NCBI GenBank assembly: GCA_001600455.1 | Contig: BCKC01000004.1 | Span: 248,001 to 312,000 of the forward strand | Source: Endocalyx cinctus | Lineage: Eukaryota > Ascomycota > Sordariomycetes > Amphisphaeriales > Apiosporaceae | DNA: 64,000 nucleotides | Reading direction: 5' to 3' | In this document: positions 1 to 64,000 of the stretch, piece after piece | Layout of the letters: the number at the start of each line of letters is the position of its first letter | Position numbering within the stretch: position 1 is the stretch's first letter | Position numbers and translations under genes: made by a program | The notes under the pieces: model-generated | The model's database searches: none | What the model saw: the letters and a program-made list of their open reading frames with translations, nothing else | Told to the model about the DNA's origin: nothing

Positions 1-1003
1 ATCGTCGACAATAGAATATATAGACCTTAACGCCGTCGGCCTTACTATGTGTCCGTTTATATAGACGAGGTATCGACCTGAGATGAAGCTTATGCCCAGC
101 ATGGACCTCACCAAGCTTCCGCAGCCGACCATGCCCATATATATAAAAGATGATCTTCCTCACCATCGTTACTCTCGAACTCGTTTATATCCTGCACCAT
201 GTTCGCCTTGGTCTATATGTTTTGCTGTTTGGAGCGATGTTGGCTATGCTCTCGCGTATCGTGTCGTCTATATAGCCGTTGTAATGATCGAACCTGAACT
301 CGCCGTCGTCTTCGCCTTCACCTTCCTTCTTGTTTGAGTCGTGACTGGCTTTCGTTTGCGATGTTGGGTTGAGCTTGGAATAGGTGGAGATATTCTTTTA
401 TTCGGCTGTTGTTGTGGTTCCGTTGAGGAGGTAGAGGAATATTGGTTTTAAGGCAGGAGACATCGGATACGATACAGAACGCACTGCTGTGCCGGTGACG
501 GTGGAAGTAGAAGCGACGGCGGCGGCCTTCTCGAGAAGACGTAGTCGTTACCGGGCTCCGGGCTCGGGCTCGGGGTCTGCAGACGCCGAACCGTCTTAGA
601 AGTCAGGGTCATACGATGGCTGGTGTGAAAGTTCGGGGTTCGAGTTACTGATTCTGGATCCTTTAGGAGATGCTGGAAGCCCAGGAGTTCGACCTTCTGG
701 TCCATCGTCATATCGTCCGAAAGCCTTCGTGGAATATACGAAGGCCGAGGAAGGGGGGCGACCCGTAGACCGAAGGTGGATTATAATAGATCCAATAAAA
801 AAAAATATTCCGACATAGAAGATCCAAATCTCTTAAAGAGCCGAGTTATCTCTTTTCCTACAGAGAATAATAATGGAACTAACGCCCCAGGGTGTCGGTA
901 ATCAGGAACACCACAACAATAATTACTCGAGGCACCTCACCCGGGTACATGAAGCGGGATCGAGTACATAGACTTGGTGGCTTTTGGGATGTTATCTCGT
1001 AAG
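1..1003. other. Left edge without an assignable gene
   Basis: Only short open stretches occur here (for example minus strand 448-711, a Ser/Pro-rich frame). None has a recognisable motif, a convincing start or plausible splice partners. The stretch 500-600 is GC-rich compared with its surroundings. I see no gene that I can support. Confidence 0.5.
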
Positions 1004-1806
1004 TTAATAGATAGATTGTTGAGTAGTAGAGACATGAACCATATCAGCCATTAAGTTGATTATTATTCTTTGTAAGGAACAAAATTGGTAATGTATAAAA
1101 AGAAAGAAAAAAAAAGAGGATGAGAGAAGAAAGTGTCTTGATTGGTTGGGTGACAGTCTTCCAAGGACGTTGTCAGGGCCACCAGCGGCGGCGGCGGTCT
1201 TTGTCGTGCTTGTGAACATAGCATCGTTCAAAGGATCATCGATGGTCTCCTCGGATTCGAGAAGCGGCTGTATTAAGCATGAGTCAGACTTACGGTCATA
1301 TTGTGAAGGAGACGGGCCTGGGAGGATGTAATTGGGAATGTTACATGCCTTGAGCGCACCCGGCAGAATTCCAATCTTCTGGCGAATGGCAGATAGGTCC
1401 TTGACCAGGGACTTAGTTTCTGCATCGGCATATGGGAGAACAAGAAGTTCCTTCAGAGGGATTCGTCGCAGAGGTAGGTCATTGGCGTTCCGCATAGCCG
1501 CCTCTCTCTTAGTAGGGCTGCTACGGCCGGAGCGCCTCGTCGTAAACGACGCTTCGAACAATGTGTCTCTATCGCTAGCGCTATTGGAGGCTTTATTAGA
1601 AGTGTCCGGTGTGTGTAGGAGGTCGGTTTCGTTCGTTCAGGAAAGATTATGTTTGGCCGTGGAGTCGCGAGGGCGTCGAGATTGTTAGGGCTGTCGGGGT
1701 CCCGTCTACGTCTACTACCGCCAATCGGTGCCTCGCCGTCATCTTCTTGAACAAGACGCCGCTTAATCGGACCTGGAGTACGGTATGTAGACGGAGGAGA
1801 CGACAT
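1004..1806 (-). pseudogene. Frameshifted gene of a multicopy fungal family (RSSPTK motif)
   Basis: The reading begins at an ATG at 1806 with an N-terminus rich in Ser, Pro and Arg (MSSPPSTYRTPGPIKRR). It then needs a one-base shift inside a GT/AC dinucleotide run near 1609-1616 to continue in the frame carrying GRSSPTKREAAMRN and a conserved-looking helix-rich segment down to about 1200. The low-complexity N-terminus followed by an R-S-S-P-T-K motif resembles, from memory, a hypothetical family present in many copies in ascomycete accessory regions; its function is unknown to me. The C-terminus degenerates into a poly-Phe stretch. Upstream on the same strand a separate ATG at 1975 opens a 70-codon frame (begins MSENRYQLLTTSKEIF), which could be a first exon or an unrelated remnant. 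I treat the locus as a decayed copy; a short intron at the frameshift is the alternative. Confidence 0.45.
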
Positions 1807-1975
1807 TTTTGTGTACGCGTTTTCGATCGCGATGGTAACGTGTCCGGGCCTTACTGTCGGGTCTCGTCTCGTTGTTAGGGTCCATGTCGACAAGCTTTTG
1901 GAGCCAATCTTCGATTTTTTGCCCATCAAAAATTTCTTTTGAAGTTGTTAGAAGTTGATAGCGATTTTCGCTCAT

Positions 1976-2463
1976 ATTCTTTTTATTTGCGTATTGAAAT
2001 AGACCTCGTCAACCTTGAGTGTTAGCTCCCGCCTCTCGTTAAATCTCTCTAGCGCTAATGATACGGGAAGCAGTAGTGGCTAAGTGGTCAAAGCGTAATA
2101 CTGAAAAATGGCAAGCATGGCATACGCCCAACTTTGCTCTTTAGGTTCTCGTTATGGGTGCTTATTAGACTCTAAACTTATGATATATAATGACAAAAGC
2201 GTAAACGCCCAGTGCTGTATAACTTCCTAGGATGTCTCGTCCGCGAGTGAGCTTAGTAACTACCCCTAGTTCTTTAAAAGTGAGAGTAAGTGAATAGATT
2301 AATGAATTTGGAGCTCTTGATAAGCCCCTAACAATATTAGATCGGATTTAGAGAAAGCTGTGCACCTAGCCGTTCAACAACAACTTCCGCCCGTTTCTTA
2401 CACACTCCCAGCCGCCAACACCTCTATAAACAAATCCGCTTCGAATACAAGACGCCAACCAGA
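1976..2463. other. Intergenic region upstream of the TPR gene
   Basis: No protein-coding signal. Around 2068-2160 there is a tRNA-like A-box (TGGCTAAGTGG) with a pairing D-arm, but the downstream B-box and T-arm are poor, so I do not call a tRNA. The 3' part should hold the promoter of the TPR gene, but no specific site can be defended. Confidence 0.4.
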
Positions 2464-3765
2464 ATGATGTCAAAATTTTCCTTCTTACGTCAATGCAACG
2501 ATTGCCACAAGACTTATCGACGAAAACACTCCTGTTCTGGGAGGGGGCATAGGCGACGTAAATTAGGAACCGTGATACAACTTCCTTTAAATAACACCGT
2601 CGACAATTGCTCGCAATTTCCGATTGTGGGGTTTGGTCATTTTACACAGCACGGTATCTCGGCCCCTCATCGAGTTGATGACACCAAGTCTCGATTAGCG
2701 GCTCGATCGAGCGAGTTTGAGGAATTCAGCACCAGAAAAGCCGTTCTTGGATCGGCCGAAATGCTAATCAAAGGCCACCAAGACGTACGACTAGAAGCTG
2801 AGATTACTTACCACCGAAGCGTCTTAAGCCGCCTCGGAGGTGATATACAGGGCTCGGAACATGCTATCGGATCGTTCTTATCGACCTTAAAGGCAAGAGC
2901 GGACGATTCGGTCCACGACATCCTTCCATTCTTATATCTATCGCAAGCGACGAACTACGCATACAACTTCAGATTTACGGAAGCGCGAGCGGAACTGCGA
3001 AAATGGGCGCCAACAAAAACCCTTCCAGAAAGACAGATAGCTCTTCTTTGGGATCAAATCTTTGGTGTCGGACGTATCATGCGAGGAGAGGGATATTTTG
3101 AAGAAGCGAAGAGGTGCTTCGAGGCTTGTCTTACGACACCGGGGTTACGCGAACATAAGCAGTTCCTCGTAAAATCAGCCCTTGCCGATCTATATTGCGA
3201 GTTGGACTATATTGACGCGAGACGGACGCCAGAATCTCTGTACCTTTCCCGCGCGAGGGAAATGGTGCAGCCAGATATTTGGCGATTACGACAGTCGTCA
3301 CGTCAGCACCTCAAAGGCTTCCGGCGTCTACTCCTTTCTCTTACCGAAGTTAACATCAGGCAAGGGCGCTACTGCGACGCCATCCCTCTGATCAGAGAGC
3401 TCTTAGTCATGTACGAGAACATGGAGGAATTGGACATAATAGATCGGCTTGGACATGTCAGGACTCTCATAGCCAACGCACGTAGTTCACCTACTCTCGA
3501 AGATGCGGTAGGAAGGTGGGAATGTGTTTTATTATGGAATAATGTCTACAATCCTGAGGAGGAGGAGGTCTTTACGTGTGGGGTGGTTCATCTTTTCCTC
3601 TGTGTCACATGGAGCGCTCTCGGGAACTTTGACGAGGCTATAAGAAGCCGGCGGAACGCCATGAGAGTGATGGAGAGGAAACAGCGTCAGTTCTTAATAC
3701 CCGGAATGGGCACATATCTCCTCAATGATGTTTGCAACCAGGTGCAGTATTGTGGTATTAAATAA
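2464..3765 (+). CDS. TPR-like helical repeat protein
   Basis: A single uninterrupted frame of 433 codons starting ATGATG. The N-terminus has a short Cys/His-rich basic patch (CNDCHKTYRRKHSC) with no clear zinc-finger spacing. From about residue 90 to the end the protein is made of amphipathic helix pairs with TPR-like signatures, such as GYFEEAKRCFEACL near residue 212, GRYCDAIPLIRELL near 305 and GNFDEAIRSRRNAM near 395. This fits a protein-interaction scaffold. The C-terminal segment (EEEVFTCGVVHLF...FLIPGMGTYL) resembles the end of large fungal TPR proteins of unknown function, so this could be a stand-alone relative or the C-terminal part of one. No signal peptide or membrane segment. It converges on the GNAT gene, 123 bp away tail to tail. 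The TPR fold is fairly sure; the role is unknown. Confidence 0.75.
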   Translation: MMSKFSFLRQCNDCHKTYRRKHSCSGRGHRRRKLGTVIQLPLNNTVDNCSQFPIVGFGHFTQHGISAPHRVDDTKSRLAARSSEFEEFSTRKAVLGSAEMLIKGHQDVRLEAEITYHRSVLSRLGGDIQGSEHAIGSFLSTLKARADDSVHDILPFLYLSQATNYAYNFRFTEARAELRKWAPTKTLPERQIALLWDQIFGVGRIMRGEGYFEEAKRCFEACLTTPGLREHKQFLVKSALADLYCELDYIDARRTPESLYLSRAREMVQPDIWRLRQSSRQHLKGFRRLLLSLTEVNIRQGRYCDAIPLIRELLVMYENMEELDIIDRLGHVRTLIANARSSPTLEDAVGRWECVLLWNNVYNPEEEEVFTCGVVHLFLCVTWSALGNFDEAIRSRRNAMRVMERKQRQFLIPGMGTYLLNDVCNQVQYCGIK

Positions 3766-3888
3766 TACCGCACTCCTTCAGGGCACATTCTAGGTACAAA
3801 AAAGAGGGGATTAAATTTAATACACTCGTCTAGAAGTTAAGCGGATAAGAGGGACCTTCGGCTACCTCTATATACACTTCTGAGAAAG

Positions 3889-4755
3889 CTAGGTGACTGT
3901 GGAAGTAGCAGCGCCGTCTGCGGGTCTAGACGACGATAAAGATCTCGATCGACGGCGTTTAGCCTGCAGGACAAGAAGATACTCGTAGCCGTCGGGCAGG
4001 TCCCCAAGCGGCCAATCCCACGTTTCTCGAACTATGCTTAAGGCCGCCAAGGGCTCGTCGTGGTCCACAAAAAAGTTCGTATTGACTCCCGAAACTAGTC
4101 CCTTCGAATCTTCGGTCTCGAAAAGGGTGCCGCAGAGGCGCGCTGACTTGATATAGGGTATTGGCGAAGTTTTTATAATGGCGTCTGCGTTCTTTTTGAT
4201 GAAGTCCAAGGGGATCTTCTCGATAGTTACTACTCAATATTAGTATCAAATGCAACATAGTGAGTGAGCAATGGGGAGTTTACCGCCGAACGACGAGGCG
4301 GCTGCCAAGCACGCAGCCGGGTGAGAGCTCATGATGCCATATGTATCATCCGTATCCATCTTGAGCGATCTGAGAAGACCGCTTGCCAGTCCACGTTCAC
4401 GATATTCTTTGTCCACTACCAATTGGGTAATCCAGCATATGTTCTTGGCGCCGCATTTCCAACGGCAGGCAAATGCGTTTCCGGCAAGGTTTCCATCGAT
4501 GGTTACTCTGGTATACGTCGTGACAGCAGTGTTCGGCAGGTATTGCTCTCGTAACCGACGAGCACTTAGTTTGACGGGCCCTAGAGGAAGGCATTAGGAA
4601 TGATGACTCGGAAGAGACGGTTATACCTGCTCACCTTCTTTCCCCGAAAGCTTTCCCCAAGTCCCATAGTTATTGTTGAACAATTTTGCAGCATCTTCCA
4701 GCATAGTATCCGTGACCTCGCGATCGGAAAAAGTCTCGTATAGCTGCTTCGACAT
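3889..4755 (-). CDS. GNAT-family N-acetyltransferase, three exons
   Basis: Model: exons 4755-4635, 4580-4284 and 4229-3889 (253 codons including stop, 252 aa), with 54-nt introns starting GTGAGC and GTAAAC and ending CTCTAG and GAGTAG. Joining them restores one frame. The start is the ATG of MSKQLYETFSDREV; upstream codons are open but lack a better ATG. The middle exon holds the acetyl-CoA binding motif A: beta strand WITQLVVDKEYRERGLA, which contains the R-x-x-G-x-A loop, followed by a helix (SGLLRSL). The C-terminal exon (DFFVDH-like and WDWPLGDLPDGYEYLLVLQA segments) matches my memory of a fungus-specific GNAT-like family in which the fold is followed by about 100 extra residues. Substrate is unknown. 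All key elements look intact, so I call it functional. Confidence 0.75.
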
Positions 4756-7065
4756 CTTAACGCGGTTTGTTGTGCCAGTATCACAGGAGTTCTGAATGAA
4801 GGCGACGCAGGGTTCTCGGACAAATTTGACAGTTCGCGAGGTTGGAGACGAAATATTAGATGTATGCTTGCTAGAAGGCCGAAGCGCTGGGGCCTGTCCC
4901 GGTACGCGGCCTTGTAATCTCTCCATGGCTATCTGAACGTGAGGAGGAACAGGGCAGGACCACCAAGTGGGGTCATGCGGAATGCAAAATAATGACCCCA
5001 CACAAGGCTTGTGCGGCGTTAGTCGCTTATTCTGTTGCGCTAATGCGCGCAACTATTAGAGACATGTGTGGACATCTAAGGCCTGGTGTCATGCAGCTTG
5101 CGGCAAAATTTTTGCCTATTTTAGTTAGTTTTTCATATACACGCATATTGCTTTATGCAGTTATGCGCTTTAGAAAGTACACAATACTTGCCCCTGTCGT
5201 ATCATGCAGCCTGCGGCAAAAAAATTGCCTATTTTAGTCGGTTTTTCATGTACATATCACTCTGGAAGTCGTACAGCGCATAATTTAGAAGCTAGAAAGA
5301 CGCATTAACCCGTTCTCTCGCGTCGGTATGTGTTCCATGGCATTGTTTTAGCGAGCGACCGATCTCAAATTACGCGGATATTTTTATTTCGTCCTGTGAA
5401 CCTTATGATATATCATCTGCGTAGCTACCTCCACTAACGCCACTTATAACTAACTACTGCTTCGAAATAATAATAGTATATGCTAGACTGTGTACTTTCT
5501 TCCCTTTGTTGTGGCGATCAGCGACCTGCTATGATGGCTCCTGAACTGAATCACTTAGACACCCTCCTGGGCATGACCTGTTTTGACTACTCCATGACAT
5601 AACACAAGGTTAGCAGATTGTATTAAAGATGACGAAAGCTCTGCTTGTTTAAGGTGTATAGTGAACCTGGGCTCTTATAACGTTTTATAGTAGCCTGACC
5701 TTAAGAAGATGTGTGACTTTCAAGTGTTTTTGGCTGTCGGATGACAATTCACGACCGCTTTTTCCGAAAACTAGATCTTGAGTTGTAATTGCGCCATATT
5801 GTTGCACGGCGGCGGCAAGGAATTGAAAATTTCCAGGGTCGTGCATAGTAATTTGGGTGTCTTACAAAGAGTTCGGCTACGCGATCTTTGACTTTAATAT
5901 ACAGTGAGCGCGCGGAGCAGTGAAGTGTTGTAACGGGACTTGATTCAATCTTCTCTAGCTCTCTGTATGTATGGGAACTTTTTACCCCCTTATATACAGA
6001 GAGATCTACCTAAATAGGTAAGTCCTGAGCCTCTGGACCAGGTCCTAACCCTGATCTTCTGGACAGCGCAATATGCGCAACGTGTATTCATGCAGGATGG
6101 ACAATCTTCAATGTGGATATCAAGTCCTGAATGGCCACAAGCACAACAGGACCATAGCTAGGCGTATCTCCTAGGCTGAAGAGTCTGGCAACAAATTATA
6201 GCTTCTTAGGTACCTAAGTTCTTTCACGCACTGTATATACGGAAGTCATCCGATAAATTATCGAGACTTTCAAGCTTGTGCATATCGATATATTACAAAT
6301 ATGGCCAGGGACCTAATAACATGCATCTACTAGGTCGGCAACAGACTGAGTGTAGCAGATTTCGAGATCGGCAAACGTGTTTGCAGAATCCTAAGGTCGT
6401 CAATAGCCCAGATCATCAGCGATTCGTTTATATCTGATTATCACGGGCCATATGGCATGCGAGTTTATTTACTGCGTATTACAACAACTTTCCACTACCC
6501 TAATGCAGTACGTATAGCTAAAGAGTTTTCTGATTGCGGATTTAATAATAACTGGTAGTTCTGTTTTCTTCGTGTCGTGTATGCAGCTCGCGGCAGAGCA
6601 CCCCATTGGTTCTGTTCAAAGGTTACCATGTCGCTCATCGGATGCACAATTGGAATCTGCCCCCTGTCACTTTTCGTTGGACAGCCCCCTGGCAATGAGA
6701 AGACTATTCACTGTTTTCATATTGTGATAGAGTTACTGCTATGCTTGAATAAGCTGATCTCCAGAAGGCTTTGTATGGATCTGTTCTACCCCCTGAGATT
6801 AGGTCATCTCGATCTTTAGATTATTACGACGTGAAAAATAATGACCATTACAATATTTGAGTATAAGTGTACACGGTGAACCATGATTATGCAGTTTTCT
6901 GCAATGCTACCCTGAAATCTTCATCTCCCTCCATCTCAGACAGCCTGGTTTATTCGAACCTGCTTGTCCATGATACCTAATTATGGTACCACGGCCCCTT
7001 CCTTTCTCTCTATCTTTTCGGATAACTGCAGATTCATCATGCAAGCCCAGCACTGAATTCCCACC
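4756..7065. other. AT-rich intergenic region with degenerate repeats
   Basis: 2.3 kb without a supportable gene. It contains a diverged direct repeat (5087-5150 and 5200-5262) and, at about 6575-6600, a further fragment of the same motif (ATGCAGCTCGCGGCA). Frames such as minus 6495-6695 and plus 6577-6819 have no recognisable motif and amino-acid composition typical of noncoding DNA. Probably decayed repeat sequence. Confidence 0.5.
5087..5262 (+). repeat. Diverged direct repeat, two copies about 112 bp apart
   Basis: Copies at about 5087-5150 and 5200-5262 share GTCATGCAGCTTGCGGCAAA followed by TTGCCTATTTTAGT and TTTTTCAT. They differ mainly by C/T and A/G exchanges (GCAGCTTGC against GCAGCCTGC, TTAGTTAG against TTAGTCGG). 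This fits tandem or nested repeat remnants after transition-type mutation. The element of origin is not identifiable. Confidence 0.55.
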
Positions 7066-7656
7066 GTGGCAGTCCTTGAGCCACCTCAAGTTGGCAAGCC
7101 AACATTGATCACCCAGAAAAGATACAATCAATTTGTCCAAAAAGTACGTTACAATTACCGTCCTTTCATTGAAAACTAGGAAAAGCAGCTTATTTTCGAG
7201 CAGTACACCCCTACAATCGAAGGCTTATACATAATCCAGGATTATTCCATGCAATGTATATTAGAAGTGCTCGATATAGGTGGTACTCATAAGATATCCA
7301 ATCAATACCTAGATATGGAGGCTTTCATAATTATGTATGATACCTCGTCGCGGTCTTCGTTTGACCGTATCAAAGACGATATATGTCCACGCCTAAACCA
7401 GCATAAGTGCTGGAAGGGTACCCCTGATTTGCCTGTCGTACTCGTGGGGAATAAAAAAAAGAAAGAACAGCAAGTCCCTACTCATGAGGGACAGGATTTC
7501 GCAGAAGAGCAGGGCTACAAGTTTATCGAGATTTCAACACTTGAGTATAATGATGCTGAAAAGGTCTTTCTTCTCGTGTTCCAGGTTCTATTCCCGGAAT
7601 TAAAGGATTATCCCGATTTAAGAGTATGGTCTAGAAATTGTTGTATCACGATGTAA
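7066..7656 (+). pseudogene. Degenerate Ras/Rap (RSR1-like) small GTPase with a CAAX box
   Basis: From 7066 the frame reads VAVLEPPQVGKPTLI, a damaged P-loop: Ras has G-x(4)-G-K-S/T, here the first Gly is Glu and the final Ser/Thr is Pro. A 36-nt GT..AG insert (7144-7179) carrying a TAG stop interrupts it. After this follow FEQYTPTIEGLY (switch I, compare YDPTIED), CILEVLDIGG (switch II D-x-x-G, Rap/RSR1-like QCMLEILDTAG), LVGNKKKK (NKxD with Asp lost) and a C-terminal CITM farnesylation box preceded by a second Cys. No ATG is available upstream of the P-loop; an in-frame TGA lies five codons before 7066. An ATG at 7249 would give a 135-residue product lacking nucleotide-binding loops. Either a pseudogene or, less likely, a GTP-binding-dead, membrane-targeted relative. 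Confidence 0.7.
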
Positions 7657-8320
7657 TTATAGTTACCTGGCGTTTAATAGTTACCGCCTCAGAGCCTTGT
7701 GTAATTATCAGTCTATATAAGCCAGCGTCAAGATGTTCTCCCCTTTTATTAGTTCTCTCTCTTATTATCTTGATATATCTTATATACCGTCCATGACTTG
7801 ACAATTATTAATACTTTTAGGCGGCCGATAAGCTCCATGAGTTTCGTGCTATATAGTTTATAAATTGCTTTTTGTCACAATATTATTCCCCGCCCTTGAA
7901 ACATGGATTGCAAATATAGTTAAGTCGCAACTTACAGCTCACACTGTTGATAAAGAGCTGGTATATTGGATCGTTCTCCTGAATACGAAGCTCGATTCGA
8001 CCAGTTACATATCCACTATAAGATCTTATCCGTCTACACATAACAAAGATTTTACACCCCTGGCAAACTAATACATTCTTGAATGAAGATAAGTTTATTT
8101 TCTTATGACCTTTATCTAGGTGACATTTGGAGTACGCACCGTGCTAAGTATATACATGAAAGACATCGCCAACTATGCCGGTTTCTCCCCGATCTTCTAA
8201 AATAGCTATGCAAGAGCCGTGACCCTACAAATCAGAGCCGACTGTAACGAATTTTCCTTCACCCATCATCCGAAAATGAATTGTTCGCACCAAGTTTCCA
8301 CTACACCTAAGAGAATCTAG
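7657..8320. other. Intergenic region, nothing assignable
   Basis: AT-rich 0.66 kb. A plus-strand frame 7865-8071 lacks an ATG and has no motif. The last bases before 8321 (AGAATCTAG) could be a splice acceptor for the following frame. Confidence 0.4.
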
Positions 8321-8878
8321 GTGTTTTCGCTTGGCAGTACCCCTGAATCTCAAACGAGTGAACGATTTAACAGTGCCATTAATGACGAACCGGATTGGGA
8401 AGACTGTGAATCGGAGTGTTGCGTGCAGGAAATCAGTTTTGGATATCCTCTCTTGAAGCTCTATGGTCAGAGATCACTCGTCAGTCTAGCATTCGTTGGG
8501 CACAACGAAGGAACGAACGAACCCAGCGGTCCAGGGCCTATACCAGCCAGTTCACCACCGAAGCTTAGACATGAACATTGTCCCCGAGCTCAGCCCATCA
8601 TCGGGAAGCCGAAATCCCAAGCACAACCACTTACGCCTGAAAAAACAAGAAGGAATATGCTACATAACGAACTGAGTGAGCTCTGGATAGAGATATTATG
8701 GGAACGCGATCAGATAAAAGAAAGTCGAAAGAAAAAAATGGAGAGGATAGAAAAAGGCGGGAAAGTGATTAGATGGAAGGCCAATGCAGGTCTCGAGAAA
8801 TCTCCTGGAGAAGCTGAAGAGGAGGCTTGTGAGTCACAGGAATTTTTTCAACATCTAGATGTATATAAACTTTGGTAA
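8321..8878 (+). CDS. DUF3295-like protein fragment, probably a 3' exon
   Basis: An open frame of 185 codons immediately follows a TAG that is part of CTAG, a plausible splice acceptor; there is no ATG at the start, so a 5' exon is likely missing or unrecognised. Near the N-terminus lies PDWEDCES, and further on EKTRRNMLHNELSELWIEIL followed by WERDQ. In the fungal DUF3295 family (often named areA GATA-like) the same order occurs: an acidic D-W-E-D segment, then T-R-R-N-M-L-x-x-E-L-x-E-x-L-x-x-x-L-x-W-E-R-x-Q. The usual length is several hundred residues, so this is at best a C-terminal part. The tail is Glu/Lys-rich. The family assignment rests on memory of this motif only; the molecular function of the family is not established to my knowledge. 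It may be a truncated paralogue. Confidence 0.45.
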   Translation: MFSLGSTPESQTSERFNSAINDEPDWEDCESECCVQEISFGYPLLKLYGQRSLVSLAFVGHNEGTNEPSGPGPIPASSPPKLRHEHCPRAQPIIGKPKSQAQPLTPEKTRRNMLHNELSELWIEILWERDQIKESRKKKMERIEKGGKVIRWKANAGLEKSPGEAEEEACESQEFFQHLDVYKLW

Positions 8879-9100
8879 TATTCCTTTTGAAGAATTGCCA
8901 TCTTCTACATAAGTGTTTAGGTTACAACCGCTCTTTGTAATGGTGTATATTAGATAGATTGTATCAAGAAACATCAGCGAATAAGGTCCTCGTCCGCAAC
9001 GTGCATGATAATTGGTGATCGAACTCGTATATTAATTTTAGTTGCCCCAGTTCAATTCTTTTCGATCTACTTTACAACAACAACAACAACAACCGAAGAA

Positions 9101-9316
9101 ATGGGTACGAAAGAAGAAGAATTAGACCTGAAAACCGTCGAACAAATCCGAGACCGGAAGCCACTTGATATTGATGGGCTTAAGAAAGCAATACTCGATC
9201 TCCGACAGCACACACGACGCATAACCGAATTAGAAGAAGAAAAAAAAGAGCTATCTGAAGATATAAAACTCCGTGAAGATGAAATATCTCGTCTCAAACA
9301 AATGATCCAAAAATGA
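9101..9316 (+). CDS. Small coiled-coil ORF
   Basis: 71 codons from ATG 9101. The protein is very charged: from about residue 20 it forms a single helix with heptad-like leucines and isoleucines (KKAILDLRQHTRRITELEEE, then further Glu/Lys repeats), typical of a coiled coil. An (ACA)n tract lies directly upstream, so the longer frame from 9005 that reads it as poly-Thr is unlikely to be the start. Comparable short acidic coiled-coil ORFs are common in fungal repeat regions and some are leftovers of larger genes. No partner or function can be named. Confidence 0.4.
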   Translation: MGTKEEELDLKTVEQIRDRKPLDIDGLKKAILDLRQHTRRITELEEEKKELSEDIKLREDEISRLKQMIQK

Positions 9317-10042
9317 CCGATTATGAGGTTTCTTTCGGCACACATTAGGTACTATCTACTTCACTATTTTTTAACCTCTCTTAACGATCGTGAAATAATC
9401 AGCGTTAAATATCATATTTGGGGTCAAGTACCCCATTTTCCTTCAAAGGCGACAAGCAAGCGGTTGGATCTGATTTAACGGAATGAATCAGCAAATAAAC
9501 GTGGAGGTTTGGTGAACGAGCAGATGAGGATCAAGGAAGTTCGTCGGGCATCATCTAATTACCAGATCGACCAATATGTGATAACTTGCGGGCCTATCTC
9601 TGCATATGCAAGTATCTATGTTGGTCTCTTTTGTGTATCTTTTCAGAAATCCTATTATCTTAATGTATCCTTAAGTACCACCAGGGATCGGCGAGAATAA
9701 GATATCCTACCTACAACCATGATTTCCGCCTCCCTCGAATGTAATTAGAACTCATGCACATGCCGTGATTGCCGCGTTTCTTCCCTTTTACGAGAGAAGA
9801 TGCAGTCTCAACCAAGGTCCATGACGGCTACTGTAAAACGGATCTATAATCATATGTAACATCAGAATTTCATCTATAGCGGTACCCATCCGCTGTAACA
9901 GTTACCTGAAAAGCAAGTATTGATTTGAGAGTCTGTTACCTTATTCTTCGGTCAAATAGCTGTGACTAGAGACTGGCAAGAAATAAAGATAAATATCGAT
10001 CTAGTCATATTTCCACAAAAAAAAAAGTACCTCCTCTTCAAT
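9317..10042. other. Intergenic region, nothing assignable
   Basis: AT-rich sequence with only short frames lacking motifs (for example 9509-9700, which has no ATG). It should include the promoter of the gene at 10043, but no element can be identified. Confidence 0.4.
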
Positions 10043-10548
10043 ATGAACAGGCCCTTACAGCATCGTCTTCCACAATACTCGTCTAATTTCATTTATCACG
10101 CAACTCTGTTATATCGGCGATTAGTTACACCCCTATCTATTCGCCGGCAATGGGTTTGGTTTGGTTTTATTGGAGACCTGGTTCTCCTTTATCGAGCTGC
10201 GACGGAGTTCGCCAAGATTCTGCTCGTCAACTCCAACACGGATCAGCGACGTGTCTGTGTAGAACGCGTAATTTTCCTTAAAGATTTGCAGGTAATGATT
10301 CGCCACCCGAATGGTTGAAATGCGCTAATTGTCGTCAGCGATCCGAGGTTGAATCACAACATGCTTTTAACAAATGTGTTGAATGGTTGACCTTAAGCAT
10401 TGACTTTGGCGACATACTACAGAATCAAGATGTTCAATGGTTATATGATGAACCGCCGGAAAATGCAGCTGTGCCAAAAAAGGATCCTGTCGAGGAGATA
10501 AGAAACATTGCGGTCTACCGCAAGGAAGGGGCTGTGTGTGTGGGGTAG
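10043..10548 (+). CDS. Hypothetical two-exon protein
   Basis: Exons 10043-10291 and 10339-10548 (153 codons including stop) flank a 47-nt intron that begins GTAATG, contains GCTAATTG as a branch-like sequence and ends GTCAG. Splicing joins KDLQ to RSEVESQHAF in phase 0, which supports a real gene. The start is the ATG of MNRPLQHRLPQ. Exon 1 has a hydrophobic stretch (WVWFGFIGDLVLLY) that could be a short membrane or buried helix; exon 2 is mixed-charge (VQWLYDEPPENAAVPKK). I do not recognise the family. The frame upstream of 10043 is open but starts without ATG. Confidence 0.5.
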
Positions 10549-11263
10549 TTTCGATTGGCTAGGTTGTGATGAATAGAAATGAAAGGAATGTAAGGGACGA
10601 CGAATACGAGGGCATAGTGTAGTTATCAAATTTAATTAATACGTCATCCACATGTGCTAAAGCGCCCTTAATTCCACCTTCGTCCGCTGTAGTATCTAGT
10701 TAATGGAATTAGTTGATCTAATGGTCTTTTTTTTTTTTTTTTTTTTTTTTTTTTCGATATTTCTACTGTACAATCGATTGGTGTAAAAGAATTATCTCAT
10801 AACGCAATGCGGGAAGGCATCACGACCAATCAATCTCTGGTATTTATTCCTTTTCACACAGCCACAAATCCGAGAGGAATTCACCTAGTATGCCTCGAGT
10901 GGGAAACCTATGAAATGGGTGAAGGGATACCTACTTTAGTACTGGCGATTAGATCCGTTACCCCCACCCCCCAATGCTTATAGCGTTACATGCGCTAAAG
11001 TGCCCCCCTGGCTATGAGTTAAACTACAGGCACAGAGCGCTACCCTAGCTACCCCCTTCTGTCGATATACCTATCCTATCCCTGGGTTTACCCCAGCACT
11101 GTCAGAATCGTTTACACTGATACTGGACCCTGGCTCTCGGTAACTATTGACACATATGAATGTCTCCGGTCGTATTCGACGACGGTAACAATTAAACACC
11201 TAAGCATTCCTCAAACTACACGATCAGGTGTGGAGATAAGTCCCTAAGCTTCTTTTATTCGCC
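10549..11263. other. Intergenic region with a 28-nt poly-T tract
   Basis: No gene. A run of 28 T occupies 10727-10754. On the minus strand this would be a poly-A tract, as left by retrotransposition, but no element body or target-site duplication is recognisable beside it. The rest is mixed-composition sequence with no open frame of note. Confidence 0.5.
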
Positions 11264-11570
11264 TTAACTGTCTAATGAAGAAGATGATAACGGCCGCAGA
11301 GAAAGCGACCGCGGCATTCCGTCAATGTTTACACGATTCGCTTTCCGTTCTTCTTCTATGCGTTGTTCTAAGGCTTCTTTTTCTCGAATGAGCTGTTTGA
11401 TTTCTTCCGGCGAAAGTAAAGTAGGGTCCATCTCTTGAGGAGAATAGGTCAAAATTAAACTGGCCCAAATAAAGATAGTAGATAATATAAACTCTAATGT
11501 CTTCAGCAGGCAAAATAGTTTAGTAGATATGAACCAAAAACGGCGCTAAGAGTTACATCTGATTCTATGT
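11264..11570 (-). pseudogene. 5' fragment of the LLSPEEIKQL repeat gene, copy 1
   Basis: From ATG 11431 the frame reads MDPTLLSPEEIKQLIREKEA then a short coiled-coil start (EQRIEEERKANR) before running into unrelated sequence and a stop at 11264. The upstream 140 bp (to about 11570) is also homologous to the second copy at 59431-59700, including the promoter-side text around TTTTTGGTTCATAT. In fungal genomes, from memory, this N-terminus begins a multicopy coiled-coil family of unknown function of several hundred residues; here only about 35 residues of homology remain. Clearly truncated. Confidence 0.65.
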
Positions 11571-13180
11571 TATAAAAAGAGCAAAATGCGTGACTTTGTA
11601 TATATATATGTTCAATATGATAACGGAATGTTGATTAATTAAGGAACATAATTCAAAAGTAAACAGAGCAGCCAAGTGAGGCTGTTTAAGGGTCTAAGCC
11701 ACAGCACTGTCAGCCGCTAGCAATGGCGGGGNAGAAGGAGGTGGCTGACTACGTAGTAATTCAGTGTTAGAGATCCAAGAGCATCGGTATATGTTAGAGG
11801 AATTACATCACTAAAATACTTAAGAAATAATTAAGCAGCAACGCATGATATTGGTAGAAATATATGTATTTTCCTCTTTTATGAATGCCTCTTCTGAAAG
11901 TTGAGGGTATCTTGAAATTTCCCCGCACTACTAACGCCTCCTTCTCAGACTACGTGGAAACTAAAATTAAGAATACTAACGGATTCTACGCACCAAGATT
12001 TAAATCATTTGTGTTTTTCTTAGTTATTTATATTCTGTTTAACCTGGAAAGAATCTTTCATCTAAAATTATTAACTAGGTTGTTTGGGAGTTGATTCTTT
12101 AAAGAAACACAATTTATATGTAATTTGTATGGAATTATTGTCGCTTGTAAAGAGTGCCGAATATATATATATATTTTTTTTTAGAACTAGAGTTGTTTTT
12201 TGAAGCTAAAAATAGGAGTGACCCATCTGACTGTATAACTGGTAAATAGCACCGCTAAACTTAATATGCGCGCGCTAATATACAGGGCGTGAACCTGCAC
12301 CTTACTCACTAAGCATAGGTAGTCCGTGGGGCACTAAAGCAGGGCCACCAAAAGCTACTATTATAGTGCATTAGGCGGCCACTGTTACCGCTAATATAAG
12401 CGCTGATAGTATATAGGTAAGTGCGGAATAAAAGCAAGATTCGCCGAGAAGGAATGGCATAATTGGGAGAGTGTGGTGAAAAGATCCAATAGGCAGGGCT
12501 TATATTTATTACACCGAATTGTTGCTTGAATATTTATGACGTCAAAAAGAGGTGACATTGTGAACTGGCTGAAGTCGAAGAAAAATTAGTTATGGTTTGC
12601 GGTTGAAGCTGGCGTGGTAAAGCCAGTGCCTACTTATTTACGGAATTACTAATCAACGAATGCCGTGGTATAGCTAAGCCAAAATATATATCCTGCGTCG
12701 TGTTCGGTTTTTATAAGACCACGCTACCTCTAGTACCAGAATTCCTCCCATCTTTAAAACTTCATGGAATTTGGGGGTCTGTATATAGCTGTTTACTCTG
12801 TTTTGCTTTAATACTATTAAATGTCTTTACGACTTAGTCAATATGTTTTCTAGTGTTGTCGTGTAACGCAACGTATTAAGGGGCGAACATCACATCGACC
12901 GAGTGGACTAGTTAGTAAAGGGTCCGTGGAACCAACATCGCAGGCTATTTGGCCTTAATGAATTTGCCGGTGTGGTCACCTCTCTCGCTATACAGAGATC
13001 CGGAATAGACGTCCGCAAAAGAATTCTTCCTAGCCATGTGCTACAACTCCAGTGTATTATTGATTCGTTTGCGGTCAGTCGTGGTTAGTCAAATAGCGCA
13101 CTTCAAGGCCATATGATTAAAGCTCCACCCCACGACTTCAGATCGAGACGTGACGTTGACCTATTCTTAAATCGTGAAAA
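11571..13180. other. AT-rich intergenic region
   Basis: 1.6 kb of AT-rich DNA with TA microsatellites (about 12163-12176) and one undetermined base at 11732. A 69-codon frame at 11885-12094 begins with ATG but has no recognised motif. Nothing else is supportable. Confidence 0.5.
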
Positions 13181-14294
13181 GTTAGAACAACGAAAGTTCA
13201 CGTGCTTCTAATTCATCAAGCTTTATCGTTAACACCGTATAAATATATAAAGCTCCTATATGAATCTTTACTAAGGAAAAGCTTTAATCAACACTTAAGC
13301 TGGCATGTTATGGACAAATCTTTTCATATATATCTTGGATTTGACCAATATTCCGAAGGTTGTCAAGATCAATTCGCATATGCAATTAAACAAACGCGCG
13401 AAGAGTTAGGTATACCTTTATCAAAGTACGTATATTTAATCTTTGCACTAAATAATATATAACTGATTAAATACCTCGCAACTAGGCAGTAGAGACTGTT
13501 CAATAATATTGGATACTCCGTACGAAGATGTATATTGGCTCGTTTGAATTGCCGGGTTACAAGATGAACGGAACTTTACGCTAATACTATCATGTAATTA
13601 GCGAATAACAACTTCAACTACATCCGGTTTATACATCTAAGAAGAGATGAGGAATGCAGCTACTGTATTCCGACTCTATTCATATTACCGATCCGTGAGG
13701 ATAATCACAATTGCAGTGTCTTGCGTTAAAGTGTAACTCCATGCATACTTCTTGATCCGGTTTTTAGAAGCTGTAGGAATTTGAATCCTATATAATGCTG
13801 ATATTAATACCGGTTCATAGGGTTTAGCAGATTCGCGAATATAGACAAAAATTAAATAGTNAGCCNTAGGGTTGGATAGATAATGGCCCACTACAAGCTA
13901 TGAAATCCGCTGGAAAACCTGCGGAAACTCCTATCTGGCCAAGAAAAAGGTCTTCTCATGATCAGTCAGGATACTCTATCTTGCTAGGTTTAATTTTGAG
14001 GGGCCCCTTTGAGAGGCCTCCTTCACGGTAATGTTTTTTATGAAATCCATGATCTGTATTACTTACGTGTCGCCCCGCTCAAAATTAGCTGATCCTTTTA
14101 TAGTTACCCCTATTCATCTTCACGTTTTTGTCTTCTACGTTCTATTATAACCGTGACCAACTAAAGGGATCCCACATCTCAGGTTATGCCACGTCCTCAT
14201 TTCTTGGTCTGCGTCACATTTCTGTGTCTATCTGAGGTTCAGAAGTTATAAATTTCGAACATAAAAGTGTAATCATACGATGAGGTACATAGTA
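13181..14294 (+). repeat. Inverted repeat copy 1 (1.1 kb, partner at 49884-50993)
   Basis: This stretch is the reverse complement of 49884-50993 with only isolated differences seen by eye (for example GGATTTGAC against GGCTTTGAC). The left junction is at GTTAGAACAACG (13181 pairs with 50993); the right end is near the sequence GATGAGGTAC. Two undetermined bases (13861 and 13866) fall at the same places as two in the partner (50308, 50313). No terminal inverted repeats or transposase are visible, so it looks like a segmental duplicate rather than a classical transposon. It carries the last codons of the NLR gene (13202-13462) plus about 830 bp of NLR downstream flank. Confidence 0.85.
13202..13462 (+). 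pseudogene. Orphan 3' end of an NLR gene
   Basis: 86 codons identical in translation to the C-terminal tail of the NLR at 50712-54710 (for example NQHLSWHVMDKSFHIYLGF and TREELGIPLSKY). There is no ATG at the start, and homology to the NLR gene stops at 13181, only 21 bp upstream of the frame, so the NACHT and HEAT parts are absent. This is a duplicated gene tail without its body. Confidence 0.85.
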
Positions 14295-14498
14295 GGAGCT
14301 AAGGAACCTACCATCCCACAAGGCACGTTCTAACCACGACGGCCACATCTGTCTAATATTCCCGAGCTGCTTTCTCTCTATTGCCTGACGGTATTTTATG
14401 AAGCGGGTGTTTACGTAGATGGGGTGAGTTCCGAGACTTGGGAAACCAGTCATCAGCATCTGTGTAGGAAGGGTTGGAGCACATAGGTTTTGATTCAT
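14214..14498 (-). pseudogene. Unassigned ORF, weakly TEA-domain-like, truncated at the repeat boundary
   Basis: From ATG 14498 the frame reads 94 codons. The segment KYRQAIERKQLGNIRQMWPS followed by WLERALWDG resembles the first part of a TEA/ATTS DNA-binding domain (AbaA/Tec1 type: Tyr-Arg, basic linker, W-P-x-x-L-E-x-A). The resemblance is short and rests on pattern only. Right after this motif the frame crosses into inverted repeat copy 1 near 14294, which would cut off the rest of the domain. It may instead be an unrelated exon; a GTAGGT donor-like site follows ALWDG. Confidence 0.3.
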
Positions 14499-15720
14499 GA
14501 TCGATTATGAAGATAATTGGCTGTTACAGTACAGCATTAACATATAGGTTTAGCAGTTCTAACCTATACGATCTGTTTCTTCCTTTTCGGTTCCTTTTTC
14601 TCTATTAACGGCTCTATTACGGCTATTCTTCGAAATATCTTATGTGAATATATAAACACCTATTATCACTAATTTTTAACTGTTTTTAATTTAAGAATTG
14701 ATTTGAACGGAAAGTGTTGATAAAACAGATATAAATCTTTCGTCGAGGAGAATATCATTATATACGCTTAGGCGATCACTTATTAAAATTAAGCAAATAA
14801 AAGAAACATGAATTTGGCTGTCGGATCAGACGTAGTATGTAAGCGGGATATGGTCTTATTTGCTAACTTTAATGTTTATGTTGTAAGCAGATGGACAGAA
14901 AGGAGAGCCAGATTTGGCTACTTATATGACAGATGACATTGGTAATGGTACTTTGAGGTACAATAAAGTTTTTAATTGAAATTTTGATTTCGGAAGGATC
15001 GGAAAATGCGCAGATTTTCCTTCGTCACGATGACTTCATTCCGCAATAACAAACGATATATTTGATCAATAAAGCTGAAATTTTCTATATAGAGTGATTA
15101 ATATGTTTGAAGTATGTTGAGTGATTTTCGTAACTTCAAATCTCATTGTTCTTTCGAAAATGCCAAAGAGGTTCGGACACTTAAAAGGTCTGCCATACGC
15201 GGTACTTATCAATCGAAAATAGAATCACAATATACCGAAAACGGAAAAGACCTTGAGGCAATTCTCTTTCGCCCAGTCTAGCTCCAGCATCTCGGTGTCG
15301 TCGCTGTCCTCCTAACGGGGTAATGTGAGCGAGCCCCCTTTATGCAGGGCAGACAGACGAGAAGACGGCCAAAGTCCTCATCTGAGCGCGGCTCGGCATC
15401 ACAACATATTTAATGTTTTGGTGCGATCCGCACTGCAAATCTACATGGCTGGGGCCATAGAATCATTAATATTTTACATCATCATCTTTTTATCCATTTA
15501 TTAATTCTAAAAAGGCACGATTTCTACCCGACAACAGTAATCAATATAATCAATTAACCATTATTCCGAACGCACACCCCCTAATTCGTGCGCGGGCAAT
15601 GGTTGAAGAAGGATATACTACATTCCACGAATTTCTTGCTCTTTTTGATTGTTATAGGTTGTTGCTATTATCATTCTCTTCTTGCATGGATGTGATATAT
15701 TTTGTTCTTATGTCATTTCG
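14499..15720. other. AT-rich intergenic region
   Basis: 1.2 kb without a supportable gene. A frame at 15599-15910 (plus) lacks an ATG and overlaps the velvet gene on the other strand. Confidence 0.5.
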
Positions 15721-16389
15721 TCAAAGGTGTGTTAGCCGCATACTGGGACACTTTTTGGCGTTATGTACGGTGAAGATTTCGCTCATGGCGGTGGCCAATA
15801 TAGGCGTCTTCTCTCCTGGATTCGAACGCGGATTCAGGACGAGCAAATTAAATTTCAGCCGATACGAGCCCGGGGCCTGGCATGAAAGGTCCGGAAAGGA
15901 GAAGAAGTAACTCTCCTTGTCATCCTCGTCCTTGTCGACGAAGGGAGAAGACACTGTTGTACCTATGAGCCGCTTCTGCTGGCCGTAGTTCGAGCAGTCT
16001 TGATCACCCCGCTCATTCCAAAGGGTGCAGTGTATCACCATGTGATTATGTCGTATCTGATTAGGAATTTCGTCTTCCGACGCTTGGGGTTCCGTGATTT
16101 TCACGATTGGCAGCAGGCGGACCCGTTCGTCGTAGTCGTCCGCTCGAGCGGCCCGTGGTTGCTGGCAGACCCGAATATTATGTTTAACTGCCGTCGAAGT
16201 AGCGGTAACGAGACTCATCGAAGCGGGCGAGAACGAAGATAGGGTGGATGAAGAAGAGAATAGACCCAGTGTTGCCGACCTGGCATCGTCGTTTGGCAGC
16301 TCGAACCGTTTTGGATACGAGGAGCGATGGGCAGGTGGGGAAGTCGTTGAGACCGGATACGGGGTTTGACCATACATGGAATCCGCCAT
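15721..16389 (-). CDS. Velvet-domain regulator, truncated
   Basis: From ATG 16389 (MADSMYGQTPYPVSTT) the frame encodes 222 residues. After a Ser-rich N-terminus comes the velvet domain: IRVCQQPRAARADDYDERVR then PIVKI, MVIHCTLWNERGDQD, VSSPFVDKDEDDKESYFFSF, DLSCQAPGSYRLKFNLLVL and IFTVHNAKKCPSM. Velvet proteins (VeA, VelB, VosA, VelC) are NF-kappaB-like fungal transcription factors coordinating development and secondary metabolism; the F-P-D-L-S-C and Y-R-L-K-F order fits the VosA/VelC side. Oddities: the usual spacer between ERxR and P-P-P-I-V-K is several residues short, and the protein stops just after the last beta-strand (MRLTHL, stop), where relatives continue for tens of residues with a basic tail. 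It may be a divergent paralogue or a gene decaying at its 3' end. Confidence 0.7.
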   Translation of the reverse strand: MADSMYGQTPYPVSTTSPPAHRSSYPKRFELPNDDARSATLGLFSSSSTLSSFSPASMSLVTATSTAVKHNIRVCQQPRAARADDYDERVRLLPIVKITEPQASEDEIPNQIRHNHMVIHCTLWNERGDQDCSNYGQQKRLIGTTVSSPFVDKDEDDKESYFFSFPDLSCQAPGSYRLKFNLLVLNPRSNPGEKTPILATAMSEIFTVHNAKKCPSMRLTHL

Positions 16390-19300
16390 GGATGTGTGAT
16401 AGGAACTTAACGGTAGTAAACGATATGAAGATAAGATTGCGTGTAAAAGGATAAGAAAATTGAGAGAGCGATGGGTCTGCATATAGACTCAGACTTGATG
16501 TGATAACGCACCAAAGCCAACAATTACTGCAATGGGGACTAAACCATTTACAGGTGTAATCGGGGAGCTTTAGGTGATTATAGTGGCGAAGAACGTCTAT
16601 TCATCGATAACCGCCAAAGCGATTATGGACCAAAGGGGCGAATCATGGCGGCATGCAAGAGCCTACATGAATTTTTGGTGGAAAATCATGCATCTACCGG
16701 TCAGAGGCATACGAAACACAGCGTAGCGAGATAAACGGATTAATGTCCCGGACTATATCCGTAGGGATAACCGGCGCTGCCAACCGAGGATAGCCGCGGA
16801 TGAAAGTGCGGCCGAAACTGAGTAAAAATCAAACATCAAAGCCTCTTCCTATTTCTCTGCTTATTATGACTTTGCGTTTATTTCTTACTTGTACAACATA
16901 CAATATTAGATTACCTCGTTTGGATTTTTCCCTGCTTATATATTTTTTATATTACCCGTTCTGCTTATATTTAATAGAGACCATGAATCAAGACGCGCAC
17001 TTCTGCGCCGTTCAACACCATTCAAGCTGCTGCATCTCGATATACCAAGGCAACAATCTCACGGTTTGTGGGTCGGTAACGCAACAAAAAGGCATATGTT
17101 GCAAACCCGCCCTCGTTGCTTGTCAGATCGTCGCCAACAATTCCGTCCGTAGGTACCTGTTCGCTCGATCGCCGTGATGAGACACCTGTCGCTGATATGA
17201 TCGCGTCTTGCTACTGCTTCGCCGTGCCATTCGATTATCACTACCCCATATGTAAATTCCAGGACTGTAAACCTTTCCCCGCGATCAAGTCCTATTGTCC
17301 TAGCGTTCAGCCGATGCGATGCAGCCCGAGCTCCATCTATCCCCAACCTTATAGTGGCATGTGTGGCTACCATGTCATAGAACAGACGCGTGCTTTTTTC
17401 CACGAGCAAGGGCTGCAGCGATGGCAAGCCTCGAAGTTGTATCAACACATAAACCCCAACGACGGGAAGCCCATAGCAAGAGGGATGATCGGGAACTAGA
17501 GTAACTGGGCTGTAGCGAGGATTGGGGGATGTCCTGATGCGCTTTACCTGGACAACAAAGACATTAAGAAAAACTTGAGCGATATGCCCATCGATAGCGA
17601 TACCGACGAAGCGGAAAAGCCTTCCACGAATTGATTAACGTTCCCGAGGCGAGAGTGCGGGTCATGCTGGCGATATGGCAATTCGTAAAACAGGATCTAT
17701 TTCCAACGAGGCTCCCACTAGCCCCGAGAGCATTTACATATATGTCAAGGATGAAAAAGACCCCCTCGTTCTCCCCGGAATCTTCAACGGGATCCTAAAA
17801 ACCTTCAGACCTAAACCTATCATACCTTATTATATACCAGCATCCACCCTAACCCCCCCACGATCACCTGGTCAACGTTACTTTCGATCGACGGAACAGG
17901 TATGTCTTCCCTTGGCTGTTCCTTTGGCTTGCCTTTCCTCTTGCTTGAACTCGAAGGGTCTGCAGTAGGTGGTAATGTCGAGGAAAGGATAAAGGTGCTT
18001 GATCTTACTATATGTTTAGTAGTTTGCGCTGATTATTTCGAAAATAAATTACTTTCTTTCCAAATGATGCGGCCTGAATATGTACAGTTGAATTGACATG
18101 CTACTTATATCTACTTTCTTCCTACTCGTAGCAGGGGCATTGTACTCCCACCAGACCCTCCTCGAAAATACTATGCAGCTTAGGAGGAGTAACGGACGTC
18201 CTAGCTCTAGTACGTCGTAATAGCATATGATACCACCAGAGAGAACTGTTCTCTGTAGCATTCCTCCTACCAACTGTAAACTCTTGCCGGGCACGAATAA
18301 TAGGAATGGCCGCCTTGCCCCTATCGTTACGTAAACCTTGGCTGTCCTGGTCGTATAATCTTGCAGACCTTTCTGACATACCGTGCGTTTCGCCATTTTA
18401 TCGGCAGGATCGCGATCACACAGAGGGTTTTTTGCACTCCGGGTTAGTACTCCAGAAGTCGCGACCCGGTCAAATATTCCGCTCAAGCATGCGGATTATG
18501 TTTTCATCGCATACATCCTTCAACCGAAAAAAATCTATCACATATTAACAGAGATTATTTCTCCAACTCCAGAGAGCAAACATGAAAGCAGCCCAGGAAA
18601 ACCAATTGTCAAATTAGGCAATAAGGAAACGAACACCAAGGACCAAAATATACGCTTTACTGTCGCGTTACCAGACCCAAGCTTGACCGGCCTTCAATCA
18701 TAGCGTTAAACGCGATTGGCCAAGTTTCAGAACCCGCTGGCAAAGACTCCAGGAGCGAAATTCCTAGACTAGGTCACTAATGTCAACCCAAGCACCTATT
18801 TAGATTCGTTTTGTCCTAGGCATGATGTGATAATCTATGCTCACCCTTCGAAGCTTCGCAACAGGGGTACTATTCCCGTAAGAACAATGGAGAAGGTTCA
18901 CCGGACCAGAGTGATGGCAAGGTTCGATCGTAGCTGTAGATGACATCGATACCCAATTCGAAGCCCTCTACACTGCCGTGGAAGGGGCATATTCCAAACC
19001 GAAGGCTACATCAGGACATCCATTTAGGGGAGTCATTCCACCGGATTATTTTCTGATATGTAATCGGTTCTGATTTTGGCGCAAAGCATCCTGTTCGTAA
19101 AGTATGGCAATAGATAAGGACTTGAAGGAATTGTCCTTTTAGGACTAGTAATTTACATTAGGGGCTACGTTGGGGCATGGTACACAGCCTGCACGAAAAA
19201 AGAAACGGCAAAAAATGAGTTATAACTAATGAAATTACAGTGTTCCTTCCCGGAATGGGTTCGGCCGGTGCGACGTATTCCCGAGAGCCTGGAACATATC

Positions 19301-19629
19301 AGTGCCGTCGGCATTGCCGACCATTTTTACCAGATGTCTTTTGTCTTGGTACTTAAGGTAGTACAGATTCGTTGTAGAAATGTACGTACATTTCCCCGCT
19401 TCCCTCTTCGTCCTCATTGGTATCGGCTTAGGCAATCTACATCTCTGTACGCATCCGAGCCATATCGACGGGTAGAGACCCGAGAGGAGACGCTCAGCGG
19501 CCTTTTTTCTTCTTCTTACTCTTCATTTTCTTTCATGTTGAATCTTATTTTACTCTAGTCACCTTTCATTCAGCTCAGACGTAACGTAGTTATTAGCACC
19601 ACGCGTGATCCCGTCAAGTAACTCTCATC
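16390..19629. other. Long region with unresolved coding-like pieces
   Basis: No gene can be assembled. Open pieces include plus 17116-17499 (128 codons with spaced Cys residues, beginning MLVRSSPTIPSVG), a short in-frame stretch near 17527-17631 containing ALYLDNKDIKKNLSD and ended by TGA, plus 17675-17968 (ATG, Pro-rich), and plus 18383-18703 (no ATG). Frame changes and stops separate them. They could be remnants of one or more decayed genes. A minus-strand frame over 17059-17448 overlaps the first piece and one of the two must be spurious. Confidence 0.35.
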
Positions 19630-22600
19630 ATGGATGGGCTGGAAGTCTTCATCCCTAATTTGCCAATTAACATAACCGATCACGGGTTAAAACGCGAATT
19701 GACACCTTTTATCACTAATGACCTTCGCATAATCGACTGGACCTGCAATAAGCTTCGCCGAAACTCCGGAGCCATTACCTTCCTTAATCGGCGCGACGGA
19801 GAAAACTTTTTAAGAAAATATGGAGAGCACCGGCAAACCGAAGCCCGACTCAAAATCTTGAACACAAATATATATTGCAGGAAGAGCAATAAAAACCCTC
19901 ACCCCTACTTGCTGAAGACCCTGATGAAGGATGCCCACGATCGAAACCATCCGGATAAAGAAATAGAGGACGTCCAGGAAGACGCTGCTGTTGTTTTTGA
20001 AACCCTTAGCACTTCCTTCGGCCATTATGAATATCTAGAGGGTAATCTTTCCTACGGAAGAGATATCGAATGGGCCTCAAGTGGAAACGCGAAATTTATC
20101 AAGCAGACATTGATCGTCACCTTCGCTCACTCTTACTCCCACGATTTAGCTATACGCGTAGAGATTCCATATAGAATTATCAATGAGATCGTGATATCCG
20201 CTTATACCCCTTCATTGGTGCTAACTCTTTGGGAATCTCCACGGATCTTTGAAATGCTAGCTACTAGCGACACCAAAACTCGCATTGGCGAGATCCCACA
20301 CCCTCAGGTGAAACACAGCGACATCCTGGGTCAATCGCTTGTATATTGTATCAACGTCTCGTCATCCAACTTCGCCCCTAAGGTTCACCGACTAAAATCG
20401 AAAAATTCTCTCATATTTTTTTACTACGATTTTCCAAGCTATTCCTCTCGGACACACTCCATGACAGACCAGATGGTGGCGTTCCGGCAGGTTCTGGGAG
20501 AATGCTCCAAGGTGGTGCCATTTGATGTTCTGTTCCAATTCCAGGCTCTTGTTCAAAATGGATATCTCTTGCCATCAACTGTCGGGGAGATGCTTAGGAC
20601 TCTCAGAAGGACTTTGTGCAGATCCTTGATTTCGGCGCAGGCAGTCAAAAAGCTCTTCTCACAAATTCCCTTTCCAGGGCCTAACATAGAGGCGAAACAA
20701 TTCTTCATTGATGATCTTTTCGCCACTATAAAAGATAACGAGAAGGAACTGGAAGCTGGAATCAAAAAGGAGCTCATGTCAGAGAGAGCTAAGCAAAATA
20801 TGGTAATGGTTTACAAAGTTCAAGTTACGCCGACTCGAATTTTGCTGACAGGACCCGAGCCTGAGGCGATGAACCGCATCCTCCGCAAGTTTCCGAATCA
20901 CGTCGGCTACTTTGCTCGGGTGCAATTTTGCGATGAAGATGGACAGGATATCTACTTAAACGTCAGGGTATCCCTCAAAGAAGCTTACCAAAGATTCAAG
21001 AAAGTCCTCTTGCATGGGGTTTCAATCTCGGGTCGAGACTATAAGTTCTTGGGATTCTCTCATTCCTCTCTAAGAGCGCATGCCGTTTGGTTTATGGCCG
21101 AATTCACCGATGGTCACGGTCAATTTCACAACTACAAGTCTGTTATCGGAGCCCTTGGAAAGTTCTCAGCGATCTATTCACCTGCCAGATGTGCAGCCCG
21201 AATAGGCCAAGCGTTTTCAGAAACCCCGCTTTCTGTCAACTTGAAAGATCTTAGAGTCACGGTGATAAATATTCCCGACGTTAAGTCTAAAGACAAGCAG
21301 AGGGTCTTCAGCGATGGTGTTGGCACGATTTCCAGAGACCTTGTTGAAGCGATCAATTTGCAGATGCCTCCAAAGAAAGCCCCGCCTACCTGCTTCCAAA
21401 TCCGCTGGGCAGGTGCCAAAGGAATGTTGTCGCTGGATCCGACCTTAAAAGGAATGATCATGTGCATTCGACCAGAGAGTATGGTCAAGTTTGAAAGCCT
21501 AGATACTCAAAACCTGGACATTTGCGACGTGGCGAATAAGCCTATCCCCTTGGTTCTGAATCGACAAATGATCATGATTTTGGAAGATATGGGAGTTCCA
21601 GACGAATGGCTCTTTAACGTTCAAAACCAAGAGCTTAATCGGTTGAAATTAATCACTGGCAGCGTTGAGAATACGGTGACCTTCCTGAAAAGACAAAAAA
21701 TTGCGGATCAGATCAGATTCCCACAGTTTATCCATTGTCTACACCGGCTCGGATTCAACTATAGAAAGGACAGGTTTCTCTGCTCTATAGTTGAGGCAAT
21801 CGTACTTCGAGAAGTCCGTTTACTTAAGCACAAGGCAAGAATTCCGATTAAACATGGTGTCACCTTGTTTGGGGTAATGGATGAGTTTGAGTTTCTGGAG
21901 AAAGATGAGATCTACATCACATTCGAGAAAACTCATGGAACTCAATCAGTTTCCCTTCACGAAAAACAGGTATTGATAACCAGGTCACCGGCTCTGCACC
22001 CTGGGGATATTCAGATTAGGAGAGCTGTAGAGCCTCCTATCGGACACCCTCTTCGAGAGTTATCAAATTGCGTAGTATTCAGTCAAAAAGGCCAGAGAGA
22101 CCTCCCGAGTCAGCTCAGCGGTGGAGATCTTGATGGTGATATCTACAACGTTATTTGGGACCCCGAAGCGGTTGAGAACTGCCCGAGAAAATTTGCGCCC
22201 GCAGATTACCCCCGTGTACCACCCCTTAATATTGGTAGAGAAGTGACGCGGGAAGACATGACTAACTTTTTCGTTGACTTTATGGAGATGGATCAGTAAG
22301 TGTTGTTTTCGGGATGATATCTCCTTGTGTTGTTTTCTCGAGACTCCCCTGATTAGTTACTAACTTGTTTTATGGCAGATTAGGGGTGATTGCCGTGAAA
22401 CATATGATACTTTCAGATATACATGCTGCAGGAACTGTCCACCCAGAATGCATGCGTCTTGCCCACCTACACTCTACCGGCGTAGACTACTCTAAAACTG
22501 GCATTGCCATCGAGCGCAATGATTTGAAGAACTTAACAACAACGAGATACCGCCCGGACTTGTAGGTCTCTATTTATAAATCAGTGGAAGCGTGCTAATA

Positions 22601-23479
22601 CTTCAGCAGTCTGGCGCCCGCGCCTCCCGCTACTATCGTGGACCGTACCGAAATCTATTTCGAGAAGCTAGTCGCGCCCTCGGTAAATGACGACGAGGAC
22701 GACAACATGGGGCCCCAGTATCGATATTATACGTCAGATAAAATTCTGGGGAAATTATACCGCGCTATCGACGAGAAGAGGATATGGCACAACAACATTC
22801 ACTTGGCCGAAAAGCGCGCCGGTACCTCATTATGGCATGAAGTGGTGAGCTACATCGATGAAAAGTGTGACGAAATTGGTGGTGTCCAATGGCACAACGC
22901 TGTTAATGAAGCACATAGTCTTCGACAAGCGTATGTATGAATTCCAGTTCTGATTCATGAATACTTTAATTACATGCTAACAGATTTCACAGATACGAAG
23001 ATGAAATTTGGAGCACCTCGTTGGCTCACTCAGATCACTACTCTGCTGGGATTACCGAAATCGAGATATTCACCGGCTCTATATACAACAAATCCGGAGT
23101 GCAGACTCGGCGTCAACGAGACACGTCCGTAAAGCTCAAGGACGAGTTCGGCCGCATCTCCAATTGGATCGAGGGCCTTATTTTAAAAGACCGTATCCGT
23201 CCATTTAACCGGGACGGGGAAGAAGTGAAAGATTATAGTTCACCTATGACTACGGCCTTGGAGCTAAGCATTGCTTGCTTACGCGTGGGCATACAAAGGT
23301 CGCAATCATCGCCTCAAACCGCCGCGCGGAACAATAGCGACGACGTCCAGAGCTTCAAAGTGATCGCGGCCAGCTGCGCACTGCGTGAGTTGGAGTCCGT
23401 TATTGCGATGTCGGAGATCGAGGCGGAGGTAGCGGCTTTGGGAGGCGGTTATCTAGGGGTGAGAGCGGGACGTGCCTGA
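19630..23479 (+). CDS. RNA-dependent RNA polymerase (RNAi type, Rdp1/SAD-1-like)
   Basis: Model: exons 19630-22295, 22379-22561, 22610-22930 and 22993-23479 (1219 codons including stop, 1218 aa). Introns of 83, 48 and 62 nt start GTAAGT, GTAGGT and GTATGT; all joins keep frame and rebuild expected text (MDQ-LGVIAVKH, RPDFLAPAPP, RQAYEDEIW). This is the cellular RdRP that makes double-stranded RNA for Dicer in fungal RNA silencing. Visible parts: an RRM-like N-terminus (EVFIPNLPINITDHGLKREL), a central RdRP core with RVFSDGVGTISRDL and IRWAGAKGMLSLDP, and the catalytic loop SQLSGGDLDGDIYNVIWD with DLDGD at residues 833-837, whose aspartates bind metal. All are intact and length fits the family, so it is probably active. 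The RRM start suggests the Rdp1/SAD-1 rather than the QDE-1 clade; that is inference. Nearby silencing-type genes are at 26252 and 33419. Confidence 0.93.
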
Positions 23480-26251
23480 TTTGGGAAGTGTGTTAAATTT
23501 GATTAGGGAGACTACAAGTAGTTAAGGGAAGGTTGACAACTATCCAAGATATTCAGGGAAACTGGTAGCTCCTATTAGGACTTTATGATCTTACGAGATA
23601 CGTTTATATTATATGGACTGGAGACATAGCTTAGGTAATTCGACGAAGAGCCATTTTCAATTGATGTGATCTATTTGTCAAGATCTTTACACACAAGTTG
23701 ATTTCACCCGGGTAGCGGAGCCGAAAGGGTAACTATCGTTAATCTACAAGTGTATTTTTTTTAAAACAAAGCCTATTTACCCGGAGCCCTTACACAATCT
23801 GTCTCCGGCTTATGTCATTTCTCCTGTGATATTACATTACGAATTCTCGTATTGGATGCCAAGATGGTTGAGGATGGCGTGGTAGGGAGACTCAAACGAC
23901 TTCGAGCCAGTACGGCTTCGGAGGCTGTCCCGGCCGGTGAGACATGAACCCGAACTCAAATACCGAGGCACCACCGCCAACCTACTCCTCGCCAAGCCAC
24001 TCAGCCGAACGGGGGAGATGATTCGATTTGCAGTTCTAAAAGCTGCAATATGGAGGATTTCAAACTTGTACGGGGTAATAATAAAAGCTGACCTGTCCCG
24101 TGGCAATGTAAATAAGAGTAAATGTTAGCTTGCGAAATGGGAACGAGCCCGGTGTCCACTCCCTTCCCAACCGAACTATCTCTTTATAAGCACTTCGGCG
24201 AGAATGAGGGTAAACATTGTTTTCGCGCCTTGGTCCGGGCAGTTCTAAGGCCGGCGAGGCCATATGCTCTCCAGGGTAAATGTCGGGGGGGATGGTGAAC
24301 TTGTACCGGTAAACGTTCTCTGCAATTGCGCACATTATCTTATCTTGGGATATTGCCTAGTTTCTCATATATAGTGTAATTTATCGTGTGGATATTATTA
24401 TCGAGGTTGGTAACGTAGAAGTATTCGGTGTCAAAGCTGTTTGATTACGATAACGTTGATGGAAGTACGGCAAACTCGTCGAACTATAAATCGTCGGCCT
24501 AAATCCCCCTGCAATATCTACTGATATGTTGCTCAAGAGCACGTTCCCTAGTCGTACCAGTACTCTTCTGGGTTAGTAGGAATTATTGCTGCAATTTTAG
24601 CACCAAAGCCCTCGAAGTAGCTGTCGTACTGGTGGTAGCGAATATATGTTGGCGGAAGCAAACAATCTCGAGGGCTCGAGTACCCAATTTGTGGTGAGGA
24701 GGGTCAAATAGTACCTCAGGCGGATGAGGTCGGATTTAGGTAGAGGCAAAACAAAAGTGGAAGGGCGCATTTCCACTTTATGCTGCTTAGCGGTCACGTT
24801 CGAACCCGAACTATTATCTGTCCGGTTCTTAGGTCTTCCGGGCCGAACGAGCAGTGAAAGGATAGCACTCTCCAGTCGGACAGTAGCACAGGATCTTGAC
24901 TACGAACTGTTCTTGGAGCGTCGTCGTCATGAGAAGAAACCTCACGTGTCGCCAAAGCTGAGGAATATCCGTCCCTATTGTTGCGGCTGGCGGCACTTTA
25001 TTAGCAAAACGAGACTCGGTGCCGGCTCGGGGGAACGTCAAGTCCGGAAAGGTGACAACGCGGGATGTTGCGGACCGCGAATCATACTGCAGTCCCCGTC
25101 GCAGGATTGGTAAAGAACGGCGAGAATATCGTGAGGTAGGTTAGAGGTTTGTGACGAAGCTTTAATTCAGCGATCGGCAGGATGGGCGATACGTGATCGA
25201 TGATACTAAGGGTAGTTGGTCTATCGTGTTTGGTTCGTCTAGCTCTCGCAGAGTTATTACAGTGTTGGAGGTGGTCAGGCCAGGTAAAGTATCGAGGAGT
25301 GATCTAGATATATAGTAGATGGTGTACTTACAGCTTTTAGTTCATAGACGTTTAGAAAATGCTCGATATTTTTTTTTAGATGTATTGCCTATTTGTGTCT
25401 GCAAGAATCCAGGGGAAATCTAGCTCTCGAGTCTTATTATTTGAGTAAAATGTAAGGAATAAGGCGCGGGAGAAATGGGAAATCAACTGATTGAACGTTA
25501 TCGCCATTTGGACGCGGATAGAGCCTTTTTACAGCGGGTATTTAAATCTTAGAGCATACCCACCGCAAGGGCCAATAGTATAATCAATACAGAGCACCGG
25601 GTTACTGATACCGCTCTTGCTGTTCCGCAGATATAGTGCGTCGCGGGGCTTCTCGTCGGTATGATTTGATGATGACTGGGCGCTGTGGTGCCAGCTGTCC
25701 GAACGTCTCGGTGGCTTGTGGAAGGAATGATATAATATGGGACCCTCGAGTTCGATAGAGTCGTCTATTGCTGGAACAGCTTCAAGATTGGCTAGTTTAT
25801 CAAAGAGCCCCTTTAGATATATTGCAACAGTTGTTTATTTTGAAAATAAAACATATTGTTTTATTTTTCTCTCTCGAGAATAAAACCGTAAAAAAAAAAA
25901 AAAAAGATATATGTACCTTTTATATAGAGTTTATATATAAAAGGTACTTGGTTAAATTGGTGGTGAGTACTAACTTATAGTTGGTAAGTTCTGCGAACTT
26001 GAGATAACTGGGGCGTAGCACGGTTAGTAGCCTGGATTAGGAAACTGCGTAAATAGTATACAGGTTATACCTTTAAAGGAATATTTGTTAAGCTTGAAAA
26101 TTCAATTAAACGAGTTACTATGAATTGAGAGTAGTATGCTTCTATGCCGGCGTCCGCTGTCAGCTGACAACCTCAGTATATGTACCAATGTTCAAAAAGC
26201 TTCTATCTACTGCTCCTCCCCATTCCGACTACATATATTTTAAACCTAAGG
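23480..26251. other. Region of unresolved, probably decayed sequence
   Basis: 2.8 kb between RdRP and the JmjC-SET gene. Minus-strand pieces look partly coding: 24060-24335 (ATG 24335; KFTIPPDIYPGEHMASPALE), 24829-25041 and 24597-24797, but they do not join through convincing splice sites and carry no motif I recognise. Plus 25768-25980 begins without ATG and includes a poly-A run at 25890-25904. The last 250 bp should hold the JmjC-SET promoter. Confidence 0.35.
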
Positions 26252-29200
26252 ATGGCCGATCATTTACAAGTAACTAGGACTCGGGAACAGTTCCAGCATC
26301 TTCACGATAAACACACGAGAACGTTTAAAACCCTTCAAGCTTCAATCCCCTCCAACCTCCACCCTGAACTCGATTATTTTTGGTTTAACCTTTGGCAAGA
26401 GTTTGATCAACTCTTAACAGCAAGTGCGACTGAGAGGAACGTTCCGGCTGACGCTAACAATACTACGGCCGATAACTGGTCTGGGGACCAGAATACCGTG
26501 GTCCAGCAACAATATTTACGACAAGATCTTATTGCCTTAAACTCCCCTCCACAGTCTAGTAATGAGACGACTACGAGCGACGAATCCCCACTTACATCTT
26601 TGGATAATAGCGTTGCTACATCCCCAGATTCTAATATAAGCGATGCCGACATAGCGTCTAATTCTTCAAACGCCGATGAACCTAAGCCAGATGCTCTCCG
26701 ACGAGACAGCTCACAACAAGAACCCGAAACGAACAACCACGCGACCGCCGCTCCACCACTGCCACCCACGCCGACGAATCATCTAATAAACACAAGTGAA
26801 TCAACCACCGAGATAAGCAGCTTAACAACGTCAAACCCGTCTACGGTTTTAACGAAACGGGTTGAAGAGAGCGACGTCGCATATCGATGGGAAGATGCCG
26901 GGCCTGATGGAAAGGTTTTAGTTATCCTACCCACGGCGGAGCAGCTCGCCGACCTACAAAAAGAAGGACGTGGTCCTGCTATTATTATCCGCGCTGCGGA
27001 CTCTATCGGAGCAATAGAACAAGGTGTGTTCAAGATAGTAGTTCCCGAGCAAGCACGAGTGAGAATCCCTCAACAAACGCTTCGTTCAGCAATTGGACGG
27101 GGTTGTAATCACGAACCGAGATGCGCACTACAAGAATGTAGCGTATATACGCCTATATCTTTAGCAAAAGGATTTTGGAGACTAGATCCGATCAAGGCGC
27201 GCAGAGCTTTCTGTCGGCCCCCCGGCCGGAATTACGAGCTGGTCAAAGATCTGGAGCCTCTACTTCTAGACCATAACGGTAAAAATCTCGATGGTGTGCA
27301 ATATCTCACCGATGTCCCCGCCGGAACCCAGGAACAACGAGCCACTGCTGGTCTCCCCGTTTCTAGCGTTATTAAGACCCTTGCTGGGGATCAGTTAAGC
27401 AAAACGAGATATAAACTTGACGGGGTTCATAACCCGACCAAGTTCGAAGGGCCTCCAGGGGCGCCTTTTTGCTGGCATATGGAGAACTGCAAGATGTGGG
27501 CGTTTAACTATTGCATTCTAGGAGAAAGAGTGTGGAATGTCATACCACCTAGCTACTCGACCAAAGCTGAGGCGGTTTTTCAGACATTATCCTTATCGAA
27601 AGAAGCATCTCAATCGAAGTGCGCCGCCTTTATGATGCACGATGCGGTTTTCGGTGTCAGTGGCTTTGAAGGGAAAGGAATACCGATAAGATCTTTCCGA
27701 CAGTCTGAAGGCGAAATCGTCGTAACTTTCCCAGAATCATACCATTCCGGACATGCCGTCACATATTCCATCGTCGATGCGAAGAATTATATCGATAATA
27801 AATGGATTATTGATCAGTCCAAGTGTTGTAACCAAGACTGCCCGGGGAATCCTATGATGTACGAGCATATCCGCCCTCGAAAACGAGGCGAGGCGCAAAT
27901 AAGCGAAGACGAAACAGAAAAAACAGGCGAGGAGCCGGATGAGGACGAGGGTAAGAATAAGAATAGGACGGACGCATGTGTAGCTATGTCGCGGAAAGGA
28001 GGCAAGCTTCAAGGTACACGACCAGGAAAAAAGCCAAAGCTCCAGCCATCGTCGGCTAGCCTTAGGCTAGAACGGGTAATAAAGCAAATACTAAATACGG
28101 ACAAGCTCTGCAGCGTACCTAGATATTCTGAATCTAAACCCCCTAGCCCCGGTATCCTTCTATTAGCATTAGCACTTCGCAGCCGAGAAGCAATCCAGCA
28201 ATTCTGTTCCCTCGTCGCAAGCAGACGAGTCCCGGACAACATGTTTCGACCGCCATTTGACGATGATCAGGTCAAGCATATCGCTAATTGGATTGATAAT
28301 GCCGATAAAAGTTCGTTATATGCAAAGTTTATAACCCGCTATGGCCAGTATCAACTCGCGGCAGAACTAGACATTAGTAAGGAGAACTTCAAAAGGGTGG
28401 ATTCGGGAAAACGGCAACAGACCATGGCAGCGCTAGGATGGCCAAAGACTAAATTCGAGTACCACCTCACACAGGGTCGAAAATGGAGAAAGGTTTGCGG
28501 CAAATTCGACGGCATCCTAAGTTTTATTACCCTATCAAAATGCGATAAATTCGATATCACGCCACATCAATACTTGGACATGAACCCCCAAGAACTTGAG
28601 ACGTTTCACCTCTTACTCAGGGATGAGTATACGGAATCCATTTGCGAAGCCGGCCACGCTTTTCAGCAATCTCTCAGAGGCTCAGATATTGGGTTTGGAT
28701 GGGAAATCAATAGTATCCCTGACTTAACTAGACGACCTGAGCATGAACTGTTCTTGCACTTGGCTCCTTGCAAACCGATCACGGATAATTTTTATGATCC
28801 GAACGAATATCCGGGTTGGCCAAGACCCTCCGGCTGGCCAGAGAGTTGGCCCTGGCCGGCGAACCCAACCACGCACAACGTTACTGGGTGTGATATTTGC
28901 GGAGAGACCCAGTGCCAGTGTTTTTATACAATTCCAAAACCCATGCTTCGTATTAAACGGTACGACCAAAAGGGTCTAGGCCTTCAAGCGGTTGGGAAAC
29001 ATCATGGAGAAATAACCTATACTAAAGGCACTATAATCGGATGGCTCCTCGGTAAAATCGTCCCTGCTGGTACATTTCACACCGATAAGGCTATAGACTT
29101 CACTAGGCCTGATATCGATGGAGAGCCTGTGGTGTGTCAATTAGACTGTGGCGTTTCCAGTAACTACTTCCGGCTCTTGAATCATGATTGCAAACCGACG

Positions 29201-29365
29201 GCTCATTTCGTGGAGTCTCGGATTTCAGGTCGATATTTAATGGTAGTCAAAGCAGCAGAGAATGTACATGATGGTACAGAGCTCACGGTTAGCTATGGCC
29301 GGAATCATTTCGGGAAGGACTGCCTTTGCTATACGTGCCGGATGAAAACTCGAGGAAATAGTTGA
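26252..29365 (+). CDS. JmjC-SET fusion protein (putative histone demethylase-like plus methyltransferase-like)
   Basis: One intronless frame; I choose ATG 26252 (MADHLQVTRTREQFQ, 1037 aa) because it has A at -3 and G at +4; an ATG at 26180 would add 24 hydrophobic residues. Residues 1-200 are helical then Ser/Thr/Pro-rich. At about 400-510 lies a JmjC core: FCWHMENCKMWAFNY (iron ligands His and Glu in H-x-E), the GERVWNVIPP strand, and GEIVVTFPESYHSGHAVTYS with the distal His. A Cys cluster (CCNQDCPGNP), a basic acidic-flanked segment and a helical middle follow. At about 877 CDICGETQCQC precedes a SET domain: KGLGLQAV, RLLNHDCKPTAHF (N-H-x-C), GTELTVSYG and post-SET CLCYTC. JmjC proteins remove and SET proteins add lysine methyl groups, so both in one chain is unusual. 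Catalytic residues look intact. A deleted copy is at 40707-41160. Confidence 0.85.
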   Translation: MADHLQVTRTREQFQHLHDKHTRTFKTLQASIPSNLHPELDYFWFNLWQEFDQLLTASATERNVPADANNTTADNWSGDQNTVVQQQYLRQDLIALNSPPQSSNETTTSDESPLTSLDNSVATSPDSNISDADIASNSSNADEPKPDALRRDSSQQEPETNNHATAAPPLPPTPTNHLINTSESTTEISSLTTSNPSTVLTKRVEESDVAYRWEDAGPDGKVLVILPTAEQLADLQKEGRGPAIIIRAADSIGAIEQGVFKIVVPEQARVRIPQQTLRSAIGRGCNHEPRCALQECSVYTPISLAKGFWRLDPIKARRAFCRPPGRNYELVKDLEPLLLDHNGKNLDGVQYLTDVPAGTQEQRATAGLPVSSVIKTLAGDQLSKTRYKLDGVHNPTKFEGPPGAPFCWHMENCKMWAFNYCILGERVWNVIPPSYSTKAEAVFQTLSLSKEASQSKCAAFMMHDAVFGVSGFEGKGIPIRSFRQSEGEIVVTFPESYHSGHAVTYSIVDAKNYIDNKWIIDQSKCCNQDCPGNPMMYEHIRPRKRGEAQISEDETEKTGEEPDEDEGKNKNRTDACVAMSRKGGKLQGTRPGKKPKLQPSSASLRLERVIKQILNTDKLCSVPRYSESKPPSPGILLLALALRSREAIQQFCSLVASRRVPDNMFRPPFDDDQVKHIANWIDNADKSSLYAKFITRYGQYQLAAELDISKENFKRVDSGKRQQTMAALGWPKTKFEYHLTQGRKWRKVCGKFDGILSFITLSKCDKFDITPHQYLDMNPQELETFHLLLRDEYTESICEAGHAFQQSLRGSDIGFGWEINSIPDLTRRPEHELFLHLAPCKPITDNFYDPNEYPGWPRPSGWPESWPWPANPTTHNVTGCDICGETQCQCFYTIPKPMLRIKRYDQKGLGLQAVGKHHGEITYTKGTIIGWLLGKIVPAGTFHTDKAIDFTRPDIDGEPVVCQLDCGVSSNYFRLLNHDCKPTAHFVESRISGRYLMVVKAAENVHDGTELTVSYGRNHFGKDCLCYTCRMKTRGNS

Positions 29366-29441
29366 TATGTTTAAAATGCTTGCGGTAAGATATATATACC
29401 TATATATACCGCACTTCGACCGTTTTTAAATCTAGATGTTG

Positions 29442-29496
29442 CAATGCACGGACCATATTAACCAGAGTAACTCTGGATAATATGGTCCGTGCGTTG
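29442..29496 (+). other. 26-bp hairpin in the 3' region of the JmjC-SET gene
   Basis: Starting 76 bp after the stop codon. Left arm 29442-29467 begins CAATGCACGGACCATATTA and right arm 29471-29496 ends TAATATGGTCCGTGCGTTG; they pair over 26 positions with one mismatch and one G.T pair around a TAA loop. As RNA it would be a very stable stem in the 3' UTR. The partial gene copy keeps the same left arm at 41106 and again a stem at its tip. It could be a transcript-end structure, a small-RNA precursor or the scar of a palindromic insertion. Confidence 0.8.
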
Positions 29497-29871
29497 ACTT
29501 GGTTTGAATTAATGCTGGAACTTGTAAAGTGAGTATCTGCCGATTTACGTCAAACATTACGTTGCGCTCTCGTTCTAAAAAGAGAAAAGACCTCTTTTCA
29601 TTGTCAGATAGAAAAGATAGAAAATGAAAAATCGGAAAACTAAGAAAAGAACTGCGGGAGTAAAACACAACATAATAATCGACCTTTATGATAATATTAT
29701 GTATATCTTGTACAGTTAACTTTTTTTGGTATGTTGCCTGGAAATGGGATGGCCAGGTAAGAAGACCCTTTTATGGTACCGTAGTTATGTAAATAGTCCA
29801 CTGGAATGTACTCAATCAAGACATGCCGCTATTACACACACAAGTTTATTACTCTTACGAATCTTTCAATA
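29497..29871. other. AT-rich spacer
   Basis: Spacer between the hairpin and the NLR fragment. No open frame with a motif is present. Nothing further is seen. Confidence 0.4.
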
Positions 29872-30090
29872 ATACAAACAGCGCCTCTCCAAGTATATGC
29901 TTCAGCTCTTATCTTTGCACCGGAAGCGAGTATTATTCGCAAGACGTTCCAAGATAGTTTCCCAGAATGGATACTTCTTAGGCCCCGAATCAACTTAAAC
30001 TGGAGTAACTGTTTACAGACGCTCGAAGGCCATAGCGGCTACGTCAGATCGGTCGCGTTCTCGCCCGACGGCCAGACGGTAGCATGTAGC
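29872..30090 (+). pseudogene. Fragment of a NACHT-WD40 NLR (linker plus first WD repeat)
   Basis: The frame reads IIQTAPLQVYASALIFAPEA, then IIRKTFQD, then LNWSNCLQTLEGHSGYVRSV followed by AFSPDGQTVA. This is the typical junction of fungal NLRs of the HET-E/HNWD type, where a linker (LQVYASALVFAPE) leads into the first WD40 blade (L-x-T-L-E-G-H-S-x-x-V-x-S-V-A-F-S-P-D-G). Neither the NACHT domain upstream nor further WD repeats downstream are present; homology breaks after QTVA and the sequence passes into the repeat at 30132. A truncated relic of a non-self-recognition gene. Confidence 0.8.
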
Positions 30091-30131
30091 AGCCTGCACA
30101 TATTTTGGATGTTTTTTTTTTTCCTATATGC

Positions 30132-30220
30132 TGTTGTAGTTAGAGGTTTCCATAGAAGCTTGTAAAAGGTGATGGAAGCTAACGGGGGCAGTCAAGTATC
30201 CACTTATTCGAGTTAGCGGC
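30132..30220 (+). repeat. Diverged repeat fragment, copy A (partner 60361-60446)
   Basis: About 85 bp aligns to 60361-60446 over GAGGTTTCC, GAAGCTTGTA, GATGGAA and CCACTT blocks. Most differences are A/G exchanges on this strand (GGGGGCAGTCAAGTATCC against GGGGGCGGTCGAATACCC, TTATTCGAGTTAGCG against TTGTTCGGGTTGGCG). This is the transition-biased pattern expected of RIP. The parent element is unknown. Confidence 0.65.
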
Positions 30221-30778
30221 TAGGAAACTAGGATCTCCTTTGTAGGTGAATATAGAAACGATTTTCATGGAACTTTTATATATTACCTCGAGAGGGTTAC
30301 AATATGTATCTAGACACGTGCTGTCAACTTTAGACCCCAGGGGGCCTACTCCAATCGTCGCCAATCGAGGTGCGCCACGCAGATAGATTCACGGAGCTTG
30401 ACTGGGAACGCGGGTGCCTTTCGTAAAGGGGCAGGCGTATATCAAGATGCGAGAGATTGGGCACGGCAGCAAAGAGATAAAGCGATCGGGCAAGCGTCTT
30501 AAGGGGAAGTGGCAGGCCCACCTCTAAGCTGGCAATGGAAAGTAAACGCAGCCACAAGAAATTCCAGATACCAGATCCGCCGGCAAGACCCCCCCCCCCC
30601 CCCCCCCCAACAGTTGTGGATTTATAGCCAAAAAGTACAGCCACCCATGTATCCAGACCGTAGTTAATACATACAATATGAACAAACGAAAACTTTTAGC
30701 GGTTAATTTATTAAGTAATTCACTCTACCCTTCTCAAATATCCTCTTTACTGAAATTACTACTTATTAGTTGGCTTTA
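30221..30778. other. Spacer with a 20-nt poly-C run
   Basis: No gene. A run of 20 C occupies 30589-30608. The flanking 30340-30640 is GC-richer than its surroundings and has open but motif-free frames on both strands. Confidence 0.5.
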
Positions 30779-32399
30779 TCAAGTCAAGCAGCTGCCACAA
30801 TAACCACATTCCTCGTCGCAAGCACTATAATTCAGGGTAGTGCTGACTCCGGGATGCCTATTATCAACCAAATTCTGTTGCGCACTCTTATACGTAGTGT
30901 TTACCACAACTCCATCACCCTTACTATCGCCTTTCAGATTATCTTCAACATTGATCCTGTCATTGCTTCCTCCCAACCACACCCTCCACCTCTTCATCGA
31001 CTCAGCAGACAGTAGAGATGGGGCATCTGGCATCTGTTGCCTGATCTCAATGGTATCGCTGTTTTCACCTCGCACGATTTCAAACTTGCCATCCTGTCTG
31101 TGCCTAGCCAGATGCACGATCCTATGCAACAACGCTGCAAATCTCTTTAGCTCACCCGCGTGTTTACGTTCCCAATCTGCTACAGGTCTTCGGACATCCT
31201 CAATTTTGACATCTGTGAAGGTACCAAATCGATGATATCCGGCAATGAAGTTGTTGATTTGCGCTAACCATAAGCGAGACATCTCCCCGTCTACTAAAAC
31301 CTCATGTTCGTGCATTCGCTTGATGGAACGTGTTTTGAGATCAAAAATTGAGTTCTGAGGTATAACGCTTCCAGCGGAACTAGTCCTAAGGCCTTTCTTA
31401 TCGTATAATGATGGTGCGGCAGGAGATATAGCTAGAGATGATGTGAGGGACTCAAGATTCTCTGATTCAGTGTTCAGACCTGCCCCTTGAGTGTTCTTCA
31501 TATCGTTGCGTCTTTCCTTTGACAGTGATGTTCCATCAGCATTGAGTGGCAAGTAGCCATCACCTTCAAATCGCACGAGGCATTGGAATTCGGCCAGTCG
31601 GTAGGTTAAAACACGCTGATGGGAGACCGATCCTCGAATGGAGGGATCCCAAGTAGTGTATGCCTCTGTGAAGGTATGGCCATACCCTCTGACATCCGGG
31701 ATTATCTCACGTGGTGAGTTCTCCCGACGTACTAGATGAATAGTCGTGCCTACAACCTCTACTAGTATCCGAAACGGCTTCGGGTCTCCGCGTGCGAATC
31801 GCAGGAGGTTACCAAGCGTACTGCCGCACCCGAATATATCTATGTTGCTCATCGACGTTGAGTTGCTATCGGAGGATCTAGGATTCATTTGCATCACGGC
31901 CTCAATAGCTGCTTCCATCGGATGATCTGGGTACTGCGCTGCGTTTCGGTCGCGATAGTAGGTCCCCGAGTCTTCTCTCAGCTTATATGGTTTGCTGATG
32001 TGGCGCCATGTGGGTGGAGAACCTTGAAGTCATATTAAGTCAATTTCTTCTCACTTTGGTGAATCGTGGAATAAATGCGATCGACATACCAGGAATCACG
32101 ATAGATGGGTCTGAATTGTCCAGCCAATTATACGATGCGACCAGGTTGCAGTCGTGAATTTCCACTGTATTTTGAGATGGCTTGGAGCTAGGAGAAAGGC
32201 TTTGCTTTGAAATAGATGCTAATAATGACCCCGAAGGAGGGGCATGAGTGGTTGGACTGAGCTTCGGTTGGTTTCTACCACTAACATGACGCTTCCCGCC
32301 GTGTTTTCCTTGACCTCGGCCTGGTGTTTTATTGCCTCGAGTAGGAGGTATTGTATTATCTCGAGGAAGGGGTATACTATCTTGACCCCAAGGAAACAT
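30779..32399 (-). CDS. Conserved ascomycete protein, two exons (family often mislabelled GGPP synthase)
   Basis: Exons 32399-32090 and 32022-30779 with a 67-nt intron (GTATGT..TTCAAG); the join reads VIPGSPPTWRHISKPYKL in frame and gives 518 codons including stop (517 aa). Start chosen at MFPWGQDSIPLP, which I remember as the usual N-terminus of this family. Key text: IHDCNLVASYNWLDNSDPSI, LREDSGTYYRDRNAAQYP, DIFGCGSTLGNLLRFARG, RENSPREIIPDVRGYGHTF and FQCLVRFEGDGYLP. Genes with this signature are widespread in ascomycetes and are often auto-named geranylgeranyl pyrophosphate synthetase, but no D-D-x-x-D prenyl-diphosphate motif is visible here, so that name should not be used. Its role is unknown; the YNW and CGS blocks suggest a compact N-terminal domain. 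It is divergent from the spliced gene at 32765. Appears intact. Confidence 0.8.
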
Positions 32400-32764
32400 C
32401 TTGATATTAAGCAACTGGATACGTTGAAATAGGCGATAGTATCATGAAATCAAACAAAGAACGATGTAGAAGATGGAAAAGAACATGAGGCCTGGCGAGT
32501 AGGACTAACCGGATTTTAGAGCCCTTTTTTATCTATTTGATGTCGGGCTATCGCCCTGTCGGCTACGGTGCTGCAGTGTCCCTAGCTTTGTTGTATGACC
32601 GAGGACCAATCGCTTAAAGTGATGTATAATCTGTGACGTACGAATTTCAATTCATAGATAGGTGTTGTGCATATCCTTGATTTTATTTGGTGGGCAATAG
32701 TCAATTGAGCCAATTGTATAAAATCACTGTCCATTCAGAATTTCTCTTTATACACATAGCAGAT

Positions 32765-33304
32765 ATGGAAAATTGCAGTTATTCTTTTGGTTTGTATCCA
32801 GGCTATCTGCTGGCAGAGGGTCCTGGAGCCTTTCACTATTGGCAATCGTTGATAAAGACTACGAAGAGAATACTTACATATGGCAAGTAAACCTTAGCAT
32901 GCTTTAGTAGGAAGATACTTCACTGATACTTACTATTCTCATTATATTAGGTATGCTATTAATCTAAGCTATACTGTATAATATGCAGGCTGCCACCTCG
33001 CTTGCATGTCATCGTTGCACAGGAACATTTCTACGACCACTCAAAATGTGATCCGCCCCCTTATCTACGGGATCTACAAGTTATGTAGCAATCGGTGCCT
33101 AATTCAGAACAGTCTAGAATTGCGACGTGTGTTGTTGAATTATGTGTGTCGGCAGCCGAACCCCCGCAATTGCAACCTCTTCTCCCTGAAATGCGCCAAC
33201 GTTCTCGTGCCCTTAACAAGACTTTTAATGTAGTGCTCTGGAAAAACATACTCGAGTCACCACTCGAAATTTATCATCGATTCAAGATTGTCAGTATTCT
33301 ATAG
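32765..33304 (+). pseudogene. Two-exon gene with one in-frame stop
   Basis: Exon 1 32765-32886 (ATG; MENCSYSFGLYPGYLLAEGP) and exon 2 from 32989 flank a 102-nt intron (GTAAAC..ATGCAG). The join restores TYGKLPPRLHVIVAQEHFYD and the frame continues with DPPPYLRDLQVM, then a TAG (33084-33086), then QSVPNSEQSRIATCVVEL and so on to a stop at 33302-33304, 146 codons in all. Because the same frame is coding-like on both sides of the TAG with no shift, a single nonsense mutation (for example CAG or TGG to TAG) is likely. I do not recognise the family. Lies 114 bp upstream of the helicase-AAA gene, same strand. Confidence 0.5.
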
Positions 33305-33418
33305 ATCGGTCCCTCACAGGTTACACTTTGATTGCTACGAATTTCACGTAATACAGCTAGCTTCTTGTATCTTCCTCTTGGTCCTCTCTACGAGATCTTT
33401 CGTTTGCTACACGCCATC

Positions 33419-36400
33419 ATGAGTCAAGATAGTGCTGGAAGCCTGCGATTAGATCGTCTCAATCGATCCTTTAATGAAATTCTGAAAGGACGGGCCATTT
33501 CAACAGTACGCGACGCCCAAGTTTTTCTGGAAGCCGTGCGATCCCAGCCTTCTCCATCTACATGTCTTGAAAAGATACTAGCTCAAACACATGGGATAAC
33601 TGCAGTGCGTCATTGCATACGACTTCTGACTAGCAATATTTTCATATGCGAGCACGTTTTCCCATTTATCGTCTACATCACCCACCCTGATTCTCAAGCG
33701 ATATGCGATGGTCAGCTTTTGGAAGGGCTGATTCATGCAATTGTTCTACCGACTACTACTTGGAAGATAATTTTACGACTATACCTTAACAACGAATTTG
33801 TTGACACGGACACTAGTACGGAAGCATTTGCCTGTCTTTGTTTTCATATTGTCAGCAATTCAAACGCAGAGCTATCTGAAGCAACTAACGATGTTGCTGC
33901 CGCTCTGGAGAGCCGACCGTTCGTTACTCATTCTATTCACAAGATTCGGGAATATGGATACAGGATCCAGAAAGTTCTGCAAATGAAGTGCTCGGCAGAA
34001 GTCACTATGGGTATCGATACGCCCGAGGGCAGACACGACAACGACTTCGCCGATTTTCGAAAGATATCTGTTTATCCAACGGCAGATGAGCTCTCCTCGA
34101 CAATGCGGCCTTTTTACCGCCGCGCCGACGAGGTTATGAGCTCTGATCCTACGGTGAGAGCTAACGTTCATGTTGACAACCAGTTTAGGCTTCTGCGCGA
34201 AGACATGCTTGCCGAGCTTCGTGAAGACCTCAAAGCAGCCACCAAACAGAAGAAAGGGAGAAGATCCTCCATGATATTGGATAATCTTATCCCGGTCGAC
34301 ATATTCACTGGTGACAAAGCGAAAGGAAGTCCTTGTGCTTTACTTTTACAGGTGGGATCAGGTCTCCCGAACCATCGAAACCTCCCAATTGATCGTCGAA
34401 GAGCGTTCTGGAAGGACAATCCACAATATCTCCGCCACCAGTCATTTGGTGCAATCTGTCATGGAGATGAAGTATGCGGGTTTGCTTTTGTGCACCGTGA
34501 CATCGATGAACTAGCTAAGGACATCCCAGTTGTCGGTTTGCAATTCACCAGCGACGATGTATTCTCTAATGTCATCTCTGCATTTCATCAATACCAAAAT
34601 CTTCGCTTCGTAATAGTTGACACCCCGATATTTGCATATGAACCTGTTCTACAGCGACTGAAGGGGATCACTGAGTTGCCACTTGAGAGCCACCTTCTGA
34701 ATTTGCCTAATGAAGAGGGTGTTGAGAATGGCAGATTCCAGCCAAGTGAATATGTATCGGATTGGATTAAGCGAAATGGCACCTCTCAAGGTGGGATCGG
34801 TATCACAGTGAACACTCAAGCATATACTCTCGACGACGCACAGCATGCGGCTCTCATATCTACTCTCCAAAGCCCCCTTTCTGTGATACAGGGACCTCCC
34901 GGTCAGTTATAATCCTCAACCCCTTATCTATAACTTTATCTTACTTCTCGTACAGGAACCGGAAAGTCATTTGTTGGTGCATTAGCAGCCAAATTACTCC
35001 TCGACGATCCCTCGACGCGCATACTGGTACTAGCATACACCAACCATGCACTAGATCAGTTTCTGGAGGATATCATGAAGATGGGTATATCTTCAACATT
35101 GATGACGCGCCTGGGATCGAAGTATACCGATGCTACTTCATCTTTGCTTTTTGAAAAAGGATTCCGCGTTGTCGAATATCGTCGGACACCGGAGGCAAAT
35201 ATAAGACTCTTTCATCTTAAGGAGGAGCTCAACAATACACGAGTAGAACTTTCCGAAGTTTTTGACAAGATAAACTCTTCTTTAACCTATCCTGATTTGC
35301 TCGCATATCTCGAATTTGCTGAGGATACCTACGAACAGGATTGTTGGGATGCTTTCCAGATACCTACAACTGATGACGGGTTCACATTTGCTGGAAAGAA
35401 AGGTATCGAGATGAAGAAAGATTACCTGATTGAGAGATGGCTACAGGATAAAGGCCCTGGCTCATTGAGTCATCATATTTCTAAAGATTATGCTGATATT
35501 TGGAAACTACCCAGAAATCAGAAGAATGAGTTGGAGAAGAAATGGGCAGAGGCCATACGGCGAGAACAAATCGAGCGTCTTGGGACTCTTGCTAGTCTTT
35601 TTAACGAGACAGAGCGCGAGATTGAAACGCTTATCAACGAGGCCAAATGCAATTTCATCCGGACCAAACGTCTTGTGGGATGCACGACAACGGCTGCGGC
35701 AAAATACTCGGCCTTGATCAAAGCTGCAGGACTAACTTGCGTTCTTGTTGAAGAAGCAGGAGAGATTCTTGAAGCGCATATTCTAGCAGCACTCGGTCCA
35801 TCGACCAAGCAGACGATCTTAATAGGGGATCATAAGCAACTTCGACCTAAGTGCAAGAACTACGAGCTCTCCGTCGAAAAAGGTGATGGCTATGATCTCA
35901 ATAGGTCGCTATTTGAAAGGCTCATTCTACAGGGGCACGAATATATAACTCTCTCGAAGCAGCATCGTATGGCACCAGAGATTTCCCAGCTTGTCCGTGC
36001 TGCAACGTACCCTAATCTCCAGGATGGGGAGAAAACTTTCGGCCGAAAATTAATAAAAGGGATCCCAGCCAGAGTAGCGTTCGTCAATCATGAGCATGCC
36101 GAGGTTGATTTCGCAGGCATTCGAGAACTCGGCGACGCAGCTGCCACTGCGAGCAAGCAGAATCTGTTCGAGGCTTCGATGATTTTGAAGATTGTAAAAT
36201 ACATGGGACAACAAGGATACGGAACGGATGATATTGTCGTCTTGACGCCATATCTTGGGCAATTGCGACTGTTGCAGGACATGCTAGCAAAAGACAATGA
36301 TCCACTATTGAACGACTTCGACTCATATGAGCTCAGACGTGCTGGGCTGCTCACCTCCGCCGCTGCTAAAGTTGATCGAGGACGCATCCGATTGTCCACA

Positions 36401-39400
36401 ATTGATAACTACCAGGGAGAAGAGCGTGATATCGTGATCGCGTCACTAACGCGGAGCAATAAGAGAGGCGATATTGGCTTTATGAAAGCTCCAGAACGCT
36501 TGAACGTTCTAATATCTAGAGCGCGCAATTGTCTCATCATGATTGGCAACATGGATACGTTTATGAACTCCAAGCAGGGTAAAGAAACTTGGATTCCTTT
36601 CTTCACTCGCATGAAAGAGTACCAGTATCTACAAGATGGCTTCCGAGTAAAATGTGAGCAACATCCCGAACGTACAGCCATACTCACCAAACCCGAAGAA
36701 TTCGATATGAACTGTCCAGATGGTGGTTGTTCTGAATCATGCGGTAGCAAGTTGGCTTGTGGTGTCCATACGTGTCAACGACAGTGCCATCGCATGATAG
36801 ATCATAGAAAAATACCGTGTCGGGAGCTTCTCATGAAAGAATGCAGTAAGCAACATAAATATCAAGTTCTATGCGGAGAGGAAAAGAACACAAGCTGTGA
36901 CACTTGTCGTGTAGAAGAGGAGAGAATTCGACAACGTGCCAAGAAACACCTCGATATCGAGAAAGCCCGTCTTGTCCGACAGGCGCAATATCAGAAGGAG
37001 TTAGAAGAAATTCAGGATGAGATAGCGCATCAAAAACGTCTACTAAAAGAGGATCAGACAATTGAGGACCAAAAGCGTACAATAGAACAGCAACGTCGAG
37101 ATCTCAACGCCCTAAAGGAAACAGTATCACGACAAAAGGCCATGAAGGAAGCACAAAATCTAGCGTCTCAGAGTACAGGAACATCCGCAACAGCTGCAAA
37201 GCCACAAAAACAAGAGAAAAATGATGAGATACAACCTGGAAGTGCAAGGGAAGAGTGGGAAAACCTCAAAAAGGATGAGCTCGCTCGAAGTGATGTCTTG
37301 GATCAGTTCATGGAGATGATTGGACTGGAGGACGTTAAAAGAGCGTTCCTCAACATCAAATCAAAGGTCGACACCACAACACGGCAAGGTATCTCCAGTA
37401 AGGACGAAAGATTTGGCTGTACCCTTCTTGGAAATCCTGGTACAGGTATATTATTTCCATACCATTTTGTTCCATCACGTATTATCAGTAATTAGCTAAT
37501 AACATATTCAGGCAAAACCACGGTCGCCCGCTTATACGCGAAGTTCCTCACCTCAATGGGCGTTATTGCTGGTTCATCCTTCAAAGAAACTACGGGCTCC
37601 AAACTTGCCAATATCGGAGTTCCTGGTACGGAGCAACTTGTGAACGACATGATTGAAGCAGGTGGTGGCGTGATATTCATCGATGAAGCTTATCAACTAT
37701 CTTCTGGTAACAGTCCTGGTGGCCGTGCTGTGCTCGACTACTTATTGGCTGAAGTTGAGAATCTCAAATCAGAGATTATTTTCATACTAGCAGGATACAA
37801 TAAGCAGATGGAGACATTCTTCGCGCATAATCCGGGGTTCCCAAGTCGGTTTCCGTACGAAATGAAATTCGAAGACTACACAGATGACGAACTTCTCCGC
37901 ATCCTGGGGTCCAAAATCAACACCAAGTACAAACACCGTATGAAAGTTGAACGCGGTCTGAGGGGTCTGTATTGCCGCATCGTGGCTCGAAGAGTTGGTC
38001 GAGGACGGGGCAAGGAAGGTTTCGGCAATGCTCGAGCTGTGGAAAACACTCTGAATCAAATCTCGCTGAGACAAACCGAACGGATTCGGCGGGAACGCCG
38101 AGGGGCGAGAAAGTCGGCCGAAAAGCCGGACGACCTCCTTTTCACTAAGGAAGATCTTATCGGACCCAAGCCATCAGGAGCGATTGAGAAGTCGACCGCT
38201 TGGAAAAAATTACAAGATCTAATTGGACTTACATCGGTTAAAGACTCAGTGGGCGTCCTTGTGGATAGCGTCAAGATAAACTATCAACGTGAGCTTGATG
38301 AGCAACCAATTATCGAGTATAACCTGAATAGAGTCTTCTTGGGGAATCCGGGTACTGGAAAGACCACTGTGGCCAAATTGTATGGTCAGATTCTCGTTGA
38401 TCTGGGTATGCTGTCTAATGGTGAAGTTGTCATCAAAAACCCATCTGACTTCGTGGGTAAGTATCACTCTCAATACATCTTGTTCGGCGTTTTTTCTGTT
38501 GTGGATAATCACAAAAAAAAAAAACCGCGACGAATAGTTTTATACCTACAAGAACACACTGACACATGGTTTTTAGGTGGACATCTAGGACAATCAGAGC
38601 AGCAGACTAAAGGGATTCTTGCTGCGACAGTGGGAAAAGTATTAGTCATCGATGAAGCTTACGGGTTATATGGAGGTAGCGCATCGCAAGGTGGGGGTGG
38701 CTCTTCCGACCCATATAAGACTGCTGTCGTGGATACCATCGTCGCCGAAGTCCAGAGTACCCCAGGTGAAGATCGTTGCGTCCTCCTCCTAGGATACAAG
38801 GATCAGATGGAAGAGATGTTTCAAAACGTGAATCCTGGACTTAGTCGACGTTTCCCGTTGGCTTCAGCGTTCGAGTTTGAAGATTTCGACAAGCCTGACC
38901 TAGCGCGTATTTTTGAGTTAAAGCTCAAACAGCAAAGCTTCCGCGCTACAGAGAAAGCAAAAGAAGTTGCTCAGGATATTCTTGAACGGGCTCGGAACCG
39001 TCCAAATTTCGGCAACGCGGGTGAGATTGACATCATTCTCGATGATGCCAAAGCGCGTCATCAGAAGCGCCAGAGAGCTGGTCGGCTGAAACGAGCCGCC
39101 GATATACTAGAAGCAGTTGATTTCGATGATAATTTTGACCGCCTTTCCAACGCCGAAACGAACATCGCCCAGTTGTTCAAAGATACTATTGGCTCTGAGC
39201 GCACTATTTCCACACTGCAGGGGTACCAAGAGGTCGTTCGAACTACGAAAATGGTGGGGCTTGATCCCAAGGAAAGAATCCCATTCAATTTCTTATTTCG
39301 TGGACCTCCTGGTACTGGCAAGACAACTACAGCACGGAAGATTGGTAAGGTGTTCTACGATCTAGGCTTTCTAGCTAGCGCAGAAGTCCTCGACTGCTCT

Positions 39401-40534
39401 GCGTCAGATCTAATAGGACAGTACGTCGGGCAAACAGGACCCAAAGTACGGCAGCTCTTCGACAAGGCGCTAGGTCGAGTTCTTCTGATTGATGAAGCTT
39501 ATCGATTGGCCGAGGGACACTTCGCAAAAGAGGCTTTAGACGAAATTGTTGATGCGGTCACCAAGGATAAATACAGAAAACGGCTCATAATAATTCTTGC
39601 AGGCTACGAGAACGATATTAATCGTCTATTGTCTGTCAATCCGGGTCTGACAAGCCGTTTTCCTGAGACAATTGACTTTCATGCTCTCTCACCCAGTAAC
39701 TGCCTTAACCTCTTGGCTAAGTTGTTGGGGAAACGAAAAACGGACTTGGAGGAGCAAGGAAAGAGCACGCTGGACATGTCCTGTTTTGAAAAGCAGAGTG
39801 CAGACTTTCTCACTTCTACTTTCCAATTATTTGGCAACTTGGCCGCTCAGCCACACTGGGCAAGCGCCCGAGATGTGGAGACGCTGGCGGAATCGATTTT
39901 TGGCAAAGCCTTGAAGCAGACGCCCCATTCCGATCATAGGTCCAAGACGATGATCTTCATCGTTCTTGAGGAGGTCGTTGCGGCCGAGCTAGATAAAATG
40001 CTGCAAGAGAGAATGGGACGCGCAAGCCAACTAACGCTGAAGCCTCGATTAATGGATCTTCAAGTTGCCCAACAAGGCCAACAACCTCCACGGACTTCAG
40101 CAAGCACGGGCCAGGCAAGCACCGAGAGCCAGCCAAACACCAATGAAGATTCCCCTCCAGAACGATTAAATCTGGAACTAGAGTCACCCAACGACCCGCC
40201 TAATTCGTCTCCCAAACTAGCTACTCGCGATGCGGGCGTCTCAGACGAAATCTGGGAGCAACTCCAAATCGACGCCGCGGCAGAAGCACAGCTAGAGCGA
40301 GCTTATCAAGCTAAGCTCAAAGCCAAGCGGGAAGCTATAGATGAAGCTATACGTGATCGTATTATAAGGGAGCTCATAGAAGAAGAAAAGCGTAGAAAGA
40401 AGGAAGCGCAAGAGCGAGCGAAGCTGGAGGCTCTAGGAAAATGCCCAGCGGGATTTCATTGGATTCGGCAGGAGGGGGGCTATCGGTGTGCCGGGGGATC
40501 GCATTTTGTTTCTGAAGGAGAGTTGATGGGTTAA
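33419..40534 (+). CDS. ZNFX1-like SF1 helicase fused to three CbbX/SpoVK-type AAA ATPase domains
   Basis: Model: exons 33419-34901, 34956-37445, 37512-38456 and 38577-40534 (2292 codons including stop, 2291 aa). Introns (54, 66, 120 nt) each split a Gly codon. Start at ATG 33419 (MSQDSAGSLRLDRLN). Residues 1-490 helical; SF1/UPF1-like helicase at about 490-1030: GPPGTGKS (I), VLVEEAGEI (II, E-E-A-G), LIGDHKQLRP (III), LSKQHRMAPEI (IV), STIDNYQGEERDIV (V), RLNVLISRARN (VI). A Cys/His-rich NFX1-like region spans about 1059-1146, a coiled coil about 1150-1230, then AAA domains with Walker A near 1320 (GNPGTGKTT), 1600 (LGNPGTGKTT) and 1880 (RGPPGTGKTT), each with a Walker B (FIDEAYQL, VIDEAYGL, LIDEAYRL). 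This matches fungal proteins labelled NFX1-type zinc finger/AAA. Probably RNA-protein remodelling; partners unknown. Looks intact. Confidence 0.9.
38457..38576 (+). other. Intron 3 of the helicase-AAA gene, open in frame
   Basis: Begins GTAAGT and ends TTTTTAG, 120 nt, a multiple of three with no stop in the reading frame. Removal gives DFVGGHLGQSEQQTKGIL, which matches the third AAA domain (DLIGQYVGQTGPKV) in the loop between Walker A and Walker B. Retention would insert 40 residues there. Confidence 0.75.
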
Positions 40535-40706
40535 TTAGGTAATTAATTTATGAAATATTCTATTGTACTGGATCTTAACTTGTGTGTACAACTACCGCTA
40601 ATAGCTCGAGATCTAAAGGATAATCTTATGTGTTTTTAACCTATTTGATTTGATATCAGAGAGGGAATCTGTCGTAGCGGACGGTAAAATTTTAACTATT
40701 AATATG

Positions 40707-41160
40707 AAATAATTAGCGAAGGCGAAATAGAAAAAACAGGTGAGGAGCCGGGCGAGGACGAGGGTAAGAATGAGAATAGGACGGACGCAAGTGTAGCTAT
40801 GTCGCGAAAAGAGGCCAAGGTTCAGACCCACGATCAAGAAAAAGGCCGAACCAGTAACTACTTCCGGCTCTTGAATTATGATTGCAAGCCGACAGCTCGT
40901 TTCGTGGAGTCTCGGATTTCGGGTCGATATTTAATCGTAGTTAAAGCATCAACAAATATATATGATGGCACAGAGGTCACGGTTAGTTATGGCCGGAATC
41001 ACTTTGGGAAGGACTGCCTTTGCTGCTCGTGCTGGGAGAAAGCTTGAGGAATTAATTGATACTTGCGTTAAGATATGTATACGTTTTAGATCTAGATATT
41101 ATAATGCACGGACCATACTAAGGAGAATATCTCCTGATCGTACGGAAATTCCTTGAACTT
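40707..41160 (+). pseudogene. Internally deleted copy of the JmjC-SET gene
   Basis: The first part matches 27897-28036 (EKTGEEPGEDEGKNENRTDA), then the copy jumps to sequence matching 29157 onward (TSNYFRLLNYDCKPTARFV, GTEVTVSYGRNHFGKDCLC), removing about 1.1 kb. It continues past the stop into the parental 3' flank including the hairpin arm at 41106. A frame from ATG 40799 could encode an 82-residue half-SET. The catalytic N-H-D-C is N-Y-D-C here (CAT to TAT), and many other differences are C/T or G/A. The N-terminal two thirds of the parent, including JmjC, are absent. Confidence 0.85.
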
Positions 41161-41746
41161 GAACATATCATCAACAAGAATGAATAGAATCTCAATATAC
41201 TTTATTTGAACAGTACGATCGTACAGAGCCAATTCAACAAACAGTATTCGTCGTCTGAAGGCGGGTTCCCTTAGTTATTAGTTCTCTGGCTATTTGTACT
41301 GTTCGCTATGCTATCTAAGAATAATGTATAATTATTTGTGGTAGGGGTATTGCAAAAGGGGGAATTATTAGTTAATCGAACCCTCTTTTCAATCAATTAA
41401 TGTATTCCCAACGGCTATGCTGTTCAACAAGATGTAGGCACCCTTGCCATTCCTAGGGTCTTCCGGTTATTATGGCTATATAGTGGCCAAGAGATGGGCT
41501 GGACAGGATGGCGGTCGTTCACGTTACTTCAATTTATAGGGATAATTGAATTGGTTTGAATTGTTTATAACGAGGGAAGTACTATTCATTTTAATTTGCA
41601 ATGGATGGTATAAAGAAACCAACATGAAAATAAAACTTGTGACAGAAATAGAGACAAAAGAAACGTAATAACAGGGCCGGCCCAGTCAAGACTTAGTTAT
41701 TTACTCCCTAACTGTAATAAAGAAAAACAGAAAAATGAAAAGTCCT
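41161..41746. other. AT-rich spacer
   Basis: 0.6 kb of AT-rich DNA with no open frame of note. Nothing assignable. Confidence 0.5.
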
Positions 41747-42530
41747 TCACACGAATAGTTCTTCCTCGTCTCTTGCGTCTTGTCCTTTTAATTTTAATTG
41801 CCTTCGAACCAATGAAACCAGCTCTGCGATCTGGTCTTTGCTAGCGAGCTCAGTGGTCGTTTTACCATTCGGCGATAAGTCTGTTCCTTTGAATACTTTC
41901 ATAAACTGTATCCCCTTATTTTTGCACAAATTGACCGCATACTCATTACCAAGCCATCTAGCGTATCGGATAGCGACACCACGTGAGGCAACGCGAAATA
42001 CCGAGCTACCCACGAATTAAAGAAGGCAATAAATTGTTGGATATACCGTATCCCTGCCGCCTCCTTTTGACCAAGCGTCTTTAAGCCCTAAAAAGTCGCT
42101 GTCTTGATAATCTTCTTTTCTTAAGAGGTACTTACACTCAGGATGTTCCTTCGCGAATGTTTCCGCTTCAGAACCGATTTCGCGAAAATCTTTACACTCA
42201 ATTCCATTAGGGGTCATAACGAAAATTATATCTCGTCCCATTATGCTGCCTTCTGCTCGTTTCTTCCACGAGACGAATATCATATCCTTATGGACCTTAC
42301 TTCGGGGTAGTTTTTTATAGGGAACATCCCACTTGGAATCAATGGATGGATCGAAATTATCGGCCGGCTGGGGAGTATGTAAAAGGGGTGCCCAAGTTTC
42401 CGGTAAGTTATTTGTAACCAGATACTTTTAAACCTGGGTATAAGTATTGCCAGAATCCGTTATTCGCTCCTTTGTGCCTGATCTTATGTTGACTTAAGGA
42501 GTGAAAACCCCCGAACTTAAATCAGCTCGG
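41747..42530 (-). pseudogene. Decayed gene of unknown family (one stop, at least one frameshift)
   Basis: Reading from the right, one frame from about 42521 gives FGGFHSLSQHKIRHKGANNG and FWQYLYPGLKVSGYK, then stops near 42419. The adjacent frame from about 42435 continues LVTNNLPETWAPLLHTPQPA and SKWDVPYKKLPRSKVHKDMI to 42283, where the first ATG appears, and on to YPTIYCLL. A TAA at 42014-42016 interrupts, after which the same frame goes on with VGSSVFRVASRGVAIRYARW down to 41747. The protein-like text on both sides of stop and shift shows a gene that was once continuous. I do not recognise the family. A shorter functional product from ATG 42283 is possible but lacks the expected N-terminus. 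Confidence 0.5.
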
Positions 42531-42704
42531 TCTTTGACTTATTTTAAAATATTATATATTATATTGTATGTACAAATCCCGGAATAAATGAAAGCGAACT
42601 TACATAAAATGATCACAGTTCTTGTACTGTATTTATAGTTTTTACTAAATTAATCATCCTTTTAAAACTTTGAATTATAAAGCAAACTTAGTATTATACC
42701 GAAA

Positions 42705-43271
42705 ATGACTGCTTCATTGAAAGCAAATAACATACAAAACATGTTATTTACTAGCAATGAATGGTGCAGGTGCAGTAAAGTAATGGCTGACGGTTTCCTC
42801 CCATTTGTGTTAGGTAGCGACCTTACGAAGTTAGACGTGAATGGATCATGGATCAAAACAGACGAAACACCGCAACCGATCTACTTAGCTCTAAGCTTAA
42901 CGCAAAAAGGGAACATGTTTCCTAGCGTCGGGTTACCGTACGAAAAGTTGTTTTTTAACTGCTTAAATTCGTATACACGGTCGGGAAATGATCTATTATT
43001 TAAAACTGAGAAAATAGTGTTAAATATCTCTAGTTGCTATATTACACCTGGCTAAATATCTGTTCGGGCTTGTATCGAAAGGCTTGGAGAAGGGTTAACG
43101 TGCTATGTGGAAGAGACTCGAACTCAATCGGAAGTATCTAAGTTGAAGGCATTGAGTTTAGGCAATGAGCAGCCGAAATCTGTTTGGACGATGAAAATAG
43201 CCCAATGCCTGATTTTTAGTGTTGAAATCTGGAACGAGGACGCAGGATGGATATTTACGGACTTATCCTAA
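42705..43271 (+). pseudogene. Unknown ORF of 189 codons broken by one TAA
   Basis: From ATG 42705 the frame runs 116 codons (MTASLKANNIQNMLFTSNEW, GSDLTKLDVNGSWIKTDETP) to TAA 43053-43055, then continues without a shift as ISVRACIERLGEGLTCYVEE and EVSKLKALSLGNEQPKSVWT to a stop at 43269-43271. The second half has normal protein composition, so the TAA is probably a mutated CAA. No signal peptide or domain is recognised. It is divergent from the decayed gene at 41747-42530 with about 170 bp between. If the TAA is real and old, the 116-residue product may still be made. Confidence 0.4.
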
Positions 43272-45705
43272 CCCAGTTGATGTGGTTACCTGAAATACAG
43301 TACAGAGTAGCAGAAACGTTAATTACAGTCGAACTTCGTCATACATACGTTCATTTAAAAATAAAAATAGTATTTGAAGTGCTCTATTCTCAATGTCATA
43401 GTTTCCTTAAAAACGTGAGGATTAGTAGCCAGAGGAGGCTTATCTTTGCCTTACCATTAAATCGGCAAATTACCTTAAGTATTCGGCGCTCCCGGTCAAT
43501 AACGCCTTGTCGATAGTTAACTGCTAGGATGTTAGAATAGCTGTTCATCGCCCCTTAAGGAGAATCCCAGGATAGGAGATAAAGTAAATAAGAGGTTCTT
43601 CCAAAATAGGAGACATCTTTATGCTCTAATAATCAATCTTCTAACCCTTGGGTCTTTACACTTCCCCTAATTATGCGGCCTCGCTGTACAGAAACATAAT
43701 ATATTATTACGACCAGGAAACGATTACCGCAAAAGCCAGGGATAAGGGACTAATTCTTCTGGCCGATATAATTTTAGGCAGGAGAATAGTACGATGTTTA
43801 GTTCAAAGGCTCGGGGATTATCAGCTTATCGTGTGACCGGAGATACCTGTAGTGCTTTTACCATACTAATAGGATAGATAGACTCCCGTAAAAGTACTTC
43901 TATGATTGATAGTGCCCGGGATTCAAATCACGACGATGTCCGTGATCTTCCTGATTCCGGTAGCTCTATAATTGAGAATAACCACTGCAACGTACGACCA
44001 GAAGGCAATGGCACACAAGGAAACGACCGTGTCGAGAACTGGTCTCCAGGAGTCCGTCACAGATGCTCGGTGTAGCGCCGGGCCAGGAGGTGCTGCGAGG
44101 AGGGTGACTACAACGCAGAGGGTCCATACCGAAACTGTGGCAGATCACCAGGGGGGCGTTTATCTTACCACGGAGACGGCAAACCACCGCCCGGTTGTCG
44201 GATCCGATTAAGCCCCCCGTTAGATGTTCAACCAACAGGTCGCGGCCTAATAGTCCGTGTGGAGATAAACATCAGCCGACGGGGCTAAGCCGCACGGCAC
44301 CTGACGATGGTGATCGCGGCAGAGGGGATGCTCTTACTTTCAGGGAGCGTTCAAGTATAAGGCATGAGTAAGGCCATGTGGCCGATAGAGGACCTCCAAT
44401 AGCAGAGGAACACGTCGTGACAGCAACATCGGACACACAAACAACGATGAGCGTGCCGAGCGCCCCAACTCTATGTGCGTCTCTTAGCCCAAGTATATTT
44501 GAAACACCCGGTCCCGATAATATACGACTAAATATGTATCCAGGAACCCATGGTGACGAGTCAATGACTAGGCCAAACCAGAGAATGGATGACGCTAACA
44601 TCCCGACTCGGCTGCACACGATGCCAACCTGGCTTTCATAGTACGAAAATACATTACGCAATAAAATCCCTGTTGCTCCTAGCAGCGTATTATCCCGGCG
44701 CTTACACCTGTGATGAATATTCAGGAATACTATAAATAGACATTGATTATCATACTGTAAGTAACAGGACATAGTCTGGCACTGAAGTTGTAAAAGTAAG
44801 CGTAAGATGGTCATTGTGAAATATTTAGGTCAGCCAGCCCGACACCTCCCAGATGCAGTTATTGGTACTAGATGTATCACAGAACGTGTATCTATTTGTT
44901 GATCAGCAGCTTATTCGAATTATCAAGTGCGATTAAATTCCTTCCCATTTTGTAGGGAGCTGGAAACCTCGGATGCCCCGCCACTTACTTCCGAGGAACT
45001 CCAGTACTTCTGGGACCACGGGAATAGACGGCGCCCTTTACCACCCCACCATGCCGACAACATAAAGATCAACATCGTCAAGGGCTAGTGAAGATGGATT
45101 ACTTTCTGTACGTCGTTAACCGGTGACCCGGATTAGAAATGCCTGGTCAAGCCTCTGGGTTGGGAAAACAGGGGGCTTGGTGAAGCCTTCGCCCGATTCC
45201 TGATGCGTGGCACATCCTATTTCTCGGCAGCCACTGTCATTACTGTCGTAAGTAGGAGTCGCAGATGTCCCGCATGCAATTGCACAACATCCCGCGCTTA
45301 CCATTAATATTGCTACCTACTATATCTGATTGCCCGACTTGGTTATCTACGCGACCTCGGATCGTGCTTTCGGTAGCTTGGTCTTGAAGCTGATCGGCGA
45401 TTCGGCTATCAGCTCCAAATCCGTCTTTATATATGACTTACCCATCGGACCTTTTTTGGAAGTTTTATCAACGGCTGACGCCAATATGACATGACAGCTT
45501 CCTCTATCAATACTTCTGCTTTGAAAAATTCTCACTGTGCCGGTTTCATATAAGATAAGTTCGTCCTTCTGGCATCTATCATCTATTTCGCCTAAACATC
45601 AGCCAGGTGGCCATAGACCATTTCCTTTCACTTTTTTTTAAACGCCCTCCCAGACACACTACTCCGCTTCTTCCCCTTCCCATTTCGATCAACCAACCAT
45701 TCGAT
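43272..45705. other. Region with scattered coding-like remnants
   Basis: 2.4 kb without an intact gene. Coding-like text on the plus strand includes about 43922-44060 (HDDVRDLPDSGSSIIENN), 44378-44641 (ATG; EEHVVTATSDTQTTMSVPSA) and about 44957-45086 (ETSDAPPLTSEELQYFWDHG). These are separated by frame changes and resemble remnants of repeat-associated genes, but none can be named. Confidence 0.35.
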
Positions 45706-45810
45706 ATGTGCACCCAATATTACACAACCAAGATTTACGCATGCGGTGACCGTTATGAAGAGGACGTCAATTTTACTCGATGCGACGACCCATCTAAGGA
45801 AGGCCAATGA
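45706..45810 (+). CDS. Short Cys-containing ORF
   Basis: 34 codons from ATG 45706: MCTQYYTTKIYACGDRYEED then NFTRCDDPSKEGQ. Many ascomycetes have larger proteins with a similar N-terminal motif (M-C-x-Q-Y/F, then C-G, then R-C-D), of unknown function. Here the frame ends early, so this is probably a truncated copy or first exon. No downstream exon could be joined. Confidence 0.35.
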   Translation: MCTQYYTTKIYACGDRYEEDVNFTRCDDPSKEGQ

Positions 45811-46133
45811 AGTCAGGCGATCGCCGATGGGATCGAGTAGAGCCACCGAAAAATGTGGTCGGTATGGGTGTAGGAATCCTTAATATGTAGGCCAAGTTTC
45901 ACTCCATCTACCGCACCCCGCATCTGATAATTGGTCCAGCTGAAATCGTCACGCTTTCAAATTACTATAGACTATTTATGGCGATTACCTATCTGTCTCA
46001 GCGGGCGACCTCGATTAATCGGACCTCAAATTTATGTAACACTCTTTCATACAATAGTACAAGTTATAGGTCTAAGGGCAGGATAGCAAGACAATAAGGC
46101 TTCGAGGCATAGCGACTAAGAAAATAACAATAT
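45811..46133. other. Spacer downstream of the kinase gene
   Basis: About 320 bp without a gene. It contains the 3' flank of the minus-strand kinase; nothing further is seen. Confidence 0.4.
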
Positions 46134-47013
46134 CTAGCTATTATATACACACTCGTCCCGTGCTATATCTTGTAGAATGTCATGCATAGTAGAGTATCGT
46201 TTTGTCCAGCAACCTGAAATAACTTTGCCTCCAAATATACCCTTAACGTCGGGGAAAATACCTCGCTTGAAGAGATCATCGACGTGCGCTTCATATTGTT
46301 CCATTTCCTCCGCACGATCAAACAGGCCGCCTGGGGCGCGGTGCGGCCAATTTCCTTCAAGGATGGTATAGAGAACAGATCCGAGACTGAAAATATCCGT
46401 CGCCGGTGTTGACACCCATTCTGCGTTCGGGTCAAAAAAGCCAGGGTCCGGAATGCCCCCACCGACCAGATCGAGCTCCTTACAAGTAGATTTACCAAAG
46501 TCGCAGAGAAGTAGATCTAAAGACGGCGGCCCCGTAGCCTCTCTAGCATGGACGAGAAAATTATCCGGCCGTAGATCACTATGTATTACGCCTTGCTCAT
46601 GGATATAGGCGACGGATTCGATAGCTTGTCGAAACCACTTCTTTCGAGTGCTGAGTGGTATGGCTTTATGATTATTATCGAGATAGCGTTGTAGGTTGCC
46701 GTGACTAGCCTCGGCGAAAAGTAGCCCTGTCGGAAACTCCTCTTGCCAGCCGAAGTATCTGTAGCCGTAATTATTAGTGTGGCCAGTATTCGTCATTTCA
46801 TTAGAACTATCAAGCGCACTTCACGATCCTAGGGTGCTCCCCTAGTTTCCTCAGGATCTGCTGCTCGACGAGGTAATTATTTGCCACACTGGACCTTTCT
46901 CGTATCGCCTGGTCCTCTAAGATTTTCACCGGGGCTTTTAGAACGATTCCAGGCCGAACACGGAAAAAAATGGCGGTCGAGCCAAGAAAGTCAGGCGCTG
47001 GGAGTCTTTCCAT
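46134..47013 (-). CDS. Fungal protein kinase-like protein, two exons
   Basis: Exons 47013-46820 and 46758-46134 with a 61-nt intron (GTGCGC..CTACAG, internal TCTAATGA branch). Splicing rebuilds HPRIVKYFGWQEEFPTGLLF in frame; total 273 codons including stop (272 aa). The N-lobe has GIVLKAP (candidate ATP-binding Lys) and a helix-C region; the C-lobe has GVIHSDLRPDNFLV, where the usual H-R-D is H-S-D as in a common fungal kinase group, LLCDFGKS (intact D-F-G), TPATDIFSLGSVLYTILEG and a final helix. The catalytic Asp and metal-binding Asp are present, so activity is possible though the Arg is missing. Such small stand-alone kinases are abundant in ascomycete accessory regions; substrates are unknown. 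The start could be a little upstream because codons before 47013 are open. The model looks intact. Confidence 0.8.
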
Positions 47014-47637
47014 CGGAACTGAGCAGTTAATCTTGAGCCAGGTGGAGTTAATTGTGGATAATAACTGTCTTGGTTAGCAAGCAGCCGAGTCGGAAGAAAA
47101 ATAAAAATTAATGTAGATGATAGTTGTGTTGGCGGGGAGGAAGAATTCAAACACCTTAAATAATCCTATCGCCCCATTTGTTTACAGTACATTATTAGCT
47201 AAATTAAGCACGAGCCAATCCTTACCTAGCTACGGACACGATTAAAATATCACGGGTTGTGGTACTTATAATACCAGGTTAAAATTTGATCCCCTGTAAC
47301 TTTAGCCTATCCCCCCACTAGCTTGATTGTAGTATCACTACAAGTCCGTGAATGTCGTACATCACTGTCCTCTGTATGTGGAAATGGATAGCATTCAATG
47401 CTTCTTAAGCAAGATAAAAGACGCACAAAATGTCATCATAGACAGTCTGGCGAAGATAGATCATGCAACCAAGGTTATCTCAGACAATCAAGTTGGTATT
47501 TTAACTGCTAGTTACACGCGACTTGGTGGGGTTGAGGCAGCACTTAAGGGGGTAAACTACCGAACTCCGCAAGAGCTTGGCTTATTTTTGTGATTAGGTA
47601 TGGTACAACCCCCCCCCCCCCCCCCCCCCCCCCCCCA

Positions 47638-47676
<39 letters not shown>

Positions 47677-48053
47677 AAAAACCTAAAAACCCAGGCACTT
47701 GGGACGTAAAGAACTTGGTGTGCTTAGGTCAAAGCCCAGGATCGTTACCCCATGCCGGTCGAAGCACTAGGGTATCTCATACACGCTGACACGGTGACAA
47801 TGAAAGAATATCACTAAAAAAATCAAGAAATGCTATCCGCGATGGCCAAGGCCGCAGAACGCAGGTCCGGCACGAAACTAATACAGGGCAAGTCTTGGCG
47901 CGGGGAAACATGGAGCTGGGATTAGTGTTCCTAATCGTTGTCTATAAATGGCTACAATTCCTCAGGCGAAAATCTGTCTATTGTCTTTACTAGTCAGCTT
48001 CGTCAAGGATCCCTTATTATCCATCAACTCTTTGCTCTGCTTCCTCTAAGGCA
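47014..48053. other. Spacer with adjoining poly-C and poly-A tracts
   Basis: No intact gene. A plus-strand frame 47348-47593 (AALKGVNYRTPQELGLF near its end) has no recognised motif. At 47609-47636 there are 28 C, then ACA, then about 35 A (to 47673), then two CCTAAAAA units. The poly-A could mark a retroposed 3' end, but no body is recognisable upstream. Confidence 0.5.
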
Positions 48054-48546
48054 TCACCAGAAACCACTTTTCACAGCCCACACCACCGACAGAATCACAT
48101 TCAACATGGCCACATCTAATAACAGCGCTTCCCAGAAGCCGTGTTCATGTTCCCAGAATAGTCTGTTGGTCTCAGGTACCTCGAATGGCATATTCTCGAC
48201 GTCATAAGCTGGAAAAACTGCGTCGGACGCCAGTTCATCCAGCTTATCTTTCGCCTGGAGAAGTTGTGGTACCTCGGCGCTTGCGAAGTATTCTGCGAAG
48301 GCCTTTACTTTCCACTTTATTAGGCATCTCAAGTATCCCAGGCCTCCATCGTCCTGTAAGCTGTTAATCCACTCTCGCCGTTTTTCCTCCTCATGCTGTC
48401 GGCTCTAGTCCCCATTTCTGGGATTTGATTTCTGCGCATAGTTCTTTAAGGAAAGGCTCGGTGTCATCGTCGAGCGTCGGCGTCCGGTGTCTTAATGCCT
48501 CGGCGACTAAATCTAAGCGAGCCGGGCTCCCTTCAGCCACTGACAT
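48054..48546 (-). pseudogene. Unknown gene split by a one-base frameshift
   Basis: From ATG 48546 the first frame encodes MSVAEGSPARLDLVAEALRH, DDDTEPFLKELCAEIKSQKW and GLEPTA, then TGA at 48393-48391. One base over, the reading from 48398 continues QHEEEKRREWINSLQDDGGL, GYLRCLIKWKVKAFAEYFAS, EVPQLLQAKDKLDELAS and FEVPETNRLFWEHEHGFWEA to 48054. The two halves read as one 160-residue protein. There is no splice signal at the break, so an indel (or sequencing error) near 48398 is likely. No family name is known to me; the text looks like a soluble helical protein with a hydrophobic C-terminus. Confidence 0.55.
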
Positions 48547-48656
48547 TGAGAGTATAAAACAAGGAGAGAGTTAGAAGAGGAGGAAAAGGATCGCGATCAG
48601 GTTAAAGCCGCGGCTATTCGGATCTGTCGAGTAAGTCGTGGTCGGTAGCGGCTTCG

Positions 48657-49075
48657 CTACTTCGGATACGCAAAGATTGTTGATGAAACTTTTAGGTTAA
48701 TATAGAAGGTAAAAATGCCGATGGAGAGTGAGCTGGAAAGTAACGAGCAAAAGCGCACCAGTTCCAATTGAGCTCCATGCCGTGTGTGTTCCCTAGCAGG
48801 CCGCACATTTCCTGGGCATGGTACTATCGGTCCTGACGGGAAGGTCTCGAGTGCTGTGGTCTTCTGCGCAGTAGCCATATGCTTTAGTGCCTTGGACTAG
48901 GCTCCTATGTCGCCGTATTTCTGACAGTGGAAGCATTGCTTCAGTCGGCTCCCCTTGTCATATAACTTGCATTGGAACACCTGTCCCTGCCAAATAAGTC
49001 CTTTGTCAATGATGTGTCCTCTGGTTTGGTGAATTCAATGATGGTAGATGAAACGGACTTAGTGAGAGATTTTCT
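48657..49075 (-). mobile_element. Remnant of LINE (Tad-like) ORF1, zinc-knuckle region
   Basis: Right to left: SVSSTIIEFTKPED, a one-base shift, HIIDKGLIWQGQVFQCKLYD, GSRLKQCFHCQKYGDIGA, TAG (48899-48897), then HMATAQKTTALETFPSG. Fungal LINE gag-like proteins have the same order: a strand with I-E-F-x-x-P, then a G-L-x-x-x-G-Q segment, then Q-C-F-x-C-x-x-Y-G-H-x-x-x-x-C. Here the knuckle is broken: its His is Asp and its last Cys is lost beside the stop. No reverse transcriptase follows. Confidence 0.65.
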
Positions 49076-49187
49076 TAAAAGCCACCCACGTATTCCCTAG
49101 TCGTATTGCCGTCCGTATCAATTTCTCTTCCACCCCTTTTCTTTGCGCGTTCGTCCGCCTCATTTCGCACCGGACGTTGCGCTTCTG

Positions 49188-49540
49188 GCTTTATGATGGG
49201 CATTATTTCAACAGCTATGGTATTTACGAGCTCCGAAAGACGTGGCAGGCCGAAAATGGCTCAGCAAGGTAATCGGGAATGGGTTACGGTAATCCAGGGC
49301 GTGAATTCTCAAGGGTGGGCGGTCCCGCCGTTTATTATCGTTACCGGTAAATATCACCTTTCTTCCTGGTACGAAAACAGCCCATTACAAAAAGATTGGC
49401 GTATTGCCGTTAGCGATAACAGCTGGACAACCAATGAACGAGGTTTTGAATGGATTCATCATTTTAATCAACACTCTAAGGGGCGTACGATTGGAGTTTA
49501 TCGTCTCCTTATCCTGGACGGTCATGAAAGCCACCACTAG
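49188..49540 (+). mobile_element. Fot1/pogo-type DDE transposase fragment
   Basis: The frame reads GFMMGIISTAMVFTSSERRG, GNREWVTVIQGVNSQGWAVP, FIIVTGKYHLSSWYENSPL, WRIAVSDNSWTTNERGFEWI and YRLLILDGHESHH, then TAG. These are the central blocks of pogo/Fot1 transposases; L-D-G-H-E-S-H holds the second catalytic Asp. The first Asp (N-x-D-E-T-G-F) is lost at the upstream break, where the text before G-F no longer matches, and everything after H-E-S-H-H, including the third acidic residue, is missing. Not functional. No terminal inverted repeats were found. It lies beside the LINE remnant on the opposite strand. Confidence 0.85.
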
Positions 49541-49883
49541 AAGCGCACCACGGAATGACAGGACCGAATACGAGGTTTCAAGATAACCGGGACTAACAGA
49601 AGTGGTTGTTATTAATATTTAGTCAATTTTTCTCATCCTTTCTTTAATCCTTGGCTAAACACACGACTCCGCCTCTAAGACGCGATGTAATGGATCAGCA
49701 GACTAGCGGAATATCCGGCCACAAGGTTCTTAAGGATCGACAACCTCTCGTATATGATCTAGTCAACGCCCATATGCTCGTCAGGGGCCTGGTACGTAAA
49801 AAATGGGTTATTCGTAAGACTTCTGCGGAAGGATGAGTCTGCCTATCAGGACCGGAAATGAAAAAGGTCTGACCCATCTTACT
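49541..49883. other. Spacer between transposon fragment and inverted repeat
   Basis: About 340 bp. An open frame at 49651-49836 (RQPLVYDLVNAHMLVRGLVR) has no recognised motif. Confidence 0.4.
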
Positions 49884-50993
49884 AGGTACCTCATCGTATG
49901 ATTACACTTTTATGTTCGAAATTTATAACTTCTGAACCTCAGATAGACACAGAAATGTGACGCAGACCAAGAAATGAGGACGTGGCATAACCTGAGATGT
50001 GGGATCCCTTTAGTTGGTCACGGTTATAATAGAACGTAGAAGACAAAAACGTGAAGATGAATAGGGGTAACTATAAAAGGATCAGCTAATTTTGAGCGGG
50101 GCGACACGTAAGTAATACAGATCATGGATTTCATAAAAAACATTACCGTGAAGGAGGCCTCTCAAAGGGGCCCCTCAAAATTAAACCTAGCAAGATAGAG
50201 TATCCTGACTGATCATGAGAAGACCTTTTTCTTGGCCAGATAGGAGTTTCCGCAGGTTTTCCAGCGGATTTCATAGCTTGTAGTGGGCCATTATCTATCC
50301 AACCCTANGGCTNACTATTTAATTTTTGTCTATATTCGCGAATCTGCTAAACCCTATGAACCGGTATTAATATCAGCATTATATAGGATTCAAATTCCTA
50401 CAGCTTCTAAAAACCGGATCAAGAAGTATGCATGGAGTTACACTTTAACGCAAGACACTGCAATNGTGATTATCCTCACGGATCGGTAATATGAATAGAG
50501 TCGGAATACAGTAGCTGNATTCCTCATCTCTTCTTAGATGTATAAACCGGATGTAGTTGAAGTTGTTATTCGCTAATTACATGATAGTATTAGCGTAAAG
50601 TTCCGTTCATCTTGTAACCCGGCAATTCAAACGAGCCAATATACATCTTCGTACGGAGTATCCAATATTATTGAACAGTCTCTACTGCCTAGTTGCGAGG
50701 TATTTAATCAGTTATATATTATTTAGTGCAAAGATTAAATATACGTACTTTGATAAAGGTATACCTAACTCTTCGCGCGTTTGTTTAATTGCATATGCGA
50801 ATTGATCTTGACAACCTTCGGAATATTGGTCAAAGCCAAGATATATATGAAAAGATTTGTCCATAACATGCCAGCTTAAGTGTTGATTAAAGCTTTTCCT
50901 TAGTAAAGATTCATATAGGAGCTTTATATATTTATACGGTGTTAACGATAAAGCTTGATGAATTAGAAGCACGTGAACTTTCGTTGTTCTAAC
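49884..50993 (-). repeat. Inverted repeat copy 2 (partner at 13181-14294)
   Basis: Reverse complement of copy 1, with isolated differences and four undetermined bases (50308, 50313, 50465, 50518), two of them shared with copy 1. It overlaps the last 94 codons of the NLR gene, with the boundary falling just after the final HEAT repeat (SDVRTTKVHVLLIHQ). Because the tail reads as a native continuation of the NLR, this locus is likely the source of the copy at 13181. Confidence 0.85.
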
Positions 50994-53900
50994 GTCCGAA
51001 TCTTCATCTTCGAGCCGTGCTGCAATAGCTCGGAGGACGTCTTCTGATATGGATGGTTGATTTTGGAATACTTCTATCGCTGCCCTTCTAACGCCCCAAT
51101 ATTCATCTTCGAGCCGTGCTATAATAGCTCGGAGGAACTCTTCTGATAAAGCTGGTTGATTTTGGAATACTTCTATCGCTGCTCTTTTAACGTCTGAATC
51201 TTTATGTTCGAGCCGTGCTGCAATAGCTCGAAGGACGTCTTCTGATAAATCTGGTTGATTTTGGAATATTTCTATCGCCACTCTTTTAACGCGCCAATCT
51301 TCATGTTCGAGCCGTGCTGCAATAGTTTGGAAGACCTTTTCTAATAAGGCTGGTTGATTTTGGAATATTTCTATTGCTGATTTTCTAACGCCCCAATCTT
51401 CATCTTCGAGCCGTGCTGCAATAGCTCGGAGGACGTCTTCTGATAAAGCTGGTTGATTTTGGAATATTTCTATTGCCGCTTCTCTAACGTCTGAATCTTC
51501 ATCTTCGAGCCGTGCTGCAATAGCTCGGAGGAACTCTTCTGATAATACTTTAAATGAACAGTTGTTTCTGAGTGATTGTATCAAGACTTTCTGTGTCTCC
51601 TCAGATCCTTGTTGGAAAGCCTTCTCTAGTATGTCAAGTGGAAGCTCCATTTCGATTGAGAATCGTGATTCATTCATAAACTTGCATTCAAACAATAGCC
51701 ACTTTAATAATTCATCTTCTAGGGGTTTCCGAAACGGCATATCTGTTGATGCTTCACTCAAGCAATGCATGACTAGCCGTTGATGTACCGGGCCCAAGAT
51801 GTCGCGTGGCTTGCCCTGGATGATGTTGAAGAACTCCCCTGCCCTCCCCTCAACGTCAAGTAAGCCGGTAACAAAACGCCAAAAAACATCGTAACGCGTG
51901 TTGTATTTGTGTTTCTGAAGGTAGCTGATAGTGTTTAGTTTTGAATGGTTGATGGATCTAACTTTAGGAGCTTTGCTAGTGTTAAGTGCCAGGTATTCGA
52001 GATCTTGTTTAGACAGCCACTGCCGGACGAAATACCGTGCTGCAAAATACTCTTGAAATGTCAGGTGTAAAAAGTGATAACTTCGATTATAGTGCTCTGG
52101 ATCTGACGTTCGCAGGAAAGAGAGGCATGGTAACGTCTTGTCGAGCAAGATATTTCCTATAAAGAAGTCGCGTATACCATATAGATGCTTCGATCCAAAG
52201 TCTATTATATCTTCTTCCAATCCAGTAAAGGCGAGAAGTTCCAGGAAAAGGATCTCGTCTTCAACATATCCTTCAATTTGCAATGGACTAGCCGTTTCGA
52301 GATGACCTAGAGCTAGTGCATCTCCGCGGTGTTTCTTTTCTAACCGCACAACATCCTTCTTCCATAATCGATGTTCGATAGCTTGGTAAATAGCCGTCAT
52401 AGTCTGCGGTGTAGATTCGTCGTTGAAGACTTGATCCCAAGTAAAGCAGAGAGCGTCAAGTTGAATTGGGATCCGTACAAGGTTCTGAATGAGCAAGTGA
52501 CGTTGAAGAAACGCTTGGATCTCGCCGGCCTTTGGATCGATTTGGGTATTTGTTGGATCAGTAAAGACTTTTTCGACGTAAGCCTTTACTTGCTCCGAGT
52601 AGAAGCCAATTGTTTCGAGTTCGAGGTCGGGACGCAAGTTGTATAGAAGTCTTGTAAATGGACGGGACGTAATGATGACGTTGGGCCGGTTTAGGAGAAA
52701 TTCGAGAAATGAGTGCATCTCGTTGTCTTTATCCAAGCTTTCGGAAACTTCATCTAGACCGTCGAGGACGAACAAAGTTCTAGCAAATTTGGTTCTATAT
52801 AATGCACTTTCCAGCTCTTTGGCGAGACCTTCACGATTTAGCGCATTGGAGAAAAAATCCCGGAGAAATAGGCCTTCCAGATTGTTGCATTTGTTGAGTT
52901 TTCTCTTTAAGGTCCGTAATGGCACCCAGAGTATACGATCAAACAGGTTCTCCCACATGTGACAGTGGATAAAATTATGAACTATCTTTTTACACAAGGT
53001 AGTCTTCCCAACTCCTGCTCGCCCTCGGATTAGAATACGTCTTGGTTGTGTTGTATTATCATCGGATCCCTTGCGTGGGTCAAAAATATTTATTAGCTCG
53101 ACCTGAATGTTCTCGTCCGATGTTTCGATCTTCAGTCGAGTAGTGAGTGAAAACGGAGAGAATCGTATATCCCTCTTTTCTGATTTTTTCTCGGATTGGC
53201 CTGTACCATGGCCTGGCAGCTCTATAATAGCAAGATTAATATAGCATTGATCCATCGACAGCTGGTCGCCCGAGAGCCGCTCGATCTTGAGCCTGGTCGC
53301 GGTATAGTAATTATCGCGGATCCAGTCGTCTGCTTCTCCGATAGTGAATATTCCTGGAGGAGTTGTTAGTAGGCTGTTTATTTATATTTGCACAGTCAAA
53401 CGGTCTATCTCTGGTAACACTTCGTCAAACAATTTTATCACTCGCTTGAATTATAAATCTATGAAAAATGTGACTACTAACCCTTCTTTCCCAGCGTTTC
53501 CCGCGCTTCACGAGCCAATAACTTTATGCGAAAAGACACTCTCTTGAAGGTATCATCGTCTGGACTCGCATATTTATTGAGCATCGCGTGTCTAACATCC
53601 AACGAGAGGCTGTATTGGCCCTGAAGGGTAGCCGAATAGTACGGAACAAGCTACTGAGGTCAGCGCTGGTGATATATATGGAATATAAACTTACAATTCC
53701 GGTGTCCTTGTCACCTAGTTCTTTGATGTACTCGGTTGGTAGGCTCTTTATGACCTTCTTGAAATCTGTATTATGGGTTTCGTAAAAACAGACCATAGGA
53801 AATTTGTAGTCATCTTGCCCGACCATTTGACGGAAACGGTGTACAAGTTCATCAAGCTCTTTTCGTCCGTCGTCATTTGTTCTTAGATATTTAACCATTT

Positions 53901-54710
53901 CCTGGGATGCTTCACCACCCATAGAAAGCGCAACAGTGATTCGCAGCTGGGTCGCATCATAAAAGGACTTATTGCTGCCTTGGAAAGGTGTCCCGAGAAA
54001 TGTAATACCGGCAGTTGATCTGAGGATGCGCTTATAACTAGGAAGCTCTTGCGCCCGATGAAGTGCCTTCTAAAAGTCAGGTTCCGCTCAGCATATTCGT
54101 GTTTAGTGAAAGGATGCGAACCTTGACAAGTAACAGGCCACCGAAGCAAGAGGCGATAAAAATGATGGGAAAATTACTTATGTCCTATTCTTGCGTTAGT
54201 CAATATCGCTATAGCAGATATCTATACACATTACATCGTCTCGTTGCATAAGTAGGCTCTCTAGCAACGCATCGGCATGGCCTAGAAGAATATCGTTCGG
54301 TGCGTTACGGTCGAAGTTTGCATTCCAGTCGTACGTGAAGATGCGAGCATTTGGGATAACACTAGGCAGCATCTCCTTATCCCGCAGCCAGTGGACACCT
54401 TCCGAATCGGGGCCGTCCTTCCATGCCACCCACGTTGTCGGTGAGTGGGTATCCAAGCCGTGAATGGCAACGATGCTGTGACATGTTAGCTGGGTCGGGC
54501 AAATCTATTATATAAATATGCTGACTCTATTTCTGTTTTGGTGGAATCATTGCCTTTTGGTGGGTATACTTGGTGTAGACCAAGTTTCCGTGTCTCCACG
54601 TTTCTGGGCTGTTGGGGATTGCTTGTGCTATTTGCTGACAGCTTTGCCCCAACGCTTGTCGACATATTAAGTTTCCCGTGCTGCTGGCTTGATAAGCCCA
54701 AGCTAGACAT
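50712..54710 (-). CDS. NLR-type immune receptor: hydrolase-like domain, NACHT, HEAT repeats
   Basis: Model: exons 54710-54526, 54475-54230, 54176-54122, 54066-53695, 53650-53482 and 53353-50712 (1223 codons including stop, 1222 aa); introns 50, 53, 55, 44 and 128 nt with GTCAGC, GTGTAT, GTTCGC, GTAAGT and GTTAGT donors. Joins rebuild EIDIVAIHGLDTHSPTTW, VINFPIIFIASCFGGLLL, VKALHRAQE and KKGIFTIGEADDWI. N-terminus: alpha/beta-hydrolase-like domain whose nucleophile elbow reads A-S-C-F-G-G rather than G-x-S-x-G. NACHT: GRAGVGKTT (Walker A, about residue 456), LFVLDGLDEVS (Walker B, about 535) and FLHLTFQEYFAARYF. From about 945 to 1129 there are six 33-residue HEAT-type repeats (ARLEDEDSDVREAAIEIFQN unit). 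Fungal NLRs of this layout are linked to non-self recognition. The 128-nt intron could hide a micro-exon. The tail lies in a duplicated segment. Confidence 0.88.
50994..51560 (-). repeat. Tandem 99-bp coding repeats (HEAT array of the NLR)
   Basis: About six units of 99 bp, each coding 33 residues containing FQNQPALSEDVLRAIAARLE and a variable D-E-D-[S/W]-[D/G]-V-[R/K] turn. Units are near-identical except at a few codons (S or W, D or G or R, VLRAI or VFQTI or FLRAI). Confidence 0.85.
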
Positions 54711-56178
54711 CACGGCCAAGAAGGCTAAGGAGATCTTAAGTAAAATTTTTGTTAATGCGAAACTAGTTTTTTATATAGCTAGAATTCATTATGTATAAAA
54801 ACTGAGATGATGTAACAAACCCCTAAAATAAAAAATGACTTCTTATTTAATCGACTTGCATACAATGGTCGCATAATAAAAGACTCACAAAAGATCCTCT
54901 GCTCACCGAACTACTAGGGCTATTTGATTCGCCCATTTACGTAGTTCATGCAGACTGCATATATTAACTGGCTATCAACAGAGCCAATGATCAATAAGGA
55001 TGTTACCACGACACGAAAGCACCGCAGCGGGCGGGCCTTTCTTGGGCGTCTCAGAACGATGATCAGAGAAACAAGTGTACAGCATGTCCTGTTTGAGCAG
55101 AGCCCCTCTGCCAGACCTGACGCCACTGTACTTAATATATTTTGCTCGGCAAGGCTCAGGGCATAATCGATCCATGTAACCTTATGACATTGCCCTGCAT
55201 GCTAGCGACTAGGCGTTTTGTCTAAACGCCCAACGGTTCGCCCTGCTTAGGTCGTGTTCGGTCAGATTTTTGAAAGTGGCCACTTCGTACAAAAAATACA
55301 TCGAGGTCCCATATAAATATTATGCAAAAATCGGTCACTTCTGGAAGTATCGCGCCAGCACTTAAAAAAGTCAAAAGTATTACATCAACTATTAGCTACC
55401 ATTATTGATATGGACGAGGCTATCAATAGTGATATATACTCTTTGGCAAAATTAGCCTTCTCATTCTGAATACTTTACCAGCAATACCAACTAACAACAG
55501 CGATATAAACGATACTAATAATACCAGTTAGCAACAGCAATATCATTAACACCGTTAGTATCGTCGTCGTCGTTATTATATAGAATAATACAGTTAACGT
55601 TGAATATTGACCCACTGTTATATTTACAAAAGGGCCCTAAGGCATTTTTACGATAGGGCCACTTTGCAAATATTACAACGGGTCCAGCCTCTAATTGGCT
55701 GGCTTATAGGGCATTATGCCCTGTAAAGTCAAGCGTACAGGGCGTAATGGGGGTGTACAAGGTCAATTTTCATAAGTCGATTGTGGCCACCTTTGAAAAG
55801 TTATGTATCTTGTAGACGTTATGCAGCCGTCGATCTCGGCCATTACAGGCAAAGTTGGGTGGGAATTCTGTGTGTGTGTGGGCCTTTGGGGGTCAAAATG
55901 GTACTTCTGAGCTTTACAATTGTGGCCACAAATTTCAGACCGAGCACGACCTTGGCGGGCACTCCGCTCTGCCACGCCACTCATGCAGGAAACACTGGTA
56001 AGGCACTTGCAGCCTGCCTGCTCGATGTGTATAGATTCAAATATTTATTAGCCGATGAAATGAATATTCAGATAACTAGGAATAAAGACCATGTCACCAG
56101 CAGCAGGTAAGTTCATACAAATTACAAGGAATCACCTCCATATTCTACCGCCTTAACCCTAGGCATGGATAGATCAAA
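54711..56178. other. Intergenic region between NLR and HET genes
   Basis: 1.5 kb with no supportable gene. It includes a GTCGTC microsatellite near 55560-55574 and the palindrome at 55713-55748. Open frames such as 55781-56110 have no recognised motif. The NLR and HET genes are divergent, so both promoters should lie here. Confidence 0.45.
55713..55748. repeat. Short palindrome, ATTATGCCCTGTA / TACAGGGCGTAAT
   Basis: Two 13-bp arms with one mismatch flank a 10-bp spacer. A related motif (ATTACGCCCTGTA, then GTGCAGGGGG) occurs at 62395-62426. They may be terminal or internal motifs of a dispersed repeat such as a MITE; no element boundaries can be drawn. Confidence 0.5.
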
Positions 56179-58062
56179 ATGGAGGGTTTGCTACCTTACG
56201 TGTATGGTCCTTTAGTAGCAAATTTTATTCGACTCCTTAGTCTCAGCACTACGGATGGCCCTTCCGGCACGCTTAGAACAGTCAATCTCAACGAAGCACC
56301 GCCATACTTTGCTCTCAGCTACGCCTGGGACGTACAGACAATGGTTGTACCTATAAAGGTAAACGGGCAAAGCCTCTTCGTGAACTCAAGCCTGGCCGAC
56401 GCCATCCAGCAATTACAGAGGTTAAGAATTGATGATTCTACGTCAAATAACCGCATTGAATGGGTGTGGATCGATAAGATATGTATCAATCAAGGAGATC
56501 TCTCGGAGCGGTCTAAGCAGGTCCAGATGATGAACTCAATCTACTCTCAAGCGGCGAGGACACTGATCTGGCTCGGATCTGACTGCGATACATGCTCTGC
56601 GGCATGGCCATTGATTGATCAGATATATGGTGTCTTCCGGCGAGAAAATCCGGACGCCAAGTTTATGGCCGACATCCATTTCCGGATGTATTCGGATCGA
56701 AATCATGCATCTTCGGGGCTCCCACAATGGGATGACGAACTATGGCGGCACCTGAGGAGGCTGTTCAAACTGCCGTGGTTTACGAGGACATGGATTATCC
56801 AAGAAGTGGCTCTCTCGCGAGAAGACCCGATCATTCTCCATGGGCAGAACAGATACCCATGGCATCGTCTTGGATGGGCGTCCTCCTGGCTCCGACGCAA
56901 CGGATATTTGCGACTGGCCCAGATTCCTAACAGTATGCAGAACGTCGATACGATATCGAACATTCGGAGATCCGAAGCCCGATGGCGTTTGGATGCGTTA
57001 CTGGTCACAACCTCGATAAAGTGCCACGCTACTGACCAAAGGGATAAGGTTTACGGCTTACTCGGCTTGGCTGCGGAGAGCCAAGATCCCATGGATCTGC
57101 CCGACGCGTTACGTCCGAATTACGAGCTAGAGATAGTCGAAGTATACACGAAAGTCGCTCTCTTCTTTCTCCGGGAATACAAATCACTTTCTGTCCTGAC
57201 TCGCGCCAGTGGAGTGCCTAATGATATGTCTCGGGCTCAACGCAAGCACCAGTCTCAGCTATTGCCTTCTTGGGTTCCGAACTGGTGTGACTATTCTGTT
57301 GAGGAGAGGGAGGTTGCTAAATTCCTCTCCTGGCTTTTCCATCCGGACACCGCAGAGGCAGTGACATTGGGCTTCCCGGAGCATTATAACGCTTCTTGTG
57401 GGCTCCCAGTGAAGCTTTTTGAATGTCCAACTCCGCTCGTACTCAGGTTAAGCGGCCTAGAGGCCGACGCTATCGTCAGTACGACCCAATTGGACGACGG
57501 ACCTTGTTGTTTTGGAGTAGATACTCGCGGTTTTGCCTCCCTACAGCTTTGGAAGGCGGCACTTCCGTTTCTGCTAGAGGGTAGACCAATCGCGGACTGG
57601 ATAGACCCCTGGATTAAAACCACAACGGCAGAACAACACCTCCTCTGTGGGAGCACCGCGGAACAGGTCGTAAAGGACGGCTCGGCGTATTTATATAATA
57701 TATTGTCTAGCGACGAGTGTCAGAAGCTGTACTTCACTGACGACCAAGAGATTACAGGGGTGTTGCGCGAGATGTCAATAGGTGGCGATCCTGAGGCCTT
57801 CGTTGCGTTAGCCAGCAATTTTTGCTTCGGCAGGAAGTTCATCGTTACTCTTCAGGGACGTATGGGGATTGGTCCGATAGGGGCACGGCCGGGAGACTTG
57901 ATCTTTGTGATTTTCGGGGGAGGTGTGCCATACATTTTCCGAACACAGGAGAACGGGTTCCTCTTTGTTGGGGAGTCCTACATCCATGGACTCATGGGTG
58001 GCGAGGCAGTGCAAGCATGGCAACGAGGCGAGCTAGTGGAGGAGATGGTTGAGCTGCGGTAA
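56179..58062 (+). CDS. HET-domain (heterokaryon incompatibility) protein
   Basis: One uninterrupted frame of 627 residues from ATG 56179 (MEGLLPYVYGPLVANFIRLL). The HET domain (PF06985 type) is at about 45-190: YFALSYAWDVQTMVVPIKVN, then WVWIDKICINQGDLSERSKQ and VQMMNSIYSQAARTLIWLG, the classical S-Y-x-W, W-I-D-x-x-C-I-N-Q and M-x-x-I-Y-x-x-A blocks. Further on, LPWFTRTWIIQEVALSR and RDKVYGLLGLA are standard downstream HET-family motifs. The C-terminus (FIVTLQGRMGIGPIGARPGD, then FIFRTQENGFLFVGESYIHG with a few changes) matches the usual end of such proteins. HET proteins trigger cell death after fusion of unlike hyphae and are partners of NLRs in some systems, and an NLR lies 1.5 kb upstream in divergent orientation. 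All motifs appear intact, no introns. Confidence 0.92.
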   Translation: MEGLLPYVYGPLVANFIRLLSLSTTDGPSGTLRTVNLNEAPPYFALSYAWDVQTMVVPIKVNGQSLFVNSSLADAIQQLQRLRIDDSTSNNRIEWVWIDKICINQGDLSERSKQVQMMNSIYSQAARTLIWLGSDCDTCSAAWPLIDQIYGVFRRENPDAKFMADIHFRMYSDRNHASSGLPQWDDELWRHLRRLFKLPWFTRTWIIQEVALSREDPIILHGQNRYPWHRLGWASSWLRRNGYLRLAQIPNSMQNVDTISNIRRSEARWRLDALLVTTSIKCHATDQRDKVYGLLGLAAESQDPMDLPDALRPNYELEIVEVYTKVALFFLREYKSLSVLTRASGVPNDMSRAQRKHQSQLLPSWVPNWCDYSVEEREVAKFLSWLFHPDTAEAVTLGFPEHYNASCGLPVKLFECPTPLVLRLSGLEADAIVSTTQLDDGPCCFGVDTRGFASLQLWKAALPFLLEGRPIADWIDPWIKTTTAEQHLLCGSTAEQVVKDGSAYLYNILSSDECQKLYFTDDQEITGVLREMSIGGDPEAFVALASNFCFGRKFIVTLQGRMGIGPIGARPGDLIFVIFGGGVPYIFRTQENGFLFVGESYIHGLMGGEAVQAWQRGELVEEMVELR

Positions 58063-59430
58063 AGTCATGCCGAGGAATAGCAGGCGCGATGTTTTTTGCC
58101 GGTGGAAGGTTCACCTATGAACGCGAACTAGCAGACGGATATCGTCAGTAGCCGGACCTATCCTGAATTTGGTCCAGGCAGCCAAATGGGTAATCTGTGT
58201 ATCAATGACATAGGATTAGACATCCCAGAGGATCTTGCAGTTAAACGGGCTGTGGTCCTCGGTCGAGTATCGCAGGCCTTCCTCGAAATCCGCGTGCAAA
58301 AGTCCCAGCGGATCGCAGGTTAGTTTGCGATAGCCCCAGTAAAAAGTTTTAACCTACGTGTACCATAACATTCCCCCCTAAGCTATAGCTGATAAAGATA
58401 ATAGGTCGATCAAGAGCCCTATCACGAAACGAATAGATGTTATTAACGAGGTTGCGTGTCGGCGAACGTGGATGGAGTTGTGTTTGTCGAAGAAAGGGTG
58501 CATACGTTGCTTAGTTGGCTCATTGGTAGTATTCGCGCGATATTCGCGTAGGATATCTATGGGCTAACTGCTGAACACTGGATTGTTTCGGATTTCTTCT
58601 AATTGTTCGTGTATTTGTTTGAGTTCTGATATAGCTCGGAGCTCTTGTTGTGTCGTCTCGTATCAATCGCTTGGGTCTTGAATCGTCATTTCTTATTATG
58701 GATTACCTCTTTCAAGTCGCATGATCCTGATTATGTGCTTAGTCTGTCAATTCATCGAGTTGTCAGATGCTGTAGACTAGCCCCTCCAGCGTTACTTGAA
58801 CACTGGAGCCATAGCTATTCAACTTGGTTTCTGTATATTTGTACTGGAGCTTGGACGTAAAATTTTATAAGAAATTTCAGTGAACTGTACTAGTTATCGG
58901 TACTGTTATAGCAGCGATTAGCGGCGCCTTTGTAGTCGATTTGCAAAGCTACAGGGGTAGAAATAGACCCCGCTAAAATAATTTACTAACATAACCCACG
59001 ATACCCAATTCGCTTTTCACTTTCTTCAATTCCTTATCAAGCCTAGAATTTTTTATCCTCCATTTACTTCACTCTCCGATAGCTACTTATATAGTACGGG
59101 GGAGAACCTTAAAAATAACACCCCGTTTTTCAAAGACATTTCTTAGCGCTAGTTTCATTTGGAATATATATGAGTGTATGATACATATAATATGAGTGTA
59201 TGATACATATAATATGAGTTACCCGATCAGTTAATAAAATCAGAAGTCCTATGGGTAGTATGAAGGTGACTGTGGATAGGGTTAGCTGAAGACGGCGGAT
59301 AGCGAAGTTGCTGTAGGTTAGGCCCTTAAATGGCCCCACTTGTTGTTCTGTTTACTTTTTAAATCATACTCCCTAATTAATTAATATTCCATTATCACAC
59401 ACTTAACATATACGTGTACAAATTCACGTA
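58063..59430. other. Intergenic region
   Basis: 1.4 kb. A tandem ATAATATGAGTGTATGATAC duplication occurs near 59165-59215. A frame at 58645-58860 has no motif. Nothing assignable. Confidence 0.45.
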
Positions 59431-59870
59431 TTTTGCTCTTTTGACAACATAGAATTAGATGCAACTCTTAGCACCTTTTTTGGTTCATATTTACTAAGCT
59501 ATTTTGCCAGCTAAAAACATTAGGGTTTATATCATCTACTATCTTTATTTGGGTCAATTTAATTTTGACTTATTCTCCTCCAGAGATGGACCCTACTTTA
59601 CTTTCGCCGGAAGAAATTAAACAGCTCATTCAAGCAAAAGAAGCGTTAGAACAATGCGTAGAAGAATGGCAAGGTAAAGAGCAAGAACGACAACGAAGAA
59701 TCAATACAGAAGCATCCACGAATAATACAGCATTCATTCCCTGCCTATACTACTATTATGTTCTTCTCTTCCAGCCTGTATCAGCTCAGAAGGTCTCGAC
59801 CTTGTCCTCGAGAGGTAGTTTTAAGGATGTCAAAAAACACCAAAAAAAAAAAAGCGTTGAAACGTTTTGA
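59431..59870 (+). pseudogene. 5' fragment of the LLSPEEIKQL repeat gene, copy 2
   Basis: From ATG 59586 the frame reads MDPTLLSPEEIKQLIQAKEA then EQCVEEWQGKEQERQRRIN before leaving homology. The upstream flank 59431-59585 aligns with the flank of copy 1 (reverse complement of 11432-11570), including TTTTGCTCTTTTGACAACAT. Differences are mostly transitions (GAATTAG against GAATCAG, CACGTATT against CACGCATT). The rest of the gene is lost. A poly-A of ten lies near 59843. Confidence 0.65.
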
Positions 59871-60515
59871 TTGATATAGATAGCTCTGTCAAGGGGTGGG
59901 TCGTGGCCCCATTGCCGACCCTAAGTAAAACTTAATAGTTGCCCTTAATGGTGCTTAAAGGTACAAGTCACTTGCTATGCCAGGCTAGTGATGTCCAGAA
60001 TTGGACGTTACTGTAATTGTAAAAAATATCCATATTGGAACCTTTTTAGTTATTGAATCTAAGAATTGACATGCGGCCGTTCCAAGACCATCTTCCGTCG
60101 CTTTGATTATTTTAGTCACTGCTTGACGGGAAGCTAACATACATGAGTCTAGTTGGTCATATTCTGGACATGACCATAGAAGGCCGTATATAATATCAAG
60201 ATACCGCGTACCAACAGCCTAGTCCATTTGCGGTTCTTGTATGGTATAATACCTACATGAGTGGATTAATATATTAAAGCCTTTCTATTCCCGAAACCTT
60301 ATACAGTAGTTTTTCAATGTAAGTAAAGTTTTATATGAGGATGAATTTTTTCCCATTCGTTGTTGTAAAGGAGAGGTTTCCGAAGCTTGTAGAACATGAT
60401 GGAAACTGGTGGGGGCGGTCGAATACCCACTTGTTCGGGTTGGCGACGTTGCTAGAATGTACTCGTAGCAACAAACTTGCCACCTTGCCACCTTACCATT
60501 TCAATCAGCGTATTA
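59871..60515. other. Spacer containing diverged repeat copy B (60361-60446)
   Basis: Holds the partner of the repeat at 30132-30220. Otherwise no gene; the last 70 bp before 60516 could be the 5' flank of the broken gene that follows. Confidence 0.5.
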
Positions 60516-61274
60516 ATGGAAGACCCATTTGACTTCGATTTCTTTGACGGCAGCGATACTAATCTGGAGTATCAGATTTCAGAGATTGCGGCTGCTGATC
60601 ATTTAAGAGCGGATCCATTTATCGAACAAGACGATTCACCAAGTGGCGAAGCCTTCGAGCAAGTCCATTATGACTTTCGATGGAAAATATCCCAGCGTGA
60701 AAATATTAGGGCCCGGCAAATATGTTCGGGCTCACAGCTTAATATTGGCTTAGCACCAAGTGAGCACTGGAAGATGGCATTCCAAACCCAACTTACGAAT
60801 ATTCTCAAAAATAAGGAAAAGTTCCCGGGAAGTACCTATATTTGTGAAGAAACGAATGTTACTATTTCCATTGAGCGGACCCGTCTACGCGGCCTTACGG
60901 AATGCTTTGATAAAATAAATATTGACTAGGAAATGTTAGACAACCACATTGACGGACTTAATGACCTGTTTAGTCTAGGGAAGAAAATTACTCTTTTTAT
61001 CGATTTCGTTTACAAAGAAGAAGCCGATAGCCCTACGATAGCAGGCGGATCGAGGAAGAAGAAAAGCGCTACCGATGCTTAAAAGATTTAGAGGGCAGCC
61101 GAAGCTGGTCTTTGGACTCGTGTCTATAAACATTATCGCTGTAGGGGGAAGCATTGCAAACAAGGACCCCACTGCTGGCGCGATAAATAAGGGAATCACT
61201 ATAAGCTTGAGGCAAGACACCTAGACAACTTTTCGATCATGGCAAACCTTTCCGTTAAGGATGGTCTAGGATGA
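60516..61274 (+). pseudogene. Gene broken by four nonsense codons without any frameshift
   Basis: A single frame of 253 codons from ATG 60516 (MEDPFDFDFFDGSDTNLEYQ) to TGA 61272-61274, interrupted by TAG 60927-60929, TAA 61080-61082, TAG 61089-61091 and TAA 61188-61190. Coding text continues across every stop: KKITLFIDFVYKEEADSPTI, RKKKSATDA, stop, KI, stop, RAAEAGLWTRVYKHYRCRGK, HCKQGPHCWRDK, stop, GNHYKLEARHL. I remember this ending (R-C-x-G-x-x-C-x-x-G-P-x-C-W-R-D, then H-Y-K-L) from a multicopy ascomycete family of unknown function, where the positions of the later stops hold Gln. CAA or CAG to TAA or TAG by C-to-T changes explains all four. Overlaps the minus-strand ORF at 61199 by 76 bp tail to tail. 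Confidence 0.7.
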
Positions 61275-61918
61275 AGTAGTCCAATGTTACTTTCCATCCA
61301 TTTTTGACTCTCTTGTAGCATCTGCTGTAATGATACAATGGAATTTGAATCGGCGATGCATAGTAAGAACTTCAGGATAATTTCTGACTTCGCAGAGTTA
61401 ACCTTCAGGGCCTGGTTTTGGATCGAGGGTGTTAGATAGTTATTTTCAGGCAGCGGACTTCCCCCGATCTGGCATCTTGTTTTCTCCTCTGAAAAATAAT
61501 CATTCCATGCTTTCCCCGCGAATAACGGTTTCCGGGCGTTCGATAGCTGTACGTTTTCCGTACTTCCTGCCCCGCTATTATTTGGTTCTCTTCTCAATTC
61601 GACCAGGGAGTACTCTTGTGACTGATGTTTAGAAAGCCCTGCATTTACCAAGTTACTGAAAGCCTGTGGAGTGGATGCCCCGTACATTTGAGCTGGATAT
61701 TGAACAGGTGTAGCTGAATACTGGATCAACTTTAAGTCAGGTGGGTGGAGAGACACAGGTATAGTTAATTGTAGACCGCCATTCGGTATGGCTGTTTCCG
61801 TGGAGAGAAAACTCTGACTGCTCATTAGACCCTGGGAAGGGACTAAATTTGAAGGGTTTATGTGATCCTCGACATTAATAAATATGCTATGAATATTTGA
61901 GTTATTAACTTGGTACAT
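61199..61918 (-). CDS. Hypothetical protein of 239 residues
   Basis: Uninterrupted frame from ATG 61918 (MYQVNNSNIHSIFINVEDHI). The N-terminal half is Ser/Pro/Gln-rich and probably disordered (STETAIPNGGLQLTIPVSLH). The C-terminal half looks folded: RKPLFAGKAWNDYFSEEKTR, SEIILKFLLCIADSNSIVSL, QQMLQESQKWMESNIGLLHP. No domain is recognised; the layout (disordered N-terminus, short helical C-terminal module) could fit a regulatory protein. Its 3' end overlaps the broken plus-strand gene. The length without stops in an AT-rich region makes a real gene likely. Confidence 0.5.
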   Translation of the reverse strand: MYQVNNSNIHSIFINVEDHINPSNLVPSQGLMSSQSFLSTETAIPNGGLQLTIPVSLHPPDLKLIQYSATPVQYPAQMYGASTPQAFSNLVNAGLSKHQSQEYSLVELRREPNNSGAGSTENVQLSNARKPLFAGKAWNDYFSEEKTRCQIGGSPLPENNYLTPSIQNQALKVNSAKSEIILKFLLCIADSNSIVSLQQMLQESQKWMESNIGLLHPRPSLTERFAMIEKLSRCLASSL

Positions 61919-62885
61919 TTATTTCCATGGACTTACCCAAGGCGTTGCATTACATTCCGAGCTGTGTGGAAATCCTTATTGCAATCCAGAAAGACAGCGC
62001 CAATAACCGCGTTCAAGGCTTTGCTGTGCACGCGCGAAGACTGAGCTCCTCCTCTTTCGTTGTATCTGATACACTTGTCGAGTTAACTAGAGATCGGCCA
62101 CTTATTAGCAGAAACCTGCTGTGACACTTTCCGTCTGTATGAACAAATTATCTCCATGCATCTACTAGTAGTTAATCTCATGCAGAGTTAGCCGTAGTTC
62201 TCCAAAGTCATGACGCATGAGACGAAGAATTCGGGGTCTTTAATGAGAGGGCTACCAAATAACCAAGGGCATGTTCGAAACACAGCTGTCCGACCTAGCT
62301 TTGCTTATTAAAATCGAGTTCAACACTTACCTTAACGTTTACATGGTGTGTATCTTTGGAAAATGGGCTAATTTTTCAGTGCTTTGTAACCTCTATTACG
62401 CCCTGTAAGCTAAACCGTGCAGGGGGATGATACTCTAAAAACTAAACTTATTGGGGGACTAGCCCCTGGAATATATCGAGCCGGCTCCGAGTCTCGTTCT
62501 GATAATAGGGTGACGTCAGCGCCCGCCCACGCGCCGCAGATCGTGACGACAGCCGGGACGCGTGTGCCTCGACGAACGCGACGAACGCGACGTTCCCCTA
62601 CTGCTCGACACGGCGACGTTTCAGGGACCGTCCGCGGTCAGCACCGCGTGCTGCCGTCCGGCCCGAGAAAATTATCCTTCCTCCTGCGCGTCGCCGACCT
62701 AGGCCCGAGCGCTTATATACTCTCAATTGCTTTATCCCTTCGCCGTATTCTGCTTTTATGCGTTCGGCCCAGAAGACCTGAGAACCATCGCCCGACAAAT
62801 AACTGTCTAGGTCCAAACGGGACCGCCTTCGTCCCGTCCCGACTGTCGCCCGTAGATATTGATCGTACTTGCTGGTTGTCGCTGA
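61919..62885. other. Spacer, 3' part GC-rich
   Basis: No gene. From about 62490 the sequence becomes GC-rich with an open motif-free plus frame. The palindrome-like motif at 62395-62426 is noted with 55713. Confidence 0.4.
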
Positions 62886-63326
62886 GAGCAGCGCGAAGTA
62901 GACGGAGCCGCGTGGACCTTTGATGACCTAATCGGCGAGGTCACCGCCCCGGCGCGGAGTCCCTACTTCCCCGAGGTCTCGTTCCTACGGCTACGCCGGG
63001 CCCGTGGCTTAGGTGAGGTCCTCCCATCCCTGAAACCCCACGCGCAAGCCGTCCGCCAAAAGCGCCGAGCTCACGCCCTGTTCTCGGTACGGCATTTCAA
63101 CGCGTTGTTCGATCGGACTTTTAACGGGATCGGCAGCTCTCCCAAATTTTCTTTCGACTATCTCCGGGCAGCAAGACAAGACCTGCCCGTTGGCCTCGAC
63201 ATCATGATATATTTCGCCGACTTCGTGACTCGTACCTGCGCGGCTTCGTGGTTTTGCCGCACCGGTGATACCGTCGAGCATCCTTCTAGAACAATACCTC
63301 CCGGAGATGTTGTTGCCTGCGCTTAG
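62886..63326 (+). other. Coding-like open frame without a start
   Basis: 147 codons open from just after a TGA at 62883-62885, with normal protein composition: TFDDLIGEVTAPARSPYFPE, VSFLRLRRARGLGEVLPSL, RAHALFSVRHFNALFDRTFN, KFSFDYLRAARQDLPVGLDI, MIYFADFVTRT. GC content is clearly higher than in the flanking AT-rich DNA. There is no ATG before mid-frame, so this would be an internal or 3' exon, or a remnant. I do not recognise the family. Confidence 0.4.
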
Positions 63327-64000
63327 GCTAACCGCCCCCAGTCTTCCCGCCTACCGAGGTGTACCGTGCACTTTGTCATACCATGTCAGCAAGTCGGAGA
63401 AGCCGCTGGCGAGAAAAATGGCTCGGACGGCTAGTTTCGTGCACGGGGCCTTACTCGCAAAATGTACCGAGGGGTATAAGATCCGGAGCAGCCGGTCCTG
63501 CTGTTCTTCTCGTGCGGCATTCCCTTTGCGAGAACTGCGTGCAGATTTTCGGAAGGTCCGAGTATCACGATCCCTGATTCTTTCGTCTCTGCAAGTGCAC
63601 GCTTTGCCAGGCGCGGGTTCATCTGACCGTGAGAATTCGAACTCTGACAACAGGCACCTCTATGCTCTGTATCGACCGCCGGGGGGGGGGGGGGGGGGGG
63701 GGGTGTTTAATTGTTTAATGAAAAACTGTTTAGCGATAATCGTATTCAAGATGAATTTTAGTGATGAAGTTGTAAAGTTGACGCAAATAATTGAAAAAGA
63801 TGTTTTAAAAAAAAAATTACTTAGTTGTACTATAAGGTAGGAGTTGTGTGGTGGGGGATTTACACATTAATTAGGCGCGGGTATAATGTACCACTCGATA
63901 AAAATAGGAGGCGCGCAATTAGTATCAACGAGGTTTAACTAGATTCGCCTTCAGCCACCTGGACATCGAAAGGGGGGGATATCTAGGCTGTTAACTTTAT
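63327..64000. other. Right edge with a 23-nt poly-G run
   Basis: A run of 23 G occupies 63681-63703, directly at a switch from GC-rich to AT-rich sequence. Open frames before it (both strands, 63350-63650) show no motif. The final 300 bp hold nothing assignable. Confidence 0.45.

Follow-up and report, generated by a model that had tools for sequence, protein, structure and literature searches.

The 64,000-nucleotide stretch of Endocalyx cinctus DNA analysed here (hereafter, the window) carries a gene, confirmed by sequence comparison as real, intact and intron-free, whose product joins a JmjC and a SET domain and belongs to a family in which relatives appear to have swapped their eraser half while the writer half stayed constant. 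Such a modular family is more interesting than a bare JmjC-SET fusion, which is already in print. Histone methylation writers and erasers are normally separate proteins: KDM4-type JmjC domains remove methyl groups from histone lysines using Fe(II) and 2-oxoglutarate, and SUV4-20/NSD-type SET domains add methyl groups using AdoMet. With a confidence only slightly above even, we regard the gene product as a nuclear chromatin-modifying protein, composed of a KDM4-like JmjN/JmjC core, a helical domain and a SUV4-20/NSD2-like SET domain, that would carry out mark replacement. The gene and its parts are:

26252-29365, forward strand: JmjC-SET gene, 1037 aa plus stop, a single intron-free open frame

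26252-26899, forward strand: N-terminal region, aa 1-216, largely Ser/Thr/Asn-rich in translation and likely disordered; part of it is common to the JmjC-less C11 copy (31%, aa 1-171)

26900-27895, forward strand: JmjN-like plus JmjC core of the KDM4/KDM5 group, aa 217-548

27476-27484, forward strand: Fe(II) ligands H409 and E411 (H-x-E); H in 22/22 and E (19) or D (3) in 22/22 JmjC-bearing rows

27527-27529, forward strand: R426, at the place of KDM4A Lys206 (2-oxoglutarate C5-carboxylate); K in 21/22 rows, R only in the window gene

27743-27745, forward strand: distal Fe(II) ligand H498, in 22/22 JmjC-bearing rows

28028-28039, forward strand: basic patch KKPK, aa 593-596, a possible nuclear localisation signal

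28049-28786, forward strand: helical domain, about aa 600-845, linking JmjC to SET (AlphaFold2 model)

28817-28867, forward strand: WPRPSGWPESWPWPANP motif, aa 856-872; P859, W862, W868 and P872 invariant in 32 rows

28889-28921, forward strand: pre-SET cysteines C880-x2-C-x4-C-x-C890; C883, C888 and C890 in 32/32 rows, C880 in 31/32

28940-29299, forward strand: SET domain, about aa 897-1016, with GLG, NHDC and ELTVSYG (Pfam; PDB sequence matches NSD2, SUV420H1/H2)

29321-29338, forward strand: post-SET C-x-C-x2-C (C1024, C1026, C1029); C in 28, 26 and 20 of 32 rows

From stop to stop, the frame extends over 26168-29365, with its earliest ATG at 26180; the ATG at 26252, which gives the product of 1037 aa, is supported as the start because the match to the C11 paralogue of the same genome begins at residue 1. 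A protein of Apiospora marii aligns with the gene product across both domains (42% identity over 822 alignment columns), so that coincidence and a local sequencing artefact can both be dismissed as the source of the joined frame. The original prediction of JmjC and SET in one polypeptide, read from one intronless frame, is thus borne out, and its reading of two enzyme-type domains agrees with Pfam, which detects JmjC (aa 400-510, E 1.2e-15, 58.3 bits against a cut-off of 24) and SET (aa 959-1016, E 3.2e-8, 34.4 bits against a cut-off of 22.4) as the only domains of the product. The best inverted repeat near the gene lies in its 3' flank, where 29442-29496 can form a hairpin with 27-nt arms that are 93% complementary.

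Protein searches over 5.8 billion proteins returned 1, 9 and 28 matches, the first and third of them scoring top word-sharing candidates only, and yielded at least 31 distinct relatives. The same architecture, looked for elsewhere as the prediction had proposed, was found in 21 of the 31, which carry JmjC and SET; the other ten consist of helical domain and SET only. A profile of the JmjC rows matched the 21 JmjC-bearing relatives at E 1e-51 or lower, as expected by construction, and one of the ten others at E 3.3. All named relatives are fungi (11/31 come without an organism name) and belong to Apiospora, Podospora, Colletotrichum, Fusarium, Cylindrodendrum, Coniochaeta, Thyridium, Verticillium and Drechmeria; the five species looked up are all Sordariomycetes, as presumably are the other named relatives. 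Among viral contigs, 81 stretches matched the search pattern and none encodes a relative. Some of the relatives are labelled 'SET domain, JmjC domain' or 'demethylase 4c-like' at their source, so the layout is already present in databases. Leaving aside P0030 and other truncated models, the part common to every row is the helical domain plus SET, and the alignments describe a patchy family with fungal named members and a constant helical-SET part. Nine members (P0007, P0008, P0009, P0020, P0022-P0024, P0026 and P0028) form a JmjC-less clade with Phe at the place of the catalytic Tyr, so that SET is perhaps non-catalytic in some members; this clade may represent inactive or altered methyltransferases.

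The active-site motifs named in the prediction could all be located: H409/E411 and H498 for the H-x-E and distal His of the JmjC core, and NHDC from residue 977, ELTVSYG from 1010 and the post-SET CLCYTC from 1024 for the SET domain. Across the 22 JmjC-bearing rows, window gene included, His409, Asn419, His498 and Glu or Asp at 411 are each found 22 times, and the alignment places Tyr351 of the window gene opposite KDM4A Tyr132. In KDM4A, Lys206 bonds the C5 carboxylate of 2-oxoglutarate together with Tyr132 and Asn198 (PMC6010108). Since this lysine is R426 in the window gene, erasing is the less certain half of its function, and with Arg in place of Lys at one of the three carboxylate contacts, activity can be expected with more confidence from the writer half. 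On the SET side, Gly910 is present in 32 of 32 rows, Asn977 and His978 in 29 each and Cys980 in 27, where gaps are scored as misses and some may stem from truncated gene models. A K[KR]x[KR] motif occurs somewhere in 27 of the 31 relatives, at varying places.

The JmjC core belongs, by its model, to the KDM4/KDM5 group, and its sequence favours KDM4. According to the structure model, the JmjN+JmjC fold of KDM4/JMJD2/RPH1 is common to the window gene product, and the KDM4 iron ligands His188, Glu190 and His276 correspond to H409, E411 and H498. Of the Tyr132/Asn198/Lys206 trio, Tyr351 and Asn419 have their counterparts, but Arg426 stands at the Lys206 place, and for this reason we do not file the gene as a KDM4 member; in addition, unlike KDM4/JMJD2/RPH1, it carries SET in the same chain. 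At the KDM4 zinc site (Cys234, His240, Cys306, Cys308), C457 and H463 align with the first pair, and C525/C526/C530 lie near the other pair with a different spacing. The nearest of four host JmjC loci is a KDM4-like protein, which scores 129 bits where a KDM5-like one scores 106, both labels being assigned from the sequences of these proteins; in the model-based fold search, KDM4 and KDM5 tie for the JmjN+JmjC core. The structure model of the gene product covers aa 201-1037, and the structure matches of the whole model cover the JmjC part only, so that a lack of SET structures among them carries no weight. Modelled separately with AlphaFold2, the helical domain reached a pLDDT of 88.8 and a pTM of 0.84, and the fold search gave no PDB structure for it at E <= 0.001 (best E 1.5).

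The SET domain seems nearest to SUV4-20 and NSD2, classes that the comparisons resolve weakly. PDB sequence matches to NSD2 (4.1e-7) and SUV420H2 (5.6e-7) are tied, the SUV4-20 match covering only the last ~60 residues; for the relative P0006, SUV4-20 chains are the only SET structures at E <= 0.001. When the family profile was scored against 23 host SET loci, drawn from 31 SET matches in the genome of which at least two lay outside the scoring, a SET9-like locus came first with 35.1 bits, followed by the next at 29.8. The window gene shares with SUV4-20/SET9 (KMT5) the NHDC and the CxCyTC-type ending, and its family resembles the YLSG of the host SET9-like protein in having Leu or Ile two places before Gly934, whereas the WPRP motif of the family is absent from the host SET9-like frame. 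The general marks of SET methyltransferases, NHxC, ELTxxY and post-SET cysteines, are all present; the post-SET spacing is CxCx2C in the window gene, in contrast to the CxCxxxxC given for a subset of SET proteins in PMC2474616.

The JmjC-SET layout itself is not new and has been in print since 2008, when a 'JmjC-SET' family was named in the filamentous ascomycetes N. crassa, A. fumigatus and M. grisea, with varying copy number, and was reported as not found in F. graminearum (PMC2474616). The same text describes SET3-like arginine substitutions at the catalytic site and doubts methyltransferase activity. The window gene resembles that family in combining JmjC and SET in one chain in a filamentous ascomycete, but, as far as a comparison with the published description goes, it differs in its intact NHDC, with N and H each in 29/32 rows. 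Because these arginine substitutions are absent, we do not file the window gene in the 2008 family. No Neurospora, Aspergillus or Magnaporthe protein was named among the relatives listed by the protein searches. A survey of 2022 set aside the JmjC-SET genes of a few species as ungroupable (PMC9692433), and a SET-JmjC protein of the diatom Phaeodactylum was described in 2011 in a paper that also mentions a Neurospora one (PMC3145265). The diatom protein likewise has both domains in one chain, with transcripts confirmed by PCR according to the authors (data not shown there), but it shows the reverse domain order and comes from a remote lineage (PMC3145265). The family of the window gene was not found in print within one open-access literature collection. 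The original remark, of knowing no characterised fungal protein with this layout, agrees with our search of the open-access literature, which found no functional test of any JmjC-SET protein, but the layout itself was described in 2008 (PMC2474616). The original prediction leaves the helical domain unmentioned, and the JmjC-less relatives and the two types of JmjC were out of its sight.

Judged from the sequence, SET most likely writes and JmjC erases or steers, and opposing activities in one chain, forming the self-contained switch of the original prediction, are possible because the family conserves the greater part of the active-site residues in either half. In the mechanism that we favour, the SET half would methylate a histone lysine, most likely of the H4K20 or H3K36 class, and the JmjC half would act on a methyl-lysine of the same nucleosome, removing or recognising it, with the effect that one mark would replace another. 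The eraser half would decide which chromatin is entered or which mark is removed, and the writer half would decide the outcome; in the window gene, the writer half appears more likely to be active than the eraser half. A possible but doubtful alternative is that only the SET half is enzymatic, with JmjC serving to read methyl-lysine or to bind other proteins, a role reported for certain JmjC proteins. The Arg at the 2-oxoglutarate lysine place in the window gene and in both C13 copies of the same genome points in this direction, as does the dispensability of JmjC, which is lacking in 10/31 relatives and in the C11 copy; yet the Fe ligands, Asn419 and Tyr351 are retained in the window gene, an Arg at 426 is still cationic, and the Lys is kept in 21/21 JmjC-bearing relatives. 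The converse, with only the JmjC half enzymatic and SET as a scaffold, seems improbable: a scaffold role was argued for the arginine-substituted JmjC-SET proteins in PMC2474616, and the last aromatic of the SET motif is Phe in 9/32 rows, but the window gene retains GLG, NHDC, ELTVSY and the post-SET cysteines, and it is the helical domain and SET that every row has in common, P0030 and other truncated models aside.

Returning to the preferred reading of a writer joined to an eraser, the trees of the two halves disagree strongly and in both directions, which suggests that one eraser module has taken the place of another beside a constant writer. In the JmjC tree (26 rows), 16 type-B rows separate with support 100/98, and eight type-A rows, namely the window gene, P0001, P0003, P0018, P0019, P0021 and the two C13 copies, are united with 97/94; the tree carries warnings for long branches meeting (P0004) and odd letter composition (C13a). 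A single origin of types A and B apart from host KDM4/KDM5 has support 77/26, and the genome itself holds seven JmjC matches, three of them in the family of the window gene and all three of type A. On the tree of the helical-SET module (34 rows, the too short P0030 left out), by contrast, type-A and type-B carriers are intermixed, with four changes, and a tree constrained to group the eight type-A rows apart from 15 type-B rows is worse by 69 log units (p-AU 0.00024). The JmjC-less rows need at least two changes on this tree, one of them forced by starred branches.

That this conflict reflects wrong gene models or long-branch error is, in our view, improbable. Several rows do come from unannotated short contigs, and long branches are seen for C11 on the module tree and for P0004 on the JmjC tree, but the conflict persists in a set of 20 rows from which C11, P0021, P0025 and P0029 were dropped along with the ten SET-only relatives (87 log units, p-AU 0.000073). 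It is also present in the linker and SET separately (18 rows; p-AU 0.0029 for the linker alone, 0.000009 for SET alone) and in the reverse direction, the JmjC data rejecting each of three SET-tree groups at p-AU 7.2e-6 or lower, groups that were picked after the SET tree had been seen, on other data. As sources of an exchange of JmjC types, recombination and gene conversion between paralogues would both do.

Other copies of the gene in the genome are broken. The first C13 copy matches aa 39-1029 with 10 in-frame stops and the second aa 361-1032 with seven, both with whole-codon gaps and no frame change along the match; since they are only 57% and 68% identical to the window gene in protein, the duplications are old. 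The C11 copy passes from the N-terminal region directly into the helical domain plus SET, lacks JmjC and bears in-frame stops. There are also fragments, one at 177 kb of C4, one at 365 kb of C13 and one in the window itself:

40711-41133, forward strand: decayed fragment copy joining 27898-28038 (85% identity to the window gene) and 29157-29473 (77%)

In the tail of this fragment (about 41100-41150), one arm of the 3' hairpin and a different small inner stem recur by eye, hinting at a conserved 3' structure.

The decay of the C13 copies looks RIP-like, that is, like repeat-induced mutation, with the stops in favour and the dinucleotides weakly so. Relative to the window-gene codons, 15 of the 17 C13 stops replace Gln (9), Trp (4) or CGA-Arg (2), and two replace Lys, positions that indicate C-to-T or G-to-A mutation. 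The excess of C-to-T change at CpA is modest, 0.32 against 0.21-0.30 at other C dinucleotides in one copy and 0.24 against 0.16-0.18 in the other. On the composite RIP index, the two C13 copies score 0.18 and -0.01, C11 scores 0.26 and the window gene -0.21. All C13 stops are early (aa 202-549 and aa 384-701, regions that hold 45/81 and 29/52 of the susceptible window codons), which hints at a spared SET half, a pattern noticed post hoc and given no weight here. Pairwise dN/dS of the C13 copies against the gene is 0.36 and 0.39, values that include the broken-copy branches.

These remains could suggest a repeat, selfish or in decay, instead of a working host gene, a reading we hold to be improbable. 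In its favour are the two stop-ridden C13 copies, the stop-bearing JmjC-less C11 copy and the fragments on C4 (one of them in the window) and C13, the in-window fragment also carrying the downstream flank of the gene to 29473. Against it, the window gene has no stop over 1037 codons and intact motifs, Pfam finds JmjC and SET only in its product, no arm pair framing it is better than ~79%, and genome searches with the flanks 25200-26400 and 29366-29800 listed no other gene copy, although diverged shared flanks may be missed, as the second query also missed the flank of the in-window fragment. The first query gave one extra match, C4:138597-138862, 83% identical to window positions 25506-25771. 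Carriage as mobile-element cargo is not supported by these searches, which miss diverged copies, the flank queries listing no other copy and framing arms reaching at most ~79%.

As regards the surroundings, the window also contains a velvet-domain frame (15721-16488), an RNA-dependent RNA polymerase (19609-22299), long AAA helicase/ATPase frames (34934-40534), a NACHT gene (50712-53381) and a HET-domain frame (56173-58062). The HEAT part of the NACHT gene includes a 99-bp tandem array (50987-51545, 5.6 copies, 86% matches), and fungal NLRs with such tandem repeats are known. An inverted repeat of 1117 bp (13181-14297 / 49877-50993, 99.6% identical) overlaps the 3' end of a NACHT-HEAT gene and is a recent duplication, little mutated since; another, of 0.36 kb, joins 11351-11706 and 59309-59666 with 86% identity. 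Rfam gave no match at gathering score within the 64-kb window.

Taken together, our findings allow us to propose, tentatively and as something that may well prove otherwise, a family of single-chain 'mark converters' in which a constant helical-SET writer would receive KDM4-derived erasers exchanged by recombination, so that the mark removed would vary by lineage and the mark written would stay constant. Duplication together with RIP-like mutation in the host genome suggests that such a family would have evolved under genomic conflict. The JmjC-SET idea now takes in a SET domain of catalytically intact appearance, and the family offers ready-made test pairs, with JmjC of type A, of type B or none. 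If true, a swapped eraser on a kept writer would test, as an experiment of nature, whether one enzyme can carry out mark replacement.
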